The notes beneath the pieces were generated by a model. The model saw only the letters and a program-made list of their open reading frames with translations, did not search any database and was not told where the DNA came from. Positions 1 through 64,000 of a stretch of DNA of 64,000 bases are shown one piece after another. The DNA comes from Nitrospinaceae bacterium (lineage in GTDB: Bacteria; Nitrospinota; Nitrospinia; Nitrospinales; Nitrospinaceae): positions 62,001-126,000 of the forward strand of contig JANQEK010000037.1 of the NCBI GenBank assembly GCA_028278405.1. Reading direction: 5' to 3'. Positions within the stretch are counted from its first letter, which is position 1. Each line of letters opens with the position of its first letter. The position numbers were made by a program, and so were the translations under genes.

Positions 1-430
1 GTCTGAGAAAATGTAAAATCCCCTTTCGCGTTAAGTTGTTATTTGACGGTGCTTCTGTCAAAAAAGGAAATTTGCTTGGGGAGCAATCGTATCCTTTACT
101 CAATATCCAGGTCATGCAGGATCCAATAAAACCACCGCCCGAAACAGTGGACAGGTAGTCTATTTTCTCAAGCCAACTCTTTTCTGCCAAACTCTGCAAG
201 ACGCCCAGAGAAAAAGTGGCAGACCGTATTCCACCTCCCGAAAGTGCCAGTCCTTTGAAATCCCTATTGTCCTCAGGATGTCCTCTTAGTTTGTTGACGT
301 TTTTAAATTCCTCAGTGATAAAAGATTTAGCGCCAGCATAGTCCGTGCCCGATTCATATTCAAAAAACGTCTTGGGAGAATTGTTACCTGATTGAGAATT
401 ACCTTCATTTGGAGTCTTTTGTTCAGTCAT
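1..430 (-). CDS. Patatin-like phospholipase, N-terminal part (truncated by window edge)
   Basis: Reading the minus strand from an ATG at 430 gives 143 codons open to the window edge, so only the N-terminus is seen. After a polar leader of about 65 residues comes LALSGGGIRSATFSLGVLQ, the glycine-rich oxyanion-hole segment of patatin-like acyl hydrolases, then DYLSTVSGGGFIGS, which holds the nucleophile serine. The catalytic Asp would lie beyond the edge. The family hydrolyses acyl esters of membrane lipids. The spacing and the GGGIRSATF form resemble the large bacterial patatin-like proteins rather than the small plant type. No signal peptide is seen. Function beyond lipid acyl hydrolase is not inferable. 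Confidence 0.85.
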   Translation of the reverse strand, partial: MTEQKTPNEGNSQSGNNSPKTFFEYESGTDYAGAKSFITEEFKNVNKLRGHPEDNRDFKGLALSGGGIRSATFSLGVLQSLAEKSWLEKIDYLSTVSGGGFIGSCMTWILSKGYDCSPSKFPFLTEAPSNNNLTRKGILHFLR

Positions 431-640
431 GGCAGATCCCCCCCTATTCAATCCCAGGTTATGGACTGTTTGGAAAATAGAAATCTTTCCCTTTGAAAAA
501 AGAAACTTAAATAATTTCGACAAATAAAATTTACGGATTGAGGAAATTATATGCCGGTTTTATCGGCAGTCAATAAAAAAATGAGTCCATTTAGGAAAAG
601 ATACCTAATACAAAAAGGGTGCTTTGAAAGAAAATGAAAA

Positions 641-2020
641 TTAACGATCTGATATTTGCTCGGACAACTCGTCTGCGGGGTAGGTAAGGATTTCAGAGAG
701 GGTGGGGTGGTAATGTGGCATGGTCAGCAGGTCGTTTACTGTGCCTTTGTAGTACATGACGGCAATCAGTTGATGGATCAGCTCGCCGCCTTCAGGACCG
801 GTGACATGTCCGCCGAGGATTTCGCCGTTGTTCGGGTTGCACAACAATTTTACATGGCCGTGTGTTTCGCCAAGGCATAATGACTTGCCATGGTCGTCGA
901 ACGGATAGGAAGCCGCGAGGTAATCGATCTCCTTATTCTTGCAATCTTTCTCGGTAAGGCCAACGCTGGCGACCTGCGGATCGGTGAACACAACATTCGT
1001 CGTGAGTCGCTCGTCGACCTCACGCGGTGTTTCATCCAGATGTACCGCATTCCATCCAGCGACTTCGCCCTGCTGGATGGCGATGTGCACCACCTCGTGC
1101 AGGCCGTTGACGTCTCCAACGGCAAAAATGTGTGGCTGGCTGGTTTGCATGGCGCAATCGACGCCGATGCCCCACGGTCCCATCTCCACTCCCGCCGCGT
1201 CGAGGTTCAGTCCGTCGGTATTCGGGCGGCGTCCCAGCGCGTCCAGAATACAATCCGCCGATACGGTTTTTTCTTTATCCTCGTGTATAAACCGGACGAT
1301 TTTCTGTTCCCCTATGGTTGAAACCTGCTCCAGCTTCGTTCCAGTAAACAGATTCATGCCTTCTTCCCGCAACCTCGCTTCAACCGGCCGCACCAGATCT
1401 TCATCGGTGAACGACAGGATGTGCGAACTTCGCTGGATCAGCGTGACCTGGGTGCCGATGCGTTGATAAAACTGTGCCAACTCAACCGCAACCGGTCCGG
1501 CGCCCAGCACGATCATCGACCCAGGCTGGTCTTTCAGCTCCAATACGTCATCGCTGGTCAGGTATCCTGTTTCTTCCAGGCCGGGAACGGGAATTTGGGA
1601 GATGACCGATCCGGTGGCAATGATGAACGATTTTGCCGACATCCGTTGATCGCCGGCTTCGATTTCGTTGGGTGATACGAAAGTGGCTTTGTCTTCGATC
1701 AGGGTAAAGCGAGGGTTTTTGAGTTGCCCGATGCGGTAGTCGGCAAATTCGCGGATGAGCCGCGTCTTGCGATCTATAATGGCAGCCAGATCGGCCTGGA
1801 TGTTATTCGCGGCAAGGCCGAACTCTCCGGCTCGGTGCATGAGAGCCATGATGTCCGACGAGCGTAAAATAGTTTTGGTAGGCATGCACCCGCGCAGGAT
1901 GCATAGACCCCCGAGTGGACCGGGGTCGATGATCGCGACCTTTGCACCGGCTGATTGTGCCGTATTGGCCGCGGCGTAACCGCCGGAACCACCGCCGATG
2001 ACGATGACATCGAATTCCAT
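641..2020 (-). CDS. FAD-dependent pyridine nucleotide-disulfide oxidoreductase (lipoamide dehydrogenase/mercuric reductase family)
   Basis: A 459-residue class I flavoprotein disulfide reductase of normal length. It shows the FAD-binding GGGSGGYAAA at residues 9-18, a redox-active pair C40/C45 in GGLCILRGCMPTK, a second NAD(P)H-binding GAGPVAVELA, the FAD-contacting FAVGD segment, and the C-terminal catalytic HPTLSE (H438, E443). The active-site loop begins GGLC where lipoamide dehydrogenases usually have GGTC. No lipoyl or 2-oxoacid dehydrogenase subunit lies nearby, so a role as E3 is not supported; mercuric-reductase-like or general disulfide/quinone reductase are alternatives. It lacks the N-terminal HMA domain and C-terminal CC of true MerA. 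A paralogue lies at 4232-5671. Confidence 0.85.
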   Translation of the reverse strand: MEFDVIVIGGGSGGYAAANTAQSAGAKVAIIDPGPLGGLCILRGCMPTKTILRSSDIMALMHRAGEFGLAANNIQADLAAIIDRKTRLIREFADYRIGQLKNPRFTLIEDKATFVSPNEIEAGDQRMSAKSFIIATGSVISQIPVPGLEETGYLTSDDVLELKDQPGSMIVLGAGPVAVELAQFYQRIGTQVTLIQRSSHILSFTDEDLVRPVEARLREEGMNLFTGTKLEQVSTIGEQKIVRFIHEDKEKTVSADCILDALGRRPNTDGLNLDAAGVEMGPWGIGVDCAMQTSQPHIFAVGDVNGLHEVVHIAIQQGEVAGWNAVHLDETPREVDERLTTNVVFTDPQVASVGLTEKDCKNKEIDYLAASYPFDDHGKSLCLGETHGHVKLLCNPNNGEILGGHVTGPEGGELIHQLIAVMYYKGTVNDLLTMPHYHPTLSEILTYPADELSEQISDR

Positions 2021-2155
2021 GAAACAGGTTCGGGTGAAGAGTTAGTGAAGGCCTGGGTGGCGAACCGCCACTGGTAAATTTAAAAGTTTGAATTGCGCCT
2101 AGCGATATCTTTTTGCCATGAACCTTCAGCTAGTTTCCCCTCCTCGTTAGGGGAG

Positions 2156-2680
2156 TTACTCGAAATCTTCCGGTGACAGTTTGAATTCTGTGTAGCACTC
2201 TTTCAGCAGGCTTTCGGCTGTTTCCACCATATGTAATTCCCCCAGTTCCTCAAAAAGTTTCTTGGCGATCCGCAAGTGGTGGATGGCTTCTTTCCCCTGC
2301 TTGATGGAATAATGCACCGTTGCCAGGTTACTGTGGGCGCGGGCGAAGTTGGGATCGATTTTAACAGCCTCCTGATAATGCTTGATCGAATCTTCGATCA
2401 TATTCAAAAGGTTGCAAATGAACGCCAGGCTGTAATGAGCCATGACGTCGTTCGGCTTTAGTTCCACCGCTTTTTGAAAGCAGGGCAGGGCCTTGGCGTT
2501 TTGCTGGAGTTTGCCGTAGCGGCTTCCCATGTTAAACCAGGCTCGGAAATGCTCCGGGTCCAGGGTCACGGATTGCTCATAGGCGGCGATGGCGCCTTCG
2601 TTGTCTCCGGAGCGGCCCAGCGTGAGTCCTTTCTGGAACCAGCCCTCGGCGCTTTGAGGCGTTGTTGACTCGGTTGTCAT
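2156..2680 (-). CDS. TPR-repeat protein
   Basis: A 174-residue protein made almost entirely of tetratricopeptide repeats, for example GWFQKGLTLGRSGDNEGAIA, then AWFNMGSRYGKLQQNAKALP, AHYSLAFICNLLNMIEDSIK and AHSNLATVHYSIKQGKEAIH. There is no signal peptide or membrane segment, so it is probably cytoplasmic and acts as a protein-protein interaction scaffold. The gene lies 135 bp upstream of the disulfide oxidoreductase on the same strand. No partner can be deduced. Confidence 0.85.
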   Translation of the reverse strand: MTTESTTPQSAEGWFQKGLTLGRSGDNEGAIAAYEQSVTLDPEHFRAWFNMGSRYGKLQQNAKALPCFQKAVELKPNDVMAHYSLAFICNLLNMIEDSIKHYQEAVKIDPNFARAHSNLATVHYSIKQGKEAIHHLRIAKKLFEELGELHMVETAESLLKECYTEFKLSPEDFE

Positions 2681-2904
2681 CGGGTAATCCTTGTGTCAAA
2701 AAGATTCAAAAGATCGAGTTATTGTCGGTTGAGAATGGCCCATATGCTACCCAGTTCAAGGGCCAATTGCAACCTTCAAGGGCCCTTATCTTCCTGTCGG
2801 ACGGGAAAATGCGGAAGACCCCTTGACCCCGGACGAAAAATGATTTTAAATGACATTCTCCAAATAAAAACCGTTAAACCTGTATTTTTGAGGAATTAAA
2901 CACA

Positions 2905-3180
2905 ATGGCAGTTATCGAACCGGGGTCCGAGGAGGAGCAATCGCTTTTAGCCAAGTGGATCCGGCGTGGCCGGGATTTGGTGGTAGGTACTTCCGCGATG
3001 GGAGAATCTTACCTGGATCCCAAAGTCAAACGCGAAGAGGAAGTGCAGAAGCTTTCTGAAGATTACGTGAAATTCGATCACGAGGTGGCGGAACAGCTGC
3101 CTCATTTGAAGGGTCGGTTCCGGTGGGATTTGGAAAAATACTTCCGGGATCATTTTGGTCCTTACCTTCCCATAGAATAA
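2905..3180 (+). CDS. Small protein of unknown function
   Basis: A 91-residue acidic/basic-rich soluble protein that I do not recognise. It starts MAVIEPGSEEE and has an Arg-rich patch (WIRRGRDLV) and a predicted helical C-terminal half. A GAGGAA ribosome-binding site lies about 9 bases before the ATG, which supports this start. It is followed after only 16 bases by the Rieske-like gene at 3197, so the two are probably cotranscribed and may work together. Confidence 0.65.
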   Translation: MAVIEPGSEEEQSLLAKWIRRGRDLVVGTSAMGESYLDPKVKREEEVQKLSEDYVKFDHEVAEQLPHLKGRFRWDLEKYFRDHFGPYLPIE

Positions 3181-3196
3181 TGTTCCCCGAATTGAA

Positions 3197-3520
3197 ATGT
3201 CTGAAGTTCGTCTACTAGATCTGGCTGATGCACCTGAAGAAGGCCGGGGGAAACGGATCGAACTCGATCATCCCTTTACCGAGATCCAATATGCCTTGGG
3301 GGTGTATTTTGTCAAAGGCCGTTATCTGGTGATCACCGACCAGTGCAAAAAGTGCGAATCCAGTCTTGCCGAGGGAAAATTGAATGGTATGTATGCTCTA
3401 TGCGCACGGGAGCAGCATGCGTGGCACATTAAAACCGGTCTGTTCAAATTCGACCGCACTCAGTCCATCCCCACCTATCGTGTAACCGTCAAGGACGAAG
3501 GCCTTTATATTGAGATTTAG
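3197..3520 (+). CDS. Rieske-like ferredoxin-fold protein with altered ligands
   Basis: A 107-residue protein whose layout matches small Rieske ferredoxins (NirD/biphenyl dioxygenase ferredoxin type): a beta-rich N-terminus, then CKKCESSLAEG, then CAREQHAWHIKTG, and a C-terminal IPTYRVTVKDEGLYI strand. In a true Rieske centre the first box is CxH and the second CxxH. Here the histidine of the first box is replaced by Lys (C50-K51-K52) and the second box is CxxxxH (C69, H74). C53 and H77 are additional possible ligands. A classical [2Fe-2S] centre is therefore doubtful; a zinc or no metal is possible. It is probably cotranscribed with the unknown gene 16 bases upstream. Confidence 0.6.
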   Translation: MSEVRLLDLADAPEEGRGKRIELDHPFTEIQYALGVYFVKGRYLVITDQCKKCESSLAEGKLNGMYALCAREQHAWHIKTGLFKFDRTQSIPTYRVTVKDEGLYIEI

Positions 3521-3593
3521 TGAATAGAAGTCGATACCTTTCGTCTCCATAGAGCTGGAGGTATGAAGTCGGCTGTCTTTTGGAAGAGGGAGT

Positions 3594-3869
3594 TTATTCC
3601 CACGCTTCCAATATCAGAGTATTTCCTTCCGCGTCATAAACCTTTTTATCTTTAAGACAGATTTCAACGAATTTGATAGCCAGTTCTTTGGTCTGGCTTC
3701 CACTGTTCCCATACACGTTGAAATCCTGGCCCAGCAGTTCCGGTGATTCGACGCGACAGTAAAAATCCCTCTTCTCTGAAGTGGCAAACGGGCCTTCGAT
3801 CTTCAAGCTGAAGGGACGCCGTTGGCCTTGTTCATCAATAAATGCTGTCAAATAATAAGGGTTGCTCAT
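3594..3869 (-). CDS. Small protein of unknown function
   Basis: A 91-residue soluble protein with no motif that I can name. It alternates short beta-strand-like stretches (YYLTAFIDEQG, RPFSLKIEG, RDFYCRVE, NTLILEAWE) with one helix (ELAIKFVEICLKD), which suggests a small compact alpha/beta fold. It ends 73 bases from the convergent Rieske-like gene and starts next to the long intergenic region to its right. No partner is evident. Confidence 0.6.
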   Translation of the reverse strand: MSNPYYLTAFIDEQGQRRPFSLKIEGPFATSEKRDFYCRVESPELLGQDFNVYGNSGSQTKELAIKFVEICLKDKKVYDAEGNTLILEAWE

Positions 3870-4231
3870 ACTTCCCCCGAAGTTATGAAACGATTAGTTG
3901 GCTTAATTATTACATGAACAGTATTTGTCATGCAATATCCCAGAAAAGTGTACGGGCGGCAAGCTTAAAACCCGCCCAATACCTGTCTATCCTCGCAATA
4001 AATTGTGGATAATTCATTGAAGCGATGTGGAAATATTGTGGCGAAAACGGGCTAAATGTTTGAAGGCAAAATCAATTGAAATTCGGATGATTGGGGGAAG
4101 ATTTAATTCACAGCTGTGGAAAACTTTTTGAATTTTTTAAAAGAGGGTTTTAGAAAAATGCCAAAATAGACTTGGTTGGGGAGGGTATCGAAGGACTGAC
4201 TGTCCGGTATTTGTTTCTGCCGATGACACAA
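3870..4231. other. A+T-rich intergenic region with four same-oriented DnaA-box-like sequences
   Basis: This gap of about 360 bases has no supported gene. It contains TGTGGATAA at 4004-4012, whose reverse complement TTATCCACA is a perfect DnaA box, and three related sequences in the same orientation: TGTGGAAAT at 4026, TGTGGCGAA at 4037 and TGTGGAAAA at 4115. The first three starts are spaced 22 and 11 bases, about two and one helical turns. A T/A-rich stretch follows at about 4120-4160. This could be a replication-origin-like or DnaA-titrating site, but no dnaA, dnaN or rpmH gene is nearby and chance is not excluded. Confidence 0.35.
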
Positions 4232-5671
4232 TTATCGCCGCCAGGCGTGAAACTTCTGGATAAATTTCAGCAGGCCGACCGGCGCATGGTCCTTCTTCCA
4301 AATGCCGGCAGCGAATTTGTTGGCTTCCGCCATCGTGGGATAAATATGGATGGTTCCCAGAATCTTGTTGAGTCCGAGGCCGTGCTTCATAGCCAGCACA
4401 TATTCGGTGATCAAATCCCCGGCGTGATATCCGACAATGGTGACCCCCAGAATCTTGTCCTTGCCGGGCGGGGTCAGCACCTTCACATAGCCCTGGTCCT
4501 CGCTGTCGGCAATGGCCCGGTCGAGGTCGTCGATGCCATACGTCGCCACTTCGTAAGGAACACCCTGCTCCTTCGCTTCCTTTTCATTGAGGCCCACGCG
4601 CGCGACTTCCGGATCAGTGAACGTGGCCCAGGGAATGACGCTGTAATCCACCTTGAATTTCTTGAAGGGACTGAACAGGGCATTGACCGCACAGTACCAG
4701 GCCTGGTGCGCTGCCGTGTGGGTGAACTGATAAGGACCCGCCACGTCGCCGCAGGCATAGATATTTGTGTGTGTGGTGGTTCTCAGGTATTGATCCACTT
4801 CTACCGTACCGCGTGGTCCCAACTTCACGCCGATATCTTCCAGTCCGAACCCTCTGGCGTTGGCGGCGCGGCCGACCGCGACCAAGAGTCGATCGAATTC
4901 CACCTGCTCGGTTTTGCCGTCTTTTTCCACCAGCATGTAGTTCTTTCCATCCTGTACCACCACTTCCTTACACTTGGAGTTGAGGCGCACATCGACGCCA
5001 TCGGCGAGAAATTTCTGGCGCACGATTCGGCTGGCTTCCTCGTCCTCGCGGATCAGGATGTCCGGGAGCATTTCAACCAGAGTCACCTTGCTTCCCAGCC
5101 GCGCGAAAGCCTGCGACAGTTCACTGCCAATCGGCCCGCCGCCCATCACCATCAACTTCTCCGGCAACTTGTTCAGGTTCCAGATGGTGTCGGTCGTGAG
5201 ATAGTCCACCTGATCGAGACCGGGAATCGGAGGAACCGCGGGGCGCGCCCCGGTGGCGATGATGATGTTTTTCGTGGTCAGGACTTTGCCGTTCACCTCC
5301 ACCTCGTGCGGTGAGAGGATCTTCGCCACACCGGTGTAGCAGTCCACGCCGAGCTTGGTATACCGTTCGATGCTGTCGTGGGGAGCCACTTTCCCGATGA
5401 CCTGGTGCACGCGTCCCATCACCTCGGGAAAATTGAAGTCCACCTGCGCCGATTTCAGGCCGAAATCTTCTGCTCGTTTGATATAGGACAAAATCTTTCC
5501 GGTGCGGATGAGCGCTTTGCTGGGCACGCACCCGGTGTTCAGGCAGTCACCGCCCATCTGGTGTTTTTCGATCAGCGCGACTTTCGCTTTGACGACCGAA
5601 CCGATATAAGCCGATACCAGACCCGCCGAGCCCGCACCGATCACGATAATGTTGTAATCCTTCTTCGCCAT
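4232..5671 (-). CDS. FAD-dependent disulfide oxidoreductase, mercuric-reductase-like
   Basis: A 479-residue flavoprotein disulfide reductase. FAD-binding GAGSAGLVSA lies at residues 12-21, the redox pair is C43/C48 in GGDCLNTGCVPSK, the NAD(P)H-binding motif is GGGPIGSELS, and the second FAD contact is YACGDVAG. In the C-terminal box the usual His-Pro-Thr is Tyr-Pro-Thr (HIYPTMAE, Y444), as in a subgroup I associate with TVP38-linked oxidoreductases; this subgroup assignment is from memory. A TVP38-family membrane protein lies at 34462-35172 but is not adjacent. There is no HMA domain or C-terminal Cys pair, so mercury reduction is not supported. It probably reduces a small disulfide or quinone-like substrate. 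Confidence 0.82.
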   Translation of the reverse strand: MAKKDYNIIVIGAGSAGLVSAYIGSVVKAKVALIEKHQMGGDCLNTGCVPSKALIRTGKILSYIKRAEDFGLKSAQVDFNFPEVMGRVHQVIGKVAPHDSIERYTKLGVDCYTGVAKILSPHEVEVNGKVLTTKNIIIATGARPAVPPIPGLDQVDYLTTDTIWNLNKLPEKLMVMGGGPIGSELSQAFARLGSKVTLVEMLPDILIREDEEASRIVRQKFLADGVDVRLNSKCKEVVVQDGKNYMLVEKDGKTEQVEFDRLLVAVGRAANARGFGLEDIGVKLGPRGTVEVDQYLRTTTHTNIYACGDVAGPYQFTHTAAHQAWYCAVNALFSPFKKFKVDYSVIPWATFTDPEVARVGLNEKEAKEQGVPYEVATYGIDDLDRAIADSEDQGYVKVLTPPGKDKILGVTIVGYHAGDLITEYVLAMKHGLGLNKILGTIHIYPTMAEANKFAAGIWKKDHAPVGLLKFIQKFHAWRR

Positions 5672-5767
5672 GGAAATTAACTGAGCTGAGTGAATGGATA
5701 ACCGAACCTTGCCGATTTAGTCGGCATTGTACCCGATTCCTTACAGCCCTGGGAAAGAGAGCGAAAG

Positions 5768-6505
5768 CTAATAATCTCTAATTTCGCCACCGGAGATGCG
5801 GTGCGGGGTTTTGCCGAGGTCCAGCGGGTGGTCGGTGCCGGGGAGGATGGTGCCGTCGGGCGAGTACGGTCCGATCTTGCTCCAGGTGCCGTACTGCACT
5901 TCGCTCACGTATTCGATTTTCACAATCGCCTTGGGATTTTTGTAACCGTATTTGAAAGGCACGATGACCCGCAGGGGAAACCCGTGCTCGTCAGACAGGG
6001 GTGCACCGTCCATTTGAGTGACCAACAGGGTGCGAGGATGGTTCAGGTCTTCCAGTGACAGATGCTCGGCGTAAACATCACCGCAGTGGAAAACTACACC
6101 GGTGGCTTCCGGTTTCGGCGGACAGGATTTCATCAGCTCGGAAAAATGGAAACCGGTCCATTCCGCTTTCGCGGACCAGCATTCGACGCACTTCAGGCGC
6201 GAGGTTTGCGCGATGGTCGGCAGGTTTTTGATTTGTTCCAGCGTGAAGGTTTGCGGGTTTTCGCACAGGCCGCCGATTTCCAGTGTCCAGTCTTCGGCTT
6301 TAATGCGTCGGAGCGGTTTCCAGAAATTGATGTAAAACTGTTTGAATTTGCCGGCGCGGGTTTTGCCGACGAAGTCGGTTCCCGTGAAATAATCCGGCTC
6401 GGCGCGCACGGAACTTGGCGACCACCAGCTTTGCACGAGGGCTGCGCAGAAGGCGATTGCGCGGGTCAGAAACGACCGCCGGTTTATTCTACCGAACGCA
6501 CGCAT
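5768..6505 (-). CDS. Sulfite-oxidase-family molybdopterin oxidoreductase with Tat signal
   Basis: A 245-residue periplasmic molybdenum enzyme with only the oxidoreductase (SUOX) domain, like MsrP/YedY. The N-terminus has a twin-arginine motif, NRRSFLTRA at residues 8-16, and a signal peptide ending near AEPDYF. The molybdenum-ligating cysteine is probably C106 in RLKCVECWSAKAEW, and the family segment ERLSLEDL-like region and EHGFPLRVIVPFKYGYK are present. The start overlaps the end of the upstream SUMF1-fold gene by 22 bases, so the two are translationally linked. The substrate is not known; MsrP reduces methionine sulfoxide, but the partner membrane haem protein MsrQ is not seen here. Confidence 0.85.
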   Translation of the reverse strand: MRAFGRINRRSFLTRAIAFCAALVQSWWSPSSVRAEPDYFTGTDFVGKTRAGKFKQFYINFWKPLRRIKAEDWTLEIGGLCENPQTFTLEQIKNLPTIAQTSRLKCVECWSAKAEWTGFHFSELMKSCPPKPEATGVVFHCGDVYAEHLSLEDLNHPRTLLVTQMDGAPLSDEHGFPLRVIVPFKYGYKNPKAIVKIEYVSEVQYGTWSKIGPYSPDGTILPGTDHPLDLGKTPHRISGGEIRDY

Positions 6506-7140
6506 CGGAACCCCAGGAAGCTGAGCCGTTCCCCCGGGGGGATGGTGGCTTTTTCAAAGGCCTTGCTGTATTCGAAATCAAGGTGCTGGTTCCACAATCC
6601 GCCGCGAATAATTTTCAATGAACCCGCAGCGTCGGCGGTCCATTCCCAGACCGAACCCGCCATGTCGTGAATGCCATAGGCGGAGACATCCTGCTTGTTG
6701 GACGCCACTTTTTGTTTGACGACGCCGGAGTAAAACGGATGCGGACGTTTTTTGGGTTTGTAGTCTCCCCAGGGATAGATGAAGGCGTGTTCTCCCCGTG
6801 CCGCCTTTTCCCATTCCGGTTCGGTGGGTAGACGGCCCCCAACTTTTTCGCAATACTCCTTGGCTTGGTACCAGGTCACTTTCGTTTTCGGGTGTTGGGC
6901 GGCTCCTTTTCGGAATCGGTAATTGGGAAATTGTTCCTGGAATTCTTCGTTGGTGACTTCGCTTTGGTCGATCAGGAAAGTTCGGAGGAACAGACGCCGT
7001 TCGGGTCCATTCGGAGGCCGGTCGCCCTGTCCCATCGTGAACGGTCCCTCCGGAATCATCACCATCGATGAGGCCGAAGCGAAGACGGGTGCGGCGAGCG
7101 ATATAAGAAGGGCCCAACTGAAAATACGGTATCCATTCAT
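6484..7140 (-). CDS. Secreted SUMF1-fold (FGE-sulfatase domain) protein, probably non-catalytic
   Basis: A 218-residue protein with an N-terminal signal peptide (cleavage near FASASS) followed by a formylglycine-generating-enzyme-like domain: MVMIPEGPFTMGQG, then GGRLPTEPEWEKAARG, YPWGDY, GIHDMAGSVWEWTAD, and the end IIRGGLWN...GFRC. The reactive cysteines of true formylglycine-generating enzymes, which sit just after the RGG box, are absent, so it is probably a binding or structural version of the fold. It overlaps the downstream Tat-secreted molybdoenzyme gene by 22 bases, which suggests that the two products act together in the periplasm. Confidence 0.85.
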   Translation of the reverse strand: MNGYRIFSWALLISLAAPVFASASSMVMIPEGPFTMGQGDRPPNGPERRLFLRTFLIDQSEVTNEEFQEQFPNYRFRKGAAQHPKTKVTWYQAKEYCEKVGGRLPTEPEWEKAARGEHAFIYPWGDYKPKKRPHPFYSGVVKQKVASNKQDVSAYGIHDMAGSVWEWTADAAGSLKIIRGGLWNQHLDFEYSKAFEKATIPPGERLSFLGFRCVRSVE

Positions 7141-7341
7141 AGATAAAAGTCTACCAAGAGCCCGGACAGTAATTCAATAAAATAGAAAAAGTCCTTGAAA
7201 AACAGCTATTTAAATAGGCGTGAAAGTTGGCTCCAAGCCAGGTGAGTGGTATTTATTTAAACAATCACTTATAATGTAACTTTAATAACATTGGTTTCCC
7301 GGGTGTTCTGGGAACCGGTAAAAGTTTTCGGGTGATCCGCT

Positions 7342-7659
7342 TTGGTCCAGCCCTCACCAAAATCCTATAGTATCGCTGTGAGTTGTTCGGGTGTGTTCGG
7401 TTTATTGGGCATCCAGCATTTTTATCTGGGGCGGTATTTGCTGGGATTTTTTGACCTGGGTTTATCGATAGGGGCCTTTGCATTTATTTATCTGGGTGAA
7501 TCCACCCAGTCAATCGTTTTTGGATTGATTTTACTCTTTATCGATGTCGTGCATTCAATTTACGTGTTCGTCAAACTTCTGGCCGGAGAATACGAAGACG
7601 GAGAAGGCCGGTTGGTGATGTATCCCGGCCAGAAAATCCGACCCGAAAATGTCGTTTAA
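7342..7659 (+). CDS. TM2-domain membrane protein
   Basis: A 105-residue small membrane protein of the TM2 family: LLGIQHFYLGRYLLGFFDL followed by a second hydrophobic segment and a short acidic/basic tail (GEYEDGEGRLV). The start is probably TTG at 7342, because an in-frame stop lies just upstream at 7333 and the typical KSYSIA lead-in follows; a later GTG at 7378 would cut into the first helix. It is 18 bases upstream of a second TM2 gene and surely cotranscribed. The function of bacterial TM2 proteins is not established. Confidence 0.75.
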   Translation: MVQPSPKSYSIAVSCSGVFGLLGIQHFYLGRYLLGFFDLGLSIGAFAFIYLGESTQSIVFGLILLFIDVVHSIYVFVKLLAGEYEDGEGRLVMYPGQKIRPENVV

Positions 7660-7677
7660 TTCATTAAGGAGGAGTTT

Positions 7678-7944
7678 ATGAATCAGGCAGTATCTGAAAG
7701 ACCCATGGGTACCATGAACCAACAGTCACAAATAAGTGATAAAGGATATGTTCCCGCAATTTTAATCTGTTTGTTTCTGGGCGGACTCGGCGTCCATCGT
7801 TTCTGGGTGGGGAAAATCGGTACCGGCATCCTGATGCTGTTGACGTTTGGCGGTCTCGGTATCTGGGCACTGGTCGATCTCATCATGATCATTTGCGGCA
7901 AGTTCACCGACAAAGAGGGACGCCTGATTAAATCCGAGGGTTAA
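7678..7944 (+). CDS. TM2-domain membrane protein
   Basis: An 88-residue TM2 protein: a polar N-terminus of about 22 residues, then PAILICLFLGGLGVHRFWVG, the conserved G-x-x-H/R-F-x-x-G turn, and a second helix ending in DLIMIICGKFTDKEGRLI. A strong AAGGAGGAG ribosome-binding site lies at about 7667. It follows the other TM2 gene by 18 bases and is closed by the hairpin terminator at 7973. The shared GRL tail with its neighbour suggests a paralogous pair. Confidence 0.85.
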   Translation: MNQAVSERPMGTMNQQSQISDKGYVPAILICLFLGGLGVHRFWVGKIGTGILMLLTFGGLGIWALVDLIMIICGKFTDKEGRLIKSEG

Positions 7945-7972
7945 TACACTCCTCTTTTTACTGGTAAAAAAC

Positions 7973-8008
7973 AGCGGCACCGTTTCTGCGGAAACGGGCC
8001 GCTTTTTT
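7973..8008. terminator. Rho-independent terminator, probably bidirectional
   Basis: A G+C-rich stem of 13 pairs with one bulged A surrounds a TGCG loop (arms beginning AGCGGC and ending GCCGCT) and is followed by TTTTTT on the plus strand and, read the other way, by a run of T from the AAAAAA at 7967-7971. It lies between the convergent TM2 and guaA genes and can serve both. Confidence 0.85.
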
Positions 8009-8021
8009 ATTGGCTGAGGAT

Positions 8022-9578
8022 CTATTCCCACTCGATGGTGCCGGGGGGTTTGGAGCTGATGTCGTAGACGACGCGGTTGACGCCTTTGACTTCGTTGATG
8101 ATGCGGTTGGAAATTCGACCCAGCAGGTCGTAAGGAAGGGGTACCCAATCGGCGGTCATGCCGTCGGTGCTCGTCACCGCGCGCAGAGCGACAACGTTTT
8201 CATAGGTGCGGGCATCGCCCATCACTCCCACCGTTTTGACCGGCAGGAGCACCGCAAAGGATTGCCAGATTTTCTTGTAAAGCCCCGCTGCCTTGATTTC
8301 CTCCAGAATGATCTTGTCCGCTTCCTGCACCATAGTGATCCGCTCCGGCGTCACCGCATCGATAATGCGGATGGCCAGTCCCGGTCCGGGAAAGGGCTGG
8401 CGCGAGATAATCTCGTCGGGCATTTCCATCTCGCGACCCAGGGCGCGCACTTCATCCTTGAACAACTCGCGGAGTGGTTCCACCAGCTCCATTTTCATAT
8501 CCTCCGGCAGGCCGCCGACGTTGTGGTGCGACTTGATCACCGCCGACGGACCCTTGAAAGAGACCGATTCGATCACGTCCGGGTACAGCGTACCCTGTGC
8601 AAGAAATTTGAAGTCGCCCGCCTTTTTGGCTTCCTCTTCGAACACGTGAATAAAGGTGTTACCGATGATCTTGCGTTTTTCTTCCGGGTCGGTCACGCCT
8701 TTCAATTTATCGAGAAATCGTTTCGACGCATCGACGACTTTTAAGTTCATGTGAAAGTGTTCGCGGAAAGTTTCCTCCACCTTGGTGCGTTCTCCGGTGC
8801 GTAACAGTCCGTTGTCGATAAAAATACAAATCAACCGGTTCTTGATCGCTTTGTGCAAGAGCACGGCGACGACCGAGGAATCGACCCCGCCGCTCAGCCC
8901 CAACAACACTTTGCCGTTGCCCACCTGCTTTTTTATGCTGTTGATCGCGTAATCGGCGAACGACTCCACTTTCCACAGGGGTTGGCATTTGCAGATGTTG
9001 AAAAGAAAGTTTCGGATGATTTTAATGCCTTCCTGGGAGTGAACCACTTCCGGATGAAATTGCAGGCCGTATATTTTGTCGATGGGATTTTCCATTGCCG
9101 CAACAGGAGAGTTGCTGGTGAAGGCGGTGGTCTGGAATCCATTCGGCATTTTAGAAATGCGGTCGCCGTGACTCATCCACACGACCGACTTGCTGTGGAC
9201 GTCTTTGAAGAGGTGGGAGAAGGTTTTGACCATCAACTCGGCCCGGCCGAATTCGCGCTCCTTGGCGGGATCGACTTCGCCCTCCAACAGACGGGTGATC
9301 AATTGCATACCGTAACAGATGCCGAGTACCGGAACGCCCATCTTGAACAGTTTGGGATCGACCAGCGGTGAATCCTTTTCCATGACGCTCGCCGGGCCTC
9401 CCGACAGGATGATGCCTTTCGGGTTGAACGCTTGAATGGCCGGGAAACCGATCGTGCAGGGGTGGATTTCGCAATACACCTCGCATTCACGCACTTTGCG
9501 CGCGATGTTCTGTGTGTACTGCGATCCGAAATCAAGGATCAGAACTTTTTGTTCGTGGATATCTTTGGTTTTACCCAT
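8022..9578 (-). CDS. guaA: GMP synthase (glutamine-hydrolysing)
   Basis: A 518-residue cytoplasmic enzyme that converts XMP, glutamine and ATP to GMP in the last step of guanine nucleotide synthesis. The N-terminal class I glutamine amidotransferase has the nucleophile in [10 protein letters not shown] and the His/Glu of the triad in [11 protein letters not shown]. The ATP pyrophosphatase domain has the PP-loop LSGGVDSSV, and the C-terminal dimerisation domain ends PPGTIEWE, which is the canonical end of GuaA. Length is normal for the family. It lies about 100 bases downstream of guaB on the same strand, so the two consecutive steps are probably encoded in one operon. Confidence 0.97.
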
Positions 9579-9676
9579 CAGGGATTATTTTTCTTTTCAG
9601 TAAAATCCTTGCGTATGCCGCCACCCTTCGAAAATCGCGCCACAACGCTCCAGCGAAATGGCCCTGCGCCGAGCAG

Positions 9677-11140
9677 TTATTCGATATTGTAATTGGGGGC
9701 TTCCTTGGTCACGATCACATCATGCACATGGCTCTCACGTAAGCCGGATGGCGTAATTTTGATGAACGTAGACTCGGTGCGCAACGCCTGGATATCTTTG
9801 CATCCGCAATAACCCATACCGGCCCGCAGCCCCCCCAGCAACTGGTGAACGGTAAATTCAACCGATCCCCGGTAGGGGATGCGCGCTTCGACACCCTCGG
9901 GCACCAGTTTGCTCTCGTTGAGTCCTCGTTCCTGAAAGTACCGGTCGCTGCTGCCGTCGGACATGGCCCCGATCGATCCCATGCCGCGGTACTCTTTATA
10001 ACTTCGCCCCTGATACAGAATTTTTTCTCCCGGGCTTTCCTCGGTTCCGGCGAACAGGGATCCGATCATGACGCTCGACGCCCCGGCAGCGATCGCTTTG
10101 GTGATGTCTCCCGAATGACGAATACCCCCGTCGGAGATGATGGGTATGCCCTTGGCCTCCGCCACCTCGACACATTTTTTTACGGCGGTGATCTGCGGCA
10201 CACCGACACCTGTCACCACCCGTGTGGTACAGATCGACCCCGGTCCGATTCCTACCTTCACCGCATCTGCTCCGGCTTTGATGAGTGCGGCGGTGCCTTC
10301 GGCAGTCGCGACGTTGCCGCCAATGAGTTGTAACTTCGGGAACGCGGTTTTAATCGCTTTGATCGTTTTCAGGACCTTGTCCGAATGCCCGTGGGCGCTG
10401 TCGATCACCAGCACATCGAGGCCGACCTCCGCCATGTCTCCAATGTGTTCCATATAATCTTCCGAAGCGCCCAGTGCGGCGCCTACCAGGAGGCGGCCCT
10501 TGGTATCTTTCGCGGAGTGGGGGTACTCAGTCGATTTCAGGATGTCTTTCAGAGTGAGCAGGCCTTTCAGGTTGCCCCTGGCATCCACCACTGGTAGCTT
10601 TTCGATGCGGTGATCGTGCAGCAGTTTTTTGGATTTTTCCAGCGGGAGGCCTTCCTTGATGGTCACCAGTTTGTCCCTGGTCATTAGGGAAGACAGTTTC
10701 TTGCTCTTCTGGGTTTCGAAACGGATATCCCGGTTGGTGAGAATACCCACCAGTTTTTTGCCCTGGGTGATGGGAATACCGGTGATGCTGTATTTGTCCA
10801 TGACCTCGAGCGCTTCGCCCAGTGTCTGGTCCGGCTCCAGAGTGATGGGATCATCGATAACCAGACTGACCGCACGTTTGACGCGGTCGATCATCTTGCG
10901 TTGCTGGTTGGGTGCCAGGTTGCGGTGGATAATGCCGATGCCGCCTTCCTGTGCCAGAGCGATCGCCATGCCGGCTTCAGTGACCGTATCCATCGGCGCA
11001 CTCAACAGTGGACAGTTTAATTTGATTTTTTTCGTGAGACGGGTGCTCAGATCAACATCCGCAGGCAGTACTTTGGAGTAGGCCGGCAGGAGCAAGACAT
11101 CGTCGAATGTGAGGTAGGTTTCCGGTTCTTTTCTTGCCAT
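9677..11140 (-). CDS. guaB: IMP dehydrogenase
   Basis: A 487-residue enzyme that oxidises IMP to XMP with NAD+, the committed step to GMP. The TIM-barrel starts [12 protein letters not shown]; two CBS domains are inserted at about residues 95-210 (for example [20 protein letters not shown]); the catalytic cysteine is in [20 protein letters not shown]; the flap region [10 protein letters not shown] and the C-terminal [11 protein letters not shown] are present. It is first in a guaB-guaA unit on the minus strand. Confidence 0.97.
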
Positions 11141-11270
11141 CTGTGTGTGGGAAAAGGGGCGATTCCGCCGAAAACGGTCCGCCCCGGGTCACAAAAAGTA
11201 ATCCTATCATGCTTCCCTGCTTGTTTCATATTATTTTTTCCGGGTACCTCCGATATGTTAACCTGATTAC

Positions 11271-12719
11271 ATGATGAAACCCAAATCGCTATTTAGTTTT
11301 CTGGTCTTGGGAGTAGTTCTTTTGTGGGTCGGTGGGGCCTCTGCCGTGCCGGTCACCGATGGGGACGACTGGACCGGGACCTATTACAAAGGCAATAAAA
11401 TCGGCTTCAATAATGCCCGGGTCCAGGTGCGTCCGGATACCATCGATGTCCACACCAAAATGTACTTCCGGTTGCAGTCGGGCAAGGAAGACCAGTCGAC
11501 GATATTGACCCAGGACACCACCCTGACCCCGGATTTGCGCCTCAAAAGTTTCGTGATGTTGCAGGAAATCATGGGTAAACGGCAGGAGGTGGCCGGGAGG
11601 GTCGAAGGTACCAAACTGCATCTGGAAATCAGCGGCCGGGGGTTCCACAAAAAGCAGACCATCGATTTTCCCCAAGGGGTTCAGCCCTCCACCACCGTAT
11701 GGCTGAACATTATGAAGGACGGGTTCGAAGTAGGGAAAAAAGGCAAGTACAACATTTTCCTGGAATCGTTTCGAATGATGATTCCCATGACCTACGAAAT
11801 TTTGAGAAAAGAGATGATCCAATTTGAGGGTCGGAGTGTCAATACGTTTGTGGTGCAGCAGAAATTCGCGGGAATGACCTCTACGATTTGGACCAATGCC
11901 GAGGGGGATGTGCTTCGGGAGCTGTCGCTCAATGATTTTGAATCGATCCGGGAACCGAAAGAAAAGGCGATTCGCATGGACAACAAGCCCATGTCGGTCA
12001 GCAGTTTTATCACGCTTAGCCTGGTTAAAGTCGAGAAACCCATCACCGCGTCGGATGACAAAAGCAGGTTGAAACTGAAGCTTTCCAATGTCCACGGACC
12101 CGAATCCATCCCGCAGGATCACCGGCAAAAGGTTCTCAAGATCGCCAAAAACGGTGAGGAATCCTACACCACCACCCTGTTGATTCAGCGGGAGCCGAAA
12201 GCGCCGGCCAAACGGGTGTCTTTACCGGTTCCCACGAGCCGCTACAAGGACTTCTTGAAGGATGCCCCCGAAATCCAGGTCCAGCATCCTTTGATTCGCA
12301 CCCTGGCGAGTGATTTGGTTGAAGGGGAAAAAGATGCCTGGCAAGCCGCCAAGCTGATCAGTACCTGGGTTTTCGACAATCTGGATAAAGTGCTGGTGGA
12401 TTCCTTTACCGCGCTGGATGCCCTGCAGGACCGGCGCGGCGAATGCCAGTCCCACACCAACCTGTTCACTGCGCTGGCCCGTGCGGCGGGCATCCCCACC
12501 CGGGTCGTCAATGGCCTGGTGTACTCGGACGAGTTCGAAGGATTCCTCTACCATGCCTGGCCGGAAGTCTGGGTCGGGGAATGGCGGGCGCTGGATCCCA
12601 CTCTGGGCCAGCATCAGGTGGACGCCACCCACATCAAGCTCTCCGAGGGCAATTACGCCGGAGCGCTGAAATTGATGGAATTCATCGGCCAGGTCAATAT
12701 CGAGCTGTTAGAGCAGTAG
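11271..12719 (+). CDS. Secreted transglutaminase-like (papain-fold) protein
   Basis: A 482-residue protein with a signal peptide (MMKPKSLFSFLVLGVVLLWV then GGASAVP) and a long beta-rich N-terminal region. The C-terminal domain is transglutaminase-like: DRRGECQSHTNLFTALARA with candidate C392, FLYHAWPEVWV with H428, and WRALDPTLGQ with D442, in the family order and spacing of the Cys-His-Asp triad. Bacterial members usually act as cysteine proteases or amidases rather than cross-linkers. The start may be either of the two adjacent ATGs. It is a single-gene unit divergent from guaB, 130 bases away. Substrate unknown. Confidence 0.85.
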   Translation: MMKPKSLFSFLVLGVVLLWVGGASAVPVTDGDDWTGTYYKGNKIGFNNARVQVRPDTIDVHTKMYFRLQSGKEDQSTILTQDTTLTPDLRLKSFVMLQEIMGKRQEVAGRVEGTKLHLEISGRGFHKKQTIDFPQGVQPSTTVWLNIMKDGFEVGKKGKYNIFLESFRMMIPMTYEILRKEMIQFEGRSVNTFVVQQKFAGMTSTIWTNAEGDVLRELSLNDFESIREPKEKAIRMDNKPMSVSSFITLSLVKVEKPITASDDKSRLKLKLSNVHGPESIPQDHRQKVLKIAKNGEESYTTTLLIQREPKAPAKRVSLPVPTSRYKDFLKDAPEIQVQHPLIRTLASDLVEGEKDAWQAAKLISTWVFDNLDKVLVDSFTALDALQDRRGECQSHTNLFTALARAAGIPTRVVNGLVYSDEFEGFLYHAWPEVWVGEWRALDPTLGQHQVDATHIKLSEGNYAGALKLMEFIGQVNIELLEQ

Positions 12720-13086
12720 TCGTTTTTACTTTCCATCCCTCGTATTTTTTCACGATTGCAACCCCCTCTAAACTGTTGGAAATGAACCATTTGTTTTGTA
12801 GCCCATTTTATCCACAGGCTTCCAAGGCTTATTTTAGCGGTTTTAAAACAGGTATAGGCCGTTCATCCCAATTTTATGGGAGAAGGGGTAAGGGGTACGC
12901 TTTTTAACCTTTATTGACGCGCTGAAAGCGCCCGACACCCTAAAAAATCCTTATTATCCGTGTGAATTACGCTTAACCCAAAGCCGGCTCGATTTATCCT
13001 ATCTATCAGATTTAAAAGGAGTTGTTTCGTAACCCCTTATATAAAAACGGCTTGAAAAATCAAAAAATTATTTATAGACAAACCGG
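12720..13086. other. Intergenic region with no recognised gene
   Basis: About 370 bases follow the transglutaminase-like gene. I see only short inverted repeats, such as GCGCTGAAAGCGC near 12919, and no good reading frame, RNA gene or riboswitch consensus. In particular I could not find the conserved B12-riboswitch box, although the downstream enzyme uses cobalamin. Confidence 0.5.
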
Positions 13087-13140
13087 TTGACAACCCTACA
13101 TATGGTGCTATTGTGGGCTACCAACTACTAGATGTAGTGA
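13087..13140 (+). promoter_or_regulatory. nrdJ promoter with two NrdR-box-like operators
   Basis: TTGACA at 13087-13092 and TATTGT at 13109-13114 form a sigma70-like promoter with a 16-base spacer. The whole spacer, ACCCTACATATGGTGC (13093-13108), matches the NrdR box pattern ACACWATATATWGTGT at most positions. A second candidate box CTACTAGATGTAGTGA lies at 13125-13140. Box starts are 32 bases apart, the three-turn spacing known for tandem NrdR boxes. The ATP/dATP-sensing repressor NrdR would therefore block RNA polymerase directly. The match is by eye and nrdR itself is not in the window. Confidence 0.75.
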
Positions 13141-13290
13141 TTGGTAAATTAATAATTTGGCACCTAAATTACTTATTTAGAGTAGTTTAAATTTCGGCGA
13201 ATTAAGGTTCGTTTTGCTAAAAAAATAAATGTTTCTCGATTCATACATGTTCGAGGAGTTGGTTTTTAATTAAAGTTTTTGGAGAGTTTT

Positions 13291-16200
13291 ATGCACATTC
13301 ACCGCACATTCACTCAGGGTTTAGACGACGCGTACAGCGGCCTCGCTTTTGTAGAACGGACTTCGAAAATCATCAATGCAGACGGTTCGGTGGTTTCCGA
13401 AATCGATCATGTGGGAGTGCCCAGTACGTGGTCGCAGGTGGCGGTGGACATCATGGCTCAAAAATATTTCCGCAAGGCCGGAGTACCGGCTCGTACTAGA
13501 AAACGCTATGAAGCCGGCGTTCCTGAATGGTTGTGTCCTTCCGAAGCGGATACCGAAGCGTTGTCCCAATTACCGGAAGAGGAACGGTATGGGCGGGAAA
13601 CCGATTCGCGTCAAGTGTTCCGTCGGTTGGCCGGGTGCTGGACCTATTGGGGGTGGAGAAGTGGATGCTTCAGCAGTGAGGATTCCGCCCGCGCTTATTA
13701 TGACAGTATGCGCTACATGCTGGCCCGTCAGTATGCCGCGCCGAATTCTCCGCAATGGTTCAACACGGGGTTGAACTGGGCCTACGGAATCGAAGGGCCC
13801 GCGCAGGGTCATTACTTTACCAATCCGGAAACCGGTCTCCCCGAAAAATCGAAAACCGCCTACGAGCGGCCCCAACCGCATGCCTGCTTTATTCTTTCCG
13901 TTAATGACGACCTGGTGAACCAGGGCGGGATCATGGACCTGTGGCAACAGGAAGCGCGTCTGTTCAAATACGGATCCGGTACCGGCACCAACTTTTCAAA
14001 ACTACGCGGAGCGGGGGAATCCCTTTCCGGCGGCGGCGAGTCGTCCGGACTCATGAGTTTTCTGAAGATTGGTGACCGCGCGGCAGGCGCCATCAAATCC
14101 GGCGGCACCACGCGCCGTGCTGCCAAGATGGTGACCCTCGATATCGATCACCCCGACATCGAGGAATTCATCGAATGGAAAGTGAAAGAAGAGCGGAAAG
14201 TGGCCGCGCTGGCGGTGGGAAGCAAACTGTGCCGCAAGCACCTCAAGAACGTGTTGCATGCTTGCTGGGACTGGGGCGACGAAGAGAACCGGTTCAACAT
14301 CCAATCCAATAAAAAACTGCGCAAGGCCGTACGGGAAGCGGTGCGCGATTTCATTCCGGAGAATTACCTGTACCGCATCATCCAACTGGGAACCCAGGGT
14401 GTTCGTGAGATTGAATTCGAGGAATACGATACCAACTGGACTTCCGAAGCGTACCAGACCGTATCGGGCCAGAACTCCAACAACTCGGTGCGCCTGACCA
14501 ACGATTTTCTGGAAGCCGTGGAAAACGACGGAGACTGGGACCTGACTTCCCGGATCAGCGGCGAGACGTTGAAAACCGTAAAAGCACGCGATTTGTGGGA
14601 GAAGATCAACGAATCGTCCTGGGCTTCTGCTGACCCCGGTGTGCAATTCGACACCACGGTCAACGAATGGCATACCTGTCCGGAAGGCGGCCGCATCAAC
14701 GCGTCCAATCCCTGCTCCGAGTACATGTTTCTGGATGACACCGCGTGCAACCTGGCTTCGATCAATCTGATTCAGTTTTATAACGAAGAGAGCGGACAGT
14801 TCGACGTGCACCGGTTCACGGAAGCTTGCCGCTTGTGGACGCTGACCCTCGAAATTTCCGTGACCATGGCGCAATTTCCCAACAAGGCGATTGCGCAGAA
14901 AAGTTATGAGTACCGCACCCTGGGTCTGGGTTACGCCAACCTCGGAACCTTGTTGATGGTGCAGGGAATCGCTTACGATTCGAAAGAAGCGCTGGCCATC
15001 ACCGGTGCGATCACCGCGTTGATGACTGGTACCTCGTATGCAATGTCTGCCGAAATGGCAGCCGAGTTGGGACCGTTCTCGCAGTACGAGGCCAACCAGA
15101 AGCATATGCTACAGGTGATCCGCAATCACCGCCGCGCCGCGTATAACTGCGATTCTTACGAATACGAAGGGCTCACCATCTTCCCGCAGGGAATCAACGC
15201 CGCTTATTGTCCCGAATATCTCCGGACGGCAGCGGTGGAAGCGTGGGACCGCGCTCTTGAATTGGGCGTGCGTCACGGCTACCGCAACGCGCAAACCACA
15301 TGCATCGCGCCCACCGGTACCATCGGCCTGCTCATGGATTGCGACACTACCGGCATTGAGCCTGATTTCTCATTGGTCAAATATAAAAAACTGGCGGGAG
15401 GCGGTTACTTCAAGATCATCAATCAGTCAGTGCCCCTTGCGTTAAAGAAATTGGGATACGCGGAGCAGGAGATCAATGACATTGTCAGCTACTGCGCGGG
15501 GTCGGGTTCGCTGGCGACTTCTCCCGTCATCAATCACGAGTCGTTGAAGTCCAAAGGTTTTACCGATGAAATTCTAAACCAGGTGGAAAAAGAACTGCCC
15601 AAGGCTTTTGATATTACATTCGCTTTCAACAAGCATGTTCTGGGCGAGACTTTCTGCAAGGAAACGCTCGGTATCGAAGAAGCGTTGTTGGATGATTTCA
15701 GTTTCAACCTGCTCAAGCACCTGGGATTTTCAGATGATGACATCTCTAAGGCCAACGATGCGGTATGTGGCACCATGACCATTGAAGGAGCGCCGCACTT
15801 GGATGAAAGACATTATCCGGTCTTCGACTGCGCTAATAAATGCGGTAAGTACGGCAAGCGCTTTATCCGACACGAAGCGCATATACACAAAATGGCTGCC
15901 GCCCAGCCGTTTATTTCCGGTGCTATCTCCAAAACCATTAACATGCCGAACAGTTCTTCGGTGAAAGAGGTGGAAGCCGCACACATGCAGTCGTGGAAAT
16001 TGATGCTTAAAGGAACCGCGGTGTATCGCGATGGATCCAAGCTCAGCCAACCGCTCAACAGTGTGGCGGCAGAAGACTTCAAGTTGTCCGATGTGGAAGA
16101 GGAGCAGGAGCAAACGCCTCTCAAGGTGGCGGAAGAAATGGTGCAGCTGGTCAAAAAACGCCATACTTTGCCCCACCGCCGGAAAGGTTACACGCAAAAA

Positions 16201-16926
16201 GCCGTGGTCGGCGGGCACAAGGTGTATCTGCGTACCGGTGAATACAACGACGGTACGTTGGGTGAAATCTTTATCGATATGCACAAGGAAGGCGCCGCCT
16301 ATAGAAGTTTGATGAACTGTTTTGCCATTTCCATTTCCCTGGGTCTACAACATGGAGTGCCTCTCGAAGAATTCGTGGATGCATTTGTTTTTACCCGGTT
16401 CGAACCCAATGGCATTGTTACCGGCAATGACCGGATTTCCATGTCGACTTCCACGATTGATTATATTTTTCGGGAGCTTGCCATCAATTACCTGGGCCGG
16501 AACGATCTGGCCCAGGTAACTCCTGAAGACTTGCGTTCGGATGCGCTTCAGAAAAACGCAGAGATGTCTTCGGAAGATCAAGAAGAATCCGAAGAAGGAA
16601 TCGAAGGTGAGATTACCGAGCTGGATTTGGGTGTCGATGAAGATATTTCGCCGACGGATACATCCATCGATGCATCGGAACCGCCTTCGGTGGGTGGCAA
16701 CGGTAACGGTCATGGAGGTTCCAACGGTGGATCTAACGGGGGCGCGGTTGTTCAAACGGTGGGAACAGTGGTTCTCACCAATGGCGGCACCAAAAACGGC
16801 TCTGCGCTTGCCAAGTTGAAAGGTTACGAAGGTGACCCGTGCGGTGAGTGCGGTCAGCTTACTCTTGTCCGGAACGGCACTTGCCTGAAATGCTTATCCT
16901 GCGGTGCAACATCCGGGTGTTCATGA
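13291..16926 (+). CDS. nrdJ: Adenosylcobalamin-dependent (class II) ribonucleotide reductase
   Basis: A 1211-residue enzyme that reduces ribonucleotides to deoxyribonucleotides using a cobalamin-generated thiyl radical. Seen are the N-terminal [20 protein letters not shown], the [17 protein letters not shown] substrate region, [10 protein letters not shown] with the radical-site cysteine C475, the [20 protein letters not shown] loop near 672, and a C-terminal redox Cys tail (CGECGQ...CLKCLSCG...CS). A Gly/Asn-rich linker precedes the tail. The ATG at 13291 is chosen because GGAG lies at 13281-13284; an in-frame TTG at 13279 would contain that site. It needs no oxygen and so fits low-oxygen growth. 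The NrdR boxes upstream suggest deoxynucleotide feedback control. Confidence 0.96.
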
Positions 16927-16964
16927 ATTAACCCTCCGAATCGTCCGGAGCGCCGCAGCTTAAG

Positions 16965-17009
16965 GGCCAGATCCTTATTTACCCTGCCAAAGTAAGGATC
17001 TGGCCTTTT
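16965..17009 (+). terminator. Rho-independent terminator of nrdJ
   Basis: A perfect 13-base-pair stem (GGCCAGATCCTTA and its complement) encloses a loop of about 15 bases and is followed by TTTTC. It lies about 40 bases after the nrdJ stop codon. Confidence 0.85.
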
Positions 17010-17019
17010 CTTATCTGAG

Positions 17020-17047
17020 ACCCGTTTCAATTCTGAAACGGGTTTTC
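17020..17047. terminator. Hairpin at the convergent gene end
   Basis: A second inverted repeat, ACCCGTTTCA and TGAAACGGGT with a four-base loop, is followed by TTTT on the plus strand. Its left arm contains the last codons of the convergent minus-strand lipoprotein gene. It may back up the nrdJ terminator. Confidence 0.5.
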
Positions 17048-18004
17048 TGTTTGGGGATCGTTTTCAGGATTGGGCGATTTGGCGCAGCGGAAACCGAAGG
17101 TCGGATTGTTCATGCTGGGATCGACCAGATTGCGGTAGGAAATAGCAGTCATTCCCGATGGACTTGTCCAGCCGCCGCCTTTGGCCAGATGCAGGGAGTT
17201 GTTTTGGAGTCCCGGCGGGGACTCTGCAAGCGACGACAGCACCACCGGTGTACTCACCCATTCCCACATATTACCCACCATATCCAGTGCACCGAACGGA
17301 CTGGCTCCTTTAGGAAATGAGCCGGGCGGTGCGGCACCCACAAACCCGTCCTGGTCTCCATGAATGTTTCCAAAACCCTCCAGCCATTCCTCGCCCCAGG
17401 GAAACGCGTTTTTTGAGTCTCCGCGGGCGGCCGCTTCCCATTCATTTTCCGTGGGTAGACGTTTTCCCGCCCATTGACAATACTGCTGGGCGTCGAACCA
17501 GTTGATCGCCATGGCCGGGCATTGCGGGCACTCCTCACCGTTTGTGTAGAGTGTTTCATCATAGTCGGGTTTGAACTGTTTGTATTGCGCTACCGTGATT
17601 TCCGTCTGATCGATCAAAAACTCCGGCAGGGTTTTGTGATCGAGCCGCTGGTTTTGTCCCACTTGAAACGGAGAAACATTTTCTGAAGGAACCCAGTAAG
17701 ATCCGGACGTAATTCGGACCATGACCGATTGATCCTTGTGATGAATCACCGACGGCAAATGAAACTTTCGTGGGATTTTAGAAGCAGGCCTGATCGTCGG
17801 CCGGGTATATTGAACAGATTCCTTTGGTTTGGCCGGCTGAACTGAAGGAGCGGAAGGGGGGATAGTTTTGCTGGATTGGTGTTTGACTTCAGGGAACAGG
17901 GTTCCCCGCTTGACTCTTTTGGGAGTGTGTATCGGTTCGTCAGGAGGAGTCGCGCAACCAAAAACAAAACCAACCATCAACAACAGAATACCTGCAAACT
18001 TCAC
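17027..18004 (-). CDS. SUMF1-fold lipoprotein, probably non-catalytic
   Basis: A 325-residue lipoprotein: the signal MKFAGILLLMVGFVFGC ends in a lipobox-like VFGC. A Pro/Lys-rich linker of about 70 residues leads to an FGE-sulfatase (SUMF1) domain: VRITSGSYWVPSEN, GKRLPTENEWEAAARGD, FPWGEEW, GALDMVGNMWEWVST, and LAKGGGWTSPSG...FGFRC. As in the protein at 6484-7140, the reactive cysteines of true formylglycine-generating enzymes are missing. The start codon overlaps the stop of the upstream TPR lipoprotein gene by four bases (ATGA), so the two are coupled. A periplasmic scaffold or ligand-binding role is likely. Confidence 0.85.
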   Translation of the reverse strand: MKFAGILLLMVGFVFGCATPPDEPIHTPKRVKRGTLFPEVKHQSSKTIPPSAPSVQPAKPKESVQYTRPTIRPASKIPRKFHLPSVIHHKDQSVMVRITSGSYWVPSENVSPFQVGQNQRLDHKTLPEFLIDQTEITVAQYKQFKPDYDETLYTNGEECPQCPAMAINWFDAQQYCQWAGKRLPTENEWEAAARGDSKNAFPWGEEWLEGFGNIHGDQDGFVGAAPPGSFPKGASPFGALDMVGNMWEWVSTPVVLSSLAESPPGLQNNSLHLAKGGGWTSPSGMTAISYRNLVDPSMNNPTFGFRCAKSPNPENDPQTENPFQN

Positions 18005-18423
18005 CGCGTTGCCGCCTCCTCTTTCATGTATTGATCCATCTTTTTTTTCAAACGACGATAGATGGCATATTCCCTGTCCGCTTTTTTGGTTTGACCCATC
18101 TGCTCGTAGGTGTAACCCAGGCTGTAATGGGCATCGACAAAGGTCGGGTCGATACGCAGCGCGGTCAGGAAATCCTTTTCAGCCAACTCATATTTCTTCT
18201 GATAATTGTGTATCCCCCCCAAGCCATAATATCCATTTGGATTTTTAGGATTCTTGTCGATGGCATTTTGAAACGCACGTTCTGCGCTTTCATAATCCTG
18301 CGATTCGACGTAAGACAATCCTTCCCTGTAATATTCGTCACTGTTTTTGTCCGAGCATTGCGGTAAAATCAAAACCAGCACGCTTAGCAGGCACAAGGTG
18401 AAAAAAGTTCGGATGGAGGGCAC
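18001..18423 (-). CDS. TPR lipoprotein
   Basis: A 140-residue lipoprotein with a hydrophobic signal ending in LILPQC and three tetratricopeptide repeats (for example YYREGLSYVESQDYESAERA and DAHYSLGYTYEQMGQTKKAD). The C-terminus is Lys/Arg/Glu-rich. Its stop overlaps the start of the SUMF1-fold lipoprotein gene by four bases, so the pair probably forms an envelope complex. Confidence 0.85.
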   Translation of the reverse strand: MPSIRTFFTLCLLSVLVLILPQCSDKNSDEYYREGLSYVESQDYESAERAFQNAIDKNPKNPNGYYGLGGIHNYQKKYELAEKDFLTALRIDPTFVDAHYSLGYTYEQMGQTKKADREYAIYRRLKKKMDQYMKEEAATR

Positions 18424-18582
18424 GAGAGGCCTCTTTTATAGGTTTGGCAGAAAGTGCGCCGGGTCACCGTTCGTTCAGATCGACAGTGATATCTGTTAAA
18501 AATGATAACACCATTAAAGGGCTTCCGCCATAACAACACCTCCCGTATGTTCAAACCGATTGGATAAGGGTGCGTTGCGCTC

Positions 18583-19866
18583 ATGGAGATCAACTTCTAT
18601 TGGATAGGCTTGGGCATCGCGGCACTTCTGGTCGGAGTGCTCGCGATATTGATTGTCAAGGGCTACGGGATATTGCAGGTCCGGTGGTTGAATATATCCC
18701 GTTTGCACAAACTGAGGCAGCGGGCGTCCGATACCGACGATCCGATCGAGAAGTCTTCACTGGAAGTGATTACACAGCGTTGCGAAGACCTGCGCGGCCG
18801 CTGGGTGCTCGGTGAAGCGGATTTGGCTTTAATTGAAAATACGCGGAGCCTGGTTCGAAATATTGCAGAATTGTACCATCCCCAATCGACTCAACCCCTC
18901 GCTGAAGCCCGGATCGAAAAGGTTCTGAATGCTTTTCTCGAAATGAAGACACACATTCTGCAGTTGACCCGGCTGCGGGGTATTCGAGAATGGACCCGAT
19001 TTCGGCTGCGTCACGTGGTGTGGTTGTCGGAAGCGTGGGCGCGTAAAACCCAATGGGAGCAAACCCCCACTGTAAAAACGGTCCGCCGTTTCAAATTGAT
19101 TCCCATCGTTAAATGGATTTATACGGCTTTGCGTTCGCTGGATCTGGTTTTCTGGTCCTTGAAAATGACAGTGTTCTTTTTGTACGACATCGTGTTTAAA
19201 GTTTTTCTTATCCGGTGGACTCTACTGGTGGGAGAAACCGCCATCCGGGTCTACAGCGATCGGGAAAAAGATGAAGTTATTTCCCCGGAAGAGCTGCTGG
19301 AGGATATCGATGCCCTGCCGGATCAAAAGGAATTTCAGGAAGACGGGTTGACGGGAGAGGTTAAAGAGCACGTCGATGCCTCGCGTAATACTCTCTTATT
19401 TCACCTGGGCGTAATGAGCTGGAAGGAAGCGCGTCAACGGTATGATGAGCTGGTGAAGGAGATTGCCCGCATCCATTATCCCCAGTCGGAGCGGCCCTTA
19501 TATGAAGCACGGCTCTATGATTTGCTGATCGGGTTTTCCCGTTTCGCGGAGCAGGTCGTGAACCTCAACACCAAACCGGTCATCAACAAAATGCTCAAGC
19601 TTCGTCTGTCCCATTTGATGAAGGTGAAGGACGCCGCGAACTGGGCGCTGGAAAATCAACTGGTGGATCTGGCGCGCAAATATAAGGTTGGCACTGCGGT
19701 CAAATATTCCGCTCTCATTTACAAGGCGTTTAAAAAAGGGCATCCGGGAATTTTGTTCAAGGACGTGGCGCTGACTCTTGCGCGGGAAGGAGGAAAACGC
19801 TGGGTGTTGGTGTACCTCCACGACAAGATCGCCGTGGAGGCCGATTGGGTCTACAAACCGAAATAA
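18583..19866 (+). CDS. Membrane protein of unknown function with an internal duplication
   Basis: A 427-residue protein that I do not recognise. One transmembrane helix is at residues 5-27 and a second hydrophobic region lies near 185-225 (LDLVFWSLKMTVFFLYDIVF). Two segments resemble each other: IAELYHPQSTQPLAEARIEK with the following 40 residues, and IARIHYPQSERPLYEARLYD with its following 40 residues, each ending in an RLRHVV- or RLSHLM-type stretch. This points to a duplicated helical domain on both sides of the central membrane region. No signal peptide cleavage site is seen. It is divergent from the TPR lipoprotein operon. Confidence 0.75.
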   Translation: MEINFYWIGLGIAALLVGVLAILIVKGYGILQVRWLNISRLHKLRQRASDTDDPIEKSSLEVITQRCEDLRGRWVLGEADLALIENTRSLVRNIAELYHPQSTQPLAEARIEKVLNAFLEMKTHILQLTRLRGIREWTRFRLRHVVWLSEAWARKTQWEQTPTVKTVRRFKLIPIVKWIYTALRSLDLVFWSLKMTVFFLYDIVFKVFLIRWTLLVGETAIRVYSDREKDEVISPEELLEDIDALPDQKEFQEDGLTGEVKEHVDASRNTLLFHLGVMSWKEARQRYDELVKEIARIHYPQSERPLYEARLYDLLIGFSRFAEQVVNLNTKPVINKMLKLRLSHLMKVKDAANWALENQLVDLARKYKVGTAVKYSALIYKAFKKGHPGILFKDVALTLAREGGKRWVLVYLHDKIAVEADWVYKPK

Positions 19867-19890
19867 GCGGTACTTCGGGAAAAGCCGGGT

Positions 19891-20946
19891 TTATTGATTG
19901 GAAGAGCTCATGGTTTTGCCCAGGTTGGACATCTCAGCGACCAATTGAATCCTGTCCGATTGCAGGCTCATGCGCTTGTCGATCAAGGAATCGATCCGGA
20001 CATTAACCTCGTCAAAACTTTTGTCGCCGGGATATTCATCCAGCAGCGTTTGAAAGGCCGAGTTGATTTTCAGCTCAACATGGAAACTGTTTGCAAACGA
20101 CAGGACCAGGGACTGGAAAATTTCGCTGAAGTCCTGGGAAATGGTGAATTTATGCTTGTTGGCTTGCGCCCATTGTTTTAAAGTCTCGGCCCCTTTTTCA
20201 ACTGACTTTTTGGAAGTTCTCAGTTCAATGTTGGCGATTTTAACAAATGAAGCCTCATTCTCCGGAACATAGTTGGAAACCCCGGTTACTTCCGGTCCCT
20301 CCATTTCGGAGATTCGGGCTTTGATGAGATAAACCAGGCTTTGATTGGAATGGACGATGGATTTGAACAAATGAAACGAGGGATTATTCTGTTCCAATTG
20401 TCCCATTCGCAGTTTCAGCAGTTGGTTCTCCCCTTCCAGAGCGCGGATGATGGTTTTCCGTGATCGCAGGTCAAACCGGTTGACCACCGAAAGGTCTTTG
20501 GTCAAGCTCGCTTCAAACAGATTGTAAGTGTCGTCCAGCGATTGGCGAATAGTCTGGGTATATTCTTTAAGATACCCGTTGAATTCCTTTACCTGCGGGA
20601 GGAACCGTCCGGTTTTGAAATTGGGTTGGTAGAGGGAATCCAGTTTCTTGCTGGCGGTTTTAAATTTTTCTTCAATGGCAGCGGACATCCGGCGTTTTTC
20701 CTGAAGCGCCTTCTCTTCACCGACAGTTTCCATCAAGACCGCTTGGCTCAAATCGTCGATGGCTGAGGTCTGGGTGAAAACTTCCGTCAATTCATTGTAC
20801 AGGCTCGTCGAGCTTTCCAGGTATCGGGTGTACTCATTAAGATCGTGAAACAGCGCCGTACTTTTACCGGGAGCGGCGGCAAGATTTTTAGCAAATGAAA
20901 GAACGCAAATCAAAAGAAGGACAATAACGCGGTATTGAAGTTTCAT
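19891..20946 (-). CDS. Secreted helical protein of unknown function
   Basis: A 351-residue protein with a signal peptide (MKLQYRVIVLLLICVLSFA, cleavage near LAAAPG). The rest is almost wholly helical and rich in Leu, Lys, Glu and Ser with heptad-like stretches, suggesting coiled coils. The ATG at 20946 is chosen because an AAGGAA site precedes it and the signal peptide begins there; an in-frame ATG 36 bases upstream would add residues before the signal. It converges on the duplicated membrane-protein gene. No motif links it to a known family. Confidence 0.7.
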   Translation of the reverse strand: MKLQYRVIVLLLICVLSFAKNLAAAPGKSTALFHDLNEYTRYLESSTSLYNELTEVFTQTSAIDDLSQAVLMETVGEEKALQEKRRMSAAIEEKFKTASKKLDSLYQPNFKTGRFLPQVKEFNGYLKEYTQTIRQSLDDTYNLFEASLTKDLSVVNRFDLRSRKTIIRALEGENQLLKLRMGQLEQNNPSFHLFKSIVHSNQSLVYLIKARISEMEGPEVTGVSNYVPENEASFVKIANIELRTSKKSVEKGAETLKQWAQANKHKFTISQDFSEIFQSLVLSFANSFHVELKINSAFQTLLDEYPGDKSFDEVNVRIDSLIDKRMSLQSDRIQLVAEMSNLGKTMSSSNQ

Positions 20947-21222
20947 AACCCACTTTCCTTGAAGAGGGGAAACCTGCGGCACGGCCCTATGTCCTTATCA
21001 GGCAGGACTGCCCAGAGTTGGGAGCGGTTCACCCAACTTCCGGCGCTTCCACTTGATTCCCAATTTCCCGTATTTATTGATTAACTTCAGGATAAGTAGG
21101 GAAAGGGCGCTTGGCAAACATTTTTTTAGAATGTTAGTGTAAATTAAACCGGGTGGTCTTTAACTGTTTGAATTCACTGATATTTGCTAAAAGGACAGGT
21201 TGGGGGATTTCACCCTTTCGAG

Positions 21223-22062
21223 CTACTTGGAGGGAGTCAATCGATAGGATACGCGCACTTCGCTGGCATAGACGTCTGCCCAATGGGAAGCCTGTTTTTG
21301 CTCCGGTGACCACAAGTCCCTCCAATAACAGGGTTTCTGAATATAGTCGTCCCACTCCAAAAACCTGAAATCGAGGTCCAGAACCTGGAACCAGATTTCC
21401 ATTAAAGCACGTGTAGGGAAGGTAGTGAGAGCAAGTTCCTTTCCTTTATAGGAAAAGCCATCGGGCAACCGGTAATCCTTTTTCTCCGACTGCGTCAATG
21501 AGGTCAGGAGGATGGGGCTCTCGAAGGATTCATCCTTCAAATGAGGATAATACTGCTGTGCATCTTTGCCCTGCAGGGCAGCGTACCTGGCTGTGAACGT
21601 GTCCAACAGAACACACTTGCGCGCCGCCCGCACCATCAGTTGGAGCAGACGAAAGGGTTCCGCTACATAATACAGTAGTCCGAAGCAGAGGACCGTATCG
21701 AAACTATTCGGTTCACAGCCTTCCAGAAAATCCATCACATCTCTCACTTCAAACCGGTAAGAATCGGGAGCAACCTGCATTCGGCGGAACAAGTCCTCCC
21801 CCTTTTGCACCATGGCCTCTTCAGTGTCCACCCCGTGAACCTGGCGGGCGCCCAGCTGCAAGGCGGCATAGGAGAGGGTACCCATATGAGAGGCCAGATC
21901 CAGTACTTGGCAGCCTTGGATTGCATCCGATTGGCGGGCCAGCAGGATGTCCACCCGACCGTTCAGACATTCGAAATGATATGGGATCGCCCAGCGCTTG
22001 CCCCGGCTGTCTTCCTTGAGAAAGGGTGAATCTTCTGGAAAATAGGGATGGGGTTTTTTCAA
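21223..22062 (-). CDS. Class I SAM-dependent methyltransferase
   Basis: A 279-residue cytoplasmic protein with a Rossmann methyltransferase core: motif I VLDLASHMGTLSYAALQLGA, the acidic end of strand 2 in VHGVDTEEAM, a motif II-like VRDVMDFLE, and FDTVLCFGLLYYVAEPFRLL as motif IV/post-IV. It resembles the CmoB/TehB-like (DUF1698-type) group that methylates small molecules or tRNA-linked groups, but I cannot choose a substrate. It stands alone in its transcription unit. The next gene on the right has the opposite direction, leaving about 200 bases between them. Confidence 0.8.
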   Translation of the reverse strand: MKKPHPYFPEDSPFLKEDSRGKRWAIPYHFECLNGRVDILLARQSDAIQGCQVLDLASHMGTLSYAALQLGARQVHGVDTEEAMVQKGEDLFRRMQVAPDSYRFEVRDVMDFLEGCEPNSFDTVLCFGLLYYVAEPFRLLQLMVRAARKCVLLDTFTARYAALQGKDAQQYYPHLKDESFESPILLTSLTQSEKKDYRLPDGFSYKGKELALTTFPTRALMEIWFQVLDLDFRFLEWDDYIQKPCYWRDLWSPEQKQASHWADVYASEVRVSYRLTPSK

Positions 22063-22190
22063 ATCTAACCTATTGATTTTTTATGATTTTTCGGATTTCA
22101 GGAGGAGCCATAGCATACCGTCATCGGCGGTCATTATAGCCCAAAGAACCGGAAAAGCACGTAGGTACAGGTTAAGAAACCCGCTTTTTC

Positions 22191-22239
22191 TTGACAAAAT
22201 TCAAAGTCTATTATATTAATGAAAATCATTATCATTATC
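22191..22239 (+). promoter_or_regulatory. Promoter with Fur-box-like operator
   Basis: TTGACA at 22191-22196 is followed by an A/T-rich -10 region (TATATT at 22212 with a 15-base spacer or TATTAA at 22214 with 17). Directly downstream, GAAAATCATTATCATTATC at 22221-22239 agrees, on the complementary strand, with the 19-base Fur consensus GATAATGATAATCATTATC at 17 positions. An iron-bound Fur would sit over the transcription start, so the di-heme peroxidase gene is probably expressed under iron limitation. Confidence 0.75.
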
Positions 22240-22267
22240 AATTAGTGTGCTTTTACTGGAGGGGAAC

Positions 22268-24010
22268 ATGTGTAGCGATTGGTCGAAGTTCAAAATATGC
22301 TTTCTTGGTTTAGCTATTCTTCTATCCATTGGAGTTGCAAATGGATATGCAGAGGAGGAGGAAGGAGACCCAGCGGAGATTGGAATTGGAGAACGATTAT
22401 TTCTGGAAACACGGTTTGCGCAGTTTTTTTTCCAAAATTCTGATGGAGATGCCAATTCCTCCATTGGTGCCGGCGATCCCGTACTGTTTGAAACTGAAAC
22501 ATTGGGTGAACCATTACCTGGTCCCTTCACCGGGCAGTCTATGAATTGCCGTGCCTGTCATCTGGTGGACGAGCACCTGGAAGCGCCGGGAGGGGGGATG
22601 CGGACTTATACTGACTTTGCCCGGCGCAGCCCGATTCCGGATCGCCCTATTCATCAGGGTGGAGACGGTCTTACCCATGCCCCACGAAATTCGCCACCGC
22701 TGGTGAACGCCTCTCTCGACCGGCAGGGGGGGCTGCTGCTGCATTTTGACGCGGAGTTCACCACTATGGAGGATTTGGTACAAAGCACCCTCACTGGAAG
22801 AAACTACGGTTGGCTGGCCAGCGAGTTTGGTCAGGCGATCAGTCACATTGCCCACATCATACGCAATGATAATGGTGAGGGAGAGCTGGCGCAGGAATTC
22901 GGAGGGTCGTATAAGGAAGTGCTTCGTGGCAATCCACGAGATGCCGACGGGAATCTTATGCCGGAACTTGTCCTGCCGCCTGAGCTGCAGATTGATATCG
23001 ATGATCCCAGTGTCCAGGATATAGATATTTTCAGCCGGGTCGCTGAACTGATTGCCATCTACACCGTGGACTTGGCATTCAGTCAGGATGAAACAGGAGC
23101 CTTCAATCTGTCTCCTTTCGATGTGTTCCTGGTGAAAAATGGCCTTGACCGGAATCCACAGAGTGGTGAATCGGAACAGGAGTATAGTCGGCGTCTTCTA
23201 AAGGAAATTGATGATCTCGACGAGGTTCAATTTGTGGAAGATCCGGCTGACGGATCGTTTGCCTTCCACAATCAGGCTTATGCTTTTGGTCCGGAAGAGC
23301 TTGAAGGAATGAAAATCTTTTTCCGGGAAACGCCTGAGGAATCGGATACGGGTGCGGGGAATTGTATTGCGTGTCATCAGGCTCCCAACTTTACGGATTT
23401 TAATTTCCATAATACCGGCGCCACGCAAAAGGAATTCGATGCAATTCATGGAGATTCGGCGTTCAGGAAACTGCGTATTCCCGGATTGTTTAAACGATGG
23501 TGGCGCCATGAGGCATTTTTGCCGCCGACACCACAGCATCCGGGAGGAACCGGAAAATTCCGAAGCATCCCCTCAGCAAAAAACAAGCACACGGACCTCG
23601 GTTTGTGGAACGTGTTTGCCAATCCGGATTTTCCCAAGCCACAGGACAGACTTTGGCAGATCCTTTGTGAAAAGCGGTTGGGTCGAACATTTGACTCCTT
23701 CGAGCATTTTGGCAAACGCGAGTTTTTCATGGTGTTGCGAAAGTGCCGGGTTCGGAAACTACTCAAAAAATCCATAGCCCTGTTTAAAACCCCCGGGCTG
23801 CGCGATTTGGGTCATTCCGCTCCCTATATGCACAACGGTCAGGAAGACACACTGGAGGATGTCGTGAATTTTTATATTGAATCCTCCGATCTCGCCCGGG
23901 CCAGACGTTTGCGAAATGGAGCACCCGAACTTAAAGACATCCGGTTAGGGCCTGAGGATGTGGCCCCGCTGGTCAAGTTCATGAAATCCCTCAACGAGGA
24001 TTATGAGTAG
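22268..24010 (+). CDS. Di-heme cytochrome c peroxidase/MauG-family protein
   Basis: A 580-residue periplasmic protein with a signal peptide (hydrophobic FLGLAILLSIGVANG, cleavage near GYAEEE) and two haem c sites: NCRACH at 93-98 and NCIACH at 365-370. The C-terminal PGLRDLGHSAPYMHNGQEDT is the signature end of bacterial cytochrome c peroxidases and MauG-like enzymes. It is longer than BccP (about 330 residues), with an acidic N-terminus and an insertion around 420-500. The start at 22268 is supported by GGAGGGG. Family roles are H2O2 reduction or oxidative modification of a substrate. Control by Fur is unusual for a haem protein and suggests a link to iron shortage. Confidence 0.85.
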   Translation: MCSDWSKFKICFLGLAILLSIGVANGYAEEEEGDPAEIGIGERLFLETRFAQFFFQNSDGDANSSIGAGDPVLFETETLGEPLPGPFTGQSMNCRACHLVDEHLEAPGGGMRTYTDFARRSPIPDRPIHQGGDGLTHAPRNSPPLVNASLDRQGGLLLHFDAEFTTMEDLVQSTLTGRNYGWLASEFGQAISHIAHIIRNDNGEGELAQEFGGSYKEVLRGNPRDADGNLMPELVLPPELQIDIDDPSVQDIDIFSRVAELIAIYTVDLAFSQDETGAFNLSPFDVFLVKNGLDRNPQSGESEQEYSRRLLKEIDDLDEVQFVEDPADGSFAFHNQAYAFGPEELEGMKIFFRETPEESDTGAGNCIACHQAPNFTDFNFHNTGATQKEFDAIHGDSAFRKLRIPGLFKRWWRHEAFLPPTPQHPGGTGKFRSIPSAKNKHTDLGLWNVFANPDFPKPQDRLWQILCEKRLGRTFDSFEHFGKREFFMVLRKCRVRKLLKKSIALFKTPGLRDLGHSAPYMHNGQEDTLEDVVNFYIESSDLARARRLRNGAPELKDIRLGPEDVAPLVKFMKSLNEDYE

Positions 24011-24045
24011 CTGAGAGTTCTTCTCATTCATAAGACTCGGTCCTG

Positions 24046-24081
24046 AAACCCGGGAAAAGAGCCCTCTTTTCCCGGGTTTTT
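24046..24081 (+). terminator. Rho-independent terminator
   Basis: A near-perfect inverted repeat of 16 bases per arm (AAACCCGGGAAAAGAG and its complement) is followed by TTTTT. It closes the di-heme peroxidase gene and separates it from the pst operon. Confidence 0.9.
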
Positions 24082-24182
24082 GTGTGTAAGGTCGGCAGTA
24101 TTCTCCCGACATAAACCTGTTGCATTTACATATGTAGATAGGTCAATATGTTTAAGGTGAGACTCTTTACTGGGAGGATACG

Positions 24183-25106
24183 ATGCCGGCACGGTTTTCG
24201 AGGAAAGTCATTCTGGGTCTTGCTCTGGTCCTGTTTGGAACTGGAGTTTTTTTGCAAATCGGGCCGGGAGGCGTAACTCACGCTCTGGCTCAGGATTCAA
24301 CAGTGATCCGGATTGCCGGATCCACCACCGTACTTCCCATTGTATCCCGCGCTGCAGAGCAGTTTCAGACCCGTAATTCTTCGGTCAGGATCACCGTCAA
24401 TGCCGGGGGTTCCGGTGTTGGCATCCACGGTACTGGTACCCGCCGGTTGGATGTGGGGCTTGCGTCCCGCGAAATCACTTCCAAAGAAAAAAATCGTTAC
24501 GCTTCATCCCGACTCAACACGACTGTTATTGGACGCGATGCCGTCGCCTGTGTGGTGTCTTCCGAAATATTCGACAGCGGCGTGCGTTCGCTTTCCAGGC
24601 AACAGATCGGCGATATTTATCTCGGCAAGATCACCAACTGGAAGCAGGTCGGTGGACCGGATCGGAAAATCATTGTCATTGATAAAGAAGCGCATCGCGG
24701 CACCCGTCACGTTTTTATGAAATACCTGTTCGGGAAATCCAATGCGCGCGCACCGGGTGCGCGGCTCGTCACCGGCTCCAATAACGAGGAGCAGGCCAAG
24801 ATCGCACAAAGCGATTCCGCCATCGGCATGCTCTCGATTGCCTGGATCAACAATGATGTGGTCGGCATCGGTATCCGTGAAGGCCATCAAGTCATAAAAC
24901 CCACGTTAAAGAATGTGCGTGCCGGACGATTTCCCATTGCCCGCAATTTGAATCTTGTAACCGCGGGTCAACCTAGAGGCGTGGTCAAGCAATTTGTCAA
25001 TTATCTTCTAAGTAAAGAAGGCCAGGTATTTGTTGAGGTCAGTGGCTATATTCCGATCCGTTCGCCACAGCTGATGTCTCAAGTGGCGGGATCTCATTCC
25101 AAATGA
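24183..25106 (+). CDS. pstS: Phosphate ABC transporter substrate-binding protein
   Basis: A 307-residue periplasmic binding protein with a signal peptide (cleavage near THALAQDS) and the PstS N-terminus IRIAGSTTVLPIVSRAAEQF. Phosphate-contacting segments are visible: NAGGSGVGIHGTGTRRLDVG, REITSKEK, and RGTRHVFMKYLFG. It captures phosphate for the PstCAB permease encoded by the next three genes. The stop overlaps the pstC start by four bases. Closely related proteins bind other oxyanions, but the gene order supports phosphate. Confidence 0.92.
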   Translation: MPARFSRKVILGLALVLFGTGVFLQIGPGGVTHALAQDSTVIRIAGSTTVLPIVSRAAEQFQTRNSSVRITVNAGGSGVGIHGTGTRRLDVGLASREITSKEKNRYASSRLNTTVIGRDAVACVVSSEIFDSGVRSLSRQQIGDIYLGKITNWKQVGGPDRKIIVIDKEAHRGTRHVFMKYLFGKSNARAPGARLVTGSNNEEQAKIAQSDSAIGMLSIAWINNDVVGIGIREGHQVIKPTLKNVRAGRFPIARNLNLVTAGQPRGVVKQFVNYLLSKEGQVFVEVSGYIPIRSPQLMSQVAGSHSK

Positions 25107-25975
25107 ACAAACATTCCTTGTTCCCTGAAAGGGGACCGGCGTTTTGGTGGACCGGATTCACGGCACTCATTGCCGCCGGAACCATTTTTATTTTGTTTGT
25201 CAGTCTGGTGATCGAGAGTGTTCCCGTTTTTAAGTCGCAGGGGTTGTCGTTTTTGTGGGGAGCGGACTGGTTCGCAGGAGAGGCATACGGCGCCTTGCCG
25301 ATGATTTTCGGTTCGTTGATGGTTACCGGTCTGGCCGTGGTGATGGTGCTTCCCTTCGCGCTGGGCAGTGCGATCCTGACTTCTGAGTTCCTCAATGGCC
25401 GTTTACGTTTGGTGGTCAAAGCAGCCATGGAACTGTTGGCGGGTGTGCCTGGCATCATTTACGGGTTGATGGGCATCGCGGTTTTAACGGTGTGGGTGCG
25501 CGATGTGTTCGGCCTCATTGACGGGAATACCTTGTTTACCGCGGGACTGCTGCTGGCAGTGATGATTCTGCCGACGGTGATGACCCTTTCAGAAGACGCC
25601 CTGCGGTCGGTGCCCGGAGAGTTCCGTGACACAGCGCTCAGCCTGGGATTGACCCGGATGGAGATGACTCTGAAAGTAGTGGTGCCACAGGCATTACCCG
25701 GATTGGCCGGGGCGGTGTTTCTGGGACTGGGTCGCGCCATGGGCGAAACCATCGCCGTGATGCTGGTGATCGGCGGCATCGATCGCATTCCTCAACCCTG
25801 GTTTAACCTGTTTGCGCCCGGACAAAGCATCCCCTCGAAAATTGGACGCGAGGCCGCCGAAGCGCTCGGATTCGACGTTCAATGGAGCGCCCTGATTGCG
25901 TTGGGGTTGGTACTATTTGTGATGGTGATGACGCTGACCTCGGCCGGGAATCTATTGTTGAGGAGAGCCCGATGA
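25103..25975 (+). CDS. pstC: Phosphate ABC transporter permease
   Basis: A 290-residue inner-membrane permease with about six transmembrane helices and the EAA-type loop DTALSLGLTRMEMTLKVVVP that contacts the ATPase. The segment GVPGIIYGLMGIAV and the GLGRAMGETIAVMLVIGG near the end are typical of PstC. It starts inside the pstS stop (ATGA) and overlaps the pstA start likewise, so translation is coupled through the operon. Confidence 0.93.
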   Translation: MNKHSLFPERGPAFWWTGFTALIAAGTIFILFVSLVIESVPVFKSQGLSFLWGADWFAGEAYGALPMIFGSLMVTGLAVVMVLPFALGSAILTSEFLNGRLRLVVKAAMELLAGVPGIIYGLMGIAVLTVWVRDVFGLIDGNTLFTAGLLLAVMILPTVMTLSEDALRSVPGEFRDTALSLGLTRMEMTLKVVVPQALPGLAGAVFLGLGRAMGETIAVMLVIGGIDRIPQPWFNLFAPGQSIPSKIGREAAEALGFDVQWSALIALGLVLFVMVMTLTSAGNLLLRRAR

Positions 25976-26823
25976 ATTCACGCCTCTTCAAAGAGAGAAT
26001 CCTCTTGGGTTCGCTGTATGGTTTCACCGCTTGCGGTTGCCTGGTCTTGGCCGTAATACTGATTTTAGTTTTCACCAAAGGAGGTCTCGCTATCAGCACC
26101 GCTTTTCTTTTCGAAGAGGCGCGCAATTTCGGATTGGAGGGGGGTATTTTGTATCAGATCGCAGGTACCCTGATCTTAATGACAGGCGCCGCCCTCGTGT
26201 GCCTGCCTGTGGCTTTGGGATCGGTTTTGTTTCAAACGGAATTTTTGCATTCCCCGAAACTCAGGAAAATATTTCGTCTGGTCATCTATGCGCTCAACGC
26301 CGTACCCACCATTATTTTTGGATTGATCGGCTATCTGTTTTTTGGTGTGTTTCTTGAGGCCGGTGTGTCCTGGATGACAGGGGTCCTGGTTCTGGCGGTG
26401 ATGATTCTACCGACCCTGCACGTCAGCATTCACGAAGCAGTGGAATCAATTCCAAAACATTATCGGGAAGCGGGACTGGCGTTGGGATTGTCGCCGGGCC
26501 AACAGATGCGCGCGGTGATTCTGCCGCAAAGCCTGCACGGCATTGTGACGGGAACCCTGTTGGGACTGGCCCGCGCGGCGGGAGAGACGGCGGCGATCAT
26601 GTTTACGGCCACCGCATTTTCCGGTGTGCGCCTGCCGCAGTCGTGGACCGAACCGGTGACCACACTGCAAACGCATATTCTGGTCCTGGCGCAGGAAGCG
26701 GCCAATCCGGTTGCTTTGACCCATGCCTGGGGCGCGGGGCTCGTGTTGTTGACGCTCGTGTTTGTTTTGATCGCAGCGACGCTATGGATTCGATCCGGTT
26801 TGGAAATGGAGGCGCAACGATGA
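25972..26823 (+). CDS. pstA: Phosphate ABC transporter permease
   Basis: A 283-residue inner-membrane permease. It has about six hydrophobic helices, the segment ALNAVPTIIFGLIGYLFFG, an EAA loop YREAGLALGLSPGQQMRAVI and GLARAAGETAAIMFTATAFS. The ATG at 25972 overlaps the pstC stop (ATGA) and gives the expected PstA length; an upstream in-frame extension would be cytosolic and unsupported. It forms the heterodimeric channel with PstC. Confidence 0.93.
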   Translation: MNSRLFKERILLGSLYGFTACGCLVLAVILILVFTKGGLAISTAFLFEEARNFGLEGGILYQIAGTLILMTGAALVCLPVALGSVLFQTEFLHSPKLRKIFRLVIYALNAVPTIIFGLIGYLFFGVFLEAGVSWMTGVLVLAVMILPTLHVSIHEAVESIPKHYREAGLALGLSPGQQMRAVILPQSLHGIVTGTLLGLARAAGETAAIMFTATAFSGVRLPQSWTEPVTTLQTHILVLAQEAANPVALTHAWGAGLVLLTLVFVLIAATLWIRSGLEMEAQR

Positions 26824-27545
26824 ACGAAAGCATACACGCCATTCAACTGGAGCGGGTACGCTTGAGTTATTCCGGCAAGGCGGTGATCGAGACCGCCTCC
26901 TGCGCGGTTCGCAAAAATGCAGTGACGGCTGTAGTGGGTCCGTCGGGAAGCGGCAAGTCCACGTTGCTGAGAACCCTGTGTCGGATGAACGACCGGGTAC
27001 CGGGATTCCAGGTGGAAGGAAAAGTGGTCGTATTGGGACGCGATATTCACGACCCGGCACTCAATGTTTATGAACTCCGCAAGCAGGTGGGCATGGTGTT
27101 CCAGAAACCCTGCGTATTTCCCAAATCGATTGTCGAGAACGTGGTTTTCGGTCTCAAGTTCCATGCCGTCCCGAACGGCAAAAGTTTTCCTGAACGGTCG
27201 GAGCAGGCCCTGCGCGATGCGTTTTTGTGGGACGAGGTGAAGGACCGTCTGCACGATCCGGCGCATACACTGTCGCAGGGCCAGCAGCAACGCCTGGCCA
27301 TGGCGCGCACCCTGGCGGTGGATCCTGAAATCCTGTTGATGGACGAACCGACCTCGGCGCTCGACCCTAAATCTTCGAAGGCCATTGAGGACCTGATCCT
27401 GTCCCTGAAAGATCGGCACACGATCGTGCTGGTGACGCACAACGTGGACCAGGCCGAGCGCGTCGCCGAAGACCTCATCTGCGTCGACGACAAAACCGTC
27501 TGCCACAAACCCTGCCACCCCCTCCCGGGGGAGGGAACTTGCTGA
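26820..27545 (+). CDS. pstB: Phosphate ABC transporter ATP-binding protein
   Basis: A 241-residue ATPase with Walker A GPSGSGKST, the PstB-type Q-loop GMVFQKPCVFPKSI, the ABC signature written LSQGQQQRLAMAR (the usual glycine after Ser is Gln), Walker B ILLMDEPTSALDP and the switch His in VTHN. The ATG at 26820 overlaps the pstA stop. PhoU and the PhoBR pair are not found downstream, where the operon simply ends, so regulation must lie elsewhere. A GGGAGGG-type inverted repeat overlaps the last codons. Confidence 0.92.
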   Translation: MNESIHAIQLERVRLSYSGKAVIETASCAVRKNAVTAVVGPSGSGKSTLLRTLCRMNDRVPGFQVEGKVVVLGRDIHDPALNVYELRKQVGMVFQKPCVFPKSIVENVVFGLKFHAVPNGKSFPERSEQALRDAFLWDEVKDRLHDPAHTLSQGQQQRLAMARTLAVDPEILLMDEPTSALDPKSSKAIEDLILSLKDRHTIVLVTHNVDQAERVAEDLICVDDKTVCHKPCHPLPGEGTC

Positions 27546-27617
27546 AAGAACAACCCTTTTTGAAAACTAATTCCCCGCCTGAATTAACCATACTGGCATA
27601 ACAAGACTCCCTACAAG

Positions 27618-30600
27618 TTAGGAGATCAAAATTTTAAGAGCTTCATAAATTTCACCTTGCATTTCTTGATCGGCAGTTCTTTCTTTAAGCAATTCCCAAA
27701 GGCGAGCATCTCTTTCATTTAGGAGTGCTTGAAAATTATTAAATACCCTCTTGCAATCATCAATTTTGTGTGGAATCCGAACAAGGCCACCCCCACCTGA
27801 CGTAGCTATTAAACTTATGAGGGGAGCTTGATGGGCGTTTTTAGTTTCTATAGTCTTTAATATTTTCTTGCCTTTAACAAACTTGACGGTATGGGTTGCA
27901 AACATATCATCATGAATTTCCGGAATTCCATCTTGTGGAATTTCAAATACGTCAAAGGGTTTGTTAACGTCTATAAAATCCGGATCATATTTTTTAAGCA
28001 ATTCTTCATTCTTTTCAGAAAGTTCTTTGAAAATCTGATTAGCAATTTCTTTTGGGGAAGCCGGGCCACGCCGTTTGGATTTTTGCTTATTTTCTATCGC
28101 TTTTTCTTCTTTTTGACGAGTCCGTTCAAAATAATCTCCTAAGTAATCATATAGCTGATTTATTAATCTTGAGCGTTTCTCATTAGATGAAACACCCAAC
28201 ATTTCTAAAACTGCATCATCCAAACCTCTACGGTCTTCCATATCCAATTCGCAATTATCAGGCAGCTCCTCTAATTCATCCATTCTGCCATCTTTTGTAA
28301 AAGCCATTTCCCTTAAACGGCGTTCTGAAAGGAAAGAAATTGGCTGGCGTTTTTTTAATTTTTTAAAGGCATTAATAACCTTTTTCATATGATTTTTCTT
28401 AGGTTTTCTTGGATCAGGAATCAACATCATATTTGCATCTATTACCATGGTGCTCCAACTTCCTTCATTCCCAACCGGTCTACCAAATTGTAAGGAAGAA
28501 AATAAAGTCCATGTCGTATTTAGAATCCCACCCCAAAGATTTGGATCATCTAAGTCATGCGGAGGATAAATTTCATAAAACCGACAGTTGGCAATCAGAC
28601 GAGAATCATTAGAGGGTGCAATATGTCTGTATTGTCTCTCTTTAGGCCATAATGCTGGTGCTCGATTGTGACCTGTTAAATCATACCATTCTCTATTTTC
28701 AGTAACACGGGAAGCGCAAGTGCTACCCAAATTCCATCCATTCTTTTCTCCCCACCTAATGTATTCAAGGGCAAAGGAGTTTTTTAATTCAGATTTGGTT
28801 TTTGAAATTAACAAAACCAAGCGTTTGCAATCTTGCGGTCTAATATTATAAAATCCAACTTCCATTAAACTATGAGCTTCAGGTTCCAAATATTGGGATT
28901 CGATTATTTTTAATTCTTCATATTTCTCACCACATCTAACAATTTTCAATTTCCCGTCGAAGAAATTTTCTCGTTGAACTCCTATTTCTTCATAAAATTC
29001 TTCATTAGTTTCAAATTTGCCTAAATATTCTTTAGTTACATCTTGAACATAAAAAAATCCATCAAGACCTGTTTTTATCCCATATTTAATTTTTGAGATT
29101 TCTCCTAAAGGGGCCCATCGCTCTTGCGTTTTCTTAAGTAAATCAAACCAAAAATCAGGTGCCCGAAGATAAATCCCCCATTTGCCACCAAAATATTCCT
29201 CAGGTTTACCCATGCGTTGTCCAAGTTTTACTCCCTCATCCCAGAGATCACCTTGACGAACTAAGCGAGCACTATATTTTTCATCAAGGGCATCCTTGTT
29301 TAGCCTCAGGATTTCATCTCTAAAAGTGTTTGCCGCAGTAATTGCTCCGGCTGTCGTTCCATCATTGACTAAAATTTCTTTTAAAGGGTGTCGTAGTTGT
29401 ATAAATCGGGTAGTATTGTTCATTCTGGCATCATCTTTATTCTCACGTTTAAGGATTGTTACGGTAGTTGCTACACGTGCACCTACAAACCAGGGCTCGT
29501 CTAAGCTTTCTAGAATGGCGATGATTCTGAAATTTTCTAAAATCCATTTTTGAAGGTGGAACCCATATTCCACATCAAGCCATTGGCTAGAGGTTAGAAG
29601 GCACAGATATCCATCATCCTTCAAAAAATGGGCTGCATGGGGCCAAAAATAACAATGTAAATCGCTTCTTCCCGAAAAGTCTAAGCCTCTCCATTCCTGT
29701 CCTACTAGGTTTTTGTAATATTCTTTTGTTCCAGTTTTTGGCTGATGTCTTTTCTTTTTAGATTTAGGAATATCTTCCTGTCTTACATAGGGCGGATTAC
29801 CAATAACTGCATCAAGTTGTGGAATTTCAACTTCCCTTTGTTGTATTTTCCCTAGACCTCTTGTTCTTTGTCCCTTTTTTGCATGCTTTGGAAGATACAT
29901 AAAGGGTTTTTGTGAAAGGATATTAAAAAAATCGTTCCGGACTATTTGAGGATAATTTTCTTCATCAATTAAGTCCCGTGTTGCAAGGTTAATTGTGGTT
30001 AAGTGGGCTGCGAAGTGGGAAATATCAACCCCATAAAGGTCTTTAATTATTTGGCTATGGTTGCGAGATGGAGCTATTTCTCTTTTACGGGCATATGCAC
30101 GAACCAAAAATGTGCCGCCGCCGCAGGCTGGATCCATAATCTTTTCTTCCCCAGATAAAATGCAAAAGCTATTTATAAGATCTACTACTTCTGGCCTAGT
30201 ATAAAACTGTCCATACTTGTGGCGCTCCTCTGGAGAAATCAAGCGTTCAAAAATATTTCCTATAATTTCATAATCCAACTTAGAAAAATCGAAAAGGTGA
30301 ATTTGGTTAATTAATTCTCTCCAATGGGAAACTGCGTGATTAGAATAAAAGGGAATTCTATTGCCAATTTCCGTATGATTCTCTCCAAATACTGTTTCAT
30401 AGTCATCGGTTTCAATCTTTGCATCAGCAAAGAATTTTTCAAGATATAAACGAAGATCATCTCCTGATTCTATATGGTCTGGAACAATGATTTTATCCAA
30501 GCGGGTTTTATACCGTTTAAGCAAAGCCTCATAAAAAACAAGTTTATTTACAAGGGCGTAACAGGCAAATTTTGATGCCCTTTCCAGGTTATCTCGGATT

Positions 30601-31268
30601 CCTTCTGGATCGTCTAGGATTGTCCATCCTTGATCTTCTCTCATCCATTTATCTAATTGGGATTGGAATTTTGTCGTTTGGTATTTTTCATCCAGTTGTT
30701 CTATGGTCAAGTAAATCGGCATTTTTAATGAGGATTCTAGAATTTCGATGAATTTCTCGTCTGGAGACTGTAAGCCAAGAGGAAATTTTCCGCGTAGAAT
30801 ATCAGAGAAATCTTCAAGAAAAACTGGAAGCCAGCGTTTGATAGCATGTTCTGTCATTGGTAAATTCATATGGGTTTCTTTTGAAACCGTAGTAATGTTC
30901 CATGACCTATATTTTCTCTTAGGGGTTTTAGTTTTTGGAGGGAAGGTTTCCCAAAGAACACATTCGTTCACGTTCCAAGTGAAAAAATAATCAACTTTGG
31001 CACGAACAGCTTTTTTTCTTGCATCATTAACTAAGTTTTCGTTGTAGGGGCTTCCGCCATTAAGTTTGTAGGGTAGTTTGACTTCCCCGGTGAGAATGAC
31101 TTTTTTATTCTTATCAAGAATAGTTAAGTCGCGTCGCTCATTGGATCCTTTGCCTCTTTGCTCGCACTTAGCCCGGTAGAAAGGTAGACTAGGTTCCTTA
31201 GCAAGAGTCTCATTAATCCAGCTTGCTACGTCCGCAACAAATTCCCATTCAGTAATTGACTCAGGCAC
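27618..31268 (-). CDS. Fused type II restriction-modification enzyme (Eco57I/type IIG-like)
   Basis: A 1216-residue single-chain nuclease-methyltransferase. An N-terminal PD-(D/E)xK-like nuclease has RRDLTIL (D47) and TGEVKLP (E62, K64). The N6-adenine methyltransferase has KYGQFYTRPEVV near 351, motif I IMDPACGGGTFLVRAYARK (DPACGGGTF at 379-387) and catalytic NPPY at 491-494. The remaining 600 residues would hold the target-recognition domain and end in LLNERDARLWELLKERTAD. No separate specificity or helicase gene is nearby. The gene is visibly more A+T-rich than its neighbours, consistent with horizontal transfer. Role: self-contained defence against foreign DNA; recognition sequence unknown. 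Confidence 0.88.
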   Translation of the reverse strand: MPESITEWEFVADVASWINETLAKEPSLPFYRAKCEQRGKGSNERRDLTILDKNKKVILTGEVKLPYKLNGGSPYNENLVNDARKKAVRAKVDYFFTWNVNECVLWETFPPKTKTPKRKYRSWNITTVSKETHMNLPMTEHAIKRWLPVFLEDFSDILRGKFPLGLQSPDEKFIEILESSLKMPIYLTIEQLDEKYQTTKFQSQLDKWMREDQGWTILDDPEGIRDNLERASKFACYALVNKLVFYEALLKRYKTRLDKIIVPDHIESGDDLRLYLEKFFADAKIETDDYETVFGENHTEIGNRIPFYSNHAVSHWRELINQIHLFDFSKLDYEIIGNIFERLISPEERHKYGQFYTRPEVVDLINSFCILSGEEKIMDPACGGGTFLVRAYARKREIAPSRNHSQIIKDLYGVDISHFAAHLTTINLATRDLIDEENYPQIVRNDFFNILSQKPFMYLPKHAKKGQRTRGLGKIQQREVEIPQLDAVIGNPPYVRQEDIPKSKKKRHQPKTGTKEYYKNLVGQEWRGLDFSGRSDLHCYFWPHAAHFLKDDGYLCLLTSSQWLDVEYGFHLQKWILENFRIIAILESLDEPWFVGARVATTVTILKRENKDDARMNNTTRFIQLRHPLKEILVNDGTTAGAITAANTFRDEILRLNKDALDEKYSARLVRQGDLWDEGVKLGQRMGKPEEYFGGKWGIYLRAPDFWFDLLKKTQERWAPLGEISKIKYGIKTGLDGFFYVQDVTKEYLGKFETNEEFYEEIGVQRENFFDGKLKIVRCGEKYEELKIIESQYLEPEAHSLMEVGFYNIRPQDCKRLVLLISKTKSELKNSFALEYIRWGEKNGWNLGSTCASRVTENREWYDLTGHNRAPALWPKERQYRHIAPSNDSRLIANCRFYEIYPPHDLDDPNLWGGILNTTWTLFSSLQFGRPVGNEGSWSTMVIDANMMLIPDPRKPKKNHMKKVINAFKKLKKRQPISFLSERRLREMAFTKDGRMDELEELPDNCELDMEDRRGLDDAVLEMLGVSSNEKRSRLINQLYDYLGDYFERTRQKEEKAIENKQKSKRRGPASPKEIANQIFKELSEKNEELLKKYDPDFIDVNKPFDVFEIPQDGIPEIHDDMFATHTVKFVKGKKILKTIETKNAHQAPLISLIATSGGGGLVRIPHKIDDCKRVFNNFQALLNERDARLWELLKERTADQEMQGEIYEALKILIS

Positions 31269-31519
31269 AATTCACCAACTCTTAGTTTTTTATGGGATTG
31301 ATTTGGTCCATCTTAAAAGAAGTAATTAACTAGTCTCATAGCTTTGAAGGAATAGCGTTTGGCTTTTTCCCGGCGTTTAAGCCTAAATTCAGTCGATTAA
31401 ACACTATGGGGTGGGGCCAGTCAACCGAGGATTCGGATGAGGAATAAACCCCTTTAAAAGGCGGGTGGAAGCGCATATAATTTCGATGATATCCATAGAC
31501 GACGAGTTAAGGTTCAAGG

Positions 31520-33091
31520 ATGAAGAAGCAGAAAGCCCGAAAAAACGAGATTGTATTTTCGACCGGCAACGAGGCGTTATCGACCTTGGGGGAGGAGCTT
31601 CGCCAGAAGTATCCGGAAATGGTGGAGAAGTTCGCGCGCCTGCAGGGGTCGGACCCGGTGGTCCGGCGGCTGGTGGATACGGTGCACGACCTGATGCCTT
31701 ACGACTGGCAGGATTCCGAGCAATTTTACCAGGGAGCCATGTATTGTGTGCGAGGCCATTATCTGGGCGCGCTCGGCGAGTTTTCCGAGATTTTGGAAAT
31801 GGAGCCGGAAGCGTACCCGGTGTATCACCTGCTCGGGTACGTCTGCGGCAGTATGGGAAAATACAAGATGGAAGTGGATTACTACCGTAAGGCGATCAAG
31901 ATCAAGCCCGACTATCCGCAGGTGTATTACGATTTAGCGCTCGCTTACTGGATGATGGGCAAGGAGAGCAAGGCCTACGCCGCCATGAAGCAGGGGGTGG
32001 CGATCAATCAGGATTTTGCAGTGGCCGATCACTGGTTGACTTTCGCTTCGGATCACCTCGGACGCTATCAGGATCCGGACGGCCTGGGGGAAAAGGAAGA
32101 GGGCGAAAAGGTACGATGCCTCACTCAGGCATATTATATTCTGGGAATGGCTTATCTCGATTATGGATTGAATGCCAATGCGCGTTCGGCCTTTAAGAAC
32201 GCCGTCAAACTGAAAGAGGATTTTGCCGACGCGCACTATCAATTAGGAGAGCTGCATCTCAAAAAACTACGCAATCTCAAGCGGGCCCGTGGTTATCTGG
32301 AGACTGCCGAATCGTTGTACACGCGGGCGAACGACCTGGCGCGGGCGGGGTTGGCCCATCAACTGCATGTGCCTGTGGAAGAAATCTCTGACAAAGAACA
32401 GGCCGCTGACGACTGGTTGAAAGAAGGTCTGCGGTTGCAACAATTGGGCTTGTACCAGAGCGCCGTCGACGCCTATAAAAAAGCCATTGCGTTTCATCCG
32501 GATGATGTCGACGCGTATTACAATATGGGTATCGCATACGGCAGTCTGGAGGATTTGGGACAGCCTAAAATAGACCAGGCCATCGGTGCGCTGAAACATG
32601 CGGTGCGGTTGAAACCTGATTTTGTTCATGCCCATATTGCGTTGGGAGCTTCGTATATCCGGCGCGGCGATTTCCAGGAAGCGGTGGATTTGCTGGAAGA
32701 TTCAGCGCATCTGGCTCCCAATGATTACAATGTTTTTTATTATCTGGGAACAGCCATGCGCATGATGGGGAAAGTTCAGGAATCGCTTTCCGTTCTCGAA
32801 AAGGCGGTTTCACTTGCGCCGGATTCGGTGCATGCCCGATTCTCTCTGGGTTTGGCTTATTATGATTCCAAGCGGCTGGAGCTGGCCCGGGATGAATTTC
32901 TGGAAACCGTTCGCTTGCGCCCGGATTTCGCCGATGCGCATTTCCTGCTGGGCAGCTTGTATCACTCAGCACTGGAGGACACGGAGCGATCCCTGTTCCA
33001 TTTGAGAAAAGCGGAGAAATTGTTTTCGAAGCTCAAGGACTACCCGAAAGTATCAAGGGTTCGAGAATTAATGTCGACGCAACCGGTTTGA
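31520..33091 (+). CDS. Large TPR-repeat protein
   Basis: A 523-residue cytoplasmic protein built from about ten tetratricopeptide repeats, such as YPVYHLLGYVCGSMGKYKME, AYYILGMAYLDYGLNANARS, AYYNMGIAYGSLEDLGQPKI and ARFSLGLAYYDSKRLELARD. The N-terminal 90 residues carry no TPR and are charged. There is no signal peptide. Its stop overlaps the start of the next gene by four bases (ATGA), so the two proteins are probably made together. A scaffold function is likely; the partner may be the secreted product of the next gene, but they would sit in different compartments. Confidence 0.88.
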   Translation: MKKQKARKNEIVFSTGNEALSTLGEELRQKYPEMVEKFARLQGSDPVVRRLVDTVHDLMPYDWQDSEQFYQGAMYCVRGHYLGALGEFSEILEMEPEAYPVYHLLGYVCGSMGKYKMEVDYYRKAIKIKPDYPQVYYDLALAYWMMGKESKAYAAMKQGVAINQDFAVADHWLTFASDHLGRYQDPDGLGEKEEGEKVRCLTQAYYILGMAYLDYGLNANARSAFKNAVKLKEDFADAHYQLGELHLKKLRNLKRARGYLETAESLYTRANDLARAGLAHQLHVPVEEISDKEQAADDWLKEGLRLQQLGLYQSAVDAYKKAIAFHPDDVDAYYNMGIAYGSLEDLGQPKIDQAIGALKHAVRLKPDFVHAHIALGASYIRRGDFQEAVDLLEDSAHLAPNDYNVFYYLGTAMRMMGKVQESLSVLEKAVSLAPDSVHARFSLGLAYYDSKRLELARDEFLETVRLRPDFADAHFLLGSLYHSALEDTERSLFHLRKAEKLFSKLKDYPKVSRVRELMSTQPV

Positions 33092-34371
33092 TGATTTGTG
33101 TTTTTAACATAAAAAAATTCTTAACAAGCGGGATTATTGCCTTCGGGCTCATGGTATTTTTGTGCGTGGAGGTCGCTCGGGCAGAAGTCTCGCAAGACGC
33201 TGTTGAGAAAGAGATTGATTCGCTGTCCGCCTCGGAGATGGCGGAGCGGGCATTGGTCGATACACTCTACTATAATTTTGATCCCTGGTTTCCCCGGTTC
33301 GAGCGGCGCATCAAGCGACTGGAGGCCAGCCCGCAAACGATTGACAATCAGCTGGAACTCATGAGGTTTTATTTTTATCTGGCTGGCCTGAATGGCGAGT
33401 TGACCCACGTTCTTTCCTTTACCAGTAAGTTCCAGGTCGAAAAAATCAAAAAGGATTTTTTATACTACAGCGGAAAGGCTAAGGATTTAGCGGAAGCCCT
33501 TCTCGAAAATCCGAAACTGTCCAAAGCGCATCACGCCGATGCGTTGTATTTCCTGGGAGTGTCGGAAGGTTACATGGCTCTGTTGGAATATGGGGAAGGT
33601 GATTTGTTGTCCGCTTTGATCGACGGTCTGCGAGCCGACAATCACCTGGAGGATGCCCTGGAGTTGGACCCTGGTCACGCGGACGCCCATGTGGGGCTGG
33701 GGATCTACCGTTATGGCAATACCCGTCTGGGTGGACTGAGCAATTTCATCATGCAGGGTGGAAGCGACCTGCGACTTGTAGGTCTACGTCATATTGAAAC
33801 CGCACTGGAGAAACAAATTCTTTCGCGGCCCCTGGCCCTTAAGTCGCTAACCTGGTTCTATCTTTCTGAGCAGCTCAATCCGGATAATGTGGGTCTGCCC
33901 GATGCCAATCCGCTTTCATCGTATGTTGCGCGATCGCGGACATTGTATTTGCTGGATCAGTATGAAGGTCTCTATTTTAGAGACTCGCCGCCGAACTTCG
34001 TCGGAAACAAAGGCCTGGCTATGATGAAAGGGATTCAGTACGTGATTGATGGAGACTACAGCAAGGCATTGGAACAATTCGAAAAGAACCTGAAGATATG
34101 CGAGCACTTGATTCAAGTAAAAAAATTCAAAATTAATCCGAAGTATGTGGATACTATCAAAGCGGCTGCCGATTTCTGCCGGTTGATGATTGCCGCCGGG
34201 GTTGATTCGAATACCCTCAATCCCAAGTCCTGTGGAAAAATTAATGAGCAGATTGCCTTCATTGAAAATGGAGGCAGTATGATCGAATATGAGTCCTCGA
34301 AAATACGGGGCGAAATCCAGGATGTATTTCACCATCGTCTGCAAGACCTTTCCTCCCGCCTGGACTGTTGA
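33088..34371 (+). CDS. Secreted protein of unknown function, TPR-like
   Basis: A 427-residue protein with a signal peptide (SGIIAFGLMVFLCVEVARA, cleavage before EVSQDA). The mature part is helical with repeat-like pieces (HADALYFLGVSEGYMALLEY and AHVGLGIYRYGNTRLGGLSN) that look like divergent TPRs. It overlaps the upstream TPR gene by four bases. I do not recognise a family. It probably acts in the periplasm as a binding scaffold. Confidence 0.75.
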   Translation: MMICVFNIKKFLTSGIIAFGLMVFLCVEVARAEVSQDAVEKEIDSLSASEMAERALVDTLYYNFDPWFPRFERRIKRLEASPQTIDNQLELMRFYFYLAGLNGELTHVLSFTSKFQVEKIKKDFLYYSGKAKDLAEALLENPKLSKAHHADALYFLGVSEGYMALLEYGEGDLLSALIDGLRADNHLEDALELDPGHADAHVGLGIYRYGNTRLGGLSNFIMQGGSDLRLVGLRHIETALEKQILSRPLALKSLTWFYLSEQLNPDNVGLPDANPLSSYVARSRTLYLLDQYEGLYFRDSPPNFVGNKGLAMMKGIQYVIDGDYSKALEQFEKNLKICEHLIQVKKFKINPKYVDTIKAAADFCRLMIAAGVDSNTLNPKSCGKINEQIAFIENGGSMIEYESSKIRGEIQDVFHHRLQDLSSRLDC

Positions 34372-34461
34372 TTTTTCAGCGATCAACGCCGTTTCGTGAG
34401 CCCATTGTTGTAAGGAACTCTTCCCCAGTGCGACTAAGCCTCAAATTAAAAAGAGGATGAA

Positions 34462-35172
34462 ATGAAAAAGAAGATAGGATTGTTGTCGGTTATTGTTGTC
34501 GCGGTAGCTTTATTTTTTGTGTTCGATCTGGGGCAGTACCTGTCGCTGGAGAGTTTGAAATCGAACCGCGATCAGCTGCATGCATTTTATGAAGCGAATG
34601 CAGTTGTAATGATTGCAGCCTTCATTGGGGTGTACATCATAACCGTGGCACTGTCCCTGCCGGGAGCGACGATACTCACCCTGTGCGCCGGAGCGATTTT
34701 CGGCTCGGTGACCGGTACGCTGGTTGTGAACGTGGGAGCAACGATCGGTGCGACGCTTGCGTTCCTGGCGGCGCGGTTTTTATTGCGCGACTGGGTGGAG
34801 AAAAAATTCGGCGCAAAACTGAAGCCGTTTAATGATGGATTCTCGAAAAACGCGATCAACTACATGCTGTTTCTCCGATTGGTGCCGTTGTTTCCATTTT
34901 TTCTGATCAACCTGGTTTCCGGCCTCACGCAGATTCGTTTATCGGTTTATTTCTTCGGGACGATGTTCGGCACCCTGCCGGGCACGTTTGTCTACGCTAA
35001 CGCCGGGAGCAACCTGGCATCCATCAACCAACTCAGCGATATCGCGTCGGTGGAAGTACTGGGCGCGTTTGCCCTGCTCGGCCTCTTCGCCCTCATCCCC
35101 ACCTTCTACAAATTCATCAAGTCGAAAAAGAATACTCCTTCTGAAACCAATGGTGTTGAGCAGGAGGGTTGA
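34462..35172 (+). CDS. TVP38/TMEM64 (DedA-like) family membrane protein
   Basis: A 236-residue inner-membrane protein with about five hydrophobic segments. The family core is present: LSLPGATILTLCAGAIFGSV, then GATIGATLAFLAARFLLRDW, and FLRLVPLFPFFLINLVSGLT, whose F/L-R-x-x-P motif is the hallmark of the SNARE-associated/VTT domain. The family is implicated in membrane lipid handling. Its relatives are often fused or adjacent to oxidoreductases like the one at 4232-5671, but here the two are 29 kb apart. AAAGAGGATG just upstream of the ATG provides the ribosome-binding site. Confidence 0.9.
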   Translation: MKKKIGLLSVIVVAVALFFVFDLGQYLSLESLKSNRDQLHAFYEANAVVMIAAFIGVYIITVALSLPGATILTLCAGAIFGSVTGTLVVNVGATIGATLAFLAARFLLRDWVEKKFGAKLKPFNDGFSKNAINYMLFLRLVPLFPFFLINLVSGLTQIRLSVYFFGTMFGTLPGTFVYANAGSNLASINQLSDIASVEVLGAFALLGLFALIPTFYKFIKSKKNTPSETNGVEQEG

Positions 35173-35186
35173 TCTTAGTTTCTCTC

Positions 35187-36152
35187 TTAAACTGACTTTT
35201 GCTTCTCAGGATGGTCCGTCTGAGGTTGAGGCGAGGGGTCGAGGTTGGATTTGAAGGTGGCGAAGATGTTCTGAATCGGGGGAATCAGTTTGGATTGTAA
35301 GTCGTCGGGGACCCAGTTGATTTTTCCAACCGGCCAGTCCTGAACATTTCCAACATCCAATCCATGTTTGGAGTAATGGTCCGCCAATGTCTGCTCGTAA
35401 CCGTACACCAGCGCGCTCTCCAGGATCTTGTGATACAGGTCGCGTATCTGGAGCGGGTCGAACAAACCTTCCAGAAAAGTCTGGGTCATATCCGCGATAA
35501 TGGGCTCGGCGTGTTCCAGGAAGTCCTGCGAGTGCGCTTTCTCCAGAGTGCGGTAGGTGATGATCACATCCTGCAGTAGATACTTGATGGTTTTGGGATC
35601 GGTCAGGACCGGGCCCCGGTCGATGTTGAGACTGTCCTTAAGCTCCTTCACCAGCCTCACCGAATCGTAAATGATGGACTGCTCCCAGGTGGCGGAGTTC
35701 CAGACGATGATAGGTCTTAACCAGTTGATCTTACGATTGGCGTCTTCCAGATGCATGGTGATGGTCGGCCGGGTTTTGTTGCTGTGCGGCAGCCGGCCTC
35801 CCCACATTTTGAGGTCGAGCGCCAGGCCGTAGGGAAGGAACGCTTCGGCGAACGTCTTGAAGTAAACGCTCACCAGCTTTTCCATGTTTTCATGCTTGTC
35901 GAGCGGGCTGTTCTGCGGCAGGTTGACGATGCAGTAGAGTCGCCAGATTCTCCGAAGCGATTTGCCGAATGGGTCGGCGATCAGATAAGTGCCGCCCCAC
36001 ACGCCGGAAGTGATGGGAACCTCAATGTTGTGGATCTGGTGCATTCGGGAAGAGACGCACTTCGCGACCTTACCATACAACTCGTTCAGGTAGTAGAGGT
36101 TGATGCAGTCGTCTTCCGTAAATACCGGTCCAGAGGCTTTGGGTGCTTCCAT
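35187..36152 (-). CDS. Protein of unknown function
   Basis: A 321-residue soluble protein that I do not recognise. It has no signal peptide or clear membrane segment. Distinctive parts are YYLNELYGKVAKCVSSRMHQ near the N-terminus, FAEAFLPYGLALDLKMWGGR in the middle, and a helical C-terminal third followed by a Pro/Gln/Lys-rich tail. It converges on the TVP38-family gene with 14 bases between stops, and is alone on its strand until the gene at 36313. Confidence 0.65.
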   Translation of the reverse strand: MEAPKASGPVFTEDDCINLYYLNELYGKVAKCVSSRMHQIHNIEVPITSGVWGGTYLIADPFGKSLRRIWRLYCIVNLPQNSPLDKHENMEKLVSVYFKTFAEAFLPYGLALDLKMWGGRLPHSNKTRPTITMHLEDANRKINWLRPIIVWNSATWEQSIIYDSVRLVKELKDSLNIDRGPVLTDPKTIKYLLQDVIITYRTLEKAHSQDFLEHAEPIIADMTQTFLEGLFDPLQIRDLYHKILESALVYGYEQTLADHYSKHGLDVGNVQDWPVGKINWVPDDLQSKLIPPIQNIFATFKSNLDPSPQPQTDHPEKQKSV

Positions 36153-36312
36153 GGCAAAATTGGCTCGTGATCCAGCGGTTCGTGTTCGTGTCGCGAGTAC
36201 AAGGCCTTTTACTTACCATATTAAGACCAGTATGTCTTGAATTTATTTCATTCGAAAAAGGATAAAGCAGGAAGGATTTACTTTTTATCGGCAAGACGGG
36301 GCGGGGTGAATT

Positions 36313-36585
36313 TTAGAGCCCCTCTTCCATGGATGCGTTGGTTTCGCTAATGACGATGACATGGTTTTTGTTCACCGCCATAAAGGGAACCTGATAGAGG
36401 AGTTTTCCGGATTCTTCGTCATAGACAGCGGCGTTGGACACCGGAATAAATTTGTCGGCTTCGCTGTTCATCAAATCCAGGAGGCGCATGTTGGGTAAAC
36501 AATGGACATCACCTTCGATTTTTTCCCCGGCAGTACGGATGATGGTGTTGATTTTTACCTTTTTAACCATGCTTTTATAAGCCAT
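36313..36585 (-). CDS. Small conserved-looking protein, DUF6812-like
   Basis: A 90-residue soluble protein: KVKINTIIRTAGEKIEGDVH, then LPNMRLLDLMNSEADKFIPV and a final beta stretch. The order "I-x-G-x-V-H, R-L-L-D-x-(L/M)-N, F-I-P-V" resembles a small domain family I know as DUF6812, found in bacteria without assigned function; the naming is from memory. A GGAGG site lies nine bases before the ATG. It may be the last gene of the sigma/arsM/molybdoenzyme unit, which ends 150 bases upstream. Confidence 0.6.
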   Translation of the reverse strand: MAYKSMVKKVKINTIIRTAGEKIEGDVHCLPNMRLLDLMNSEADKFIPVSNAAVYDEESGKLLYQVPFMAVNKNHVIVISETNASMEEGL

Positions 36586-36736
36586 GCGGTAGAGCCTCCA
36601 AAAGTTGTCATCAGCTGTCTAAATCACTGTAAACCTTACAATTAAAAGTGTAACGTCCTCCCTCACCAAAATCCAGCAAAACCTTGAATTGGAGTGTAGG
36701 TTTTGAAAGGGATTGAGGAAGGCGGGGTTAACCGGG

Positions 36737-37768
36737 TCAAACGTCGAACGTGATGCGGTGAATACCGGATGTACCGGATGGAAATGGGTCGCGTTGGCCG
36801 TCGCGCTGGATGCCGCTGTATTGGTCGGCCGCACGGACGGCAATGGAATAGCGGCCGCGCCGGGACAGTTTCATGGGGAAGGACCAGAACACCCAGCTGT
36901 ATGGGGACAAGGGTTTTTCCAGCCGGGCGAGGGACCAGCTTTTTTCTCCGTCGGTGCTGACCTGGACGTATTGGATTCCCCGGTCACCGGAAAAGGCGAT
37001 TCCCCGGATGACGATTTTCGGGCCGCGTACCCGGGACCCGTTTTTGGGAAAGTCGATGCGCGAGATAATTTTCACTTTACCGTCGCGGGACCAGTTTCTT
37101 TTTCCCCAGTAGCCGACGTGATTTTCGTTCGACACTTCGATTTCGCGGATCCATTTGACCTGCTTGATGCCGTACAGACCGGGAACCAGTAATCTCAGGG
37201 GAAACCCGTGTTCGCGCGACAGAGGTTCGCCGTTCATGGTATGGGCCAGGAGCGCGGCCCGGTGTCGGCCCCGGCTTAGAGGAATGCTGTCGTGATAACC
37301 GTCTACTCCTTTAAAGATGAGTGTCTTGGTGAAAAAGTCCGGGTCGGCTTCGTCAAGCAAGTCCCGTAGAGAAATGCCCTCCCATTCGGCGTTGCCCAGG
37401 GCGTACCCTCCGACCGGATTGCCGATGCAGCTTAGAGTGATGATTTGTCGGACCGTGGGTCGCTTCCGGATTTGATCGAGAGACAGAGTCAGAGGCCGGT
37501 CGACTTTTCCGGTAACTTTCAGTTGCCAGCTTTCTGTATTCAGCGACTTTGGAGGACCGTGGATATCTTCAACATAAAATTCAGAGTTGGGCGTGATGGG
37601 CGTGACCGCACCTTTGGGTACGGTTGTTTTCGGCTGCATGCCGGCAACGGGAGTTATGGAATAGGAGGATTCCCCAAAAGAAAAACGGGCCGCCAGAGCC
37701 CGTAAAGGATAAACCACAAGGGACAATATACCTACCAGCAGCAAACGCAGAAACTGAAGTCGTGTCAC
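36737..37768 (-). CDS. Sulfite-oxidase-family molybdopterin oxidoreductase with dimerisation domain
   Basis: A 343-residue enzyme with an N-terminal hydrophobic signal, a molybdopterin-binding SUOX domain (TLSCIGNPVGG with the molybdenum-ligating C114; SREHGFPLRLLVPGLYGIKQ) and a C-terminal Mo-co dimerisation Ig-like domain (RGIAFSGDRGIQYVQVSTDG). This is the two-domain layout of sulfite dehydrogenase/oxidase. The start is GTG at 37768; an in-frame stop lies only nine bases further upstream. The signal begins TRLQFLR, which aligns with a Tat motif but lacks the second arginine. The gene starts 21 bases after the arsM stop and is probably in the same mRNA. Sulfite is one possible substrate; nothing seen here excludes others. 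Confidence 0.85.
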   Translation of the reverse strand: MTRLQFLRLLLVGILSLVVYPLRALAARFSFGESSYSITPVAGMQPKTTVPKGAVTPITPNSEFYVEDIHGPPKSLNTESWQLKVTGKVDRPLTLSLDQIRKRPTVRQIITLSCIGNPVGGYALGNAEWEGISLRDLLDEADPDFFTKTLIFKGVDGYHDSIPLSRGRHRAALLAHTMNGEPLSREHGFPLRLLVPGLYGIKQVKWIREIEVSNENHVGYWGKRNWSRDGKVKIISRIDFPKNGSRVRGPKIVIRGIAFSGDRGIQYVQVSTDGEKSWSLARLEKPLSPYSWVFWSFPMKLSRRGRYSIAVRAADQYSGIQRDGQRDPFPSGTSGIHRITFDV

Positions 37769-37789
37769 TGCTATTCACCCAGGGCCGGG

Positions 37790-38761
37790 TTATCCGCAAC
37801 AGGAATCATCGTCGGAGGCTTTTTCCTCGGGATCGATGATATTGAACATCTCCCGGTAAGGAGGGGAGTTGAGCAGGTTTGCGAAATCTTCGTCCACCTC
37901 GACAGGAACACCCATGGGAAACTGAATGTTCTGAAAAGTCGCAGCATGCAAAGGTCCGGAATAAATTACCCGTACTTTTCCGGGACAGCAGGATTCTTCC
38001 GCGGGTACAGCTTTGTAAGCCGTCAGAATGTAGGAGTAAAATCGGATACCCTCAACGATTTTCCACAAGTAATCTTTTTGAACGGTAAAGCCGTGGAAAT
38101 CACTCTGCTTTGAATAGCCGATGAACTCATCGAGAGTCAGTGCGCCGGAGACACATTCGCCCCACAACTCGCGGTCGTTGCGCATTTCCTGAGGAACAGG
38201 TTTGTCCGAAATGATGTCGGCGATGACGAATCGCCCGCCCGGTTTCAGGATTCTATGAATTTCCCGGAAGACTTCTTCCTTGTCTGTGGACAGGTTGACA
38301 ACGCAATTCGAGGTGACTACATCCGTCGATTGGTCGTCCATGGGAATGGATTCCAGGAATCCGTGTTTGAATTCGATGTTTTTGTACCCCAGGTTTTTGG
38401 AAACCTGTTCGGCGTTCTTGCGGGCATTGGCGAGCATGTTCTCCGTCATGTCCACGCCGGTGACTTTACCCTTATCGCCCACAATTTTTGCGGCGATAAA
38501 ACAGTCGATGCCTCCGCCAGAACCCAGATCCACCAGGGATTCGCCGGGAGCAATATTGGCCCGATTTACGGGACTGCCGCAGCCATAGGAAATATCCATG
38601 ACTTCGGAGGGAATGTGTGAAAGGTCCCCGGGATCGTAATTGACGGGGCAACACAAACTTTCTTGAGTAGCGACAGCCGCCTTGGAATAGTAATCGCGGA
38701 CGTCGTCGCGGGAGACTTTAGAGTTTGTTTCGGTTTCGGTACCGGCTCTCCTATCATTCAT
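37790..38761 (-). CDS. arsM: Arsenite S-adenosylmethionine methyltransferase
   Basis: A 323-residue enzyme that methylates trivalent arsenic. Seen are the ESLCCPVNYDP and DISYGCGSPVN segments near the N-terminus, SAM-binding motif I LVDLGSGGGIDCFIAA, the motif DVVTSNCVVNLSTDK with the conserved catalytic cysteine, and the late GECVSGAL cysteine; the protein ends DDDSCCG. The ATG at 38761 is chosen because AAGGAA lies seven bases before it; an ATG at 38794 would overlap the anti-sigma gene. It lies between the anti-sigma factor gene and a molybdoenzyme gene. Control by an ECF sigma factor as well as ArsR would be unusual for arsM. Confidence 0.9.
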   Translation of the reverse strand: MNDRRAGTETETNSKVSRDDVRDYYSKAAVATQESLCCPVNYDPGDLSHIPSEVMDISYGCGSPVNRANIAPGESLVDLGSGGGIDCFIAAKIVGDKGKVTGVDMTENMLANARKNAEQVSKNLGYKNIEFKHGFLESIPMDDQSTDVVTSNCVVNLSTDKEEVFREIHRILKPGGRFVIADIISDKPVPQEMRNDRELWGECVSGALTLDEFIGYSKQSDFHGFTVQKDYLWKIVEGIRFYSYILTAYKAVPAEESCCPGKVRVIYSGPLHAATFQNIQFPMGVPVEVDEDFANLLNSPPYREMFNIIDPEEKASDDDSCCG

Positions 38762-38790
38762 CGGAATATTCCTTTCCAATATATTATTCG

Positions 38791-39096
38791 TCAATTTGAT
38801 TGTTTTAGGGAATCTTTAATTTTAGTTCTTGCTTGTTCGCTGAGGACCGCCTTTTGTTGAGTCGGCGCCTCCTCTCCCCTCAGTTTCCGGGACAGAGCAC
38901 GGATGATTTCTAATTGTTTCTTGTAGAAACGGCACACCGTACACATCGCCAAATGGAATTTGAGCCGCAGGCGTTTTCCTAAAGAAAGGTTGTGGTCCAT
39001 CAATTCCGAGATGAGGGGAGTGGTGTCTTCGCAAGTGATGCGGAGTTTACGAGTCATCCATGTGTTAAATTTTGCCATCAATGAGTCCGACTTCAT
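38791..39096 (-). CDS. Zinc-binding anti-sigma factor (zf-HC2/ZAS type), soluble
   Basis: A 101-residue protein with the ZAS pattern: C22, then H48-x3-C52-x2-C55 (KFHLAMCTVCRFYKK), which binds zinc and clamps an ECF sigma factor. It has no transmembrane segment, so it is a cytoplasmic redox- or metal-sensing type rather than a membrane transducer. It starts three bases after the stop of the sigma factor gene, the normal gene order for such pairs. Thiophilic arsenite or oxidants could release the sigma factor by attacking the cysteines; this is an inference. Confidence 0.85.
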   Translation of the reverse strand: MKSDSLMAKFNTWMTRKLRITCEDTTPLISELMDHNLSLGKRLRLKFHLAMCTVCRFYKKQLEIIRALSRKLRGEEAPTQQKAVLSEQARTKIKDSLKQSN

Positions 39097-39099
39097 ATT

Positions 39100-39678
39100 C
39101 TATTTCTTAACATTCCAATGATGGGTTTCCAGGCACTTGCGGAGCTGATTCCGTGCACGGTGCAGAATTACCCACAAATTGGTCGGCTTAATATCCATTT
39201 CCTTACAAATTTCCTCAGAGGCCAATCCTTCTATCTCTTTTAAAACAAATATGTTACGAAATTTTTCCGACAGCCGGTCCATGCAAAGGGCCAGAGCATC
39301 CACAAGCTGTTTGTTTTCAACGGCCTTATGGGGATCGGTGTCCCAGTTTTTGGGAGCGTCCACCCAATGTCCATCGGAATGAAAAGCGTTTTCCAGAGGA
39401 TCGGAATCATCGTCCGGAGTCAACTCATAGGTTCTTTGATTTTTTAATTCCCTGAAATGGTCCAGGATTTTATGCTTGAGAATTCCGAACAACCAGCTTT
39501 TTTCCGTGGATCTTCCCTGGAAAGACCCTTTGGACTGTAGAGCAGCGAGTAGGGTAACTTGCACGATTTCCTCGGCAGCATCCGGATTTTTCACGCGGAC
39601 CAGAGTATAGCGATAAAGCATGTCGCCGTATCGATCTACCCACAAATCGCTGTTCAGGGTTTCCGGAGTTTTCACCAT
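39100..39678 (-). CDS. ECF-family RNA polymerase sigma factor
   Basis: A 192-residue sigma70-family factor. Region 2 is seen in YGDMLYRYTLVRVKNPDAAE and KSWLFGILKHKILDHFRE; region 4 has ALCMDRLSEKFRNIFVLKEI and the helix-turn-helix LASEEICKEMDIKPTNLWVI. It heads a unit of sigma, anti-sigma, arsM and a SUOX-type molybdoenzyme with gaps of 3, 29 and 21 bases. It probably directs transcription of its own operon. Divergent from arsR with 61 bases between the two starts. Confidence 0.92.
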   Translation of the reverse strand: MVKTPETLNSDLWVDRYGDMLYRYTLVRVKNPDAAEEIVQVTLLAALQSKGSFQGRSTEKSWLFGILKHKILDHFRELKNQRTYELTPDDDSDPLENAFHSDGHWVDAPKNWDTDPHKAVENKQLVDALALCMDRLSEKFRNIFVLKEIEGLASEEICKEMDIKPTNLWVILHRARNQLRKCLETHHWNVKK

Positions 39679-39702
39679 AATCCCGCTTTAAGATTGCTGT
39701 TG

Positions 39703-39738
39703 TTGACTTGCACCTCTTGAAGCTCATATACTGGCTTC
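39703..39738 (+). promoter_or_regulatory. arsR promoter with candidate ArsR operator
   Basis: TTGACT at 39703-39708 and TATACT at 39727-39732 form a sigma70-type promoter with an 18-base spacer. Transcription would begin at about 39739-39740, at the arsR ATG itself, so the mRNA is probably leaderless; no Shine-Dalgarno sequence is seen. The inverted repeat GAAGC-N10-GCTTC (39719-39738) brackets the -10 box and is a candidate operator for autoregulation. Confidence 0.55.
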
Positions 39739-39739
39739 C

Positions 39740-40069
39740 ATGGACCCGACGCCCGATGCAGGACAATGTGCAAAAATTTTAAAAGCGCTGGCCGATGAAT
39801 CGCGCCTTAAAATCGTCCGTCTTTTACTGGACGGAGAGAAAAGCGTTTCCGAAGTGGTTTATTCCCTCCAAATGGCGCAGCCTCAGGTTTCACATCACCT
39901 TTCAATTTTGAGGGGGTCTGGATTGGTGGATACGCGCAGAGAAGGTAAGAAAATCATCAATTTCATTGATCCAGAAGTCAAATATATTCTGGAAAAGAAG
40001 GAAATCGGTCTGGATCTTGGATGTTGTTCCATCCAATTTGACAAAGCTTCTAATCCTCCCACCTCCTGA
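39740..40069 (+). CDS. arsR: ArsR-family transcriptional repressor
   Basis: A 109-residue winged-helix regulator: ILKALADESRLKIVRLLLDG at 13-32 and the recognition region MAQPQVSHHLSILRGSGLVD at 45-64. It lacks the classical CxC arsenite site in the first recognition helix region; instead C10 and the pair C95/C96 (LDLGCCSIQF) near the C-terminus could form the metalloid site. Divergent from the sigma/anti-sigma/arsM/molybdoenzyme unit, which it probably represses in the absence of arsenite. The gene symbol rests on family and context, so arsenic as inducer is an inference. Confidence 0.82.
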   Translation: MDPTPDAGQCAKILKALADESRLKIVRLLLDGEKSVSEVVYSLQMAQPQVSHHLSILRGSGLVDTRREGKKIINFIDPEVKYILEKKEIGLDLGCCSIQFDKASNPPTS

Positions 40070-40135
40070 AGCACAGCCAAGGCTCTCTCCCCCAAGATAC
40101 AAGGCTCCGGCATTATACCTATTTCGTTGATCCAA

Positions 40136-43100
40136 TTAAAAGGACTTATTTGTAGGAGTTTGTTCCCAGTGGGAGGGATACAGGCTTTTATAAATTCCGT
40201 GATTGCGAAACACGTGTTTGACGTAGCCTCGGGTTTCCGGGTAAGGAATGGATTCGACGAAAACATCCATATCTTTGATGCTGCTGAATCGGTTGAGCCA
40301 TGCCCGCAACACTTTTGGCCCGGCATTGTAGGTGATCAGAATATAAACTCCATTGCCTTTATGCTTTCGGCTGAGGTCATGAAGATACCGGACACCCAGG
40401 CGGATATTGACGTCGGGTTCGAACAGGATATCCTTGTCAAAGGTCTGATCCGGGTGAATTCGTGCGAAAAGCTGCTTCCCGGTTTTAGGCATAATCTGCA
40501 TCAATCCCCGCGCCCCTGCGGATGACAGGGAGTTCGCATTGTACATGCTCTCCTGTCGAATCAGGCCTTCGACCAACCAGGGGTCCAGATCGTATTTCCC
40601 GGCTTCTGTTTTTACATCTTCGGAATAGACTGATGGGTAAAAGTTGACCCAAAATTGACGAGGCAATTCTTTCTCGCCATGCTTGGTTTTGAAATCCTTG
40701 AATAACTGAAGCACTTGCAACGAATCGGCATAGGCCTGTGCGCGGTTGTACCAGTGAGACAACCACATGACGCCGGAAAGGTTTTTTCGAATGGAACGTC
40801 CAACCCTCAACAGTTCAATTCGGGCCTGAGTGAAATCCCTGAGTTCAATCAACTCGGAAGCGCGTTTGAAATGAAACTTTTCTCTTCGGGTTAAGGGACG
40901 CCCCGGTCGATTAAAGGAATACCCTTTTTTGTAAGAGGCTTTTCGGAAGGGTGAAGGAGTTTGCATGGATTCAGGAAGTTCTTCCTCCAGATGATTGACA
41001 GCTTCCAAACCATAGTAGGTGTAGGGAAACCGATGCGCCAAATCCTTGAACAGGATCTGAGCCTCCGAAGGTTTGCTCAGCCTTTCGGCCGTCTTGGCCA
41101 TCCAGAACAGATTTTTATCCGTGAGGTCGCCTTTGGGGGATTGGTCAAGATTGTCCTTGAACTGATCAAAGGCTTTCTGCCATTGTCCGGCTTTAAAATA
41201 AATCCAACCGATTCTCCACGCAGCCATTTCCCCCAGTAAATCTTGGCCAAACCGCTCTACAAGTGTTCTATAAGTTGCGAGAGCCTTCTCGGTCCTTCGG
41301 ACATCTTCATAAATGCGTCCCTGATACAAGAGGGCTTGCGGAACCCATTTCGAATTCGGAGATGTTTTTAAAAGCGTGTTGATGTGTCGCAGGGCCCCGG
41401 AAGGATTTCCCAGATTCCATAAGTTTCCCGCCATCAGAAAATGCGCTTCGCTGGCTCGGCGGTGGTTCGGATGTTTTTTTAAAAACTGCCTCAGAACAAT
41501 ATTGGCTTTGGACCGCTTACGAAGCCCCTTATGTGCCTCCGCCCAATAAAAATAAAGGTACGCAGGAAGAGGCTCGGCTTTCAGTTTCCTTTTGATCGTT
41601 TTGATCTCCCGGATCACGGTGGCGTAGTCGACTCTATTCAACAATGTGCGCAGGCGTGTGCGCGTTTCTCTCTTGGAGAGTGGTCGGGGAGTCAGGGAGA
41701 GATCTTGGATCATTCGATCCATTTGAACCTTCACCTGGAATCGGGCTGCAACTTCAGGGTGCCGAATATAAAGCTTTCGATACAAATTATATACCTGGTC
41801 ATAATCCTTCAAAAGCTTGGCCAACTTGATTTGGCGCTTGATGATATCGGGAATCAGGACCTTTCGTTTCTGGATGGAAAACTTTCTGGCGATCCGCTTT
41901 TCTGCTCGTCTCAATTCTTTAATGGACTTCTTGAAATCACTCAGGTTCTCGTAGGCATCGGCACGGAGCAGGTGCACTTCAGGAGTCAACAAGGTGAGCG
42001 GGTACTTTTTTAAAAGGGAGGTAGTTTGTTTTAACACCGCTTCCCATTCCTCCTCGGCTTGGTGAACGCGGGCCAGCTCAAGCTGGATGTAATCTCCCAT
42101 TTCAGGGTATTCCTTGAGAACATTGGAAAGCTGGATTTTTGCCCGCTCATTATCTTTTTGTCGGGCGTAAATTTTCCCGAGCAAAAAACGCGTTCGTTTT
42201 TGTGTTTTCGGGTCCACCCCGGTGAGAAGAAGTTTTTCAAACAGACCCTGGGCCTCACTCCATCGGCCGGAATGATATTCCTGAATGCCCGATTGAAACC
42301 ACCCTTCATTGGATGCGGAAGCGGGCGCAGGACTCCAGAAGGAGAGCCAGGCACATAGCAGAAGTGTCGCGCCGATCGGTACTCTCTTCAGAATTTTTTC
42401 TTTGATCTGAAGCGCTGTTTCTCCGGGATCAATATTCAGAGTTATGCGGTCGGCCATTTTTCTGAACCAGGTCAGTTGGCGCTTAGCAAAGTGGCGGGTG
42501 TCCCGTTTGATCTCATAGACCGCTTGGTCCAGAGGCAGGTTGTCTTCCAGGTGACGTGCCATTTGTGAATAGCCGATACTTTGAAAGGGTTTCAATTGAG
42601 AGCTGTAGCCTCTGTTCAACAGAGATTCGACTTCTTTTTTCAGCCCTGCGGTCATCATCGCATCCACTCGTTGGTCGATTTGATCGTAAAGGTGTTGACG
42701 ATCGGTTTCCAAGACGAACAGGTACGATTCAAATTCGTAATCCGTAGAGACGTCTTCCGCATGAAATTCCGAGAATTTTCGGCCCGTTTCACGATGAACC
42801 GATAATGCGCGCTCAATACGGGAAGGGTCGGTCGGCTGGATCTTTCCGGCGTATACCGGGTCGATCACTGCCAACTCGGCGTACATGGTTCGCGTTCCTT
42901 TTTCCCGGATTTCCTCTTGAACCTGGCGGCGGATTTCGGGAGACACGGAAATCGCGCAATCCCGGTTTTCCAGAAGAGTTTTCAAATAAAGCCCGGTGCC
43001 TCCCACCATGACCGGAATCTTGTTCCTGTTTCGAATTTCGCGGATATGCGTCAATGCCCGCTCTTTAAATTCGAATGCGGTGAACTCCTCTTCGGGTTCC

Positions 43101-43294
43101 AGAATGTCTACCAGGTGATGGGGAACACGCTCCCTTTCGACCTGGGAGGACTTGGCGGTCCCGATATCGAAATGCCGGTAGATCTGCATGGAGTCGGCAC
43201 TGATAATTTCAGTTCCGAAATGCTCGGCCAGGGCCAACGCGGCTTTGCTTTTACCTGAGGCGGTGGGACCGCTCAGGATAATTAAAGGAAGCAT
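40136..43294 (-). CDS. miaA: Continuous frame: tRNA dimethylallyltransferase (MiaA) joined to soluble lytic transglycosylase
   Basis: One open frame of 1052 codons holds two complete proteins. Residues 1 to about 300 are MiaA, which adds an isoprenyl group to A37 of tRNA: P-loop GPTASGKS at 9-16, ISADSMQIYR near 32-41, GGTGLYLKTLLE, and the C-terminal TRHFAKRQLTWFRK. From 303 the frame runs without stop through KRVPIGATLLLCAWLSFWS and PASA, a signal-peptide-like segment, then TPR-like helical repeats (330-850) and an Slt catalytic domain: EGLIRQESMYNANSLSSAGA with the catalytic Glu, RGLMQIMPKTGKQLF, and ITYNAGPKV. No ATG, GTG or TTG marks the second part; a CTG codon lies at 42391-42389, exactly where a signal peptide would start. 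Overlaps the upstream methyltransferase gene by 44 bases. Confidence 0.85.
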   Translation of the reverse strand: MLPLIILSGPTASGKSKAALALAEHFGTEIISADSMQIYRHFDIGTAKSSQVERERVPHHLVDILEPEEEFTAFEFKERALTHIREIRNRNKIPVMVGGTGLYLKTLLENRDCAISVSPEIRRQVQEEIREKGTRTMYAELAVIDPVYAGKIQPTDPSRIERALSVHRETGRKFSEFHAEDVSTDYEFESYLFVLETDRQHLYDQIDQRVDAMMTAGLKKEVESLLNRGYSSQLKPFQSIGYSQMARHLEDNLPLDQAVYEIKRDTRHFAKRQLTWFRKMADRITLNIDPGETALQIKEKILKRVPIGATLLLCAWLSFWSPAPASASNEGWFQSGIQEYHSGRWSEAQGLFEKLLLTGVDPKTQKRTRFLLGKIYARQKDNERAKIQLSNVLKEYPEMGDYIQLELARVHQAEEEWEAVLKQTTSLLKKYPLTLLTPEVHLLRADAYENLSDFKKSIKELRRAEKRIARKFSIQKRKVLIPDIIKRQIKLAKLLKDYDQVYNLYRKLYIRHPEVAARFQVKVQMDRMIQDLSLTPRPLSKRETRTRLRTLLNRVDYATVIREIKTIKRKLKAEPLPAYLYFYWAEAHKGLRKRSKANIVLRQFLKKHPNHRRASEAHFLMAGNLWNLGNPSGALRHINTLLKTSPNSKWVPQALLYQGRIYEDVRRTEKALATYRTLVERFGQDLLGEMAAWRIGWIYFKAGQWQKAFDQFKDNLDQSPKGDLTDKNLFWMAKTAERLSKPSEAQILFKDLAHRFPYTYYGLEAVNHLEEELPESMQTPSPFRKASYKKGYSFNRPGRPLTRREKFHFKRASELIELRDFTQARIELLRVGRSIRKNLSGVMWLSHWYNRAQAYADSLQVLQLFKDFKTKHGEKELPRQFWVNFYPSVYSEDVKTEAGKYDLDPWLVEGLIRQESMYNANSLSSAGARGLMQIMPKTGKQLFARIHPDQTFDKDILFEPDVNIRLGVRYLHDLSRKHKGNGVYILITYNAGPKVLRAWLNRFSSIKDMDVFVESIPYPETRGYVKHVFRNHGIYKSLYPSHWEQTPTNKSF

Positions 43295-43991
43295 AAATGT
43301 CCTGCATAGTTTGTGTGTAGCTGCCGTCGGGATGATAGATGGTCAATGTTTCCTCCAGAGGGATTTGAGTAGCCTCCCCTTTGACCGCTTCAACAAGGCA
43401 GATTTTCGGAACTGCTTTTTCGTGTCCAAACACCCGGACAAACCGGGTGGGATTCAACCGAACCCGTCGGAGTTGATGCATCACCTCTTCCAATCGATAG
43501 AAAGGATAAGCCAGTACGATTTTTCCTCCCGCTTTCAACAAGGGAGCACTCGCCGTGGCCAGTGATTCCAGAGTCAGAGACAGTTCATGCCGGGCGATCG
43601 CCTTTTCCCGGCAGGGATTTAGTTTTCCGCTGTTCATCTTCCGGTATGGGGGATTGCTCAAAATCCAATCGAAAGTTTCCGGTTCCCACTCTCTGGCCAT
43701 GGAGCAAAAATCCCCTTCCAGCACCTGAATGCGATGGGACCACCCGTTGGATCGCACATTGTTCAATGCACTTTGATACAAGGTGTTTTGAATTTCCAAA
43801 GCGGTGATATTCAGGTCTGCCTGGCGGCTCATCAGGAGCAGGGGAATGACACCGCACCCGGTTCCAATATCCAGAATTCTGGACCCGGAGGCCGGGCGGA
43901 CCCAGTGGGCCAGCAGAAACGGCTCGACAGAATACCGGTAGCCTTCTGGATTTTGACTGATCGCAACTTGTTCCAGGGTCTGGTTCTCCAT
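43251..43991 (-). CDS. tRNA1(Val) (adenine-N6)-methyltransferase-like protein
   Basis: A 246-residue SAM-dependent methyltransferase: motif I ILDIGTGCGVIPLLLMS, the acidic EIQ at strand 2, and the N6-adenine/glutamine-type catalytic motif LSNPPYRK. N-terminal YRYSVEPFLLAHW is typical of the TrmN6/YfiC group that methylates A37 of tRNA-Val. Its last 44 bases overlap the start of the MiaA frame, another enzyme acting on tRNA position 37, which supports a tRNA role. Other substrates of this broad group (rRNA or small molecules) cannot be excluded. Confidence 0.75.
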   Translation of the reverse strand: MENQTLEQVAISQNPEGYRYSVEPFLLAHWVRPASGSRILDIGTGCGVIPLLLMSRQADLNITALEIQNTLYQSALNNVRSNGWSHRIQVLEGDFCSMAREWEPETFDWILSNPPYRKMNSGKLNPCREKAIARHELSLTLESLATASAPLLKAGGKIVLAYPFYRLEEVMHQLRRVRLNPTRFVRVFGHEKAVPKICLVEAVKGEATQIPLEETLTIYHPDGSYTQTMQDIYASFNYPERSHRLR

Positions 43992-44181
43992 GAGGGTCTG
44001 TGGCAGCGCTTTTTTATTCTAAATGATTAAAAATATTAATATTAAAGTCTAACCCATTCCCCTGAACCGGGCAACCGGTCAATACCAGTCAATAATGGGC
44101 ATCTCTTTGATTTTATTGTGCTATAATTTTTAAAGGGAGCAAAGCTGGTGAGGATTGGCATTTTAAACGCTGAGGTGTCCT

Positions 44182-44445
44182 TTGGGCGAATTTTTTAATG
44201 AAAATCAAATATTTGGTGCCTTCCTGTTTATCGTGGGGATTGCCCTTTTGACCTGGTTGTCGAATGCCGAGCGTAAGCAACTGGCTAAAATGCGGGACCC
44301 CAAGTTGAAATGGGCTTATATCGATGCTGACGGGAAGAAGCGGGATGAGGTCAAACAGCGAAATCGACGCAGTATCATCATTACCTTGATTGGGGGCAGT
44401 TTGGCCCTCTACGGTTTCATAGATTTTCTTTCCAACGTTAAATAG
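44182..44445 (+). CDS. Small membrane protein of unknown function
   Basis: An 87-residue protein with two hydrophobic helices, IFGAFLFIVGIALLTWL near the N-terminus and SIIITLIGGSLALYGFIDFL near the C-terminus, joined by a basic, polar loop that would lie in the cytoplasm or periplasm. The only plausible start is TTG at 44182, with GAGGTG about six bases upstream. It converges on the M14-like genes. Function unknown. Confidence 0.6.
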   Translation: MGEFFNENQIFGAFLFIVGIALLTWLSNAERKQLAKMRDPKLKWAYIDADGKKRDEVKQRNRRSIIITLIGGSLALYGFIDFLSNVK

Positions 44446-44457
44446 AACGCTTTGATT

Positions 44458-45426
44458 TCAACCGAACGGCCAGAACCACCGCCGGTTTTTCTCTCCCAGT
44501 AATATGGCGACTAACTCTTTTTCATGCACCATCGGGTGATCTCTTAGCGTCACCACATACCCTTCTTCGGGAGCATGTATTTGCTCCAACACAGTTCCCT
44601 GATATAGGTCGCGGACTTCTCCCAACTTCTCTCCTTCCTTTACTGTTGTTCCGATGACGGGCTCAGGGTAAAACAGCCCCGCTTCCCGAGTCAGCACGGG
44701 GTATTCGCTTTGGGCGTCGAAAAATGCCGTTTCCCTCTGGCTGGCCTTTTCGCGGTGATGGCTCAACAATCCTTCGGCTCTCATGAAATTGACGATCCCG
44801 TCTAATAGCAGGTCGCAATACTGGGGATGATAGGTTTGGGATTTCCCGGCGCACAGGATGAAGGGGTGCAGTCCCATCAGGTCCCATTGCTTCGCCAGAT
44901 TCAGAATCAACGACGGCGACTCGGCAACTTCACGGACGGTGTGAAACCCCAGACTTCGCGTCAGAGTACGTCGCTTCCGGTTGGGAGCGATCAGTTTGAC
45001 ATGAGGTGCTTCTTCGTAATGTTTTTCTCCAGTTTGCAGGATGATGCCGTAATCCGATTCGGCAGTGTGCTGAATTACGGTATTACAAATCGTTTCCGTC
45101 AATTCCCCTGATTCCATTCCGGGAAAGGTCAAGTCCACATCCTGACCGTCGAAAGGCCAGTGAGCGCTCCCGGTTTCCCAGGCTTTGTAATTAACCACTG
45201 GGAAAATTTGAATGCAGCCTTGAATTTGGTATCCGGCTTCATTCCCAGATTCGACGTCATTGAGAAACCGGGACAGACGGGAAGCCACCATCAATCCGTT
45301 CAACCGGTCACCCTGCAGTCCGCTGACGATAGACAGAGTGTCTCCGCTTTCCGGGCCCCATTGGTTTTTGTAAAGAATCAGCGGTTCTCCAAAAGGAGTC
45401 GGAATATTGAGTATTTCTTTTTTCAC
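44458..45426 (-). CDS. M14-family (succinylglutamate desuccinylase/aspartoacylase-like) pseudoenzyme
   Basis: A 322-residue paralogue of its upstream neighbour, the same length and alignable throughout (SIVSGLQGDRLNG against SFVSGLHGDEFEG). The zinc ligands of the family are all replaced: His by Q38, Glu by R41, and the His of the DIHAS box by the QTG segment at 131-133. The substrate-binding DMNR becomes DVDL and the catalytic Glu of VVETG becomes Ala in ILCAG. The C-terminal barrel (EGEKLGEVRDLYQGTVLEQI) is kept. The frame is intact and overlaps the neighbour by four bases, so it is probably a functional non-catalytic partner. Confidence 0.8.
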   Translation of the reverse strand: MKKEILNIPTPFGEPLILYKNQWGPESGDTLSIVSGLQGDRLNGLMVASRLSRFLNDVESGNEAGYQIQGCIQIFPVVNYKAWETGSAHWPFDGQDVDLTFPGMESGELTETICNTVIQHTAESDYGIILQTGEKHYEEAPHVKLIAPNRKRRTLTRSLGFHTVREVAESPSLILNLAKQWDLMGLHPFILCAGKSQTYHPQYCDLLLDGIVNFMRAEGLLSHHREKASQRETAFFDAQSEYPVLTREAGLFYPEPVIGTTVKEGEKLGEVRDLYQGTVLEQIHAPEEGYVVTLRDHPMVHEKELVAILLGEKNRRWFWPFG

Positions 45427-46391
45427 GGCTTGGGTTCCTGGTTCAAGGCCACCCGGGCCAGCAGAGCTCCCGAATGAACGGCAGGTTGTTCTCGTAGAGT
45501 AAACAGGATTCCGTTGCCCGGTGCAGTGACTTCTTCCAGTACCGCACCTTCCACCGGGTCAAGAACCTGGCCGATGATTTCGTCTTCTCCCACCCGTTGT
45601 CCCAACTTCGCGCGGCTGACAAACAAACCGGAGTGCTTTGCGTTAGACTGCGCTACTCCTCTCGGATAAACCACCTGCGGAGTCGGGGCTGGAGGCATGT
45701 CCGAAGGCAGTGATGTCAGTACTCCCAAGTGATGAAGGAGCTGCAGCATTCCATGGAACAGGCGATCGACGAAATCCGGTTCAATCCGCAGACAGATTCC
45801 GGTTTCGACCACAAGCGTGGGAATGTTTGATTTGTTCAAGTTGTATCCAAGAGTGGACTCGAACACTCCTGCCATCGGGTGCACCCAAATGAGATCGGCA
45901 TGCGTTTGCAGGGCCAGGGGAACCAGTTCCTCGGAAAACTCTTCAATGATTCTGATCTGCGGCAATTCCTTAAGGTGAAGGTTGGAAGCGTGGATGTCCA
46001 CCACCAGGTCCGAACTGCTCTGTATATCCTCGAATAATTCCTGGGACAATTGAACGGGGAGGGGTGCTCCGGGATGGGGGCCCATCATCCGGTTCATATC
46101 GGATCCGTAAAAGGGCCACAAGCGAGTGCCGTGGTTCAATGCCGGCGGGTTGGCGGCCGGATAAACATGAACCTCCCCTTGGAAGGCTTCCGGGTGAGCT
46201 TCCTGAATTTGACGCAAAGCGTGAATCAACCGATGGCACAGGTACGGACCTTCAAACTCATCCCCGTGCAACCCGGAAACAAACGAGACGCGCTGGACCG
46301 GTTTGTGCCGATGGGCAGAAAACGTTTGTTTGATAATGTTCACGGACGCGCCCAATGGACTGCGCCGGGTAAGGAGAGTTTGTGTTTTCAA
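45423..46391 (-). CDS. Succinylglutamate desuccinylase/aspartoacylase-family (M14) zinc hydrolase
   Basis: A 322-residue metallocarboxypeptidase-fold enzyme. Zinc ligands H42 and E45 (GLHGDEFEG) and H134 (VDIHASNLH) are present, as are the substrate-binding DMNR at 98-101 and catalytic E196 in LVVETG. A C-terminal beta-barrel domain (VGEDEIIGQVLDPVEGAVLE) is typical of this AstE/AspA-like group. It would hydrolyse an amide bond of an N-acylated amino acid or similar small molecule; the substrate is unknown. It begins 30 bases after the response regulator gene and overlaps the pseudoenzyme gene by four bases. Confidence 0.88.
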   Translation of the reverse strand: MKTQTLLTRRSPLGASVNIIKQTFSAHRHKPVQRVSFVSGLHGDEFEGPYLCHRLIHALRQIQEAHPEAFQGEVHVYPAANPPALNHGTRLWPFYGSDMNRMMGPHPGAPLPVQLSQELFEDIQSSSDLVVDIHASNLHLKELPQIRIIEEFSEELVPLALQTHADLIWVHPMAGVFESTLGYNLNKSNIPTLVVETGICLRIEPDFVDRLFHGMLQLLHHLGVLTSLPSDMPPAPTPQVVYPRGVAQSNAKHSGLFVSRAKLGQRVGEDEIIGQVLDPVEGAVLEEVTAPGNGILFTLREQPAVHSGALLARVALNQEPKP

Positions 46392-46421
46392 TATCGGCTC
46401 CGGATGAATCGATTCAGATCA

Positions 46422-47876
46422 TCAATGAGAAGGTTTTTCTTTCTTTTTCTTCGGTTCGATATTCATGGCATCGATTTTTCTTTTGAGGGTGTTTCGGTTG
46501 ATTCCAAGATCCTTGGCGGTGGCGACCTGGTTGCCCCGGTTTTTCTGGAGCAACTGTTCGAACAAATGTTTTTCCGCCGTTTCAATCAATAGATCATGCA
46601 ATTGTCCTCTGCCGCTTTCCAAATGATCTTTTAGGAAGTTTTTCACCAATGGATTCATTTCCGCATCCCAGGAGATGTTAACCGGTTCCGTGTTGAGCTG
46701 AGCGTCCTGCAGGTTGAGCGGCAGGTGCTCCAAAAGCAGGGGTCCCGTCGAGGCCAATACCATCCCCCGTTTGATCACGTTTTCCAGTTCGCGGATGTTA
46801 CCGGGCCAGCGATAATTTTTAAACACCTGCTCTACCTGGGGAGACAGAAATACCTGACCTCGCGTCAGTTCTCCGAAATACTTTTTCAGGAAAAAGTTTG
46901 CCAGCAGCGGGATGTCCTCCGCCCGTTCCCGCAGCGGAGGCAGGTGAATATTGATAACATTGAGCCGGTGATACAAATCTTCGCGGAACCGTTTCTGGTC
47001 CATGAGTTCCGGAAGATTCTGATTGGTGGCGGCGATCACCCGCACGTCGACCCGGAGAGGCTCTTTGCCTCCCACCCTGTAAAATTCATTGTTCTGAAGC
47101 ACCCGCAGAATCTTGGCCTGCAGGGCAATTTCCATGTCGCCGATTTCATCGAGCAGGATGGTTCCACCGTCGGCCAGTTCAAATTTCCCTTTTTTGGCTT
47201 CGGATGCTCCCGTGAAGGCGCCTTTCTCATGACCGAATAGTTCGGATTCCAGCAGTTCACGTGAAATAGCGGCACAGTTGATGAAAATGAAGGGACGTTT
47301 GGAGCGGTCCGAGTAAAAGTGAAGCGCGCGCGCTACCATTTCCTTGCCGGTTCCGCTTTCACCGGTGATCAGTACGGGGAGTTGGGTGACGGCGGCTTTG
47401 CCGATGGTTTTGAAAATATCCTGCATGGTTTTGCTGTTGCCGATGATGTCGTCCACCGAAAAATCGTTCCCGCTTGTGGGAGCCTCTTCTTTAGGGGGTG
47501 TCACCCGGGAGCTTGCCGTGACCTTGTCGATCAATGCATAAATTTCGTTGAAATCGAACGGCTTGCTGATGTAGTCGTACGCACCTTTGCGCATAGCCAG
47601 AATCGTGTTGTTCATGGTGTCCTGAGCGGTCATGACAACGACATGGGTGTGCGGTTGCTGACTTTTGATATGATCGAGCAGGTCCATGCCACCCATTCCC
47701 GGCATGAAGATATCCGTGAAGACAAGCAGGTACTTGTGGCTCGCCATTTTTTCCAATGCTTCCTCGGCGCTGGCGGCGGTATGGACCGTCAGTGGTCTTT
47801 CCTCCAGCGCCTGTGCAAAGACCCAGCGTATGTTTTCTTCGTCGTCGACGATCAGAATTTTATTTTCAGTAGTCAT
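46422..47876 (-). CDS. Sigma54-dependent response regulator, NtrC family
   Basis: A 484-residue activator in three parts: receiver domain with D11/D12, phosphoacceptor D55, T83 and K105; AAA+ domain with Walker A GESGTGKE at 172-179, the sigma54-contacting GAFTGA at 219-224 and Walker B TILLDEIGD at 239-247; and a C-terminal Fis-type helix-turn-helix (GNQVATAKDLGINRNTLKRK). Phosphorylation by the kinase encoded two bases upstream should trigger oligomerisation and opening of sigma54 promoters. Targets are unknown; the adjacent M14 genes are candidates, being in the same unit. Confidence 0.95.
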   Translation of the reverse strand: MTTENKILIVDDEENIRWVFAQALEERPLTVHTAASAEEALEKMASHKYLLVFTDIFMPGMGGMDLLDHIKSQQPHTHVVVMTAQDTMNNTILAMRKGAYDYISKPFDFNEIYALIDKVTASSRVTPPKEEAPTSGNDFSVDDIIGNSKTMQDIFKTIGKAAVTQLPVLITGESGTGKEMVARALHFYSDRSKRPFIFINCAAISRELLESELFGHEKGAFTGASEAKKGKFELADGGTILLDEIGDMEIALQAKILRVLQNNEFYRVGGKEPLRVDVRVIAATNQNLPELMDQKRFREDLYHRLNVINIHLPPLRERAEDIPLLANFFLKKYFGELTRGQVFLSPQVEQVFKNYRWPGNIRELENVIKRGMVLASTGPLLLEHLPLNLQDAQLNTEPVNISWDAEMNPLVKNFLKDHLESGRGQLHDLLIETAEKHLFEQLLQKNRGNQVATAKDLGINRNTLKRKIDAMNIEPKKKKEKPSH

Positions 47877-47878
47877 GA

Positions 47879-48961
47879 TTATCCCTGTTCCACGGGTAGA
47901 AACACCTGGACCCGTGTGCCTTCTCCGGTTTTTGATTGCACCTTCATTTTTCCCTTATGATTTTCCACGATCTTCAAGGACAGCGGCAGGCCCAGCCCGC
48001 TTCCCTTACTTTTAGTGGTGTGAAACGGGGTGAATATATTTTCCAGATCCTCAGCCTCAAGGCCGGAACCCGAATCCCTGATTTCCACCAGAATGGCCTG
48101 TCGCGAATTGGGATGCTTGTCGGTTTTTACCGTGTAATTGGAATGAATCCGTGTCCTGAGTTCCAGCGTTCCCCCTTCGGCCATGGCTTCCAAAGCGTTC
48201 CGTATCAGATTGAGGAATACCTGTTTCAATTGATCTTCATCCCCTTCCACCTGCGGCAGACTGGGATCGTAATTTTGAACGAACCGGATATCCGCGCTCG
48301 CATTTCTTTTTTCCAACAACAAAATTTCCTCCAGGATCTGGTGGATGTTGAGCAGTTTGAGTTCCAGGGGCGCAGGACGGGCAAAGTCCAGCATGCGTTC
48401 CATCATGCGGTTGATGCGTTCGGATTCCTTGATAACCACGTCGAGGAATTTGTGATGCTGGTCCGGTAAACGCTTACGCAGCAGTTGGGCCGATCCGCTG
48501 ATCGCCACCAGCGGGTTCTTGATTTCGTGCGCCATACCCAGAGACAAGACACCAAGATGGGACAATTCGTCCGTACGTCTCGAACTTTCCTCCAATTCCT
48601 TGAACAGGCTCATGTCCCGCACATGCAACACCGCGCCCTGGGCCGGCACTCCGTTATTCATGTAAGGCGAGACGGTAACGCTGACTGGAAAAGACGATCG
48701 GCTGGCTTTGCGGAATCCCAGGCCCCGGACGTCGTGAAACGAAGTTCCGCGACTCAATGTTTCCCGGACCTTTGTGTTGATCTCCGATTGTTCGGGAAAA
48801 AACTCCGTCAACGGTTTATCCGTCAAGGACTCGATGGACGAGCGAAACATTTCCTCCATGGCCGGGTTGGCTTTGTCGATGGTGCCGCTGGGGGTCACCA
48901 GGACCACTCCGTCCACAAAGGAGGAAAAAATGTGTTCAAAACAATGAGTGCTGTCATCCAT
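47879..48961 (-). CDS. Sensor histidine kinase with PAS domain, NtrB-like
   Basis: A 360-residue soluble kinase. A PAS domain spans about residues 10-120, the HisKA dimerisation helix has the phosphoacceptor H145 (LGMAHEIKNPLVAISGSAQL), and the ATPase domain shows the N-box NLIRNALEAM, G1 DSGSGLEAED, F-box IFTPFHTTK and G2 GSGLGLPLS. No transmembrane segment, so the signal is cytoplasmic. Two bases separate it from the NtrC-like regulator gene, its cognate partner. It starts 14 bases after the FmdB-like gene. Confidence 0.95.
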   Translation of the reverse strand: MDDSTHCFEHIFSSFVDGVVLVTPSGTIDKANPAMEEMFRSSIESLTDKPLTEFFPEQSEINTKVRETLSRGTSFHDVRGLGFRKASRSSFPVSVTVSPYMNNGVPAQGAVLHVRDMSLFKELEESSRRTDELSHLGVLSLGMAHEIKNPLVAISGSAQLLRKRLPDQHHKFLDVVIKESERINRMMERMLDFARPAPLELKLLNIHQILEEILLLEKRNASADIRFVQNYDPSLPQVEGDEDQLKQVFLNLIRNALEAMAEGGTLELRTRIHSNYTVKTDKHPNSRQAILVEIRDSGSGLEAEDLENIFTPFHTTKSKGSGLGLPLSLKIVENHKGKMKVQSKTGEGTRVQVFLPVEQG

Positions 48962-48975
48962 CGCATAGCCGCCGC

Positions 48976-49368
48976 TTACTTAGGCGCCTTTTTTTTGTTG
49001 GACGTTTTTGATTTGCCGCCGGTATAGGGATTTTTGCTGCTCGCTTTGGCGACCGGTTTGGGTTCCGGTTTGGCTGCCGGAGCCGGGGCCTTTTCGGAGG
49101 CCGGGCTGCCTTCCGATTTCGATTCGGCCGGGGCCGCCGGTTTGCCTTGTTGGCTTTCGCTTTCCCAACCCTTTTTGCGGGATTCGGAGGGATAATCGGT
49201 GGCGTACCAGCCATCGCCTTTTAATATAAATCCACCGGCGGACACCATCCGTCGAGGCTTGCCCTTGCATCCCTTGGTTTCACAGTTCTTGGGAGGAGAG
49301 GCGCTGACGGCATGGATCAACTCGAACACCGAACCGCAGGCTTTGCATTCATATTCATAGATAGGCAT
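48976..49368 (-). CDS. FmdB-family zinc-ribbon protein
   Basis: A 130-residue protein with the N-terminal zinc ribbon of the FmdB family: MPIYEYECKACGSVFELI with C8/C11 and a second pair C29/C34. The C-terminal 70 residues are a low-complexity Ala/Pro/Lys/Ser tail ending in Lys-rich residues. The molecular role of FmdB proteins is not established, although they have been proposed as regulators. It heads a run of five close genes that continues with the kinase, regulator and M14 pair. Confidence 0.88.
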   Translation of the reverse strand: MPIYEYECKACGSVFELIHAVSASPPKNCETKGCKGKPRRMVSAGGFILKGDGWYATDYPSESRKKGWESESQQGKPAAPAESKSEGSPASEKAPAPAAKPEPKPVAKASSKNPYTGGKSKTSNKKKAPK

Positions 49369-49598
49369 ATGTCAAAAACTCCAGAAATATAAAATCCCCA
49401 AAAAAAAGGGGACGATAAACCAAAAAATCGCTCAAAAATTCGGCAGATTTTACCGACTCATCAAAAGCTATCATTTTGATCATCAAAAATCAAGTTTTCG
49501 ACAGCATTTTTGACTAATTTTAGGGCAAAGTTGGTTTGGTTGCAGAAAAGGGGCTGGGTGTTCCTGAGAGCCGTAATAGCTGGCGCAGGTGTACCCTG

Positions 49599-50516
49599 TT
49601 AAATTTCAGTCAGCCAGTGTTTGAACTTGGGAGATTTGCCGGCGACGATGTCGAAGAAGGATTTCTGGATGCGGTCGGTGGTGTCGCCCTTGGACCCGTT
49701 GCCGATCGTGCGGTTGTCGATCTCGCGGATCGGGGTGATCTCGGCGGCGGTACCCGTCAGGAAAATCTCATCGGCCAGGTACAACTCGTCCCGCGTCAGC
49801 GTTTCTTCTTTCAACGGGATGTTCAGTTCTTTACAGATGCCGAACACCGCATCGCGGGTGATGCCGTCGAGACAACTGCTCGACAGAGGAGGGGTGATCA
49901 GCATCCCCTTATATAAGATGAATATATTTTCGCCGGACCCTTCGGAAACGTAGCCGTTGGGGTCGAGCAGGATCGCTTCATCGTAACCGTCGCGGACCGC
50001 TTCGGCCTTGGCGAAGATCGAGTTGATATAATAACCACAGGCCTTGGCCTTGGTCATGCTGATGTTCACATGGTGCCGGGAGAATGAAGACGTCCGAACG
50101 CGGATCCCCTTGTTAAGCCCGTCGTCTCCCAGGTACGTGCCCCACGGCCAGGCGGCGATGGCGACGCGGACGTTGACGCCGTCCGGGTTCAGGCCCATTT
50201 TGTTGTCGCCCAGGAAGATCAACGGGCGGATGTAGCACTCTTCCAGCTTGTTGACCCGGACCACTTCGAGAATGGCTTTGGTGATATCCTCCGATGAAAA
50301 GGGAACGTCGATGCCCAGTATTTTGGCGGAGTTGAACAGGCGCGCGACGTGCTCCGGCAGGCGGAAAATAGCCGATTTTCCGTTGTCCGTGCGGTAGCAG
50401 CGGATGCCCTCGAACACGCCATAACCGTAATGCAGAGTATGGGTGAGGACATGGACATTCGCCTCGTGCCAGGGAACCAGTGTCCCGTCCATCCAAATTT
50501 TTTCCGATTTTTCCAC
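49599..50516 (-). CDS. ilvE: Branched-chain amino acid aminotransferase
   Basis: A 305-residue pyridoxal-phosphate enzyme of fold type IV that performs the last step of Val, Leu and Ile synthesis. It starts EKIWMDGTLVPWHEANVHVL, has HYGYGVFEGIRCY, the PLP-binding lysine in SMTKAKACGYYINS, and the group signature EGSGENIFI. The C-terminal FFDIVAGKSPKFKHWL matches IlvE. Normal family length. A single-gene unit divergent from the tRNA genes. Confidence 0.93.
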   Translation of the reverse strand: MEKSEKIWMDGTLVPWHEANVHVLTHTLHYGYGVFEGIRCYRTDNGKSAIFRLPEHVARLFNSAKILGIDVPFSSEDITKAILEVVRVNKLEECYIRPLIFLGDNKMGLNPDGVNVRVAIAAWPWGTYLGDDGLNKGIRVRTSSFSRHHVNISMTKAKACGYYINSIFAKAEAVRDGYDEAILLDPNGYVSEGSGENIFILYKGMLITPPLSSSCLDGITRDAVFGICKELNIPLKEETLTRDELYLADEIFLTGTAAEITPIREIDNRTIGNGSKGDTTDRIQKSFFDIVAGKSPKFKHWLTEI

Positions 50517-50598
50517 GTTGAGCCCTTGAAGGGGAGAATTGTCGCTAAAGGGCCATTTTATGAGGGGGTTGGGGTAAAATCAAGCCAAATAAAACCCA

Positions 50599-50627
50599 TT
50601 GACATGATAAGATGAGTTTGTTAATTT
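50599..50627 (+). promoter_or_regulatory. Promoter of the tRNA pair
   Basis: TTGACA at 50599-50604 is followed after 17 bases by TAATTT at 50622-50627. It lies about 35 bases before the tRNA-Lys gene and in the direction of both tRNAs. The -35 is a perfect sigma70 match; the -10 is weaker. Confidence 0.6.
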
Positions 50628-50661
50628 CTAACGCTTTACGTGTTTCACGAAAGTGCATCAC

Positions 50662-50737
50662 GGGCCGCTAGCTCAGTTGGTAGAGCAACGCCCTTTTAAG
50701 GCGTGGGTCGAAGGTTCGAGCCCTTCGCGGCTCACCA
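50662..50737 (+). tRNA. tRNA-Lys (anticodon TTT)
   Basis: A complete 76-base cloverleaf with encoded CCA. The acceptor stem GGGCCGC pairs with GCGGCTC (one G-U), the anticodon arm is ACGCC-CTTTTAA-GGCGT with anticodon TTT at the expected loop position, and the T arm is GAAGG-TTCGAGC-CCTTC. The next tRNA follows after 45 bases, probably in one transcript. Confidence 0.97.
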
Positions 50738-50782
50738 TTTTCTTTCTGCTTCAGTTCAGTCTGCTTCAAGAGATCACACACA

Positions 50783-50860
50783 GTCCCCATCGTCTAGCCC
50801 GGTCCAGGACACCGGCCTTTCACGCCGGCGACGCGGGTTCGAATCCCGCTGGGGACGCCA
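50783..50860 (+). tRNA. tRNA-Glu (anticodon TTC)
   Basis: A complete 78-base cloverleaf with encoded CCA. The acceptor stem GTCCCCA pairs with TGGGGAC, the anticodon arm is CCGGC-CTTTCAC-GCCGG giving anticodon TTC, and the T arm is GCGGG-TTCGAAT-CCCGC. The anticodon loop and GTCCCC acceptor are typical of bacterial tRNA-Glu. Confidence 0.97.
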
Positions 50861-50912
50861 CTCTTATTCCTTTCCGTTTAACAGTTCAATTTTTCCAGGA
50901 TGGTTTGCGCCG

Positions 50913-51785
50913 TTAGGGCTTGGGAAATTGTGGGTCCTCTTTTCCGGCAACCACATCGTCTGCGAACGATGCCGCCGCAGTCCATTCCTTTTTGTTTTCT
51001 TTTTCGGGTGGCAAGTAGTCTCCATGATCCATATTATGTTCTTTCAATATAGGTTCAGAGTGCACATTGCCCGGAATCGAATGAGTTTCGCCCCAAAACC
51101 AGGATTTGACCGGAATGGGACCCTGATACCCTAGAGCCTTTCCGGCTGATTCCTTCCAAAAGAAAACGAAGGCTTGAACCAAGTCCCCCAATGGATAGAT
51201 GAACCTGAGTATTTCATCCTCGACCGAGGAAAGAACGGCGACACGATTGGCTCTTTCCGTCGCCGCGCGGTAGTCATCCGGTTCGGAAAGACTGAAATTA
51301 TCGATTGCCGCGGCCATCAGGCAAATTTGATTGACGGGGTAGGGTGTCTTTTGCCCGTTCGCCATGGCATGGAGCTTCTTTACTGTTTCCATGGTGACAC
51401 GGCTTCCCAGACTGTGGGCGATAAAGTTAATGGGGGTCTCCGGGTGCACGTGGTTTTCAATCACCCTGGACAACTCGAGAGCGGTATCGTTGGCCTGGTG
51501 TCCCTCGGTAAAGGGATAACTCACCACTCCGAGGGCGCTGTCGCCGGGCCAAAGGACAAACACGATGGCTCCCGTCTGGGCCGAGGGAAGAATAGTAGCC
51601 AATTTTGAAAGGCCGCTGATTCCCTCTTCTTCATCGACATTAAACCCGTGTATTAAAAATGTGACCTGGTCGTAGCCCACCAAAGCTCTTTCCAAGGGGA
51701 CGTCTCGCGAACCCTGTGGATATGCCGTTAACTGTCCCGGTACTACGGCCCAGCTGTCGTTTCGAAAGGATAATTGATAAATCAT
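50913..51785 (-). CDS. Alpha/beta hydrolase (DUF900-like)
   Basis: A 290-residue protein with the alpha/beta-hydrolase core: an oxyanion/strand segment VTFLIHGFNVDEEEG, and the nucleophile elbow FIAHSLGSR (G/A-x-S-x-G) around Ser in the middle. The DUF900-type hydrolases have this IHGFN and HSLGS pattern. There is no signal peptide. The start overlaps the stop of the upstream membrane-protein gene by four bases, so both products are probably partners. Substrate unknown; lipase- or esterase-like activity is possible. Confidence 0.78.
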   Translation of the reverse strand: MIYQLSFRNDSWAVVPGQLTAYPQGSRDVPLERALVGYDQVTFLIHGFNVDEEEGISGLSKLATILPSAQTGAIVFVLWPGDSALGVVSYPFTEGHQANDTALELSRVIENHVHPETPINFIAHSLGSRVTMETVKKLHAMANGQKTPYPVNQICLMAAAIDNFSLSEPDDYRAATERANRVAVLSSVEDEILRFIYPLGDLVQAFVFFWKESAGKALGYQGPIPVKSWFWGETHSIPGNVHSEPILKEHNMDHGDYLPPEKENKKEWTAAASFADDVVAGKEDPQFPKP

Positions 51786-52609
51786 TTGACGGCCTTGATA
51801 GCTCTGGTTGCGGACTGAAGTCCTTTGGTCAAATCCTTCGCTATAGGAGCGATCGGAACGGCAATCAAACCTAGGATTATTGCGTGATACAGATATTCGA
51901 AAGGTTCTTCTTTAGAGCCCATCAACCAGGCAGCGGATATGGATAAGATAAGCGCAACGACCAGCGAACAGAAACGCATTCCGTTCGTATAATGACGCTC
52001 GGCCAGGGAGAGAGCCGCGTCAATTCTGGCATCGGCAGCCACTTCGAATCGGCCGAGGGTGTTCTTAGCCGCTTCCCTCTCTGCTTTGTCCTTAGCACTC
52101 TCATTTTTCTTTTTCAGCAATCCCCCCTCCGCAGCTTTCTCTGCAACTTCCTTTAATTGCTCGGGTGTACAATCACCGACGATGCTTGCCATGTCTTCGG
52201 CGGTACAGGTATTCAATCCTATTCGAACCCCCTGTCTTAAAATTCTGGGAAGGTCTCCCTTGCTCCGGTTCTGACGGTAAAGGGACTCGAGGACTTCCTC
52301 ATACTTGGGACCATAAGCCTTCTCGAGAGCACGGTTTGCCCATGAAATGTTTTTCCTTAAAGGACCGAAACCAATAGGAGTCAACCAACAGGACTTAAAT
52401 CCCTCGGCAACAGCCATGGCCGCCAGCCCCAGAGCGCCTGCGGCAAGCAGGAATTCTGTCACTTGAGTCAAAGTGAGTTCTTTTAATTTAATTTGATCCT
52501 TGGCGCCGGAAGAACCATTCTCTCCATAGCTCGAGAACGGCAGAAACAAAAGTATCAATAAAAATAAAACCGCTGCTGAAGTTTTGATCTTTGAATTGAA
52601 CATTTTCAT
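51782..52609 (-). CDS. Membrane protein of unknown function
   Basis: A protein of about 275 residues with a signal-peptide-like N-terminus (KTSAAVLFLLILLFLPFSSY), a hydrophobic segment TEFLLAAGALGLAAMAVAEG, a charged central part with a Lys/Glu-rich stretch, and two C-terminal transmembrane helices (FCSLVVALILSISAAWLMG and YHAIILGLIAVPIAPIAKDL). Start choice is uncertain: the GAAGGGGG site fits ATG at 52603 or 52609 better than the ATG at 52621, which precedes the site. It overlaps the hydrolase gene by four bases. I do not recognise the family. Confidence 0.65.
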   Translation of the reverse strand: MKMFNSKIKTSAAVLFLLILLFLPFSSYGENGSSGAKDQIKLKELTLTQVTEFLLAAGALGLAAMAVAEGFKSCWLTPIGFGPLRKNISWANRALEKAYGPKYEEVLESLYRQNRSKGDLPRILRQGVRIGLNTCTAEDMASIVGDCTPEQLKEVAEKAAEGGLLKKKNESAKDKAEREAAKNTLGRFEVAADARIDAALSLAERHYTNGMRFCSLVVALILSISAAWLMGSKEEPFEYLYHAIILGLIAVPIAPIAKDLTKGLQSATRAIKAVK

Positions 52610-52847
52610 GGCCCCCTTCATTCTGCGTATTAATCACCGCCGTTTCCATTCGTTGTGGGAGGAGTTTGTGAAACGGAAACGCGGCGAATGCATTCCACCC
52701 GGTGAGGGTGGGTCCTCCTGACAGGGAATATAAGATGCTCAACTCTAATTCAGCTTTCCGATATTGTCAATAGATGCGGGTTCGGGCTCAACTGAGCATA
52801 GTCTTTGTGCGCTAAAAAACCAAACTATTGTGTGCGTCCGGAAGGAT

Positions 52848-53528
52848 TCATTGAACGGAATAGCAGGGATATTTGAAGGGCCTTGCTTGTATCATATCCC
52901 GCATCAAGGGCAGGTCGACGGTTACTTTGGAATAATCCCATGGAGGATTATTTCCCGGTGCGTAAGAGGATTGCAAAAATGCAATTATGGCATTGATTTC
53001 CAGATCGGATAATCCAATTGGAGGAAGATGGGCCGCCGGACACTTGGACCGCATGGGTTCGTTTTTGTCCTCATATTCATAACCTTTCACGATATAACAA
53101 CTGGGGCATTTTATGGATTCCCTTAAATATTCCTCAACGGTGTTCGCTCCTTTAATGATACCGGTAGAGGGTTCCCGGCTGCCGACGAGTATCGGGTGGG
53201 TCATGTATCGCCATTCTTGGATGCGTTTGCGGCTTCTTTCTTCAATGCCGAACAGGTTGGGTCCCCGGCCAATGTCGTAACCTCGATCGAAATCATGGCA
53301 TAAACTGCATTGCCCCCTTCCTGTTACGCGGCTTGAGCTCCGCCTTACTTTCGGGTTGCCAAAAATCAGGATTCTTCCCCATGAAGTGTACTCCTTGACG
53401 CTGATTGGTTCATTGACGTCGATCTCCGATGAACAATCATCTTTTGCCCAGGCCGGGTGAGCTAGTAGTCCTGAGATGAAAATAAGTAAGAATCCTATGA
53501 GGCCGGTGCTTTTGTAGAAACTCATCAT
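52848..53528 (-). CDS. Periplasmic cytochrome c-like protein with one haem motif
   Basis: A 226-residue protein with a signal peptide (cleavage near AHPAWAKDD) and one c-type haem site, GQCSLCHDFDRG. Further on are IKCPSCYIVKG and RSKCPAAHLPPIGLSDLEIN; the last ends like a class I cytochrome c (LSDLEINAIIAFLQSS), while CPSCY and CPAAH look like haem boxes that lack the His or the second Cys. The start overlaps the stop of the upstream unknown gene by four bases, so the two proteins are probably used together. Role in electron transfer is likely; partner unknown. Confidence 0.75.
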   Translation of the reverse strand: MMSFYKSTGLIGFLLIFISGLLAHPAWAKDDCSSEIDVNEPISVKEYTSWGRILIFGNPKVRRSSSRVTGRGQCSLCHDFDRGYDIGRGPNLFGIEERSRKRIQEWRYMTHPILVGSREPSTGIIKGANTVEEYLRESIKCPSCYIVKGYEYEDKNEPMRSKCPAAHLPPIGLSDLEINAIIAFLQSSYAPGNNPPWDYSKVTVDLPLMRDMIQARPFKYPCYSVQ

Positions 53529-55045
53529 TTTTGTTTTTCGTAAATAGCACTCAAGGTGCCATCCGGTTTAATTAAAGAAATAAAATAAGATGAAAGCACA
53601 TTCATGTTCTGAACAGGTTCTAAGAAAGGAGTTTTCAAAGCTATCAATTCGTTGACTTTCGTATCAGAGTAAACCGTCCATATTTTGTACAAAACAACGG
53701 TTCCATCGGGAAGCAAAGCCCATTTTGAATCTACTCGGTTTAAATTTCCGTCAGTGAAAGGATCGGGATGGGAGATGTCAAAAAAGACGGCCTCTTCCAT
53801 ATGGGGTTCGAGGCGAGCCGTCAGTTCGGGGTTGTTGACAATTCTCAGCCGGGTTCGTAAGGCTTCTCTGGGATCGTATCGATGGGAATGTATGATGCGA
53901 ATCTTTCCAATTCCCGAAGGTTGTTCCAGCAGGATTTTTTTTAACCATGGAATGGCGCGTATTCTCTTTTTGTTTTTATCCAGCCAACCGACTAGAAAAT
54001 CGTCGGGGTCTTGCTCCAGTTGGTTGATTGGGTATTTAAAAATAAATTCCAGTGGGAAATCGGAGTCTTTGGTTACCAGATGCGCTTTCCACTTCGGGAT
54101 TTCTCCTTTATAAATCTCACTCCATTTGACCTTATAAGCTTTTTTAACTTTTCTGTATGTTTGACCCAGGGTTTTCTCCGAAAGCCTTCTTTTCCATTCT
54201 GTTTTAACTTCTTGGGTGGATCCGAAGCCTCTTCCCAGTAACGATGCAAGCATCCGGTAGGGATCCGCTTTCAGTCTTCTGCGATTGGCTTCAAGGCAGT
54301 AAGCAGAGCGTTGTTCGTCCTTACTTGTGTAGGGGTATTTTTCGGGAAGAATTTCATAAAGAGCCAGGGGAATTTCAGGACGATGGGTCAAGGTTTCCTT
54401 GTCGTCACGCCTGATTTTCCAGGGAAGCATAAACCTTTTCTGTGAATATGCGTCCAATTGTATCTGTTTTTGGTGACGGTCAAGGAGAGTAATCCCAAAG
54501 TGCGGATCATCATCGGTCCAGCCGGCGCTATAGATGTAACTCATATAAGCACGGTGTACCCAGCGGTAATCCTGGTATATTTCCAGGAAAATTTTATCGA
54601 ACTCTTCTTCATGACATTCACTGGATCTATAGGAGACTTTCAGGCATTTTGATCCTTTGAACTGCTCTAAAGCCTGATGGGCCTTTTCTTTTAAAAGTTT
54701 CGGGTAAATGCCAAGGTGGGAGATGTTCAGGCGGTCCTCCGGGGGAATTTGAATGGCCCGCAGCAAATTCGACACTTTTTCTGTATCGATGGGTATGTCG
54801 CAGCTTTCGGGTTTAAAGGGAAGGCATGCGAAAAAATTGTTTTCTTTTTTTATGATTTTTAAGGTGCTTGCATAATGGGGACCATGAGTTTGCCAATGGC
54901 AGGATATTTCGATTTGTTGAATATTTTCAGGTTCTGAAAATCCAGCTGAAACGATGAAAACAGCCGAAAGCAAAAAAACTTTAGAAAAGCTATTCCATAT
55001 ATAACGGGTCATAGTTCTTTTGCAGAGCTCGTCCGGCAAAATCAT
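53525..55045 (-). CDS. Secreted protein of unknown function
   Basis: A protein of up to 506 residues with a signal peptide that begins at MTRYIWNSFSKVFLLSAVFI; a start at the ATG at 55012 would remove 11 residues before it and is equally plausible. The mature protein is rich in aromatic and basic residues, with beta-strand-like stretches and a DGTVVLYKIWTVYSDTKVNE segment near the end. Seven cysteines lie in the first half. Codon use looks A+T-richer than in the genes around 50 kb. It is coupled to the cytochrome-like gene by a four-base overlap. I do not recognise a family. Confidence 0.65.
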   Translation of the reverse strand: MILPDELCKRTMTRYIWNSFSKVFLLSAVFIVSAGFSEPENIQQIEISCHWQTHGPHYASTLKIIKKENNFFACLPFKPESCDIPIDTEKVSNLLRAIQIPPEDRLNISHLGIYPKLLKEKAHQALEQFKGSKCLKVSYRSSECHEEEFDKIFLEIYQDYRWVHRAYMSYIYSAGWTDDDPHFGITLLDRHQKQIQLDAYSQKRFMLPWKIRRDDKETLTHRPEIPLALYEILPEKYPYTSKDEQRSAYCLEANRRRLKADPYRMLASLLGRGFGSTQEVKTEWKRRLSEKTLGQTYRKVKKAYKVKWSEIYKGEIPKWKAHLVTKDSDFPLEFIFKYPINQLEQDPDDFLVGWLDKNKKRIRAIPWLKKILLEQPSGIGKIRIIHSHRYDPREALRTRLRIVNNPELTARLEPHMEEAVFFDISHPDPFTDGNLNRVDSKWALLPDGTVVLYKIWTVYSDTKVNELIALKTPFLEPVQNMNVLSSYFISLIKPDGTLSAIYEKQK

Positions 55046-55178
55046 AAATGAACTCCCGGTCAGGAAAATAAAATTTGTCTTTATTGACTATTTTAACGTT
55101 TAAGATCGGGATTTGACAATCCAGTTTTCAAGGTTGGAAGAACCATCTTCCGGAAGATTGATTTTTAAAGGGTTGGGA

Positions 55179-55856
55179 TCAGTTGTCGAGTCTGGTGAGT
55201 CTGGCTTTTTGGCTCTGGTATTTCTTCATTAGATGAATAGCGTATCCTCCCAGCAGTGCCAGTATCAGTGTGGGACCGTAATGAAAGAGCAGCGCGTGCC
55301 AGGGATCGTACATGCACGCCAGTTGCATGGTGAGGGCGGAGATCAGTCCGGTGGACAATCCTATCCGCCATCGGTCCCAATTGCTGGAACCGAGAATCCC
55401 CTTGCGCAGTAAAAATAAAAATCCCGCCAGGGCTCCGCTGCCGTAAATCAACACTTCCAGATCACACAGAGGACGGGCACCCGTGCGCGAAGCCTCGGGC
55501 GATTCTATTACAAAGCCGGCAACGATTGATCCGACAAATACGGCCAATAGAATAGTCCCCAACCGGTTTGCGGAAGCGCTGACTTTTTCTCCAGGAACAT
55601 TGGAGGCGAAAATGACGTAGAACAGGGTTAAGGTCCAGGCCGTTCCGGAAATCAATTCGATATTGAAGCGCGGGAACTGAACCAGATGATCCCAGAAGTT
55701 GGGACGGAAGTCCTGCACCGCATAGCTGATCATTACGGTCGAAACCACCACCAGGATAAACCAGATGCCGGTCCGAACCCATGGCGGCCGATGGGGTTGG
55801 ACGGGTTTCAAATCCGCTACCAGTGTTTCAATCAATTTGTTTCGATCATTCGCCAA
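55179..55856 (-). CDS. NrsF-type (DUF1109) membrane anti-sigma factor
   Basis: A 225-residue inner-membrane protein with six hydrophobic helices after a cytoplasmic start (MANDRNKLIETLVADLKPVQ). The family cysteines appear as ARPLCDLEVLIYG and MQLACMYDPWHALLFHYGP. In Caulobacter the homologous NrsF holds the ECF factor SigF at the membrane and these cysteines are needed for release under metal stress. The gene overlaps the end of the ECF sigma gene by 11 bases, the usual arrangement. The metal or oxidant sensed here is unknown. Confidence 0.85.
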   Translation of the reverse strand: MANDRNKLIETLVADLKPVQPHRPPWVRTGIWFILVVVSTVMISYAVQDFRPNFWDHLVQFPRFNIELISGTAWTLTLFYVIFASNVPGEKVSASANRLGTILLAVFVGSIVAGFVIESPEASRTGARPLCDLEVLIYGSGALAGFLFLLRKGILGSSNWDRWRIGLSTGLISALTMQLACMYDPWHALLFHYGPTLILALLGGYAIHLMKKYQSQKARLTRLDN

Positions 55857-56415
55857 AGTTGCTCTCCAAATCTTTTTCGACCCGTTTTCTTAAAGTTTCA
55901 TAAGCCCGGGAAATCCGTTTCCTGAAGGCCGCTTCTTTGATCCCCTCTTTGAGAGAGGCCTCCCTGCAGGACAAACCTGAAATCTTCGTCAACTCCAGCG
56001 CCCTTCTCTGGTCCTGGGGAAGATGCTGCAAGGCCGACCGGAGGGCATCTCGCTGTGGGCCTTCTGTTTCAGGATTCGTCGATGACTCCTGATTTGTGAC
56101 CGGGAAATCCGTTTCCCGGAGCTCCGTTTCCCCGCGCCGGGCCAAAACCCGGAAGTAATCGGCGATTTTATGCCGGGTCACTCCCAAAATCCAAGGCTTC
56201 AAGGGTTTGCTGGGATCGTAGGTGGCGAGGGAACGATGAATGCCGATCAAGCACTCCTGAGCAATATCGTCGCTATCCAGCAGGTCACCGAGGGTCAGCT
56301 GTATTTTTTGTTTGATCAGGGGGCACACTTCGCTCAGGAATGTCCCGTAAGCGGCCTTGTCCCCCCGCTGGGCTCTTTGAAGCAGTTCCTGTAGCCGTTC
56401 AAATCGTGCGTCCAT
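55846..56415 (-). CDS. ECF-family RNA polymerase sigma factor
   Basis: A 189-residue ECF sigma factor: region 2 in LGDLLDSDDIAQECLIGIHR and KPWILGVTRHKIADYFRVLA, region 4 in LPQDQRRALELTKISGLSCR with a helix-turn-helix ending KEAAFRKRISRAYETLRK. It pairs with the NrsF-type anti-sigma factor encoded next. It is divergent from the secreted spondin-domain gene, whose upstream region has a GGAAC-N16-GTC element, so that gene is a likely target. Confidence 0.92.
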   Translation of the reverse strand: MDARFERLQELLQRAQRGDKAAYGTFLSEVCPLIKQKIQLTLGDLLDSDDIAQECLIGIHRSLATYDPSKPLKPWILGVTRHKIADYFRVLARRGETELRETDFPVTNQESSTNPETEGPQRDALRSALQHLPQDQRRALELTKISGLSCREASLKEGIKEAAFRKRISRAYETLRKRVEKDLESNFGE

Positions 56416-56560
56416 GGATGGCCCGTCAGTTTATCGATATGATACCCAAGTCCTTGAATTTGCATAGATCTTGTCTATGGGTATTTTATCTTTTTGGATT
56501 TTCTTATGATATGTGAAATTATTTAGTCACAAATCAGAGCTTCCCGCGAAAACTTGATAT

Positions 56561-56584
56561 GGAACTCTATTATGGTCATGAGTC
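56561..56584 (+). promoter_or_regulatory. Candidate ECF-type promoter
   Basis: GGAAC at 56561-56565 and GTC at 56582-56584 are separated by 16 bases, the pattern of many ECF sigma factor promoters. It is 59 bases before the spondin-domain gene start and 146 bases from the divergent sigma gene. The -10 element is short, so chance cannot be excluded. Confidence 0.35.
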
Positions 56585-56642
56585 AACTGTTCTTACGATA
56601 ACCTAACATTAAACTTTTCGAATTTTTGTGGAGGAGGATGCA

Positions 56643-57293
56643 ATGAGGACTTTGTTGCTGACCTTGGGAATTTTCATTCTTGGATTGAATACCGTCCAGG
56701 CTCAGGAATTTGGTATTTACCAAGTCACCATAACCAATTTAACCAACGGCCAGCCGATGACTCAGCCGGCGCTGATGGTTCATCATGACTCGTTTTCACT
56801 ATTCACTCTGGGTGAAGAATCATCCGAGGGTCTTAAAGTTTTGGCAAAAGACGGGGCCACCCAACCTCTGGAGATCGAATTGAGTACTGTGCCGACAGTC
56901 TACAATTTTGTCTCTGGTACCGAAGTGATTCCTCCTAAAGGAGGCTCGGTCAATATTATATTCTTGGGAACCACGAATACGGTGCTTTCCATGGCTTCCA
57001 TGTTGGGAACCACCAACGACGCCTTTATAGGGGCCCGCGGACTATCTCTTGACCTTCAACCCGGAGAACAAAGCGAGTACCTTCTGACTGTGTATGATGC
57101 AGGTGCCGAAGAAAACAACGAATCCTGCGCAGTTATTTCGGGTCCCCCATGCAACAACCATAGTGTGGATACAGCAACCAACGAAGGGTTTGTTCATATC
57201 CATCCGGGTCTGACTTTTATTGGAGATTTGGATCCTTTAGTTCATGCCTTTGCTTCCATCGCAGCAAAGCTGACTCTTCTTAGAGCGCAATAA
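56643..57293 (+). CDS. Secreted spondin-N-domain protein
   Basis: A 216-residue protein with a signal peptide (MRTLLLTLGIFILGLNTVQA, cleavage before QEFGIY). The mature part has the spondin-N pattern: YQVTITNLTNGQPMTQPALM, VHHDSFSLFTLGEESSEGLK, and a C-terminal FVHIHPGLTFIGDLDPLVHA with His/Asp residues that could bind a metal. ATG at 56643 follows GGAGGAGG and is preferred over the ATG at 56628. A hairpin terminator follows, so it is a single-gene unit. The function of bacterial spondin-domain proteins is unknown; extracellular adhesion or copper/metal response are suggestions only. Confidence 0.82.
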   Translation: MRTLLLTLGIFILGLNTVQAQEFGIYQVTITNLTNGQPMTQPALMVHHDSFSLFTLGEESSEGLKVLAKDGATQPLEIELSTVPTVYNFVSGTEVIPPKGGSVNIIFLGTTNTVLSMASMLGTTNDAFIGARGLSLDLQPGEQSEYLLTVYDAGAEENNESCAVISGPPCNNHSVDTATNEGFVHIHPGLTFIGDLDPLVHAFASIAAKLTLLRAQ

Positions 57294-57318
57294 ACAGGCG
57301 ATCGATCAAATTTTTTGG

Positions 57319-57356
57319 AAAACCTTTCCTTTGCAATTAAGGGAAGGTTTTCTTTT
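57319..57356 (+). terminator. Rho-independent terminator
   Basis: An inverted repeat of 13 bases with one G-U pair (arms beginning AAAACC and ending GGTTTT, short loop around GCAA) is followed by CTTTTTC. It closes the spondin-domain gene. Confidence 0.8.
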
Positions 57357-57647
57357 TCTCCACTCCAAAAATATTTTTCCCGAACAAAAAAATTCAAAAA
57401 TAGGGCATTCCTAAAACAATGCTTTTGAAAACAGATGATTAAAGCCAGTCGTTGGAAAAAGTCTGACAGGAGATATATACCCTATATAGGCTGAAAAGGG
57501 TTTTTCGAAGTTTTATTTGTTGACATTAATGACCAAATAAAATTATGCTCCCCGAAAACGAATAATCCGTTTTAGGAAAATACGCGGATTTATATAGGGT
57601 TTTCCTAATCGGCTCAATGAAACTTCATAGGTGTGGGGAGGGGAGCA
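57357..57647. other. Intergenic region before the giant secreted protein
   Basis: About 290 A+T-rich bases without a gene. It contains the palindrome CCTATATAGG at 57481-57490 and TTGACA at 57520-57525, a good -35; no clear -10 with correct spacing follows (candidates AATTAT at 57541 and TTATGC at 57543). Confidence 0.4.
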
Positions 57648-60600
57648 GTGCGACGATTCCGTTTGCTGTGGAAGTTTAAGATCTGGGCGATGTTTCTTGG
57701 GCTCGTTCTGCTGATGCCTTCCTTCGCCCAGTCTGCAGTGATTCCGGTATCTGGAACCATTGCCACCGACTTCACCTTCAGCGAGGGTGAAACGTATTCG
57801 GTCACCGGTCCGGTGACGATGACGGGAGTCACCACATTCGAGGCCGGGGCCACGATCAAGTTCGACTCCACTGGATCGCTCAACGTTTCCGATCCGGTTT
57901 TCAAGCCCACCTTTTCAAAACAAATCATTTTTACATCCAAAGACGACAACAGCGTCGGTGAAGTGATCACTGGCAGTACGGGTTCGCCGGTAAGCTATCC
58001 CAGCGCACTGACCCTGGCGAAGGGTAGTGTGCGTTACGTGCAGATTCGTTTCGCGGACGAGGGAATCGTGTTCGCCGGCAATGAGACTTTGACGGTGCGC
58101 GACAGTGAGTTCTTTGCGGTGGGCACACCGGTCAATGCATCTTCCAGTGCAGGACCGGCCACGATGAACCTGAACAACCTGTTGGTCGCCAACGGTACCA
58201 ATGGCCCGGTACTGACAGACGATGGCACCAACGCCCTCACAGTTTCCGCCAACAATGTCACTCTGACGAACCTGACGGGCGATGGTTTCAACAATACCGC
58301 AGCTGCGGCCGGTTCATCTTTGAATGTCACAGACAGCTTGTTTGTCGATATCCAAGGCGCATCCGTGTTTGCAGGAGCGGGCATCACAACTGAAAACCAC
58401 AATGCATTTTTTCAAACACCGGACACCGGAAGCGGCGCAGACAATGTAGAGTTGACAGCGGATCCGATACTCACCGATTTCTTTCTCGATCAGAACTCCG
58501 CAGTCATTAATGCGGGCAGCCGAACGGCGACCGATGCCGGGATGTACCATTACAACACCAATGAGGATGGAACGATCGAAGGTCCGACGACCGTTGACAT
58601 CGGTTACCATGCGTCGCCTGCGATCACTCAGTTTTCGGTGCTGGCTCTTAAGAGCATCTGGATGAAGAGCGGCTCGATGGTATCCGGAGACATTGCCGTC
58701 AATCAGGCATCCAGCGGGCCTTTTCTGGATTCTGGAGTCGCGTTGGTCGTCGGTCACGATATGGTCCTGCCACCTGCGATCAACCTGCGCGCCGACAGCA
58801 TCAAGGTGAAAACCGGAGCCGTGATCAACGGCAAGGTGTACCACAATTCATTGGAGAACAACGCGACGATCAACGGCGCTATTAGCACTCCGCTGGCGTT
58901 TCCCGCTCTGGATGAATTACCTTTCTTTCGTGCAGCCACGCTGGGCACGGTCAGCGATATTAATGTTGCTGCCGGGACAACGCATGTCCTGGCGCCGGGG
59001 GATTACGGAGTCATCACGGTTAACAACAATGCGACCCTGCAGTTCACCGGCGGCTTGTACCAGATTCAAAAGATAGATGCCAAGAAAACCACCTCGCTGT
59101 TGTTCGATGCGCCGAGCGAAGTGCGGATCAAAGAGAATTTGAAAACCAAGCAATCGTCGACCCTGGGTCCTTCCGCCGGAGCTACTCTTGATGCCGGGGA
59201 CATAAAGTTCTATGTGGAAGGTGCGGATGTGGGAAACACGCTGGCAATCGAGTTCGGTCACACGCATACAGTGAAGGGTCATTTTTATGCGCCCAATGGA
59301 ACTCTATCGCTCAAGCGGCAATCGACTTTCGCCGGGATCTTTCTGGCGAAGGATGTGATGATTGGTCACGACTCACAGGTCGAACTGGATGAAGGTACCG
59401 GGCAACCGATCGTAGCAACACCCTCCATCACTCCCAATGGAGGCACCTTCAACGGTTCCGTGGATGTGAGTTTGTCGACGATCACCTCCGGTGCGACCAT
59501 CCGGTTCACTACCGATGGTTCTATTCCGACCGCGACCTCGACACCGTTTACGGGTCCGATTACGTTGACACCGAATGCAGCGACACAAACCATCAAAGCC
59601 ATTGCCTTTCGGGATGGTTTTGCCGAAAGCGGTATTGTTAGCGCCGACTTTGTCGTCAACGAACCACCGGTTGCAGCCTTCACTGCGACTCCAACGACTG
59701 GGGAAGTGCCCTTAACGGTCAGCTTCGACGCGTCGGCCTCCACCGATCCTGGTAACAACATCACTTCTTACGCGTGGGACTTCGGTGATGGAACAACGGG
59801 TACGGGAGTAACCACCGATCATGAATACACAGCAGGTGGTACGGTTACGGTGACTCTGACGGTGACCAATGGTTTGGGCGGAACGGATCAAGCCACAACA
59901 AGTATCGTAATCAACGCCCCGCCCGTCGCGGTACTCAGCCCGAAAAATACAGAGAATAGAGTTCCTTTAACTGTATCGTTCGATGGTTCGGCATCCACCG
60001 ATGTCAATAATGATATTGTTTCTTACACTTGGGATTTTGGTGATGGCACCACTGCTACTGGTATTACAGCAACACATGAATATACAACTGCAGGCTCTTT
60101 TATAGCTGTTCTTACGGTAACAGATGCTGTTGGGCTGTCCGGCACGAGTATTGGGACTATTAGCGTAATACCAGCAAACACAGCACCTACTGCTGAATTT
60201 ACGCGAACTCCATCCGATCCGGCGCCCGCGCCTTTGACCGCATCATTCGATGCCTCGGGTTCTTCAGATGATGAAAACAACATTGCCACCTACGAGTGGG
60301 ATTTTGGAGACGGTTCCACCGGCACGGGAATTACTACTACACATGAATACACTACGGTCGGAGCATTTACGGTTGTTCTGACCGTTACCGATGATCTTGG
60401 CCTATCCGATCAATTTACCAGTGTCATTGAGACGACGGGTAATCGGCCACCCAATATTTCGATCAGGTCGCCCTCTGCCAATACTATTGTCATTGAGTCA
60501 CGACCGGAAATCACACTGACTTATAACGATGATACGGCCATTGACCCTGCCAGCTTCACATTGCTTCTTGACGGTGCGCCCTTGGAGACTACATGTAACG

Positions 60601-63600
60601 TGACAACAGATAGCGTCAACGTTTTTACCAGGGCTCAATGTACGCCCACAGCCGATCTGCCTCAAGGAAACGTTACACTGTCCGCCAGTATCAGTGACCT
60701 TGAAGGGGAAACGGATACTGATAGCTTGGCTTTTTTTGTGGATAGTATTCCAGTGGAAGTGGCGATTATCTTTCCGGAGGACCGGTTTATCACTCAAGAC
60801 GATTCAGTTGTGGTCACAGGTGCTATTGGGGCAACTGTAAATTCGTTAGAGATCAACGGGATTTCCGCGACGATCAACGGCTCTAATTTCTCAGCAACAG
60901 TGCCTCTGCGTGAAGGCAAAAATATGTTGATTGCTACGGCTCGGAACCTGAATGGCATAACCGGTGTCAGTTCGGTTGATGTGACCCGTGACATAAAGAA
61001 ACCCATCATTCGTATTAACTCGCCTCGGGATGGTTTCCCGGCAGTGGAAAACCGTGTTACGGTCACCGGAATCGTCAACGACACAGTCGACGGCGGTGTA
61101 GCACCCACAGTCAAAGTGAACGGTATTGAAGTGCCGGTAGTCAACGGTACATTTATCGGAGTCGATCTGGAGCTGGGTATCGGACCCAATACCATCGAAG
61201 CGGTGGCAACCGATGCCGTAGGCAATACAGGGAGCCACAGTATTACGGTCAACTTTCAGCAACCGGCAGGACCTAAACTCATCGTGTCTTCCGGTAACGG
61301 CCAAAAAGCACAGGTGGGGACTTCGCTGAATGAGCCACTCGTTGTTCAGGTGGTTGATGGTGAAGGTTTGCCTGTAGCGGGGCGAACGGTACGTTTTGAA
61401 GTGACGCGTAACAATGGCACCTTGAGCGGGCAGGGCATGGCAATCAGCAACCGTATTATTGGAGTGATTACGGACGGTAATGGACAAGCCAAAGTCAATT
61501 TTACCTTGGGTGATGCCGCAGGTGGAGGCAATAACAGGGTCAAGGTTACATCTTCCGGTGTTGCCGGAGAAATCGAATTCTGCGCTACTGGGCTGCCCAA
61601 TCCGCCAGATCAGATTATCGCGAATATGGGTGATAACCAACGCGGACCGGTGGGCGAGCCGTTGCCCATTCCATTGGAAGCCCTAGCCATAGATTCGAAT
61701 GGCAATCCGGTAAGTGGAGTGGACATTACGTTCAGTGTTACTCAAGGAACAGGAAATTTAAATGGGCAATCCTCCGTTGTGATTGGTACGGGTTCCGACG
61801 GAATCGCCCGCACGGTGCTTAATTTAGGGTTAGAACCCGGTGTCAACAACAATATCGTTGAAGCGACTTTTCCGGGCTTGACAAACTTGGTGGCATCTTT
61901 TACTGCTTCCGGTATTGTGCCCGGAGATCCGTCCAACACCACGTTCAGCGGTGTAGTGTTGGACAGTGCAGAGACTCCAGTGGCCGAGGCCACAGTATCT
62001 ATTTTAGGTACAGCGATCTCAGGTTTAACAGATGATAAGGGGCAGTTTTTGTTGACCGGGGTTCCAGTGGGTGAGGTCGCCTTGTTTATAGACCCGACCT
62101 CTTCACTGCATCCAATCGCATTGCCGACATTGGAATTTATCATAGCGACTGTAGCTGGTGTTGATAATACAGTGGGTCATAAAATTATTTTACCCCCTGT
62201 AGACATCGCTAATGCCAAAGTTGTCGGTGGCCCGGAGGACGTTACCCTGGAAATGGAGGGAGTGCCGGGGGCTTCCATAACGATTCTTGCCAACTCGGCT
62301 ACATTTCCTGACGGATCCAAAACAGGTTTTATGTGGTTCAGTCAGGTTCAACAGGATCAGGTGCCCATGCAGCCCCCGAACGGTACCCTTCCGGCTGTGA
62401 TGGCAACATTGCAACCTCCGGGAGTTCACTTTGATCCTCCTGCAAGGATCACTATTCCCAATGTAAGCGGGCTTCCTCCGGGGTCCATCGGAGACATGTT
62501 TTCCTTTGATCACGATCTGTTTGTCTTTGTAGACGTGGGAAAGGGCACGGTATCCGAAGATGGTTTGAGCATGACTTCAGATCCCGGTTTTGGTATTGAA
62601 AGCTCAGGTTGGACCGGCGGTGGTGGTCGTGGGACGGGGAATCGAAACTGTTGCAGAGGAGAGCGACAATTCGAGTGTCAAGCGCCTTCATCAGACGGTT
62701 GCACCTGGGTGTTCAGTGAGGCTGGTGAGGCGACACAGTTTGCCCACGATTGTAAGCATACCTTTTGTACTCAATCCGGAAGACCGAAAGATGAATTCAG
62801 ATGGACAGATCGTGAACAGCCTGAACAGGAAATTGGAGACTGTAAGCAAAAGATCTGCAAAGAAAGCGCTTTTGAATTTATAGAAGAAATTCCTGATGAT
62901 TCTGATGAACCGAAAAAGAAGAAACTGGAAGGGAATGAATGCTTTTTTTGCAGAGATAAGAAGAAATTTAATTACAATAATGAAAGCTTAACACCTATCT
63001 CGGTAGGTTTTTCCAAATCACCTGTAGACGTTTTAGTTTCGGATTTTATAAAGAAATTAAACAGCAAATTCGGTCTAAGCCCCAATACATTAAAGTTTGC
63101 ACAAACCCTTGGCGTTGAAATTAAAGCCGGGGGTCGGCCTTGCTGTGTTGAGAAAGATGCAGAAAATAACGGCCGCACAGCAGGTGACGTCATAGGCAAA
63201 GCGGGCAAAAATGGTTTTGTTGAAGCAGCAGCAACCTTCAATTATAAGGCTGCTGCAGAGGTGAGAGTACTTCCCGCCCCTGGGAAACCTGCGCCTATGA
63301 AAAATACTGGAACTAGCGATTACCCAGATGGGAAAGGCATTTCCAGTTCTTCGGTAGAATTTAGCTTTGGGGTTTTTGTTGGAGCGGATGCAGGCTTTAA
63401 AGTAGAAGGTGGCGAAAGAATAGACCAATGCGCGGCTAACCTAGACGATAAAAATTGTTTATATGGATTTTTTGAAGCAGGTGTCAAGCTTTCAGGAAGT
63501 GTCAAAGTCGAGGTCGGCGCTAATGCTTGCGTAAGGAAAAAGAAATCTGTGACTTCAACTGGTGGAACTGAAACAACAACAGATTCTTGTCCCGGATTTG

Positions 63601-63812
63601 ACTTCGAAGCTCTTCTTGGGGTATCGATTGGTATTTTTGGAGACTTTTCATTTAATAAAACCAAATGCGGTACCGAAGGAGATAAGAGTCTGACGATTGG
63701 AAAGACAGATATTTTCGTGAAATTTAAAGCGACAAGAACGGAACTGGATGGCACAGAAAAAGGAGTCAACTTTGGTTCCTCCGAAACCCTGTTTGGAGGC
63801 TCTGAACTTTGA
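57648..63812 (+). CDS. Giant secreted multidomain protein (PKD, Ig-like, Cys-rich and beta-rich C-terminal domains)
   Basis: A 2054-residue exported protein. Signal peptide residues 1-30 (cleavage near FAQSAVIPV). Then a right-handed beta-helix-like part (about 31-590), a chitobiase/FN3-like domain (592-671: GGTFNGSVDVSLSTI, IRFTTDGSIPT), three PKD domains near 673-931 each with WDFGDG, three Ig-like domains (935-1205), two invasin-like Big domains (1209-1424), a carboxypeptidase-regulatory-like domain (1428-1518), a Cys-rich segment (1665-1771, NCCRGERQFEC onward) and a glycine-rich beta domain to the end. GTG at 57648 follows GGGGAGGGG; GTG at 57633 is also in frame. The protein is probably a surface or adhesion molecule; no protease or toxin active site is seen. 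The C-terminal portion is A+T-richer. Confidence 0.85.
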   Translation: MRRFRLLWKFKIWAMFLGLVLLMPSFAQSAVIPVSGTIATDFTFSEGETYSVTGPVTMTGVTTFEAGATIKFDSTGSLNVSDPVFKPTFSKQIIFTSKDDNSVGEVITGSTGSPVSYPSALTLAKGSVRYVQIRFADEGIVFAGNETLTVRDSEFFAVGTPVNASSSAGPATMNLNNLLVANGTNGPVLTDDGTNALTVSANNVTLTNLTGDGFNNTAAAAGSSLNVTDSLFVDIQGASVFAGAGITTENHNAFFQTPDTGSGADNVELTADPILTDFFLDQNSAVINAGSRTATDAGMYHYNTNEDGTIEGPTTVDIGYHASPAITQFSVLALKSIWMKSGSMVSGDIAVNQASSGPFLDSGVALVVGHDMVLPPAINLRADSIKVKTGAVINGKVYHNSLENNATINGAISTPLAFPALDELPFFRAATLGTVSDINVAAGTTHVLAPGDYGVITVNNNATLQFTGGLYQIQKIDAKKTTSLLFDAPSEVRIKENLKTKQSSTLGPSAGATLDAGDIKFYVEGADVGNTLAIEFGHTHTVKGHFYAPNGTLSLKRQSTFAGIFLAKDVMIGHDSQVELDEGTGQPIVATPSITPNGGTFNGSVDVSLSTITSGATIRFTTDGSIPTATSTPFTGPITLTPNAATQTIKAIAFRDGFAESGIVSADFVVNEPPVAAFTATPTTGEVPLTVSFDASASTDPGNNITSYAWDFGDGTTGTGVTTDHEYTAGGTVTVTLTVTNGLGGTDQATTSIVINAPPVAVLSPKNTENRVPLTVSFDGSASTDVNNDIVSYTWDFGDGTTATGITATHEYTTAGSFIAVLTVTDAVGLSGTSIGTISVIPANTAPTAEFTRTPSDPAPAPLTASFDASGSSDDENNIATYEWDFGDGSTGTGITTTHEYTTVGAFTVVLTVTDDLGLSDQFTSVIETTGNRPPNISIRSPSANTIVIESRPEITLTYNDDTAIDPASFTLLLDGAPLETTCNVTTDSVNVFTRAQCTPTADLPQGNVTLSASISDLEGETDTDSLAFFVDSIPVEVAIIFPEDRFITQDDSVVVTGAIGATVNSLEINGISATINGSNFSATVPLREGKNMLIATARNLNGITGVSSVDVTRDIKKPIIRINSPRDGFPAVENRVTVTGIVNDTVDGGVAPTVKVNGIEVPVVNGTFIGVDLELGIGPNTIEAVATDAVGNTGSHSITVNFQQPAGPKLIVSSGNGQKAQVGTSLNEPLVVQVVDGEGLPVAGRTVRFEVTRNNGTLSGQGMAISNRIIGVITDGNGQAKVNFTLGDAAGGGNNRVKVTSSGVAGEIEFCATGLPNPPDQIIANMGDNQRGPVGEPLPIPLEALAIDSNGNPVSGVDITFSVTQGTGNLNGQSSVVIGTGSDGIARTVLNLGLEPGVNNNIVEATFPGLTNLVASFTASGIVPGDPSNTTFSGVVLDSAETPVAEATVSILGTAISGLTDDKGQFLLTGVPVGEVALFIDPTSSLHPIALPTLEFIIATVAGVDNTVGHKIILPPVDIANAKVVGGPEDVTLEMEGVPGASITILANSATFPDGSKTGFMWFSQVQQDQVPMQPPNGTLPAVMATLQPPGVHFDPPARITIPNVSGLPPGSIGDMFSFDHDLFVFVDVGKGTVSEDGLSMTSDPGFGIESSGWTGGGGRGTGNRNCCRGERQFECQAPSSDGCTWVFSEAGEATQFAHDCKHTFCTQSGRPKDEFRWTDREQPEQEIGDCKQKICKESAFEFIEEIPDDSDEPKKKKLEGNECFFCRDKKKFNYNNESLTPISVGFSKSPVDVLVSDFIKKLNSKFGLSPNTLKFAQTLGVEIKAGGRPCCVEKDAENNGRTAGDVIGKAGKNGFVEAAATFNYKAAAEVRVLPAPGKPAPMKNTGTSDYPDGKGISSSSVEFSFGVFVGADAGFKVEGGERIDQCAANLDDKNCLYGFFEAGVKLSGSVKVEVGANACVRKKKSVTSTGGTETTTDSCPGFDFEALLGVSIGIFGDFSFNKTKCGTEGDKSLTIGKTDIFVKFKATRTELDGTEKGVNFGSSETLFGGSEL

Positions 63813-64000
63813 TGCCCACAGCAACATTAAAATTAATTTTTATAGCCTTTTTAATTCTTTTGTCCTTTCAATCCGCGCACGCAGGGGGACAAAGTCTGCA
63901 AGTCTACCCTGTTTTTCTGAATCTGGAAGAATCAGCTGTTAAATCGGGAGTTCTCATGAAGTTCCCCGTGAAAAACTATGACTTCTCGGTGGAAGATTTT
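63812..64000 (+). CDS. Secreted protein, N-terminal part (truncated by window edge)
   Basis: An ATG at 63812 shares one base with the stop of the giant protein (TGATG), and 63 codons run to the window edge without stop. The product begins with a clear signal peptide (MPTATLKLIFIAFLILLSFQ then SAHA) and continues GGQSLQVYPVFLNLEESAVK. Beyond export, no family can be named. The one-base overlap shows coupling to the giant protein, so a partner in secretion or assembly is possible. Confidence 0.7.
   Translation, partial: MPTATLKLIFIAFLILLSFQSAHAGGQSLQVYPVFLNLEESAVKSGVLMKFPVKNYDFSVEDF

What the first reader, a model, noticed from the sequence alone, without database searches (positions are those of the whole stretch)
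27618..31268. Single-gene restriction-modification island
A 3.65 kb A+T-rich gene encoding nuclease, methyltransferase and presumably specificity in one chain lies alone between pstB and a TPR gene. Its base composition differs from both flanks, with no mobility gene, so it may have arrived by homologous flank exchange. Type IIG enzymes self-modify, so a cognate motif should be methylated across the genome.
Basis: partly seen in the sequence, partly recalled or inferred. Interest (0 to 1): 0.5.

Follow-up and report, generated by a model that had tools for sequence, protein, structure and literature searches.

The report
Foreign one-gene Type IIG restriction enzyme
A bacterium has picked up, from an unknown source, a single gene predicted to make a DNA-cutting and DNA-marking defence enzyme in one chain; such enzymes are known, but members of this wide family appear to exchange part of their target-reading domain.

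Summary
27618-31268 (-) is one intact 1216-aa gene, alone between pstB and a TPR gene, the most deviant of 140 long ORFs in 343 kb for G+C and codon use. Seven other genomes of the genus show no match (several incomplete); the nearest has a 184-bp pstB-TPR gap. The foreign stretch is 27546 to 31363-31439. By anatomy it is a Type IIG enzyme: PD-(D/E)XK nuclease, helical connector, gamma-class adenine methylase, target-recognition domain (TRD). Models of both ends match the BpuSI crystal structure best by VIA-align (Z 12.6 and 18.5); about 160 C-terminal residues lie beyond that match. Thirty-four relatives, in eight phyla by record title among 26 treed, have no recurrent partner gene. About 100-120 TRD residues conflict with the scaffold tree; two Contendobacter copies sharing their upstream flank are 92% identical in DNA outside that tract and 65% inside. 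Activity, recognition site and mode of arrival are inferred or open. A new member of a known kind.

The parts
27546..31439 (.). foreign stretch: window DNA with no strict counterpart at the empty pstB-TPR site of the nearest relative G005; the right junction may lie anywhere from about 31363 to 31440
   Evidence: strict local alignments to L077 (G005): left match ends at the pstB stop (27545), right match begins at 31440; a permissive, gappy alignment reaches left to about 31363
27618..31268 (-). Type IIG restriction-modification gene, 1216 aa, GTG start
30774..31268 (-). PD-(D/E)XK nuclease domain, residues 1-165
   Evidence: motif E36, D47, E62-x-K64; D47 and E62 invariant in 26 of 26, K64 in 25 of 26 (R in L018); model best match BpuSI, then HsdR
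31128..31130 (-). predicted catalytic D47
   Evidence: invariant in 26 of 26 full-length proteins
31077..31085 (-). predicted catalytic E62-x-K64
30279..30773 (-). helical connector, residues 166-330
   Evidence: all-helical in the model; BpuSI alignment spans model residues 2-326
29409..30278 (-). gamma-class N6-adenine methylase domain, residues 331-620
   Evidence: Pfam Eco57I and N6_Mtase
30108..30134 (-). SAM-binding motif I DPACGGGTF, residues 379-387
   Evidence: D379, P380, G383, G385, F387 invariant in 26 of 26
29787..29798 (-). catalytic motif IV NPPY, residues 491-494
   Evidence: invariant in 26 of 26
28104..29408 (-). target-recognition domain with following helices, residues 621-1055
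   Evidence: model residues 51-441 match BpuSI 558-875, Z 18.5, rmsd 3.6, 270 aligned
28389..28748 (-). TRD tract that appears to be exchanged, residues about 841-960
   Evidence: pairwise identity uncoupled from the scaffold; tree conflict; divergent tract in L023/L025
27621..28103 (-). conserved C-terminal extension, residues about 1056-1216, beyond the BpuSI match
   Evidence: BpuSI alignment ends at model residue 441 = residue 1055; no Pfam family over cut-off; diverges in step with the scaffold
26814..27545 (+). pstB (flank)
   Evidence: ABC transporter, Pfam; orthologues adjoin the TPR gene in G001, G002, G005, G006, G007, G012, G013
31520..33091 (+). TPR protein gene (flank); a promoter-like TTTAAA/TATAAT pair at 31453-31481 lies on the native side of the junction
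   Evidence: the pair is, whose total of sites is not above shuffles, but similar letters precede the TPR gene in siblings

Best explanation
A horizontally acquired, self-contained Type IIG restriction-modification enzyme with a BpuSI-like body. One chain binds an asymmetric site through its TRD; the gamma-class methylase domain puts a methyl group on an adenine of the site on host DNA; on unmethylated incoming DNA the N-terminal PD-(D/E)XK domain cuts at a fixed distance, probably after transient pairing of two enzyme molecules. With no companion methylase beside it, it probably protects the host by one-strand methylation, as MmeI-like enzymes do. The family travels as a single gene, and its specificity probably changes by exchange of a tract of about 100-120 residues in the TRD. 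Shown by computation: domains, motifs, foreign composition, lack of a match in siblings, solo context, TRD conflict. Inferred: enzymatic activity, one-strand protection, defence role, and that the tract sets specificity. Open: recognition site, how the gene arrived, and what the C-terminal extension does.
For: Pfam and PADLOC matches; nuclease and methylase residues invariant across 26 proteins, K64 in 25; the spacing D47-x14-E62-x-K64 equals the D60-X14-E75-A-K77 reported for the Type IIG-like nuclease HVO_A0006 (PMC4389544, passages). Models with mean pLDDT 87.7 and 90.8; BpuSI is the best match of the N-terminal model by Foldseek and VIA-align and of the C-terminal one by VIA-align. No neighbour family in more than 2 of 34 loci. 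No match in 7 of 7 other genus genomes, occupied against empty site, foreign composition. TRD tract: correlation of pairwise identity with the scaffold (residues 1-620) is 0.10-0.13 for windows within 861-960, against 0.75-0.80 for windows starting at 1061-1141, which are independent of the scaffold. Sisters L017 and L035 (full tree 100/100; scaffold 100) are rejected as sisters by the tract (p-AU 1.9e-6), and the window's tract groups with L017, L018, L020, L042 (100/98), a set the scaffold rejects.
Against: No activity data. The nuclease domain has no over-threshold family match by sequence; its PADLOC match alone is weak (0.0051 for the window, 10 of 25 members match); L018 has R for K64. 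By Foldseek the C-terminal model ranks CamA and M.BseCI far above BpuSI, which is 39th. Four of 34 relatives are broken (L039, L041, L045, L050), so some copies are decaying or misassembled. The clades tested were chosen after seeing the sliding identities, so the p-values are exploratory, and the tract trees rest on 114 columns. The genome holds one other adenine methylase over cut-off (C25, 519 aa) and one 5-cytosine methylase (C17, 412 aa) that could act as companions in trans; it is 95% complete. The defining biochemical traits of Type IIG cannot be tested here.
Confidence: 0.87

Rival explanations
1. A methylase-only enzyme (PglX-like or orphan) whose N-terminal domain no longer cuts; its role is epigenetic marking.
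For: PglX/BrxX (1205-1225 aa) is matched in the methylase part by sequence (5e-8) and in the TRD by fold (Z 10-11); L018 has R at the catalytic lysine; the gene is single.
Against: D47 and E62 kept in 26 of 26 and K64 in 25 of 26 proteins; nuclease fold matches BpuSI and HsdR; PglX models are far below their cut-offs (27.9 against 500 bits); no BREX gene recognised among the neighbours.
Confidence: 0.06
2. A remnant of a multi-gene defence system (BREX, MADS, DISARM or similar) that lost its partners.
For: Methylase domain also resembles MAD2 and PglX; 3 of 39 other window ORFs match the PADLOC mad2 profile and one mad3, not followed up.
Against: No neighbour family recurs in more than 2 of 34 loci (11 such pairs: 2 HigBA pairs of L018/L039, 5 of L023/L025, one of L026/L041, 3 not identified). 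MAD2 score 44.4 against cut-off 720. ORFs next to the gene are pst transport and TPR genes.
Confidence: 0.03
3. An old gene of the genus, lost in the siblings, not a newcomer.
For: Presence and absence alone cannot tell gain from loss; several sibling genomes are 70-84% complete.
Against: No match in 7 of 7 genus genomes; of 4 family genomes only a weak partial methylase match in one; in G001, G002, G005 and G007 the pstB-TPR gap is seen and is 127-336 bp; lowest G+C and most deviant codon use of 140 ORFs.
Confidence: 0.04
4. An assembly chimera: a foreign contig joined into this genome.
For: The genome is a 47-contig assembly; the gene is compositionally foreign; reads are not available.
Against: Both flanks run on inside one contig and match G005 up to both junctions, so two false joins would be needed.
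Confidence: 0.04

Closest known systems
RM.BpuSI (Type IIG, crystal structure 3s1s)
   Same: Order nuclease, helical connector, gamma-class methylase, TRD; best VIA-align match for both modelled ends.
   Different: About 160 C-terminal residues beyond the match; no companion methylase genes beside it (the BpuSI system has two, PMC3817140, passages); identity in the structural alignments only 14% and 9%.
MmeI (Type IIL)
   Same: Single-chain R-M-S without companion methylase; MmeI_Mtase Pfam over cut-off; TRD fold Z 12.6.
   Different: Structural match of the TRD weaker than BpuSI; extra C-terminal part.
Haloarchaeal and haloviral Type IIG-like enzymes (Halobaculum roseum WP_222923984, HRTV-11 gp78)
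   Same: Top hits in the plasmid and phage collections, 27.8% and 24.1% identity.
   Different: 980 and 1032 aa; the matches end at window residues 1008 and 970, so they seem to lack the C-terminal extension; HRTV-11 gp78 lies next to an integrase gene.
PADLOC REase_MTase_IIG PDLC03606
   Same: Best profile match, best stretch residues 39-664.
   Different: Profile of 935 positions; most of the TRD and the extension lie outside the best stretch.
TRD exchange and domain movement in Type I and Type IIG S genes of Helicobacter pylori (PMC3077401, passages)
   Same: Recognition modules replaced while the rest stays.
   Different: There a separate S subunit with flanking repeats; here a tract inside a single-chain enzyme; flanking repeats were not looked for in the relatives.

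Membership tests
Type IIG restriction-modification enzyme (as described in PMC3874165, passages seen) | gamma-class amino-methylase domain with motif I and NPP(Y/F/W) | tested here: met
   Pfam; DPACGGGTF and NPPY, key positions invariant in 26 of 26
Type IIG restriction-modification enzyme (as described in PMC3874165, passages seen) | N-terminal DNA-cleavage domain, PD-(D/E)XK, in the same chain | tested here: met
   motif and predicted fold; by prediction, not by activity
Type IIG restriction-modification enzyme (as described in PMC3874165, passages seen) | C-terminal specificity domain or S subunit | tested here: met
   predicted TRD fold matches BpuSI, M.BseCI, CamA, MmeI
Type IIG restriction-modification enzyme (as described in PMC3874165, passages seen) | cleavage at a fixed distance from the site; cleavage affected by SAM (the latter from PMC3817140) | not testable with these tools
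   needs purified enzyme
BpuSI-type system | companion methylase genes M1 and M2 beside the RM gene | tested here: not met
   neighbours are pstB and a TPR gene; no recurrent partner in 34 loci. Elsewhere in the genome: one other adenine methylase over cut-off and one 5-cytosine methylase, whose targets are unknown
MmeI-like one-strand modification | host protection by methylation of one strand by the enzyme alone | not testable with these tools
   needs methylome data; absence of an adjacent companion is only compatible
BREX PglX | scores over the NCBIfam cut-off | tested here: not met
   27.9 bits against 500 (BREX-1), 21.9 against 400 (BREX-2)

The most novel reading that the evidence does not exclude
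A widespread solo Type IIG family in which specificity changes by replacing a tract of about 100 residues inside the single chain, at one chromosomal place, while a conserved C-terminal extension beyond the BpuSI body acts as a built-in control of cutting that lets the enzyme do without companion methylases.
Probability: 0.12. Interest if true: 0.55.

Novelty: new member of a known kind. Interest (0 to 1): 0.33.

Why it matters
Single-chain Type IIG enzymes are hard to re-target (general knowledge, recalled). Natural pairs that differ most in one short TRD tract (L023/L025) or place it against the tree (L017/L035, L018/L029, L027/L031/L042) would give ready-made comparisons for mapping which residues read which bases, and for making chimeras. 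The family also shows restriction genes sitting singly between ordinary genes, here without an integrase on the contig.

Tried and rejected
No relative of the family was found in viral contigs, by protein or by alignment. Sequence profiles of the N- and C-terminal parts found no credible solved-structure relative (best E 0.088 and 0.21). No recognition site could be inferred. The palindrome CCCTCCCGGGGGAGGG at the end of pstB was looked at as a possible entry sequence: in G000 the 17-base form occurs once exactly and once with one mismatch, so nothing supports it. A PADLOC scan of 39 window ORFs (57633-63809 left out) named 16 families, such as mad2, mad3, RtcR, AriA and HEC-01A, in 1 to 3 ORFs each; these were not traced to single ORFs, so a second defence gene in the window is neither shown nor excluded. 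The NCBIfam scan shows only 25 of 522 families. The N-terminal Z of 12.6 covers a part-helical model, for which the tool warns that Z under about 13 can mean a common arrangement; the Foldseek match and the motif are why I trust it. Literature searches listed no paper that I recognised as describing this family; REBASE and most subscription papers are not held.
Full report
Observation. The gene at 27618-31268 (-) is one intact ORF of 1216 aa with a GTG start; a protein search of its own genome found this one copy. G000 is an unnamed assembly of 3,155,620 bases in 47 contigs, 95.2% complete; the window is contig C20:62001-126000. Pfam Eco57I, N6_Mtase and MmeI_Mtase are over their cut-offs, and the best PADLOC model is a Type IIG enzyme.

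Foreignness. Among 140 mechanically chosen ORFs of 300 aa or more in 343,460 bases (the window and 16 stretches of G000) it has the lowest G+C (0.375; mean 0.505, sd 0.038), the lowest GC3 (0.294; mean 0.578, sd 0.073) and the largest codon-use distance; the gene itself is one of the 140. Its G+C is also below that of the matched stretch in all 34 relatives (0.453-0.655), so the donor lineage is probably not among those found; the highest identity in the tree is 61% (L018). In 21 of 29 relatives with at least 2 kb of flank the gene is poorer in G+C than its flanks, by more than 3 points in 14; L026 and L028 go the other way by 11.8 and 10.6 points.

Presence and absence. Of 7 other genomes of the genus none has a match; of 4 other family genomes one has a weak partial methylase match (several are incomplete). 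Of 77 genomes of the phylum two match at 1e-60: G000 and a 35%-identical one of another family with a stop inside.

The slot. pstB and the TPR gene are neighbours in G005 (gap 184 bp), G001 (336), G002 (296), G007 (127), G006 (1443), G012 (161) and G013 (658; its TPR match starts at residue 18), and 3977 bp apart here (gaps measured between aligned ends). They are not adjacent in G014 (same contig, about 16 kb apart); G015 and G003 gave no pstB match and G004 no TPR match; G008-G011 were not examined for this. Against G005 the window matches up to the pstB stop at 27545 and strictly again from 31440, leaving 100 bases of G005 without strict counterpart; the left intergenic piece aligns no better than shuffles, while a permissive alignment of the right piece (score 93, largest of 200 shuffles 50) runs gappily to about 31363, so the right junction is uncertain by some 80 bases. 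A promoter-like pair at 31453-31481 lies on the native side; the number of such sites in the region is not above shuffles (11 against 10.1), but similar letters stand before the TPR gene of siblings. In G006 the slot holds a different insertion with two short ORFs (the longer has only a sub-threshold DUF7453 match). In G003 a HigB-like toxin ORF (Pfam PF05015, 4.9e-15) lies between the contig end and the TPR gene, so there the slot is inferred from one flank. The interval therefore varies among siblings. No bounding repeats were seen, no tRNA lies near, and none of 11 phage-integrase matches of the genome is on C20; transposases were not searched.

Anatomy. Residues 1-165 form a predicted PD-(D/E)XK fold with E36, D47 and E62-x-K64; D47 and E62 are invariant in 26 of 26 full-length proteins, K64 in 25 (R in L018). 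The spacing is that reported for HVO_A0006, a Type IIG-like nuclease of Haloferax (PMC4389544, passages). The model of residues 1-345 (pLDDT 87.7) has BpuSI as its only Foldseek match under 0.001 and as best VIA-align match (Z 12.6, rmsd 3.4, 155 aligned), followed by EcoR124I HsdR (Z 8.8). The model of residues 615-1216 (pLDDT 90.8) ranks CamA and M.BseCI first and BpuSI 39th by Foldseek and BpuSI first by VIA-align (Z 18.5, rmsd 3.6, 270 aligned, model 51-441 to BpuSI 558-875; next M.BseCI 15.7). Residues after about 1055 are beyond the BpuSI match, have no Pfam family over cut-off and seem absent from the haloarchaeal and haloviral top hits, whose matches end at residues 1008 and 970. A Mesorhizobium plasmid (NZ_AP023258) matches as far as residue 1198, so the extension is not confined to the 34 relatives.

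Family. The genome collection gave 34 loci: 25 full-length and intact, 5 cut by contig ends, 4 broken (L039, L041, L045, L050). The tree of 26 rows names eight phyla by record title, 4 rows having none; phyla are partly mixed, but MAG binning and missing rows forbid counting transfers. No neighbour family recurs in more than 2 of the 34 loci (blastp 1e-6 over 317 ORFs of 80 aa or more; many flanks are short). Toxin-antitoxin pairs lie directly upstream in L018 (HigBA) and in L023 and L025 (Phd/PIN; Pfam run for L023 only), and within 2 kb in L039 (HigBA); phage-type integrase ORFs lie within 3 kb in L022, L036 and L040 (ten ORFs picked by eye, the rest not scanned). In the plasmid and phage collections only distant matches occur: 9 of 72,556 and 14 of 50,697 records, all under 60% identity.

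TRD conflict. Across 22 enzymes, pairwise identity in 60-residue windows was held against the scaffold (residues 1-620). Windows inside the scaffold correlate at 0.51-0.88 but share residues with it; independent windows give 0.51-0.76 when starting at 601-661, fall to 0.10-0.13 within 861-960, and return to 0.75-0.80 when starting at 1061-1141. In the windows 841-900 and 881-940 the window protein is 65-82% identical to L017, L018, L020 and L042 but 31-53% to L035, L027 and L029, whose scaffolds are about equally distant. A tree of residues 836-950 (114 columns) joins the window with those four (100/98) and rejects L017+L035, L027+L031+L042 and L018+L029, all of which the scaffold tree supports at 100; the scaffold rejects the five-member tract group. 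These groups were picked after seeing the data. L023 and L025, two Contendobacter genomes, share DNA from about 4.2 kb upstream to the end of the enzyme gene and not beyond (five shared upstream ORFs). Their enzyme genes are 92.4% identical over 3423 aligned bases outside L023 codons 894-993 and 64.6% over 297 inside. The tract is not the only low spot: of 57 60-column windows outside it, 54 are at 82-100% and three lower (77, 75 and 37%, the last over an alignment gap). The simplest reading is replacement of a recognition tract; that it changes specificity is inferred.

Mechanism. As Type IIG enzymes are described (PMC3874165, PMC3817140, passages), such a chain marks adenine and cuts unmarked DNA at a fixed distance, probably by transient dimerisation, with SAM aiding cleavage. 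BpuSI and Eco57I have companion methylases; MmeI does not. Here no companion lies beside the gene. Elsewhere the genome shows one other adenine methylase over cut-off (C25, 519 aa, probably HsdM), one sub-threshold Eco57I match (C32), no PF01555 match and one 5-cytosine methylase (C17, 412 aa); their targets are unknown.

Verdict. The new parts are the extent of the insertion, the variable slot, the BpuSI-like body with an extension, and the TRD tract. TRD exchange as such is known (PMC3077401, passages), so this is a new member of a known kind.

Noticed in passing
window 27518-27535: Palindrome CCCTCCCGGGGGAGGG at the 3' end of pstB, inside its reading frame; a like one stands there in G005 and G006, part of it in G001, none in G002 or G007; few copies in four genomes searched.
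   Followed up: partly
L084 (G003) 116-532: HigB-like toxin ORF next to the TPR gene of a sibling, apparently in the same slot as the restriction gene.
   Followed up: partly
L018 7306-7923; L023 and L025 7259-7940; L039 1848-2506: Toxin-antitoxin pairs (HigBA, Phd/PIN) next to or near relatives of the gene.
   Followed up: partly
L080 (G006) 873-2008, + strand of L080: Different insertion in the pstB-TPR slot with two short repeat-rich ORFs, perhaps one broken gene.
   Followed up: no
L111 (HRTV-11) 2266-6544: Haloviral Type IIG gene lies beside an integrase gene.
   Followed up: no
L023 codons about 681-713 against L025: A second, shorter low-identity spot with a length difference between otherwise similar enzyme genes.
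   Followed up: no
L023 11676 / L025 11694: DNA shared by the two Contendobacter loci stops at the end of the enzyme gene; what lies downstream differs.
   Followed up: no
G000:C21:870-3294: Three phage-integrase matches in a row on another contig of the genome.
   Followed up: no

Follow-up and report, generated by a model that had tools for sequence, protein, structure and literature searches.

An in-frame fusion of MiaA and an Slt-type lytic transglycosylase across an internal signal-peptide-like segment in the order of the Nitrospinaceae

In Bradyrhizobium japonicum, FbcH is a cytochrome b/c1 precursor that signal peptidase cuts at an internal signal, giving two mature products from one chain. 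MiaA (TIGR00174; E. coli structures 3foz and 2zm5) is ordinarily a free cytoplasmic protein of ~310 aa, and lytic transglycosylases of the Slt70 type (1qsa, 5ohu; PF01464) combine a helical superhelix with a catalytic SLT domain. Both enzymes occur in a single frame in the window, the 64,000-nucleotide stretch of Nitrospinaceae DNA analysed here (Table 1). The MiaA part resembles the free enzyme in its full-length domain, family score, active-site motifs and fold, but is followed in frame by a predicted signal peptide and a presumably exported enzyme. The Slt part shares the superhelix, the SLT domain and the catalytic Glu motif with Slt70-type proteins, but beyond the catalytic domain it is only weakly similar in sequence and falls below the NCBIfam equivalog cut-offs, and it has no N-terminal start of its own, being carried behind MiaA. 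As with FbcH, one chain with an internal export signal would yield two mature products, although the two parts of FbcH are subunits of one complex and the present gene joins enzymes of unrelated pathways. No earlier report of a MiaA-transglycosylase fusion was found in the literature searched, and the main texts of the Nitrospina gracilis genome paper (PMC3578206) and of a Nitrospinota comparison (PMC10839748) mention neither miaA nor a transglycosylase.

Table 1. Coordinates of the fused gene, its parts and its upstream neighbor in the window, and of two MiaA-SLH fusions from another phylum
Feature	Location	Strand	Basis or remark
Fused gene miaA-slt, 1052 aa, single unbroken frame	40136..43294	-	ATG to stop; unbroken across joint in 58 order species
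MiaA part (tRNA A37 dimethylallyltransferase), residues 1-303	42386..43294	-	TIGR00174 and PF01715, PDB sequence matches, fold
Linker, residues 280-303 (MiaA terminal helix)	42386..42457	-	Length conservation, dN/dS, helix in model
Internal signal-peptide-like segment, residues 304-327	42314..42385	-	Hydrophobic core and [AVTS]xA motif
Slt part, residues 328-1052 (TPR-like helical superhelix and C-terminal SLT catalytic domain)	40139..42313	-	PF01464, PDB Slt matches, fold
Presumed catalytic Glu915 of the transglycosylase (GLIRQES)	40550..40552	-	Invariant in 45 aligned fusions; aligns with GLIRQES of 5mpq
TrmN-like methyltransferase gene, upstream	43251..43991	-	MTS domain; overlaps miaA start by 44 bases (43251-43294)
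MiaA-signal peptide-SLH fusion, 510 aa	L149 (G147) 1846-3375	+	In-frame MiaA, signal-peptide-like segment, SLH domain
MiaA-signal peptide-SLH fusion, 517 aa	L150 (G353) 1250-2800	+	G353 is the only class sibling of G147

A first-pass annotation of the window had read a full MiaA at residues 1-300, a full Slt-type transglycosylase at 328-1052, a signal peptide mid-chain at about 303-327 and no stop codon between the parts, and all four points held. For MiaA, residues 4-283 scored 301.3 bits against TIGR00174 (equivalog cut-off 148.65), PF01715 exceeded its cut-off at residues 37-279, and a PDB search matched solved MiaA structures by sequence. The predicted structure of this part aligned to the E. 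coli MiaA-tRNA complex 3foz with a TM score of 0.87 over 307 columns and ends in MiaA's own last strand and helix (residues 283-304), while G9, T11, K15, D34, S35 and Q37 of the P-loop (GPTxSGKS) and DSMQ motifs were invariant in 45 aligned fusions. For Slt, PF01464 scored 75.6 bits (cut-off 21.3) at residues 896-1005, TPR-like helical repeats stand N-terminal of this SLT domain, the YNAGP motif was as invariant as Glu915, and soluble transglycosylases were matched by sequence in the PDB. Foldseek paired the superhelix with 6fc4, 5ohu and 1qte (Slt70 and P. aeruginosa Slt) over 671-729 columns at E ~1e-13, with a target TM of only ~0.5, and the E. coli-type Slt equivalog PRK11619 missed its cut-off (95.5 versus 536 bits); this part is thus Slt-like, other than the E. 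coli Slt equivalog. In the predicted structure the two parts fold as separate domains around a low-confidence joint (model confidence <50 at residues 309-330, preceded by a helix at 294-304).

The 3.16-Mb genome from which the window derives (G000) encodes one miaA, a signal peptidase I and MiaB, so the MiaA part is probably needed. A second miaA was considered and none is present. Three further SLT matches in this genome sit in other open frames.

We sampled 64 species genomes of the order, of which 58, spanning four families, have the joint sequenced, and in all 58 MiaA and Slt lie in one stop-free frame across it. Near relatives at 80% identity include L033; a contig scan with stringent patterns had yielded only two full-length relatives. 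Elsewhere in the sample, the sequence of G029 stops inside MiaA and the full Slt part is also absent. No miaA match was present in G020, G033, G035, G044 or G058; a full Slt part was likewise missing from G033, G035 and G058, G020 has an Slt C-terminal match within a 585-residue frame, and the Slt match of G044 lies in an 844-residue frame and may be a paralogue. The fused gene of G061 (L123, G061:C6, 3093-6259) is split into two overlapping frames by a frameshift inside MiaA, upstream of the joint. That genome is 59% complete, and the frameshift is either sequencing error or decay. G050 carries two different full-length MiaA-Slt fusions (L054, L132); with 5% contamination, it may be a mixed bin. 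The fusion is readily usable as a molecular marker of the order, and automated annotation could easily label the gene just miaA.

Outside the order the two genes are separate. In three sister families of the same class (f7, f8 and f9), miaA has its own stop and is followed by slt in another frame, the separate Slt bearing its own ordinary N-terminal signal peptide; in one genome (G066, L092) the miaA stop and slt start overlap as TAATG. In families f5 and f6 the genes lie apart. Judged from these arrangements, separate miaA and slt are the ancestral state. In a MiaA tree, all 29 sampled fusions formed one clade (support 100/98), which indicates that the fusion arose once and was never undone in the sample. 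Adjacent miaA and slt would then have merged once in the order's ancestor as miaA lost its stop and slt its start; a single minor change that eliminated the stop and brought both into one frame explains the pattern. The first-pass idea that a lost stop or start codon merged two genes is therefore right as history, given the adjacent, separate genes in different frames in the sister families. Relatives in which miaA stops normally and slt is initiated separately, which it had held would count against a genuine fusion, do exist, but only outside the order.

The joint of the window protein reads KEKILKRVPIGATLLLCAWLSFWSPAPASA|SNEG, a positively charged stretch, supplied by the charged end of the linker, standing before a hydrophobic core. 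A motif-based prediction found the features of a signal peptidase I substrate (charged n-region, hydrophobic core and small residues at -3/-1) and placed the cut after Ala327 (APASA|SN). Across the 54 fusions compared at the joint, a strict [AVTS]xA motif was present in 47 and absent from the stretch searched in 7; a looser small-x-small motif, easily met by chance, was present in all 54. Position 325 was A, T, V, S or G in 53 fusions and position 327 was A in 31, and the sequence directly after the motif was variable and indel-rich, as at a mature N-terminus. A conserved motif followed by variable sequence has the look of a retained signal peptidase I site, and from it we infer cleavage.

The explanation that we favor, and hold to be reasonably probable, is a genuine fusion of single origin whose one precursor uses the internal signal for export and is then cleaved by signal peptidase I. 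The ribosome would make one MiaA-Slt chain; MiaA would fold in the cytoplasm, and its C-terminal helix and the old Slt signal peptide would emerge next and engage Sec with the N-terminus inside. Slt would then be translocated and signal peptidase I would cut at the AxA motif, leaving MiaA with a short membrane tail (~37 kDa) and a soluble periplasmic Slt (~83 kDa), made one to one as from a small polyprotein. Release of Slt from a true fusion was among the options raised at first pass, and it gains support from the frame shared by 58 species and the AxA-like motif kept in 47 of 54, with cleavage itself predicted from the motif. The safest reading is a cellular polyprotein whose Slt part leaves the cytoplasm while MiaA stays inside, possibly carrying a membrane tail. 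In an order related to marine nitrite oxidizers, a single chain apparently acts on the two sides of the membrane, as a two-compartment polyprotein that joins unrelated pathways and is kept wherever the joint is readable. It provides a clean test case for two questions: can a cleavable signal peptide follow a folded cytoplasmic enzyme of 300 residues, and does membrane-bound MiaA still modify tRNA?

Unlikely, in our estimate, is that the segment stays uncut as a signal anchor. The product would then be a single 118-kDa membrane protein of type II topology, with MiaA on the inner side, a lone membrane helix and Slt tethered in the periplasm. Bacterial kinases such as PrkC/PknB have such a topology, and a positive-inside arrangement would fit. 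An uncharged stretch of at least 18 residues occurs in 23 of the 54 fusions and one of at least 20, long enough for a stable anchor, in 14, including the window protein (24 residues). An uncut anchor, however, would not need the AxA-like motif or the variable, indel-rich stretch behind it, and the ordinary N-terminal signal on the separate Slt of relatives likewise speaks against an anchor.

A fusion of similar design was found in another phylum. In a search of 272 genomes outside the class, none of the best ~150 matches listed had a MiaA frame >1000 aa, and two species (G147 and G353) carry MiaA, an internal signal-peptide-like segment and an envelope protein in one frame (82% identity between them in MiaA and 64% after it). 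The partner here has an SLH domain and is not a transglycosylase. As with MiaA-Slt, the parent genes are near neighbors in a sister family: G355 (L161), from another family of that phylum, has a separate miaA, and the product of a gene a little downstream, a TPR-SLH protein, is a homologue of the fused tail (39% over 146 aa, E = 8e-31). MiaA was thus joined to a neighboring exported envelope protein on at least two occasions, both times via an internal signal-peptide-like segment. Long frames in G156, G250, G243, G352, G268 and G241 were rejected as C-terminal fusions, being open frames that enter MiaA from upstream in high-GC DNA, and a 973-aa protein of G091 has no Pfam domain besides IPPT.

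This second, independent case makes it harder to dismiss the question of functional coupling, in which a tethered MiaA or a fixed 1:1 ratio would link tRNA i6A37 modification to murein turnover. Such a link would fit either a cleaved or an uncleaved segment, and we consider it unlikely as matters stand. The fusion was never split again in 58 species and has a convergent counterpart in another phylum; against this, a single origin and hard reversal could fix the fusion without benefit, because the slt start signals have been lost and splitting again requires several changes. The convergent SLH case and the lack of reversals in the sample make a benefit of linkage plausible. More speculatively, and with a good deal of doubt, fusion of MiaA to an exported envelope protein via an internal signal peptide could be a recurrent, selected device, arrived at no fewer than two times: in the Nitrospinaceae order, where the partner is Slt, and in another phylum, where it is an SLH protein. 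Such a device would hold MiaA near Sec at the membrane, keeping tRNA modification and envelope remodelling in fixed proportion.

The favored reading also requires translation straight through the joint. Between residue 279, the end of the last MiaA motif (WFRK), and residue 312 lie 32 residues, a length kept in 49 of 54 fusions, and Lys300, Leu302 and Pro306 are nearly invariant. The linker had a dN/dS of 0.38 and the signal segment one of 0.25, compared with 0.12 in MiaA and 0.10-0.16 in Slt; by this measure the joint is looser than the enzymes and clearly constrained as protein. On the sequence comparisons as a whole we regard the fusion, its age and the keeping of the joint as protein as established.

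Distinctly improbable is the alternative that the first start yields MiaA (or MiaA-Slt) and that most Slt comes from initiation within the end of miaA (at Met280, CTG 302 or another codon). The slt parent possessed its own start, and an ATG at codon 280, which would give a 48-residue signal peptide, is present in 32 of 54 fusions, the window included, making Met280 the likeliest site should internal initiation occur. A separately started Slt needs a start in every member, however, and no position serves: codons 277-310 are without ATG in 22 of 54 and without ATG, GTG or TTG in 10, and codons 288-312 are without all three in 24. The first-pass suggestion of a CTG start at 42391-42389 fares no better, as this codon encodes Leu302, which is Leu in 49 fusions but CTG in only 16. 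SD-like sequence stands ahead of candidate internal starts in only 3 of the 54, against 20 for the true start. For synonymous change the joint ranks at the 16th percentile of MiaA windows, mildly low with no clear dip, and internal initiation would leave the constant absence of a stop unexplained. A CTG or other internal start was accordingly rejected as not conserved. An assembly or sequencing error that removed a base or stop codon, the remaining first-pass option, has practically no chance of being correct and was rejected, because the frame recurs in 57 other species, far beyond chance, across four families and in the single-contig genomes G008, G017 and G031.

A TrmN-like methyltransferase gene precedes miaA in most fusions checked and also in some relatives with separate genes, and its overlap with miaA recurs in the relatives checked (about 40-100 bases). 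On the other side, the fusion adjoins a cluster at 36737-40069 of the window that resembles a molybdopterin oxidoreductase, an ArsM-like methyltransferase, a small zinc-binding-like protein, a sigma-factor-like protein and an ArsR-like regulator, much of which is syntenic beside the fusion in relatives.
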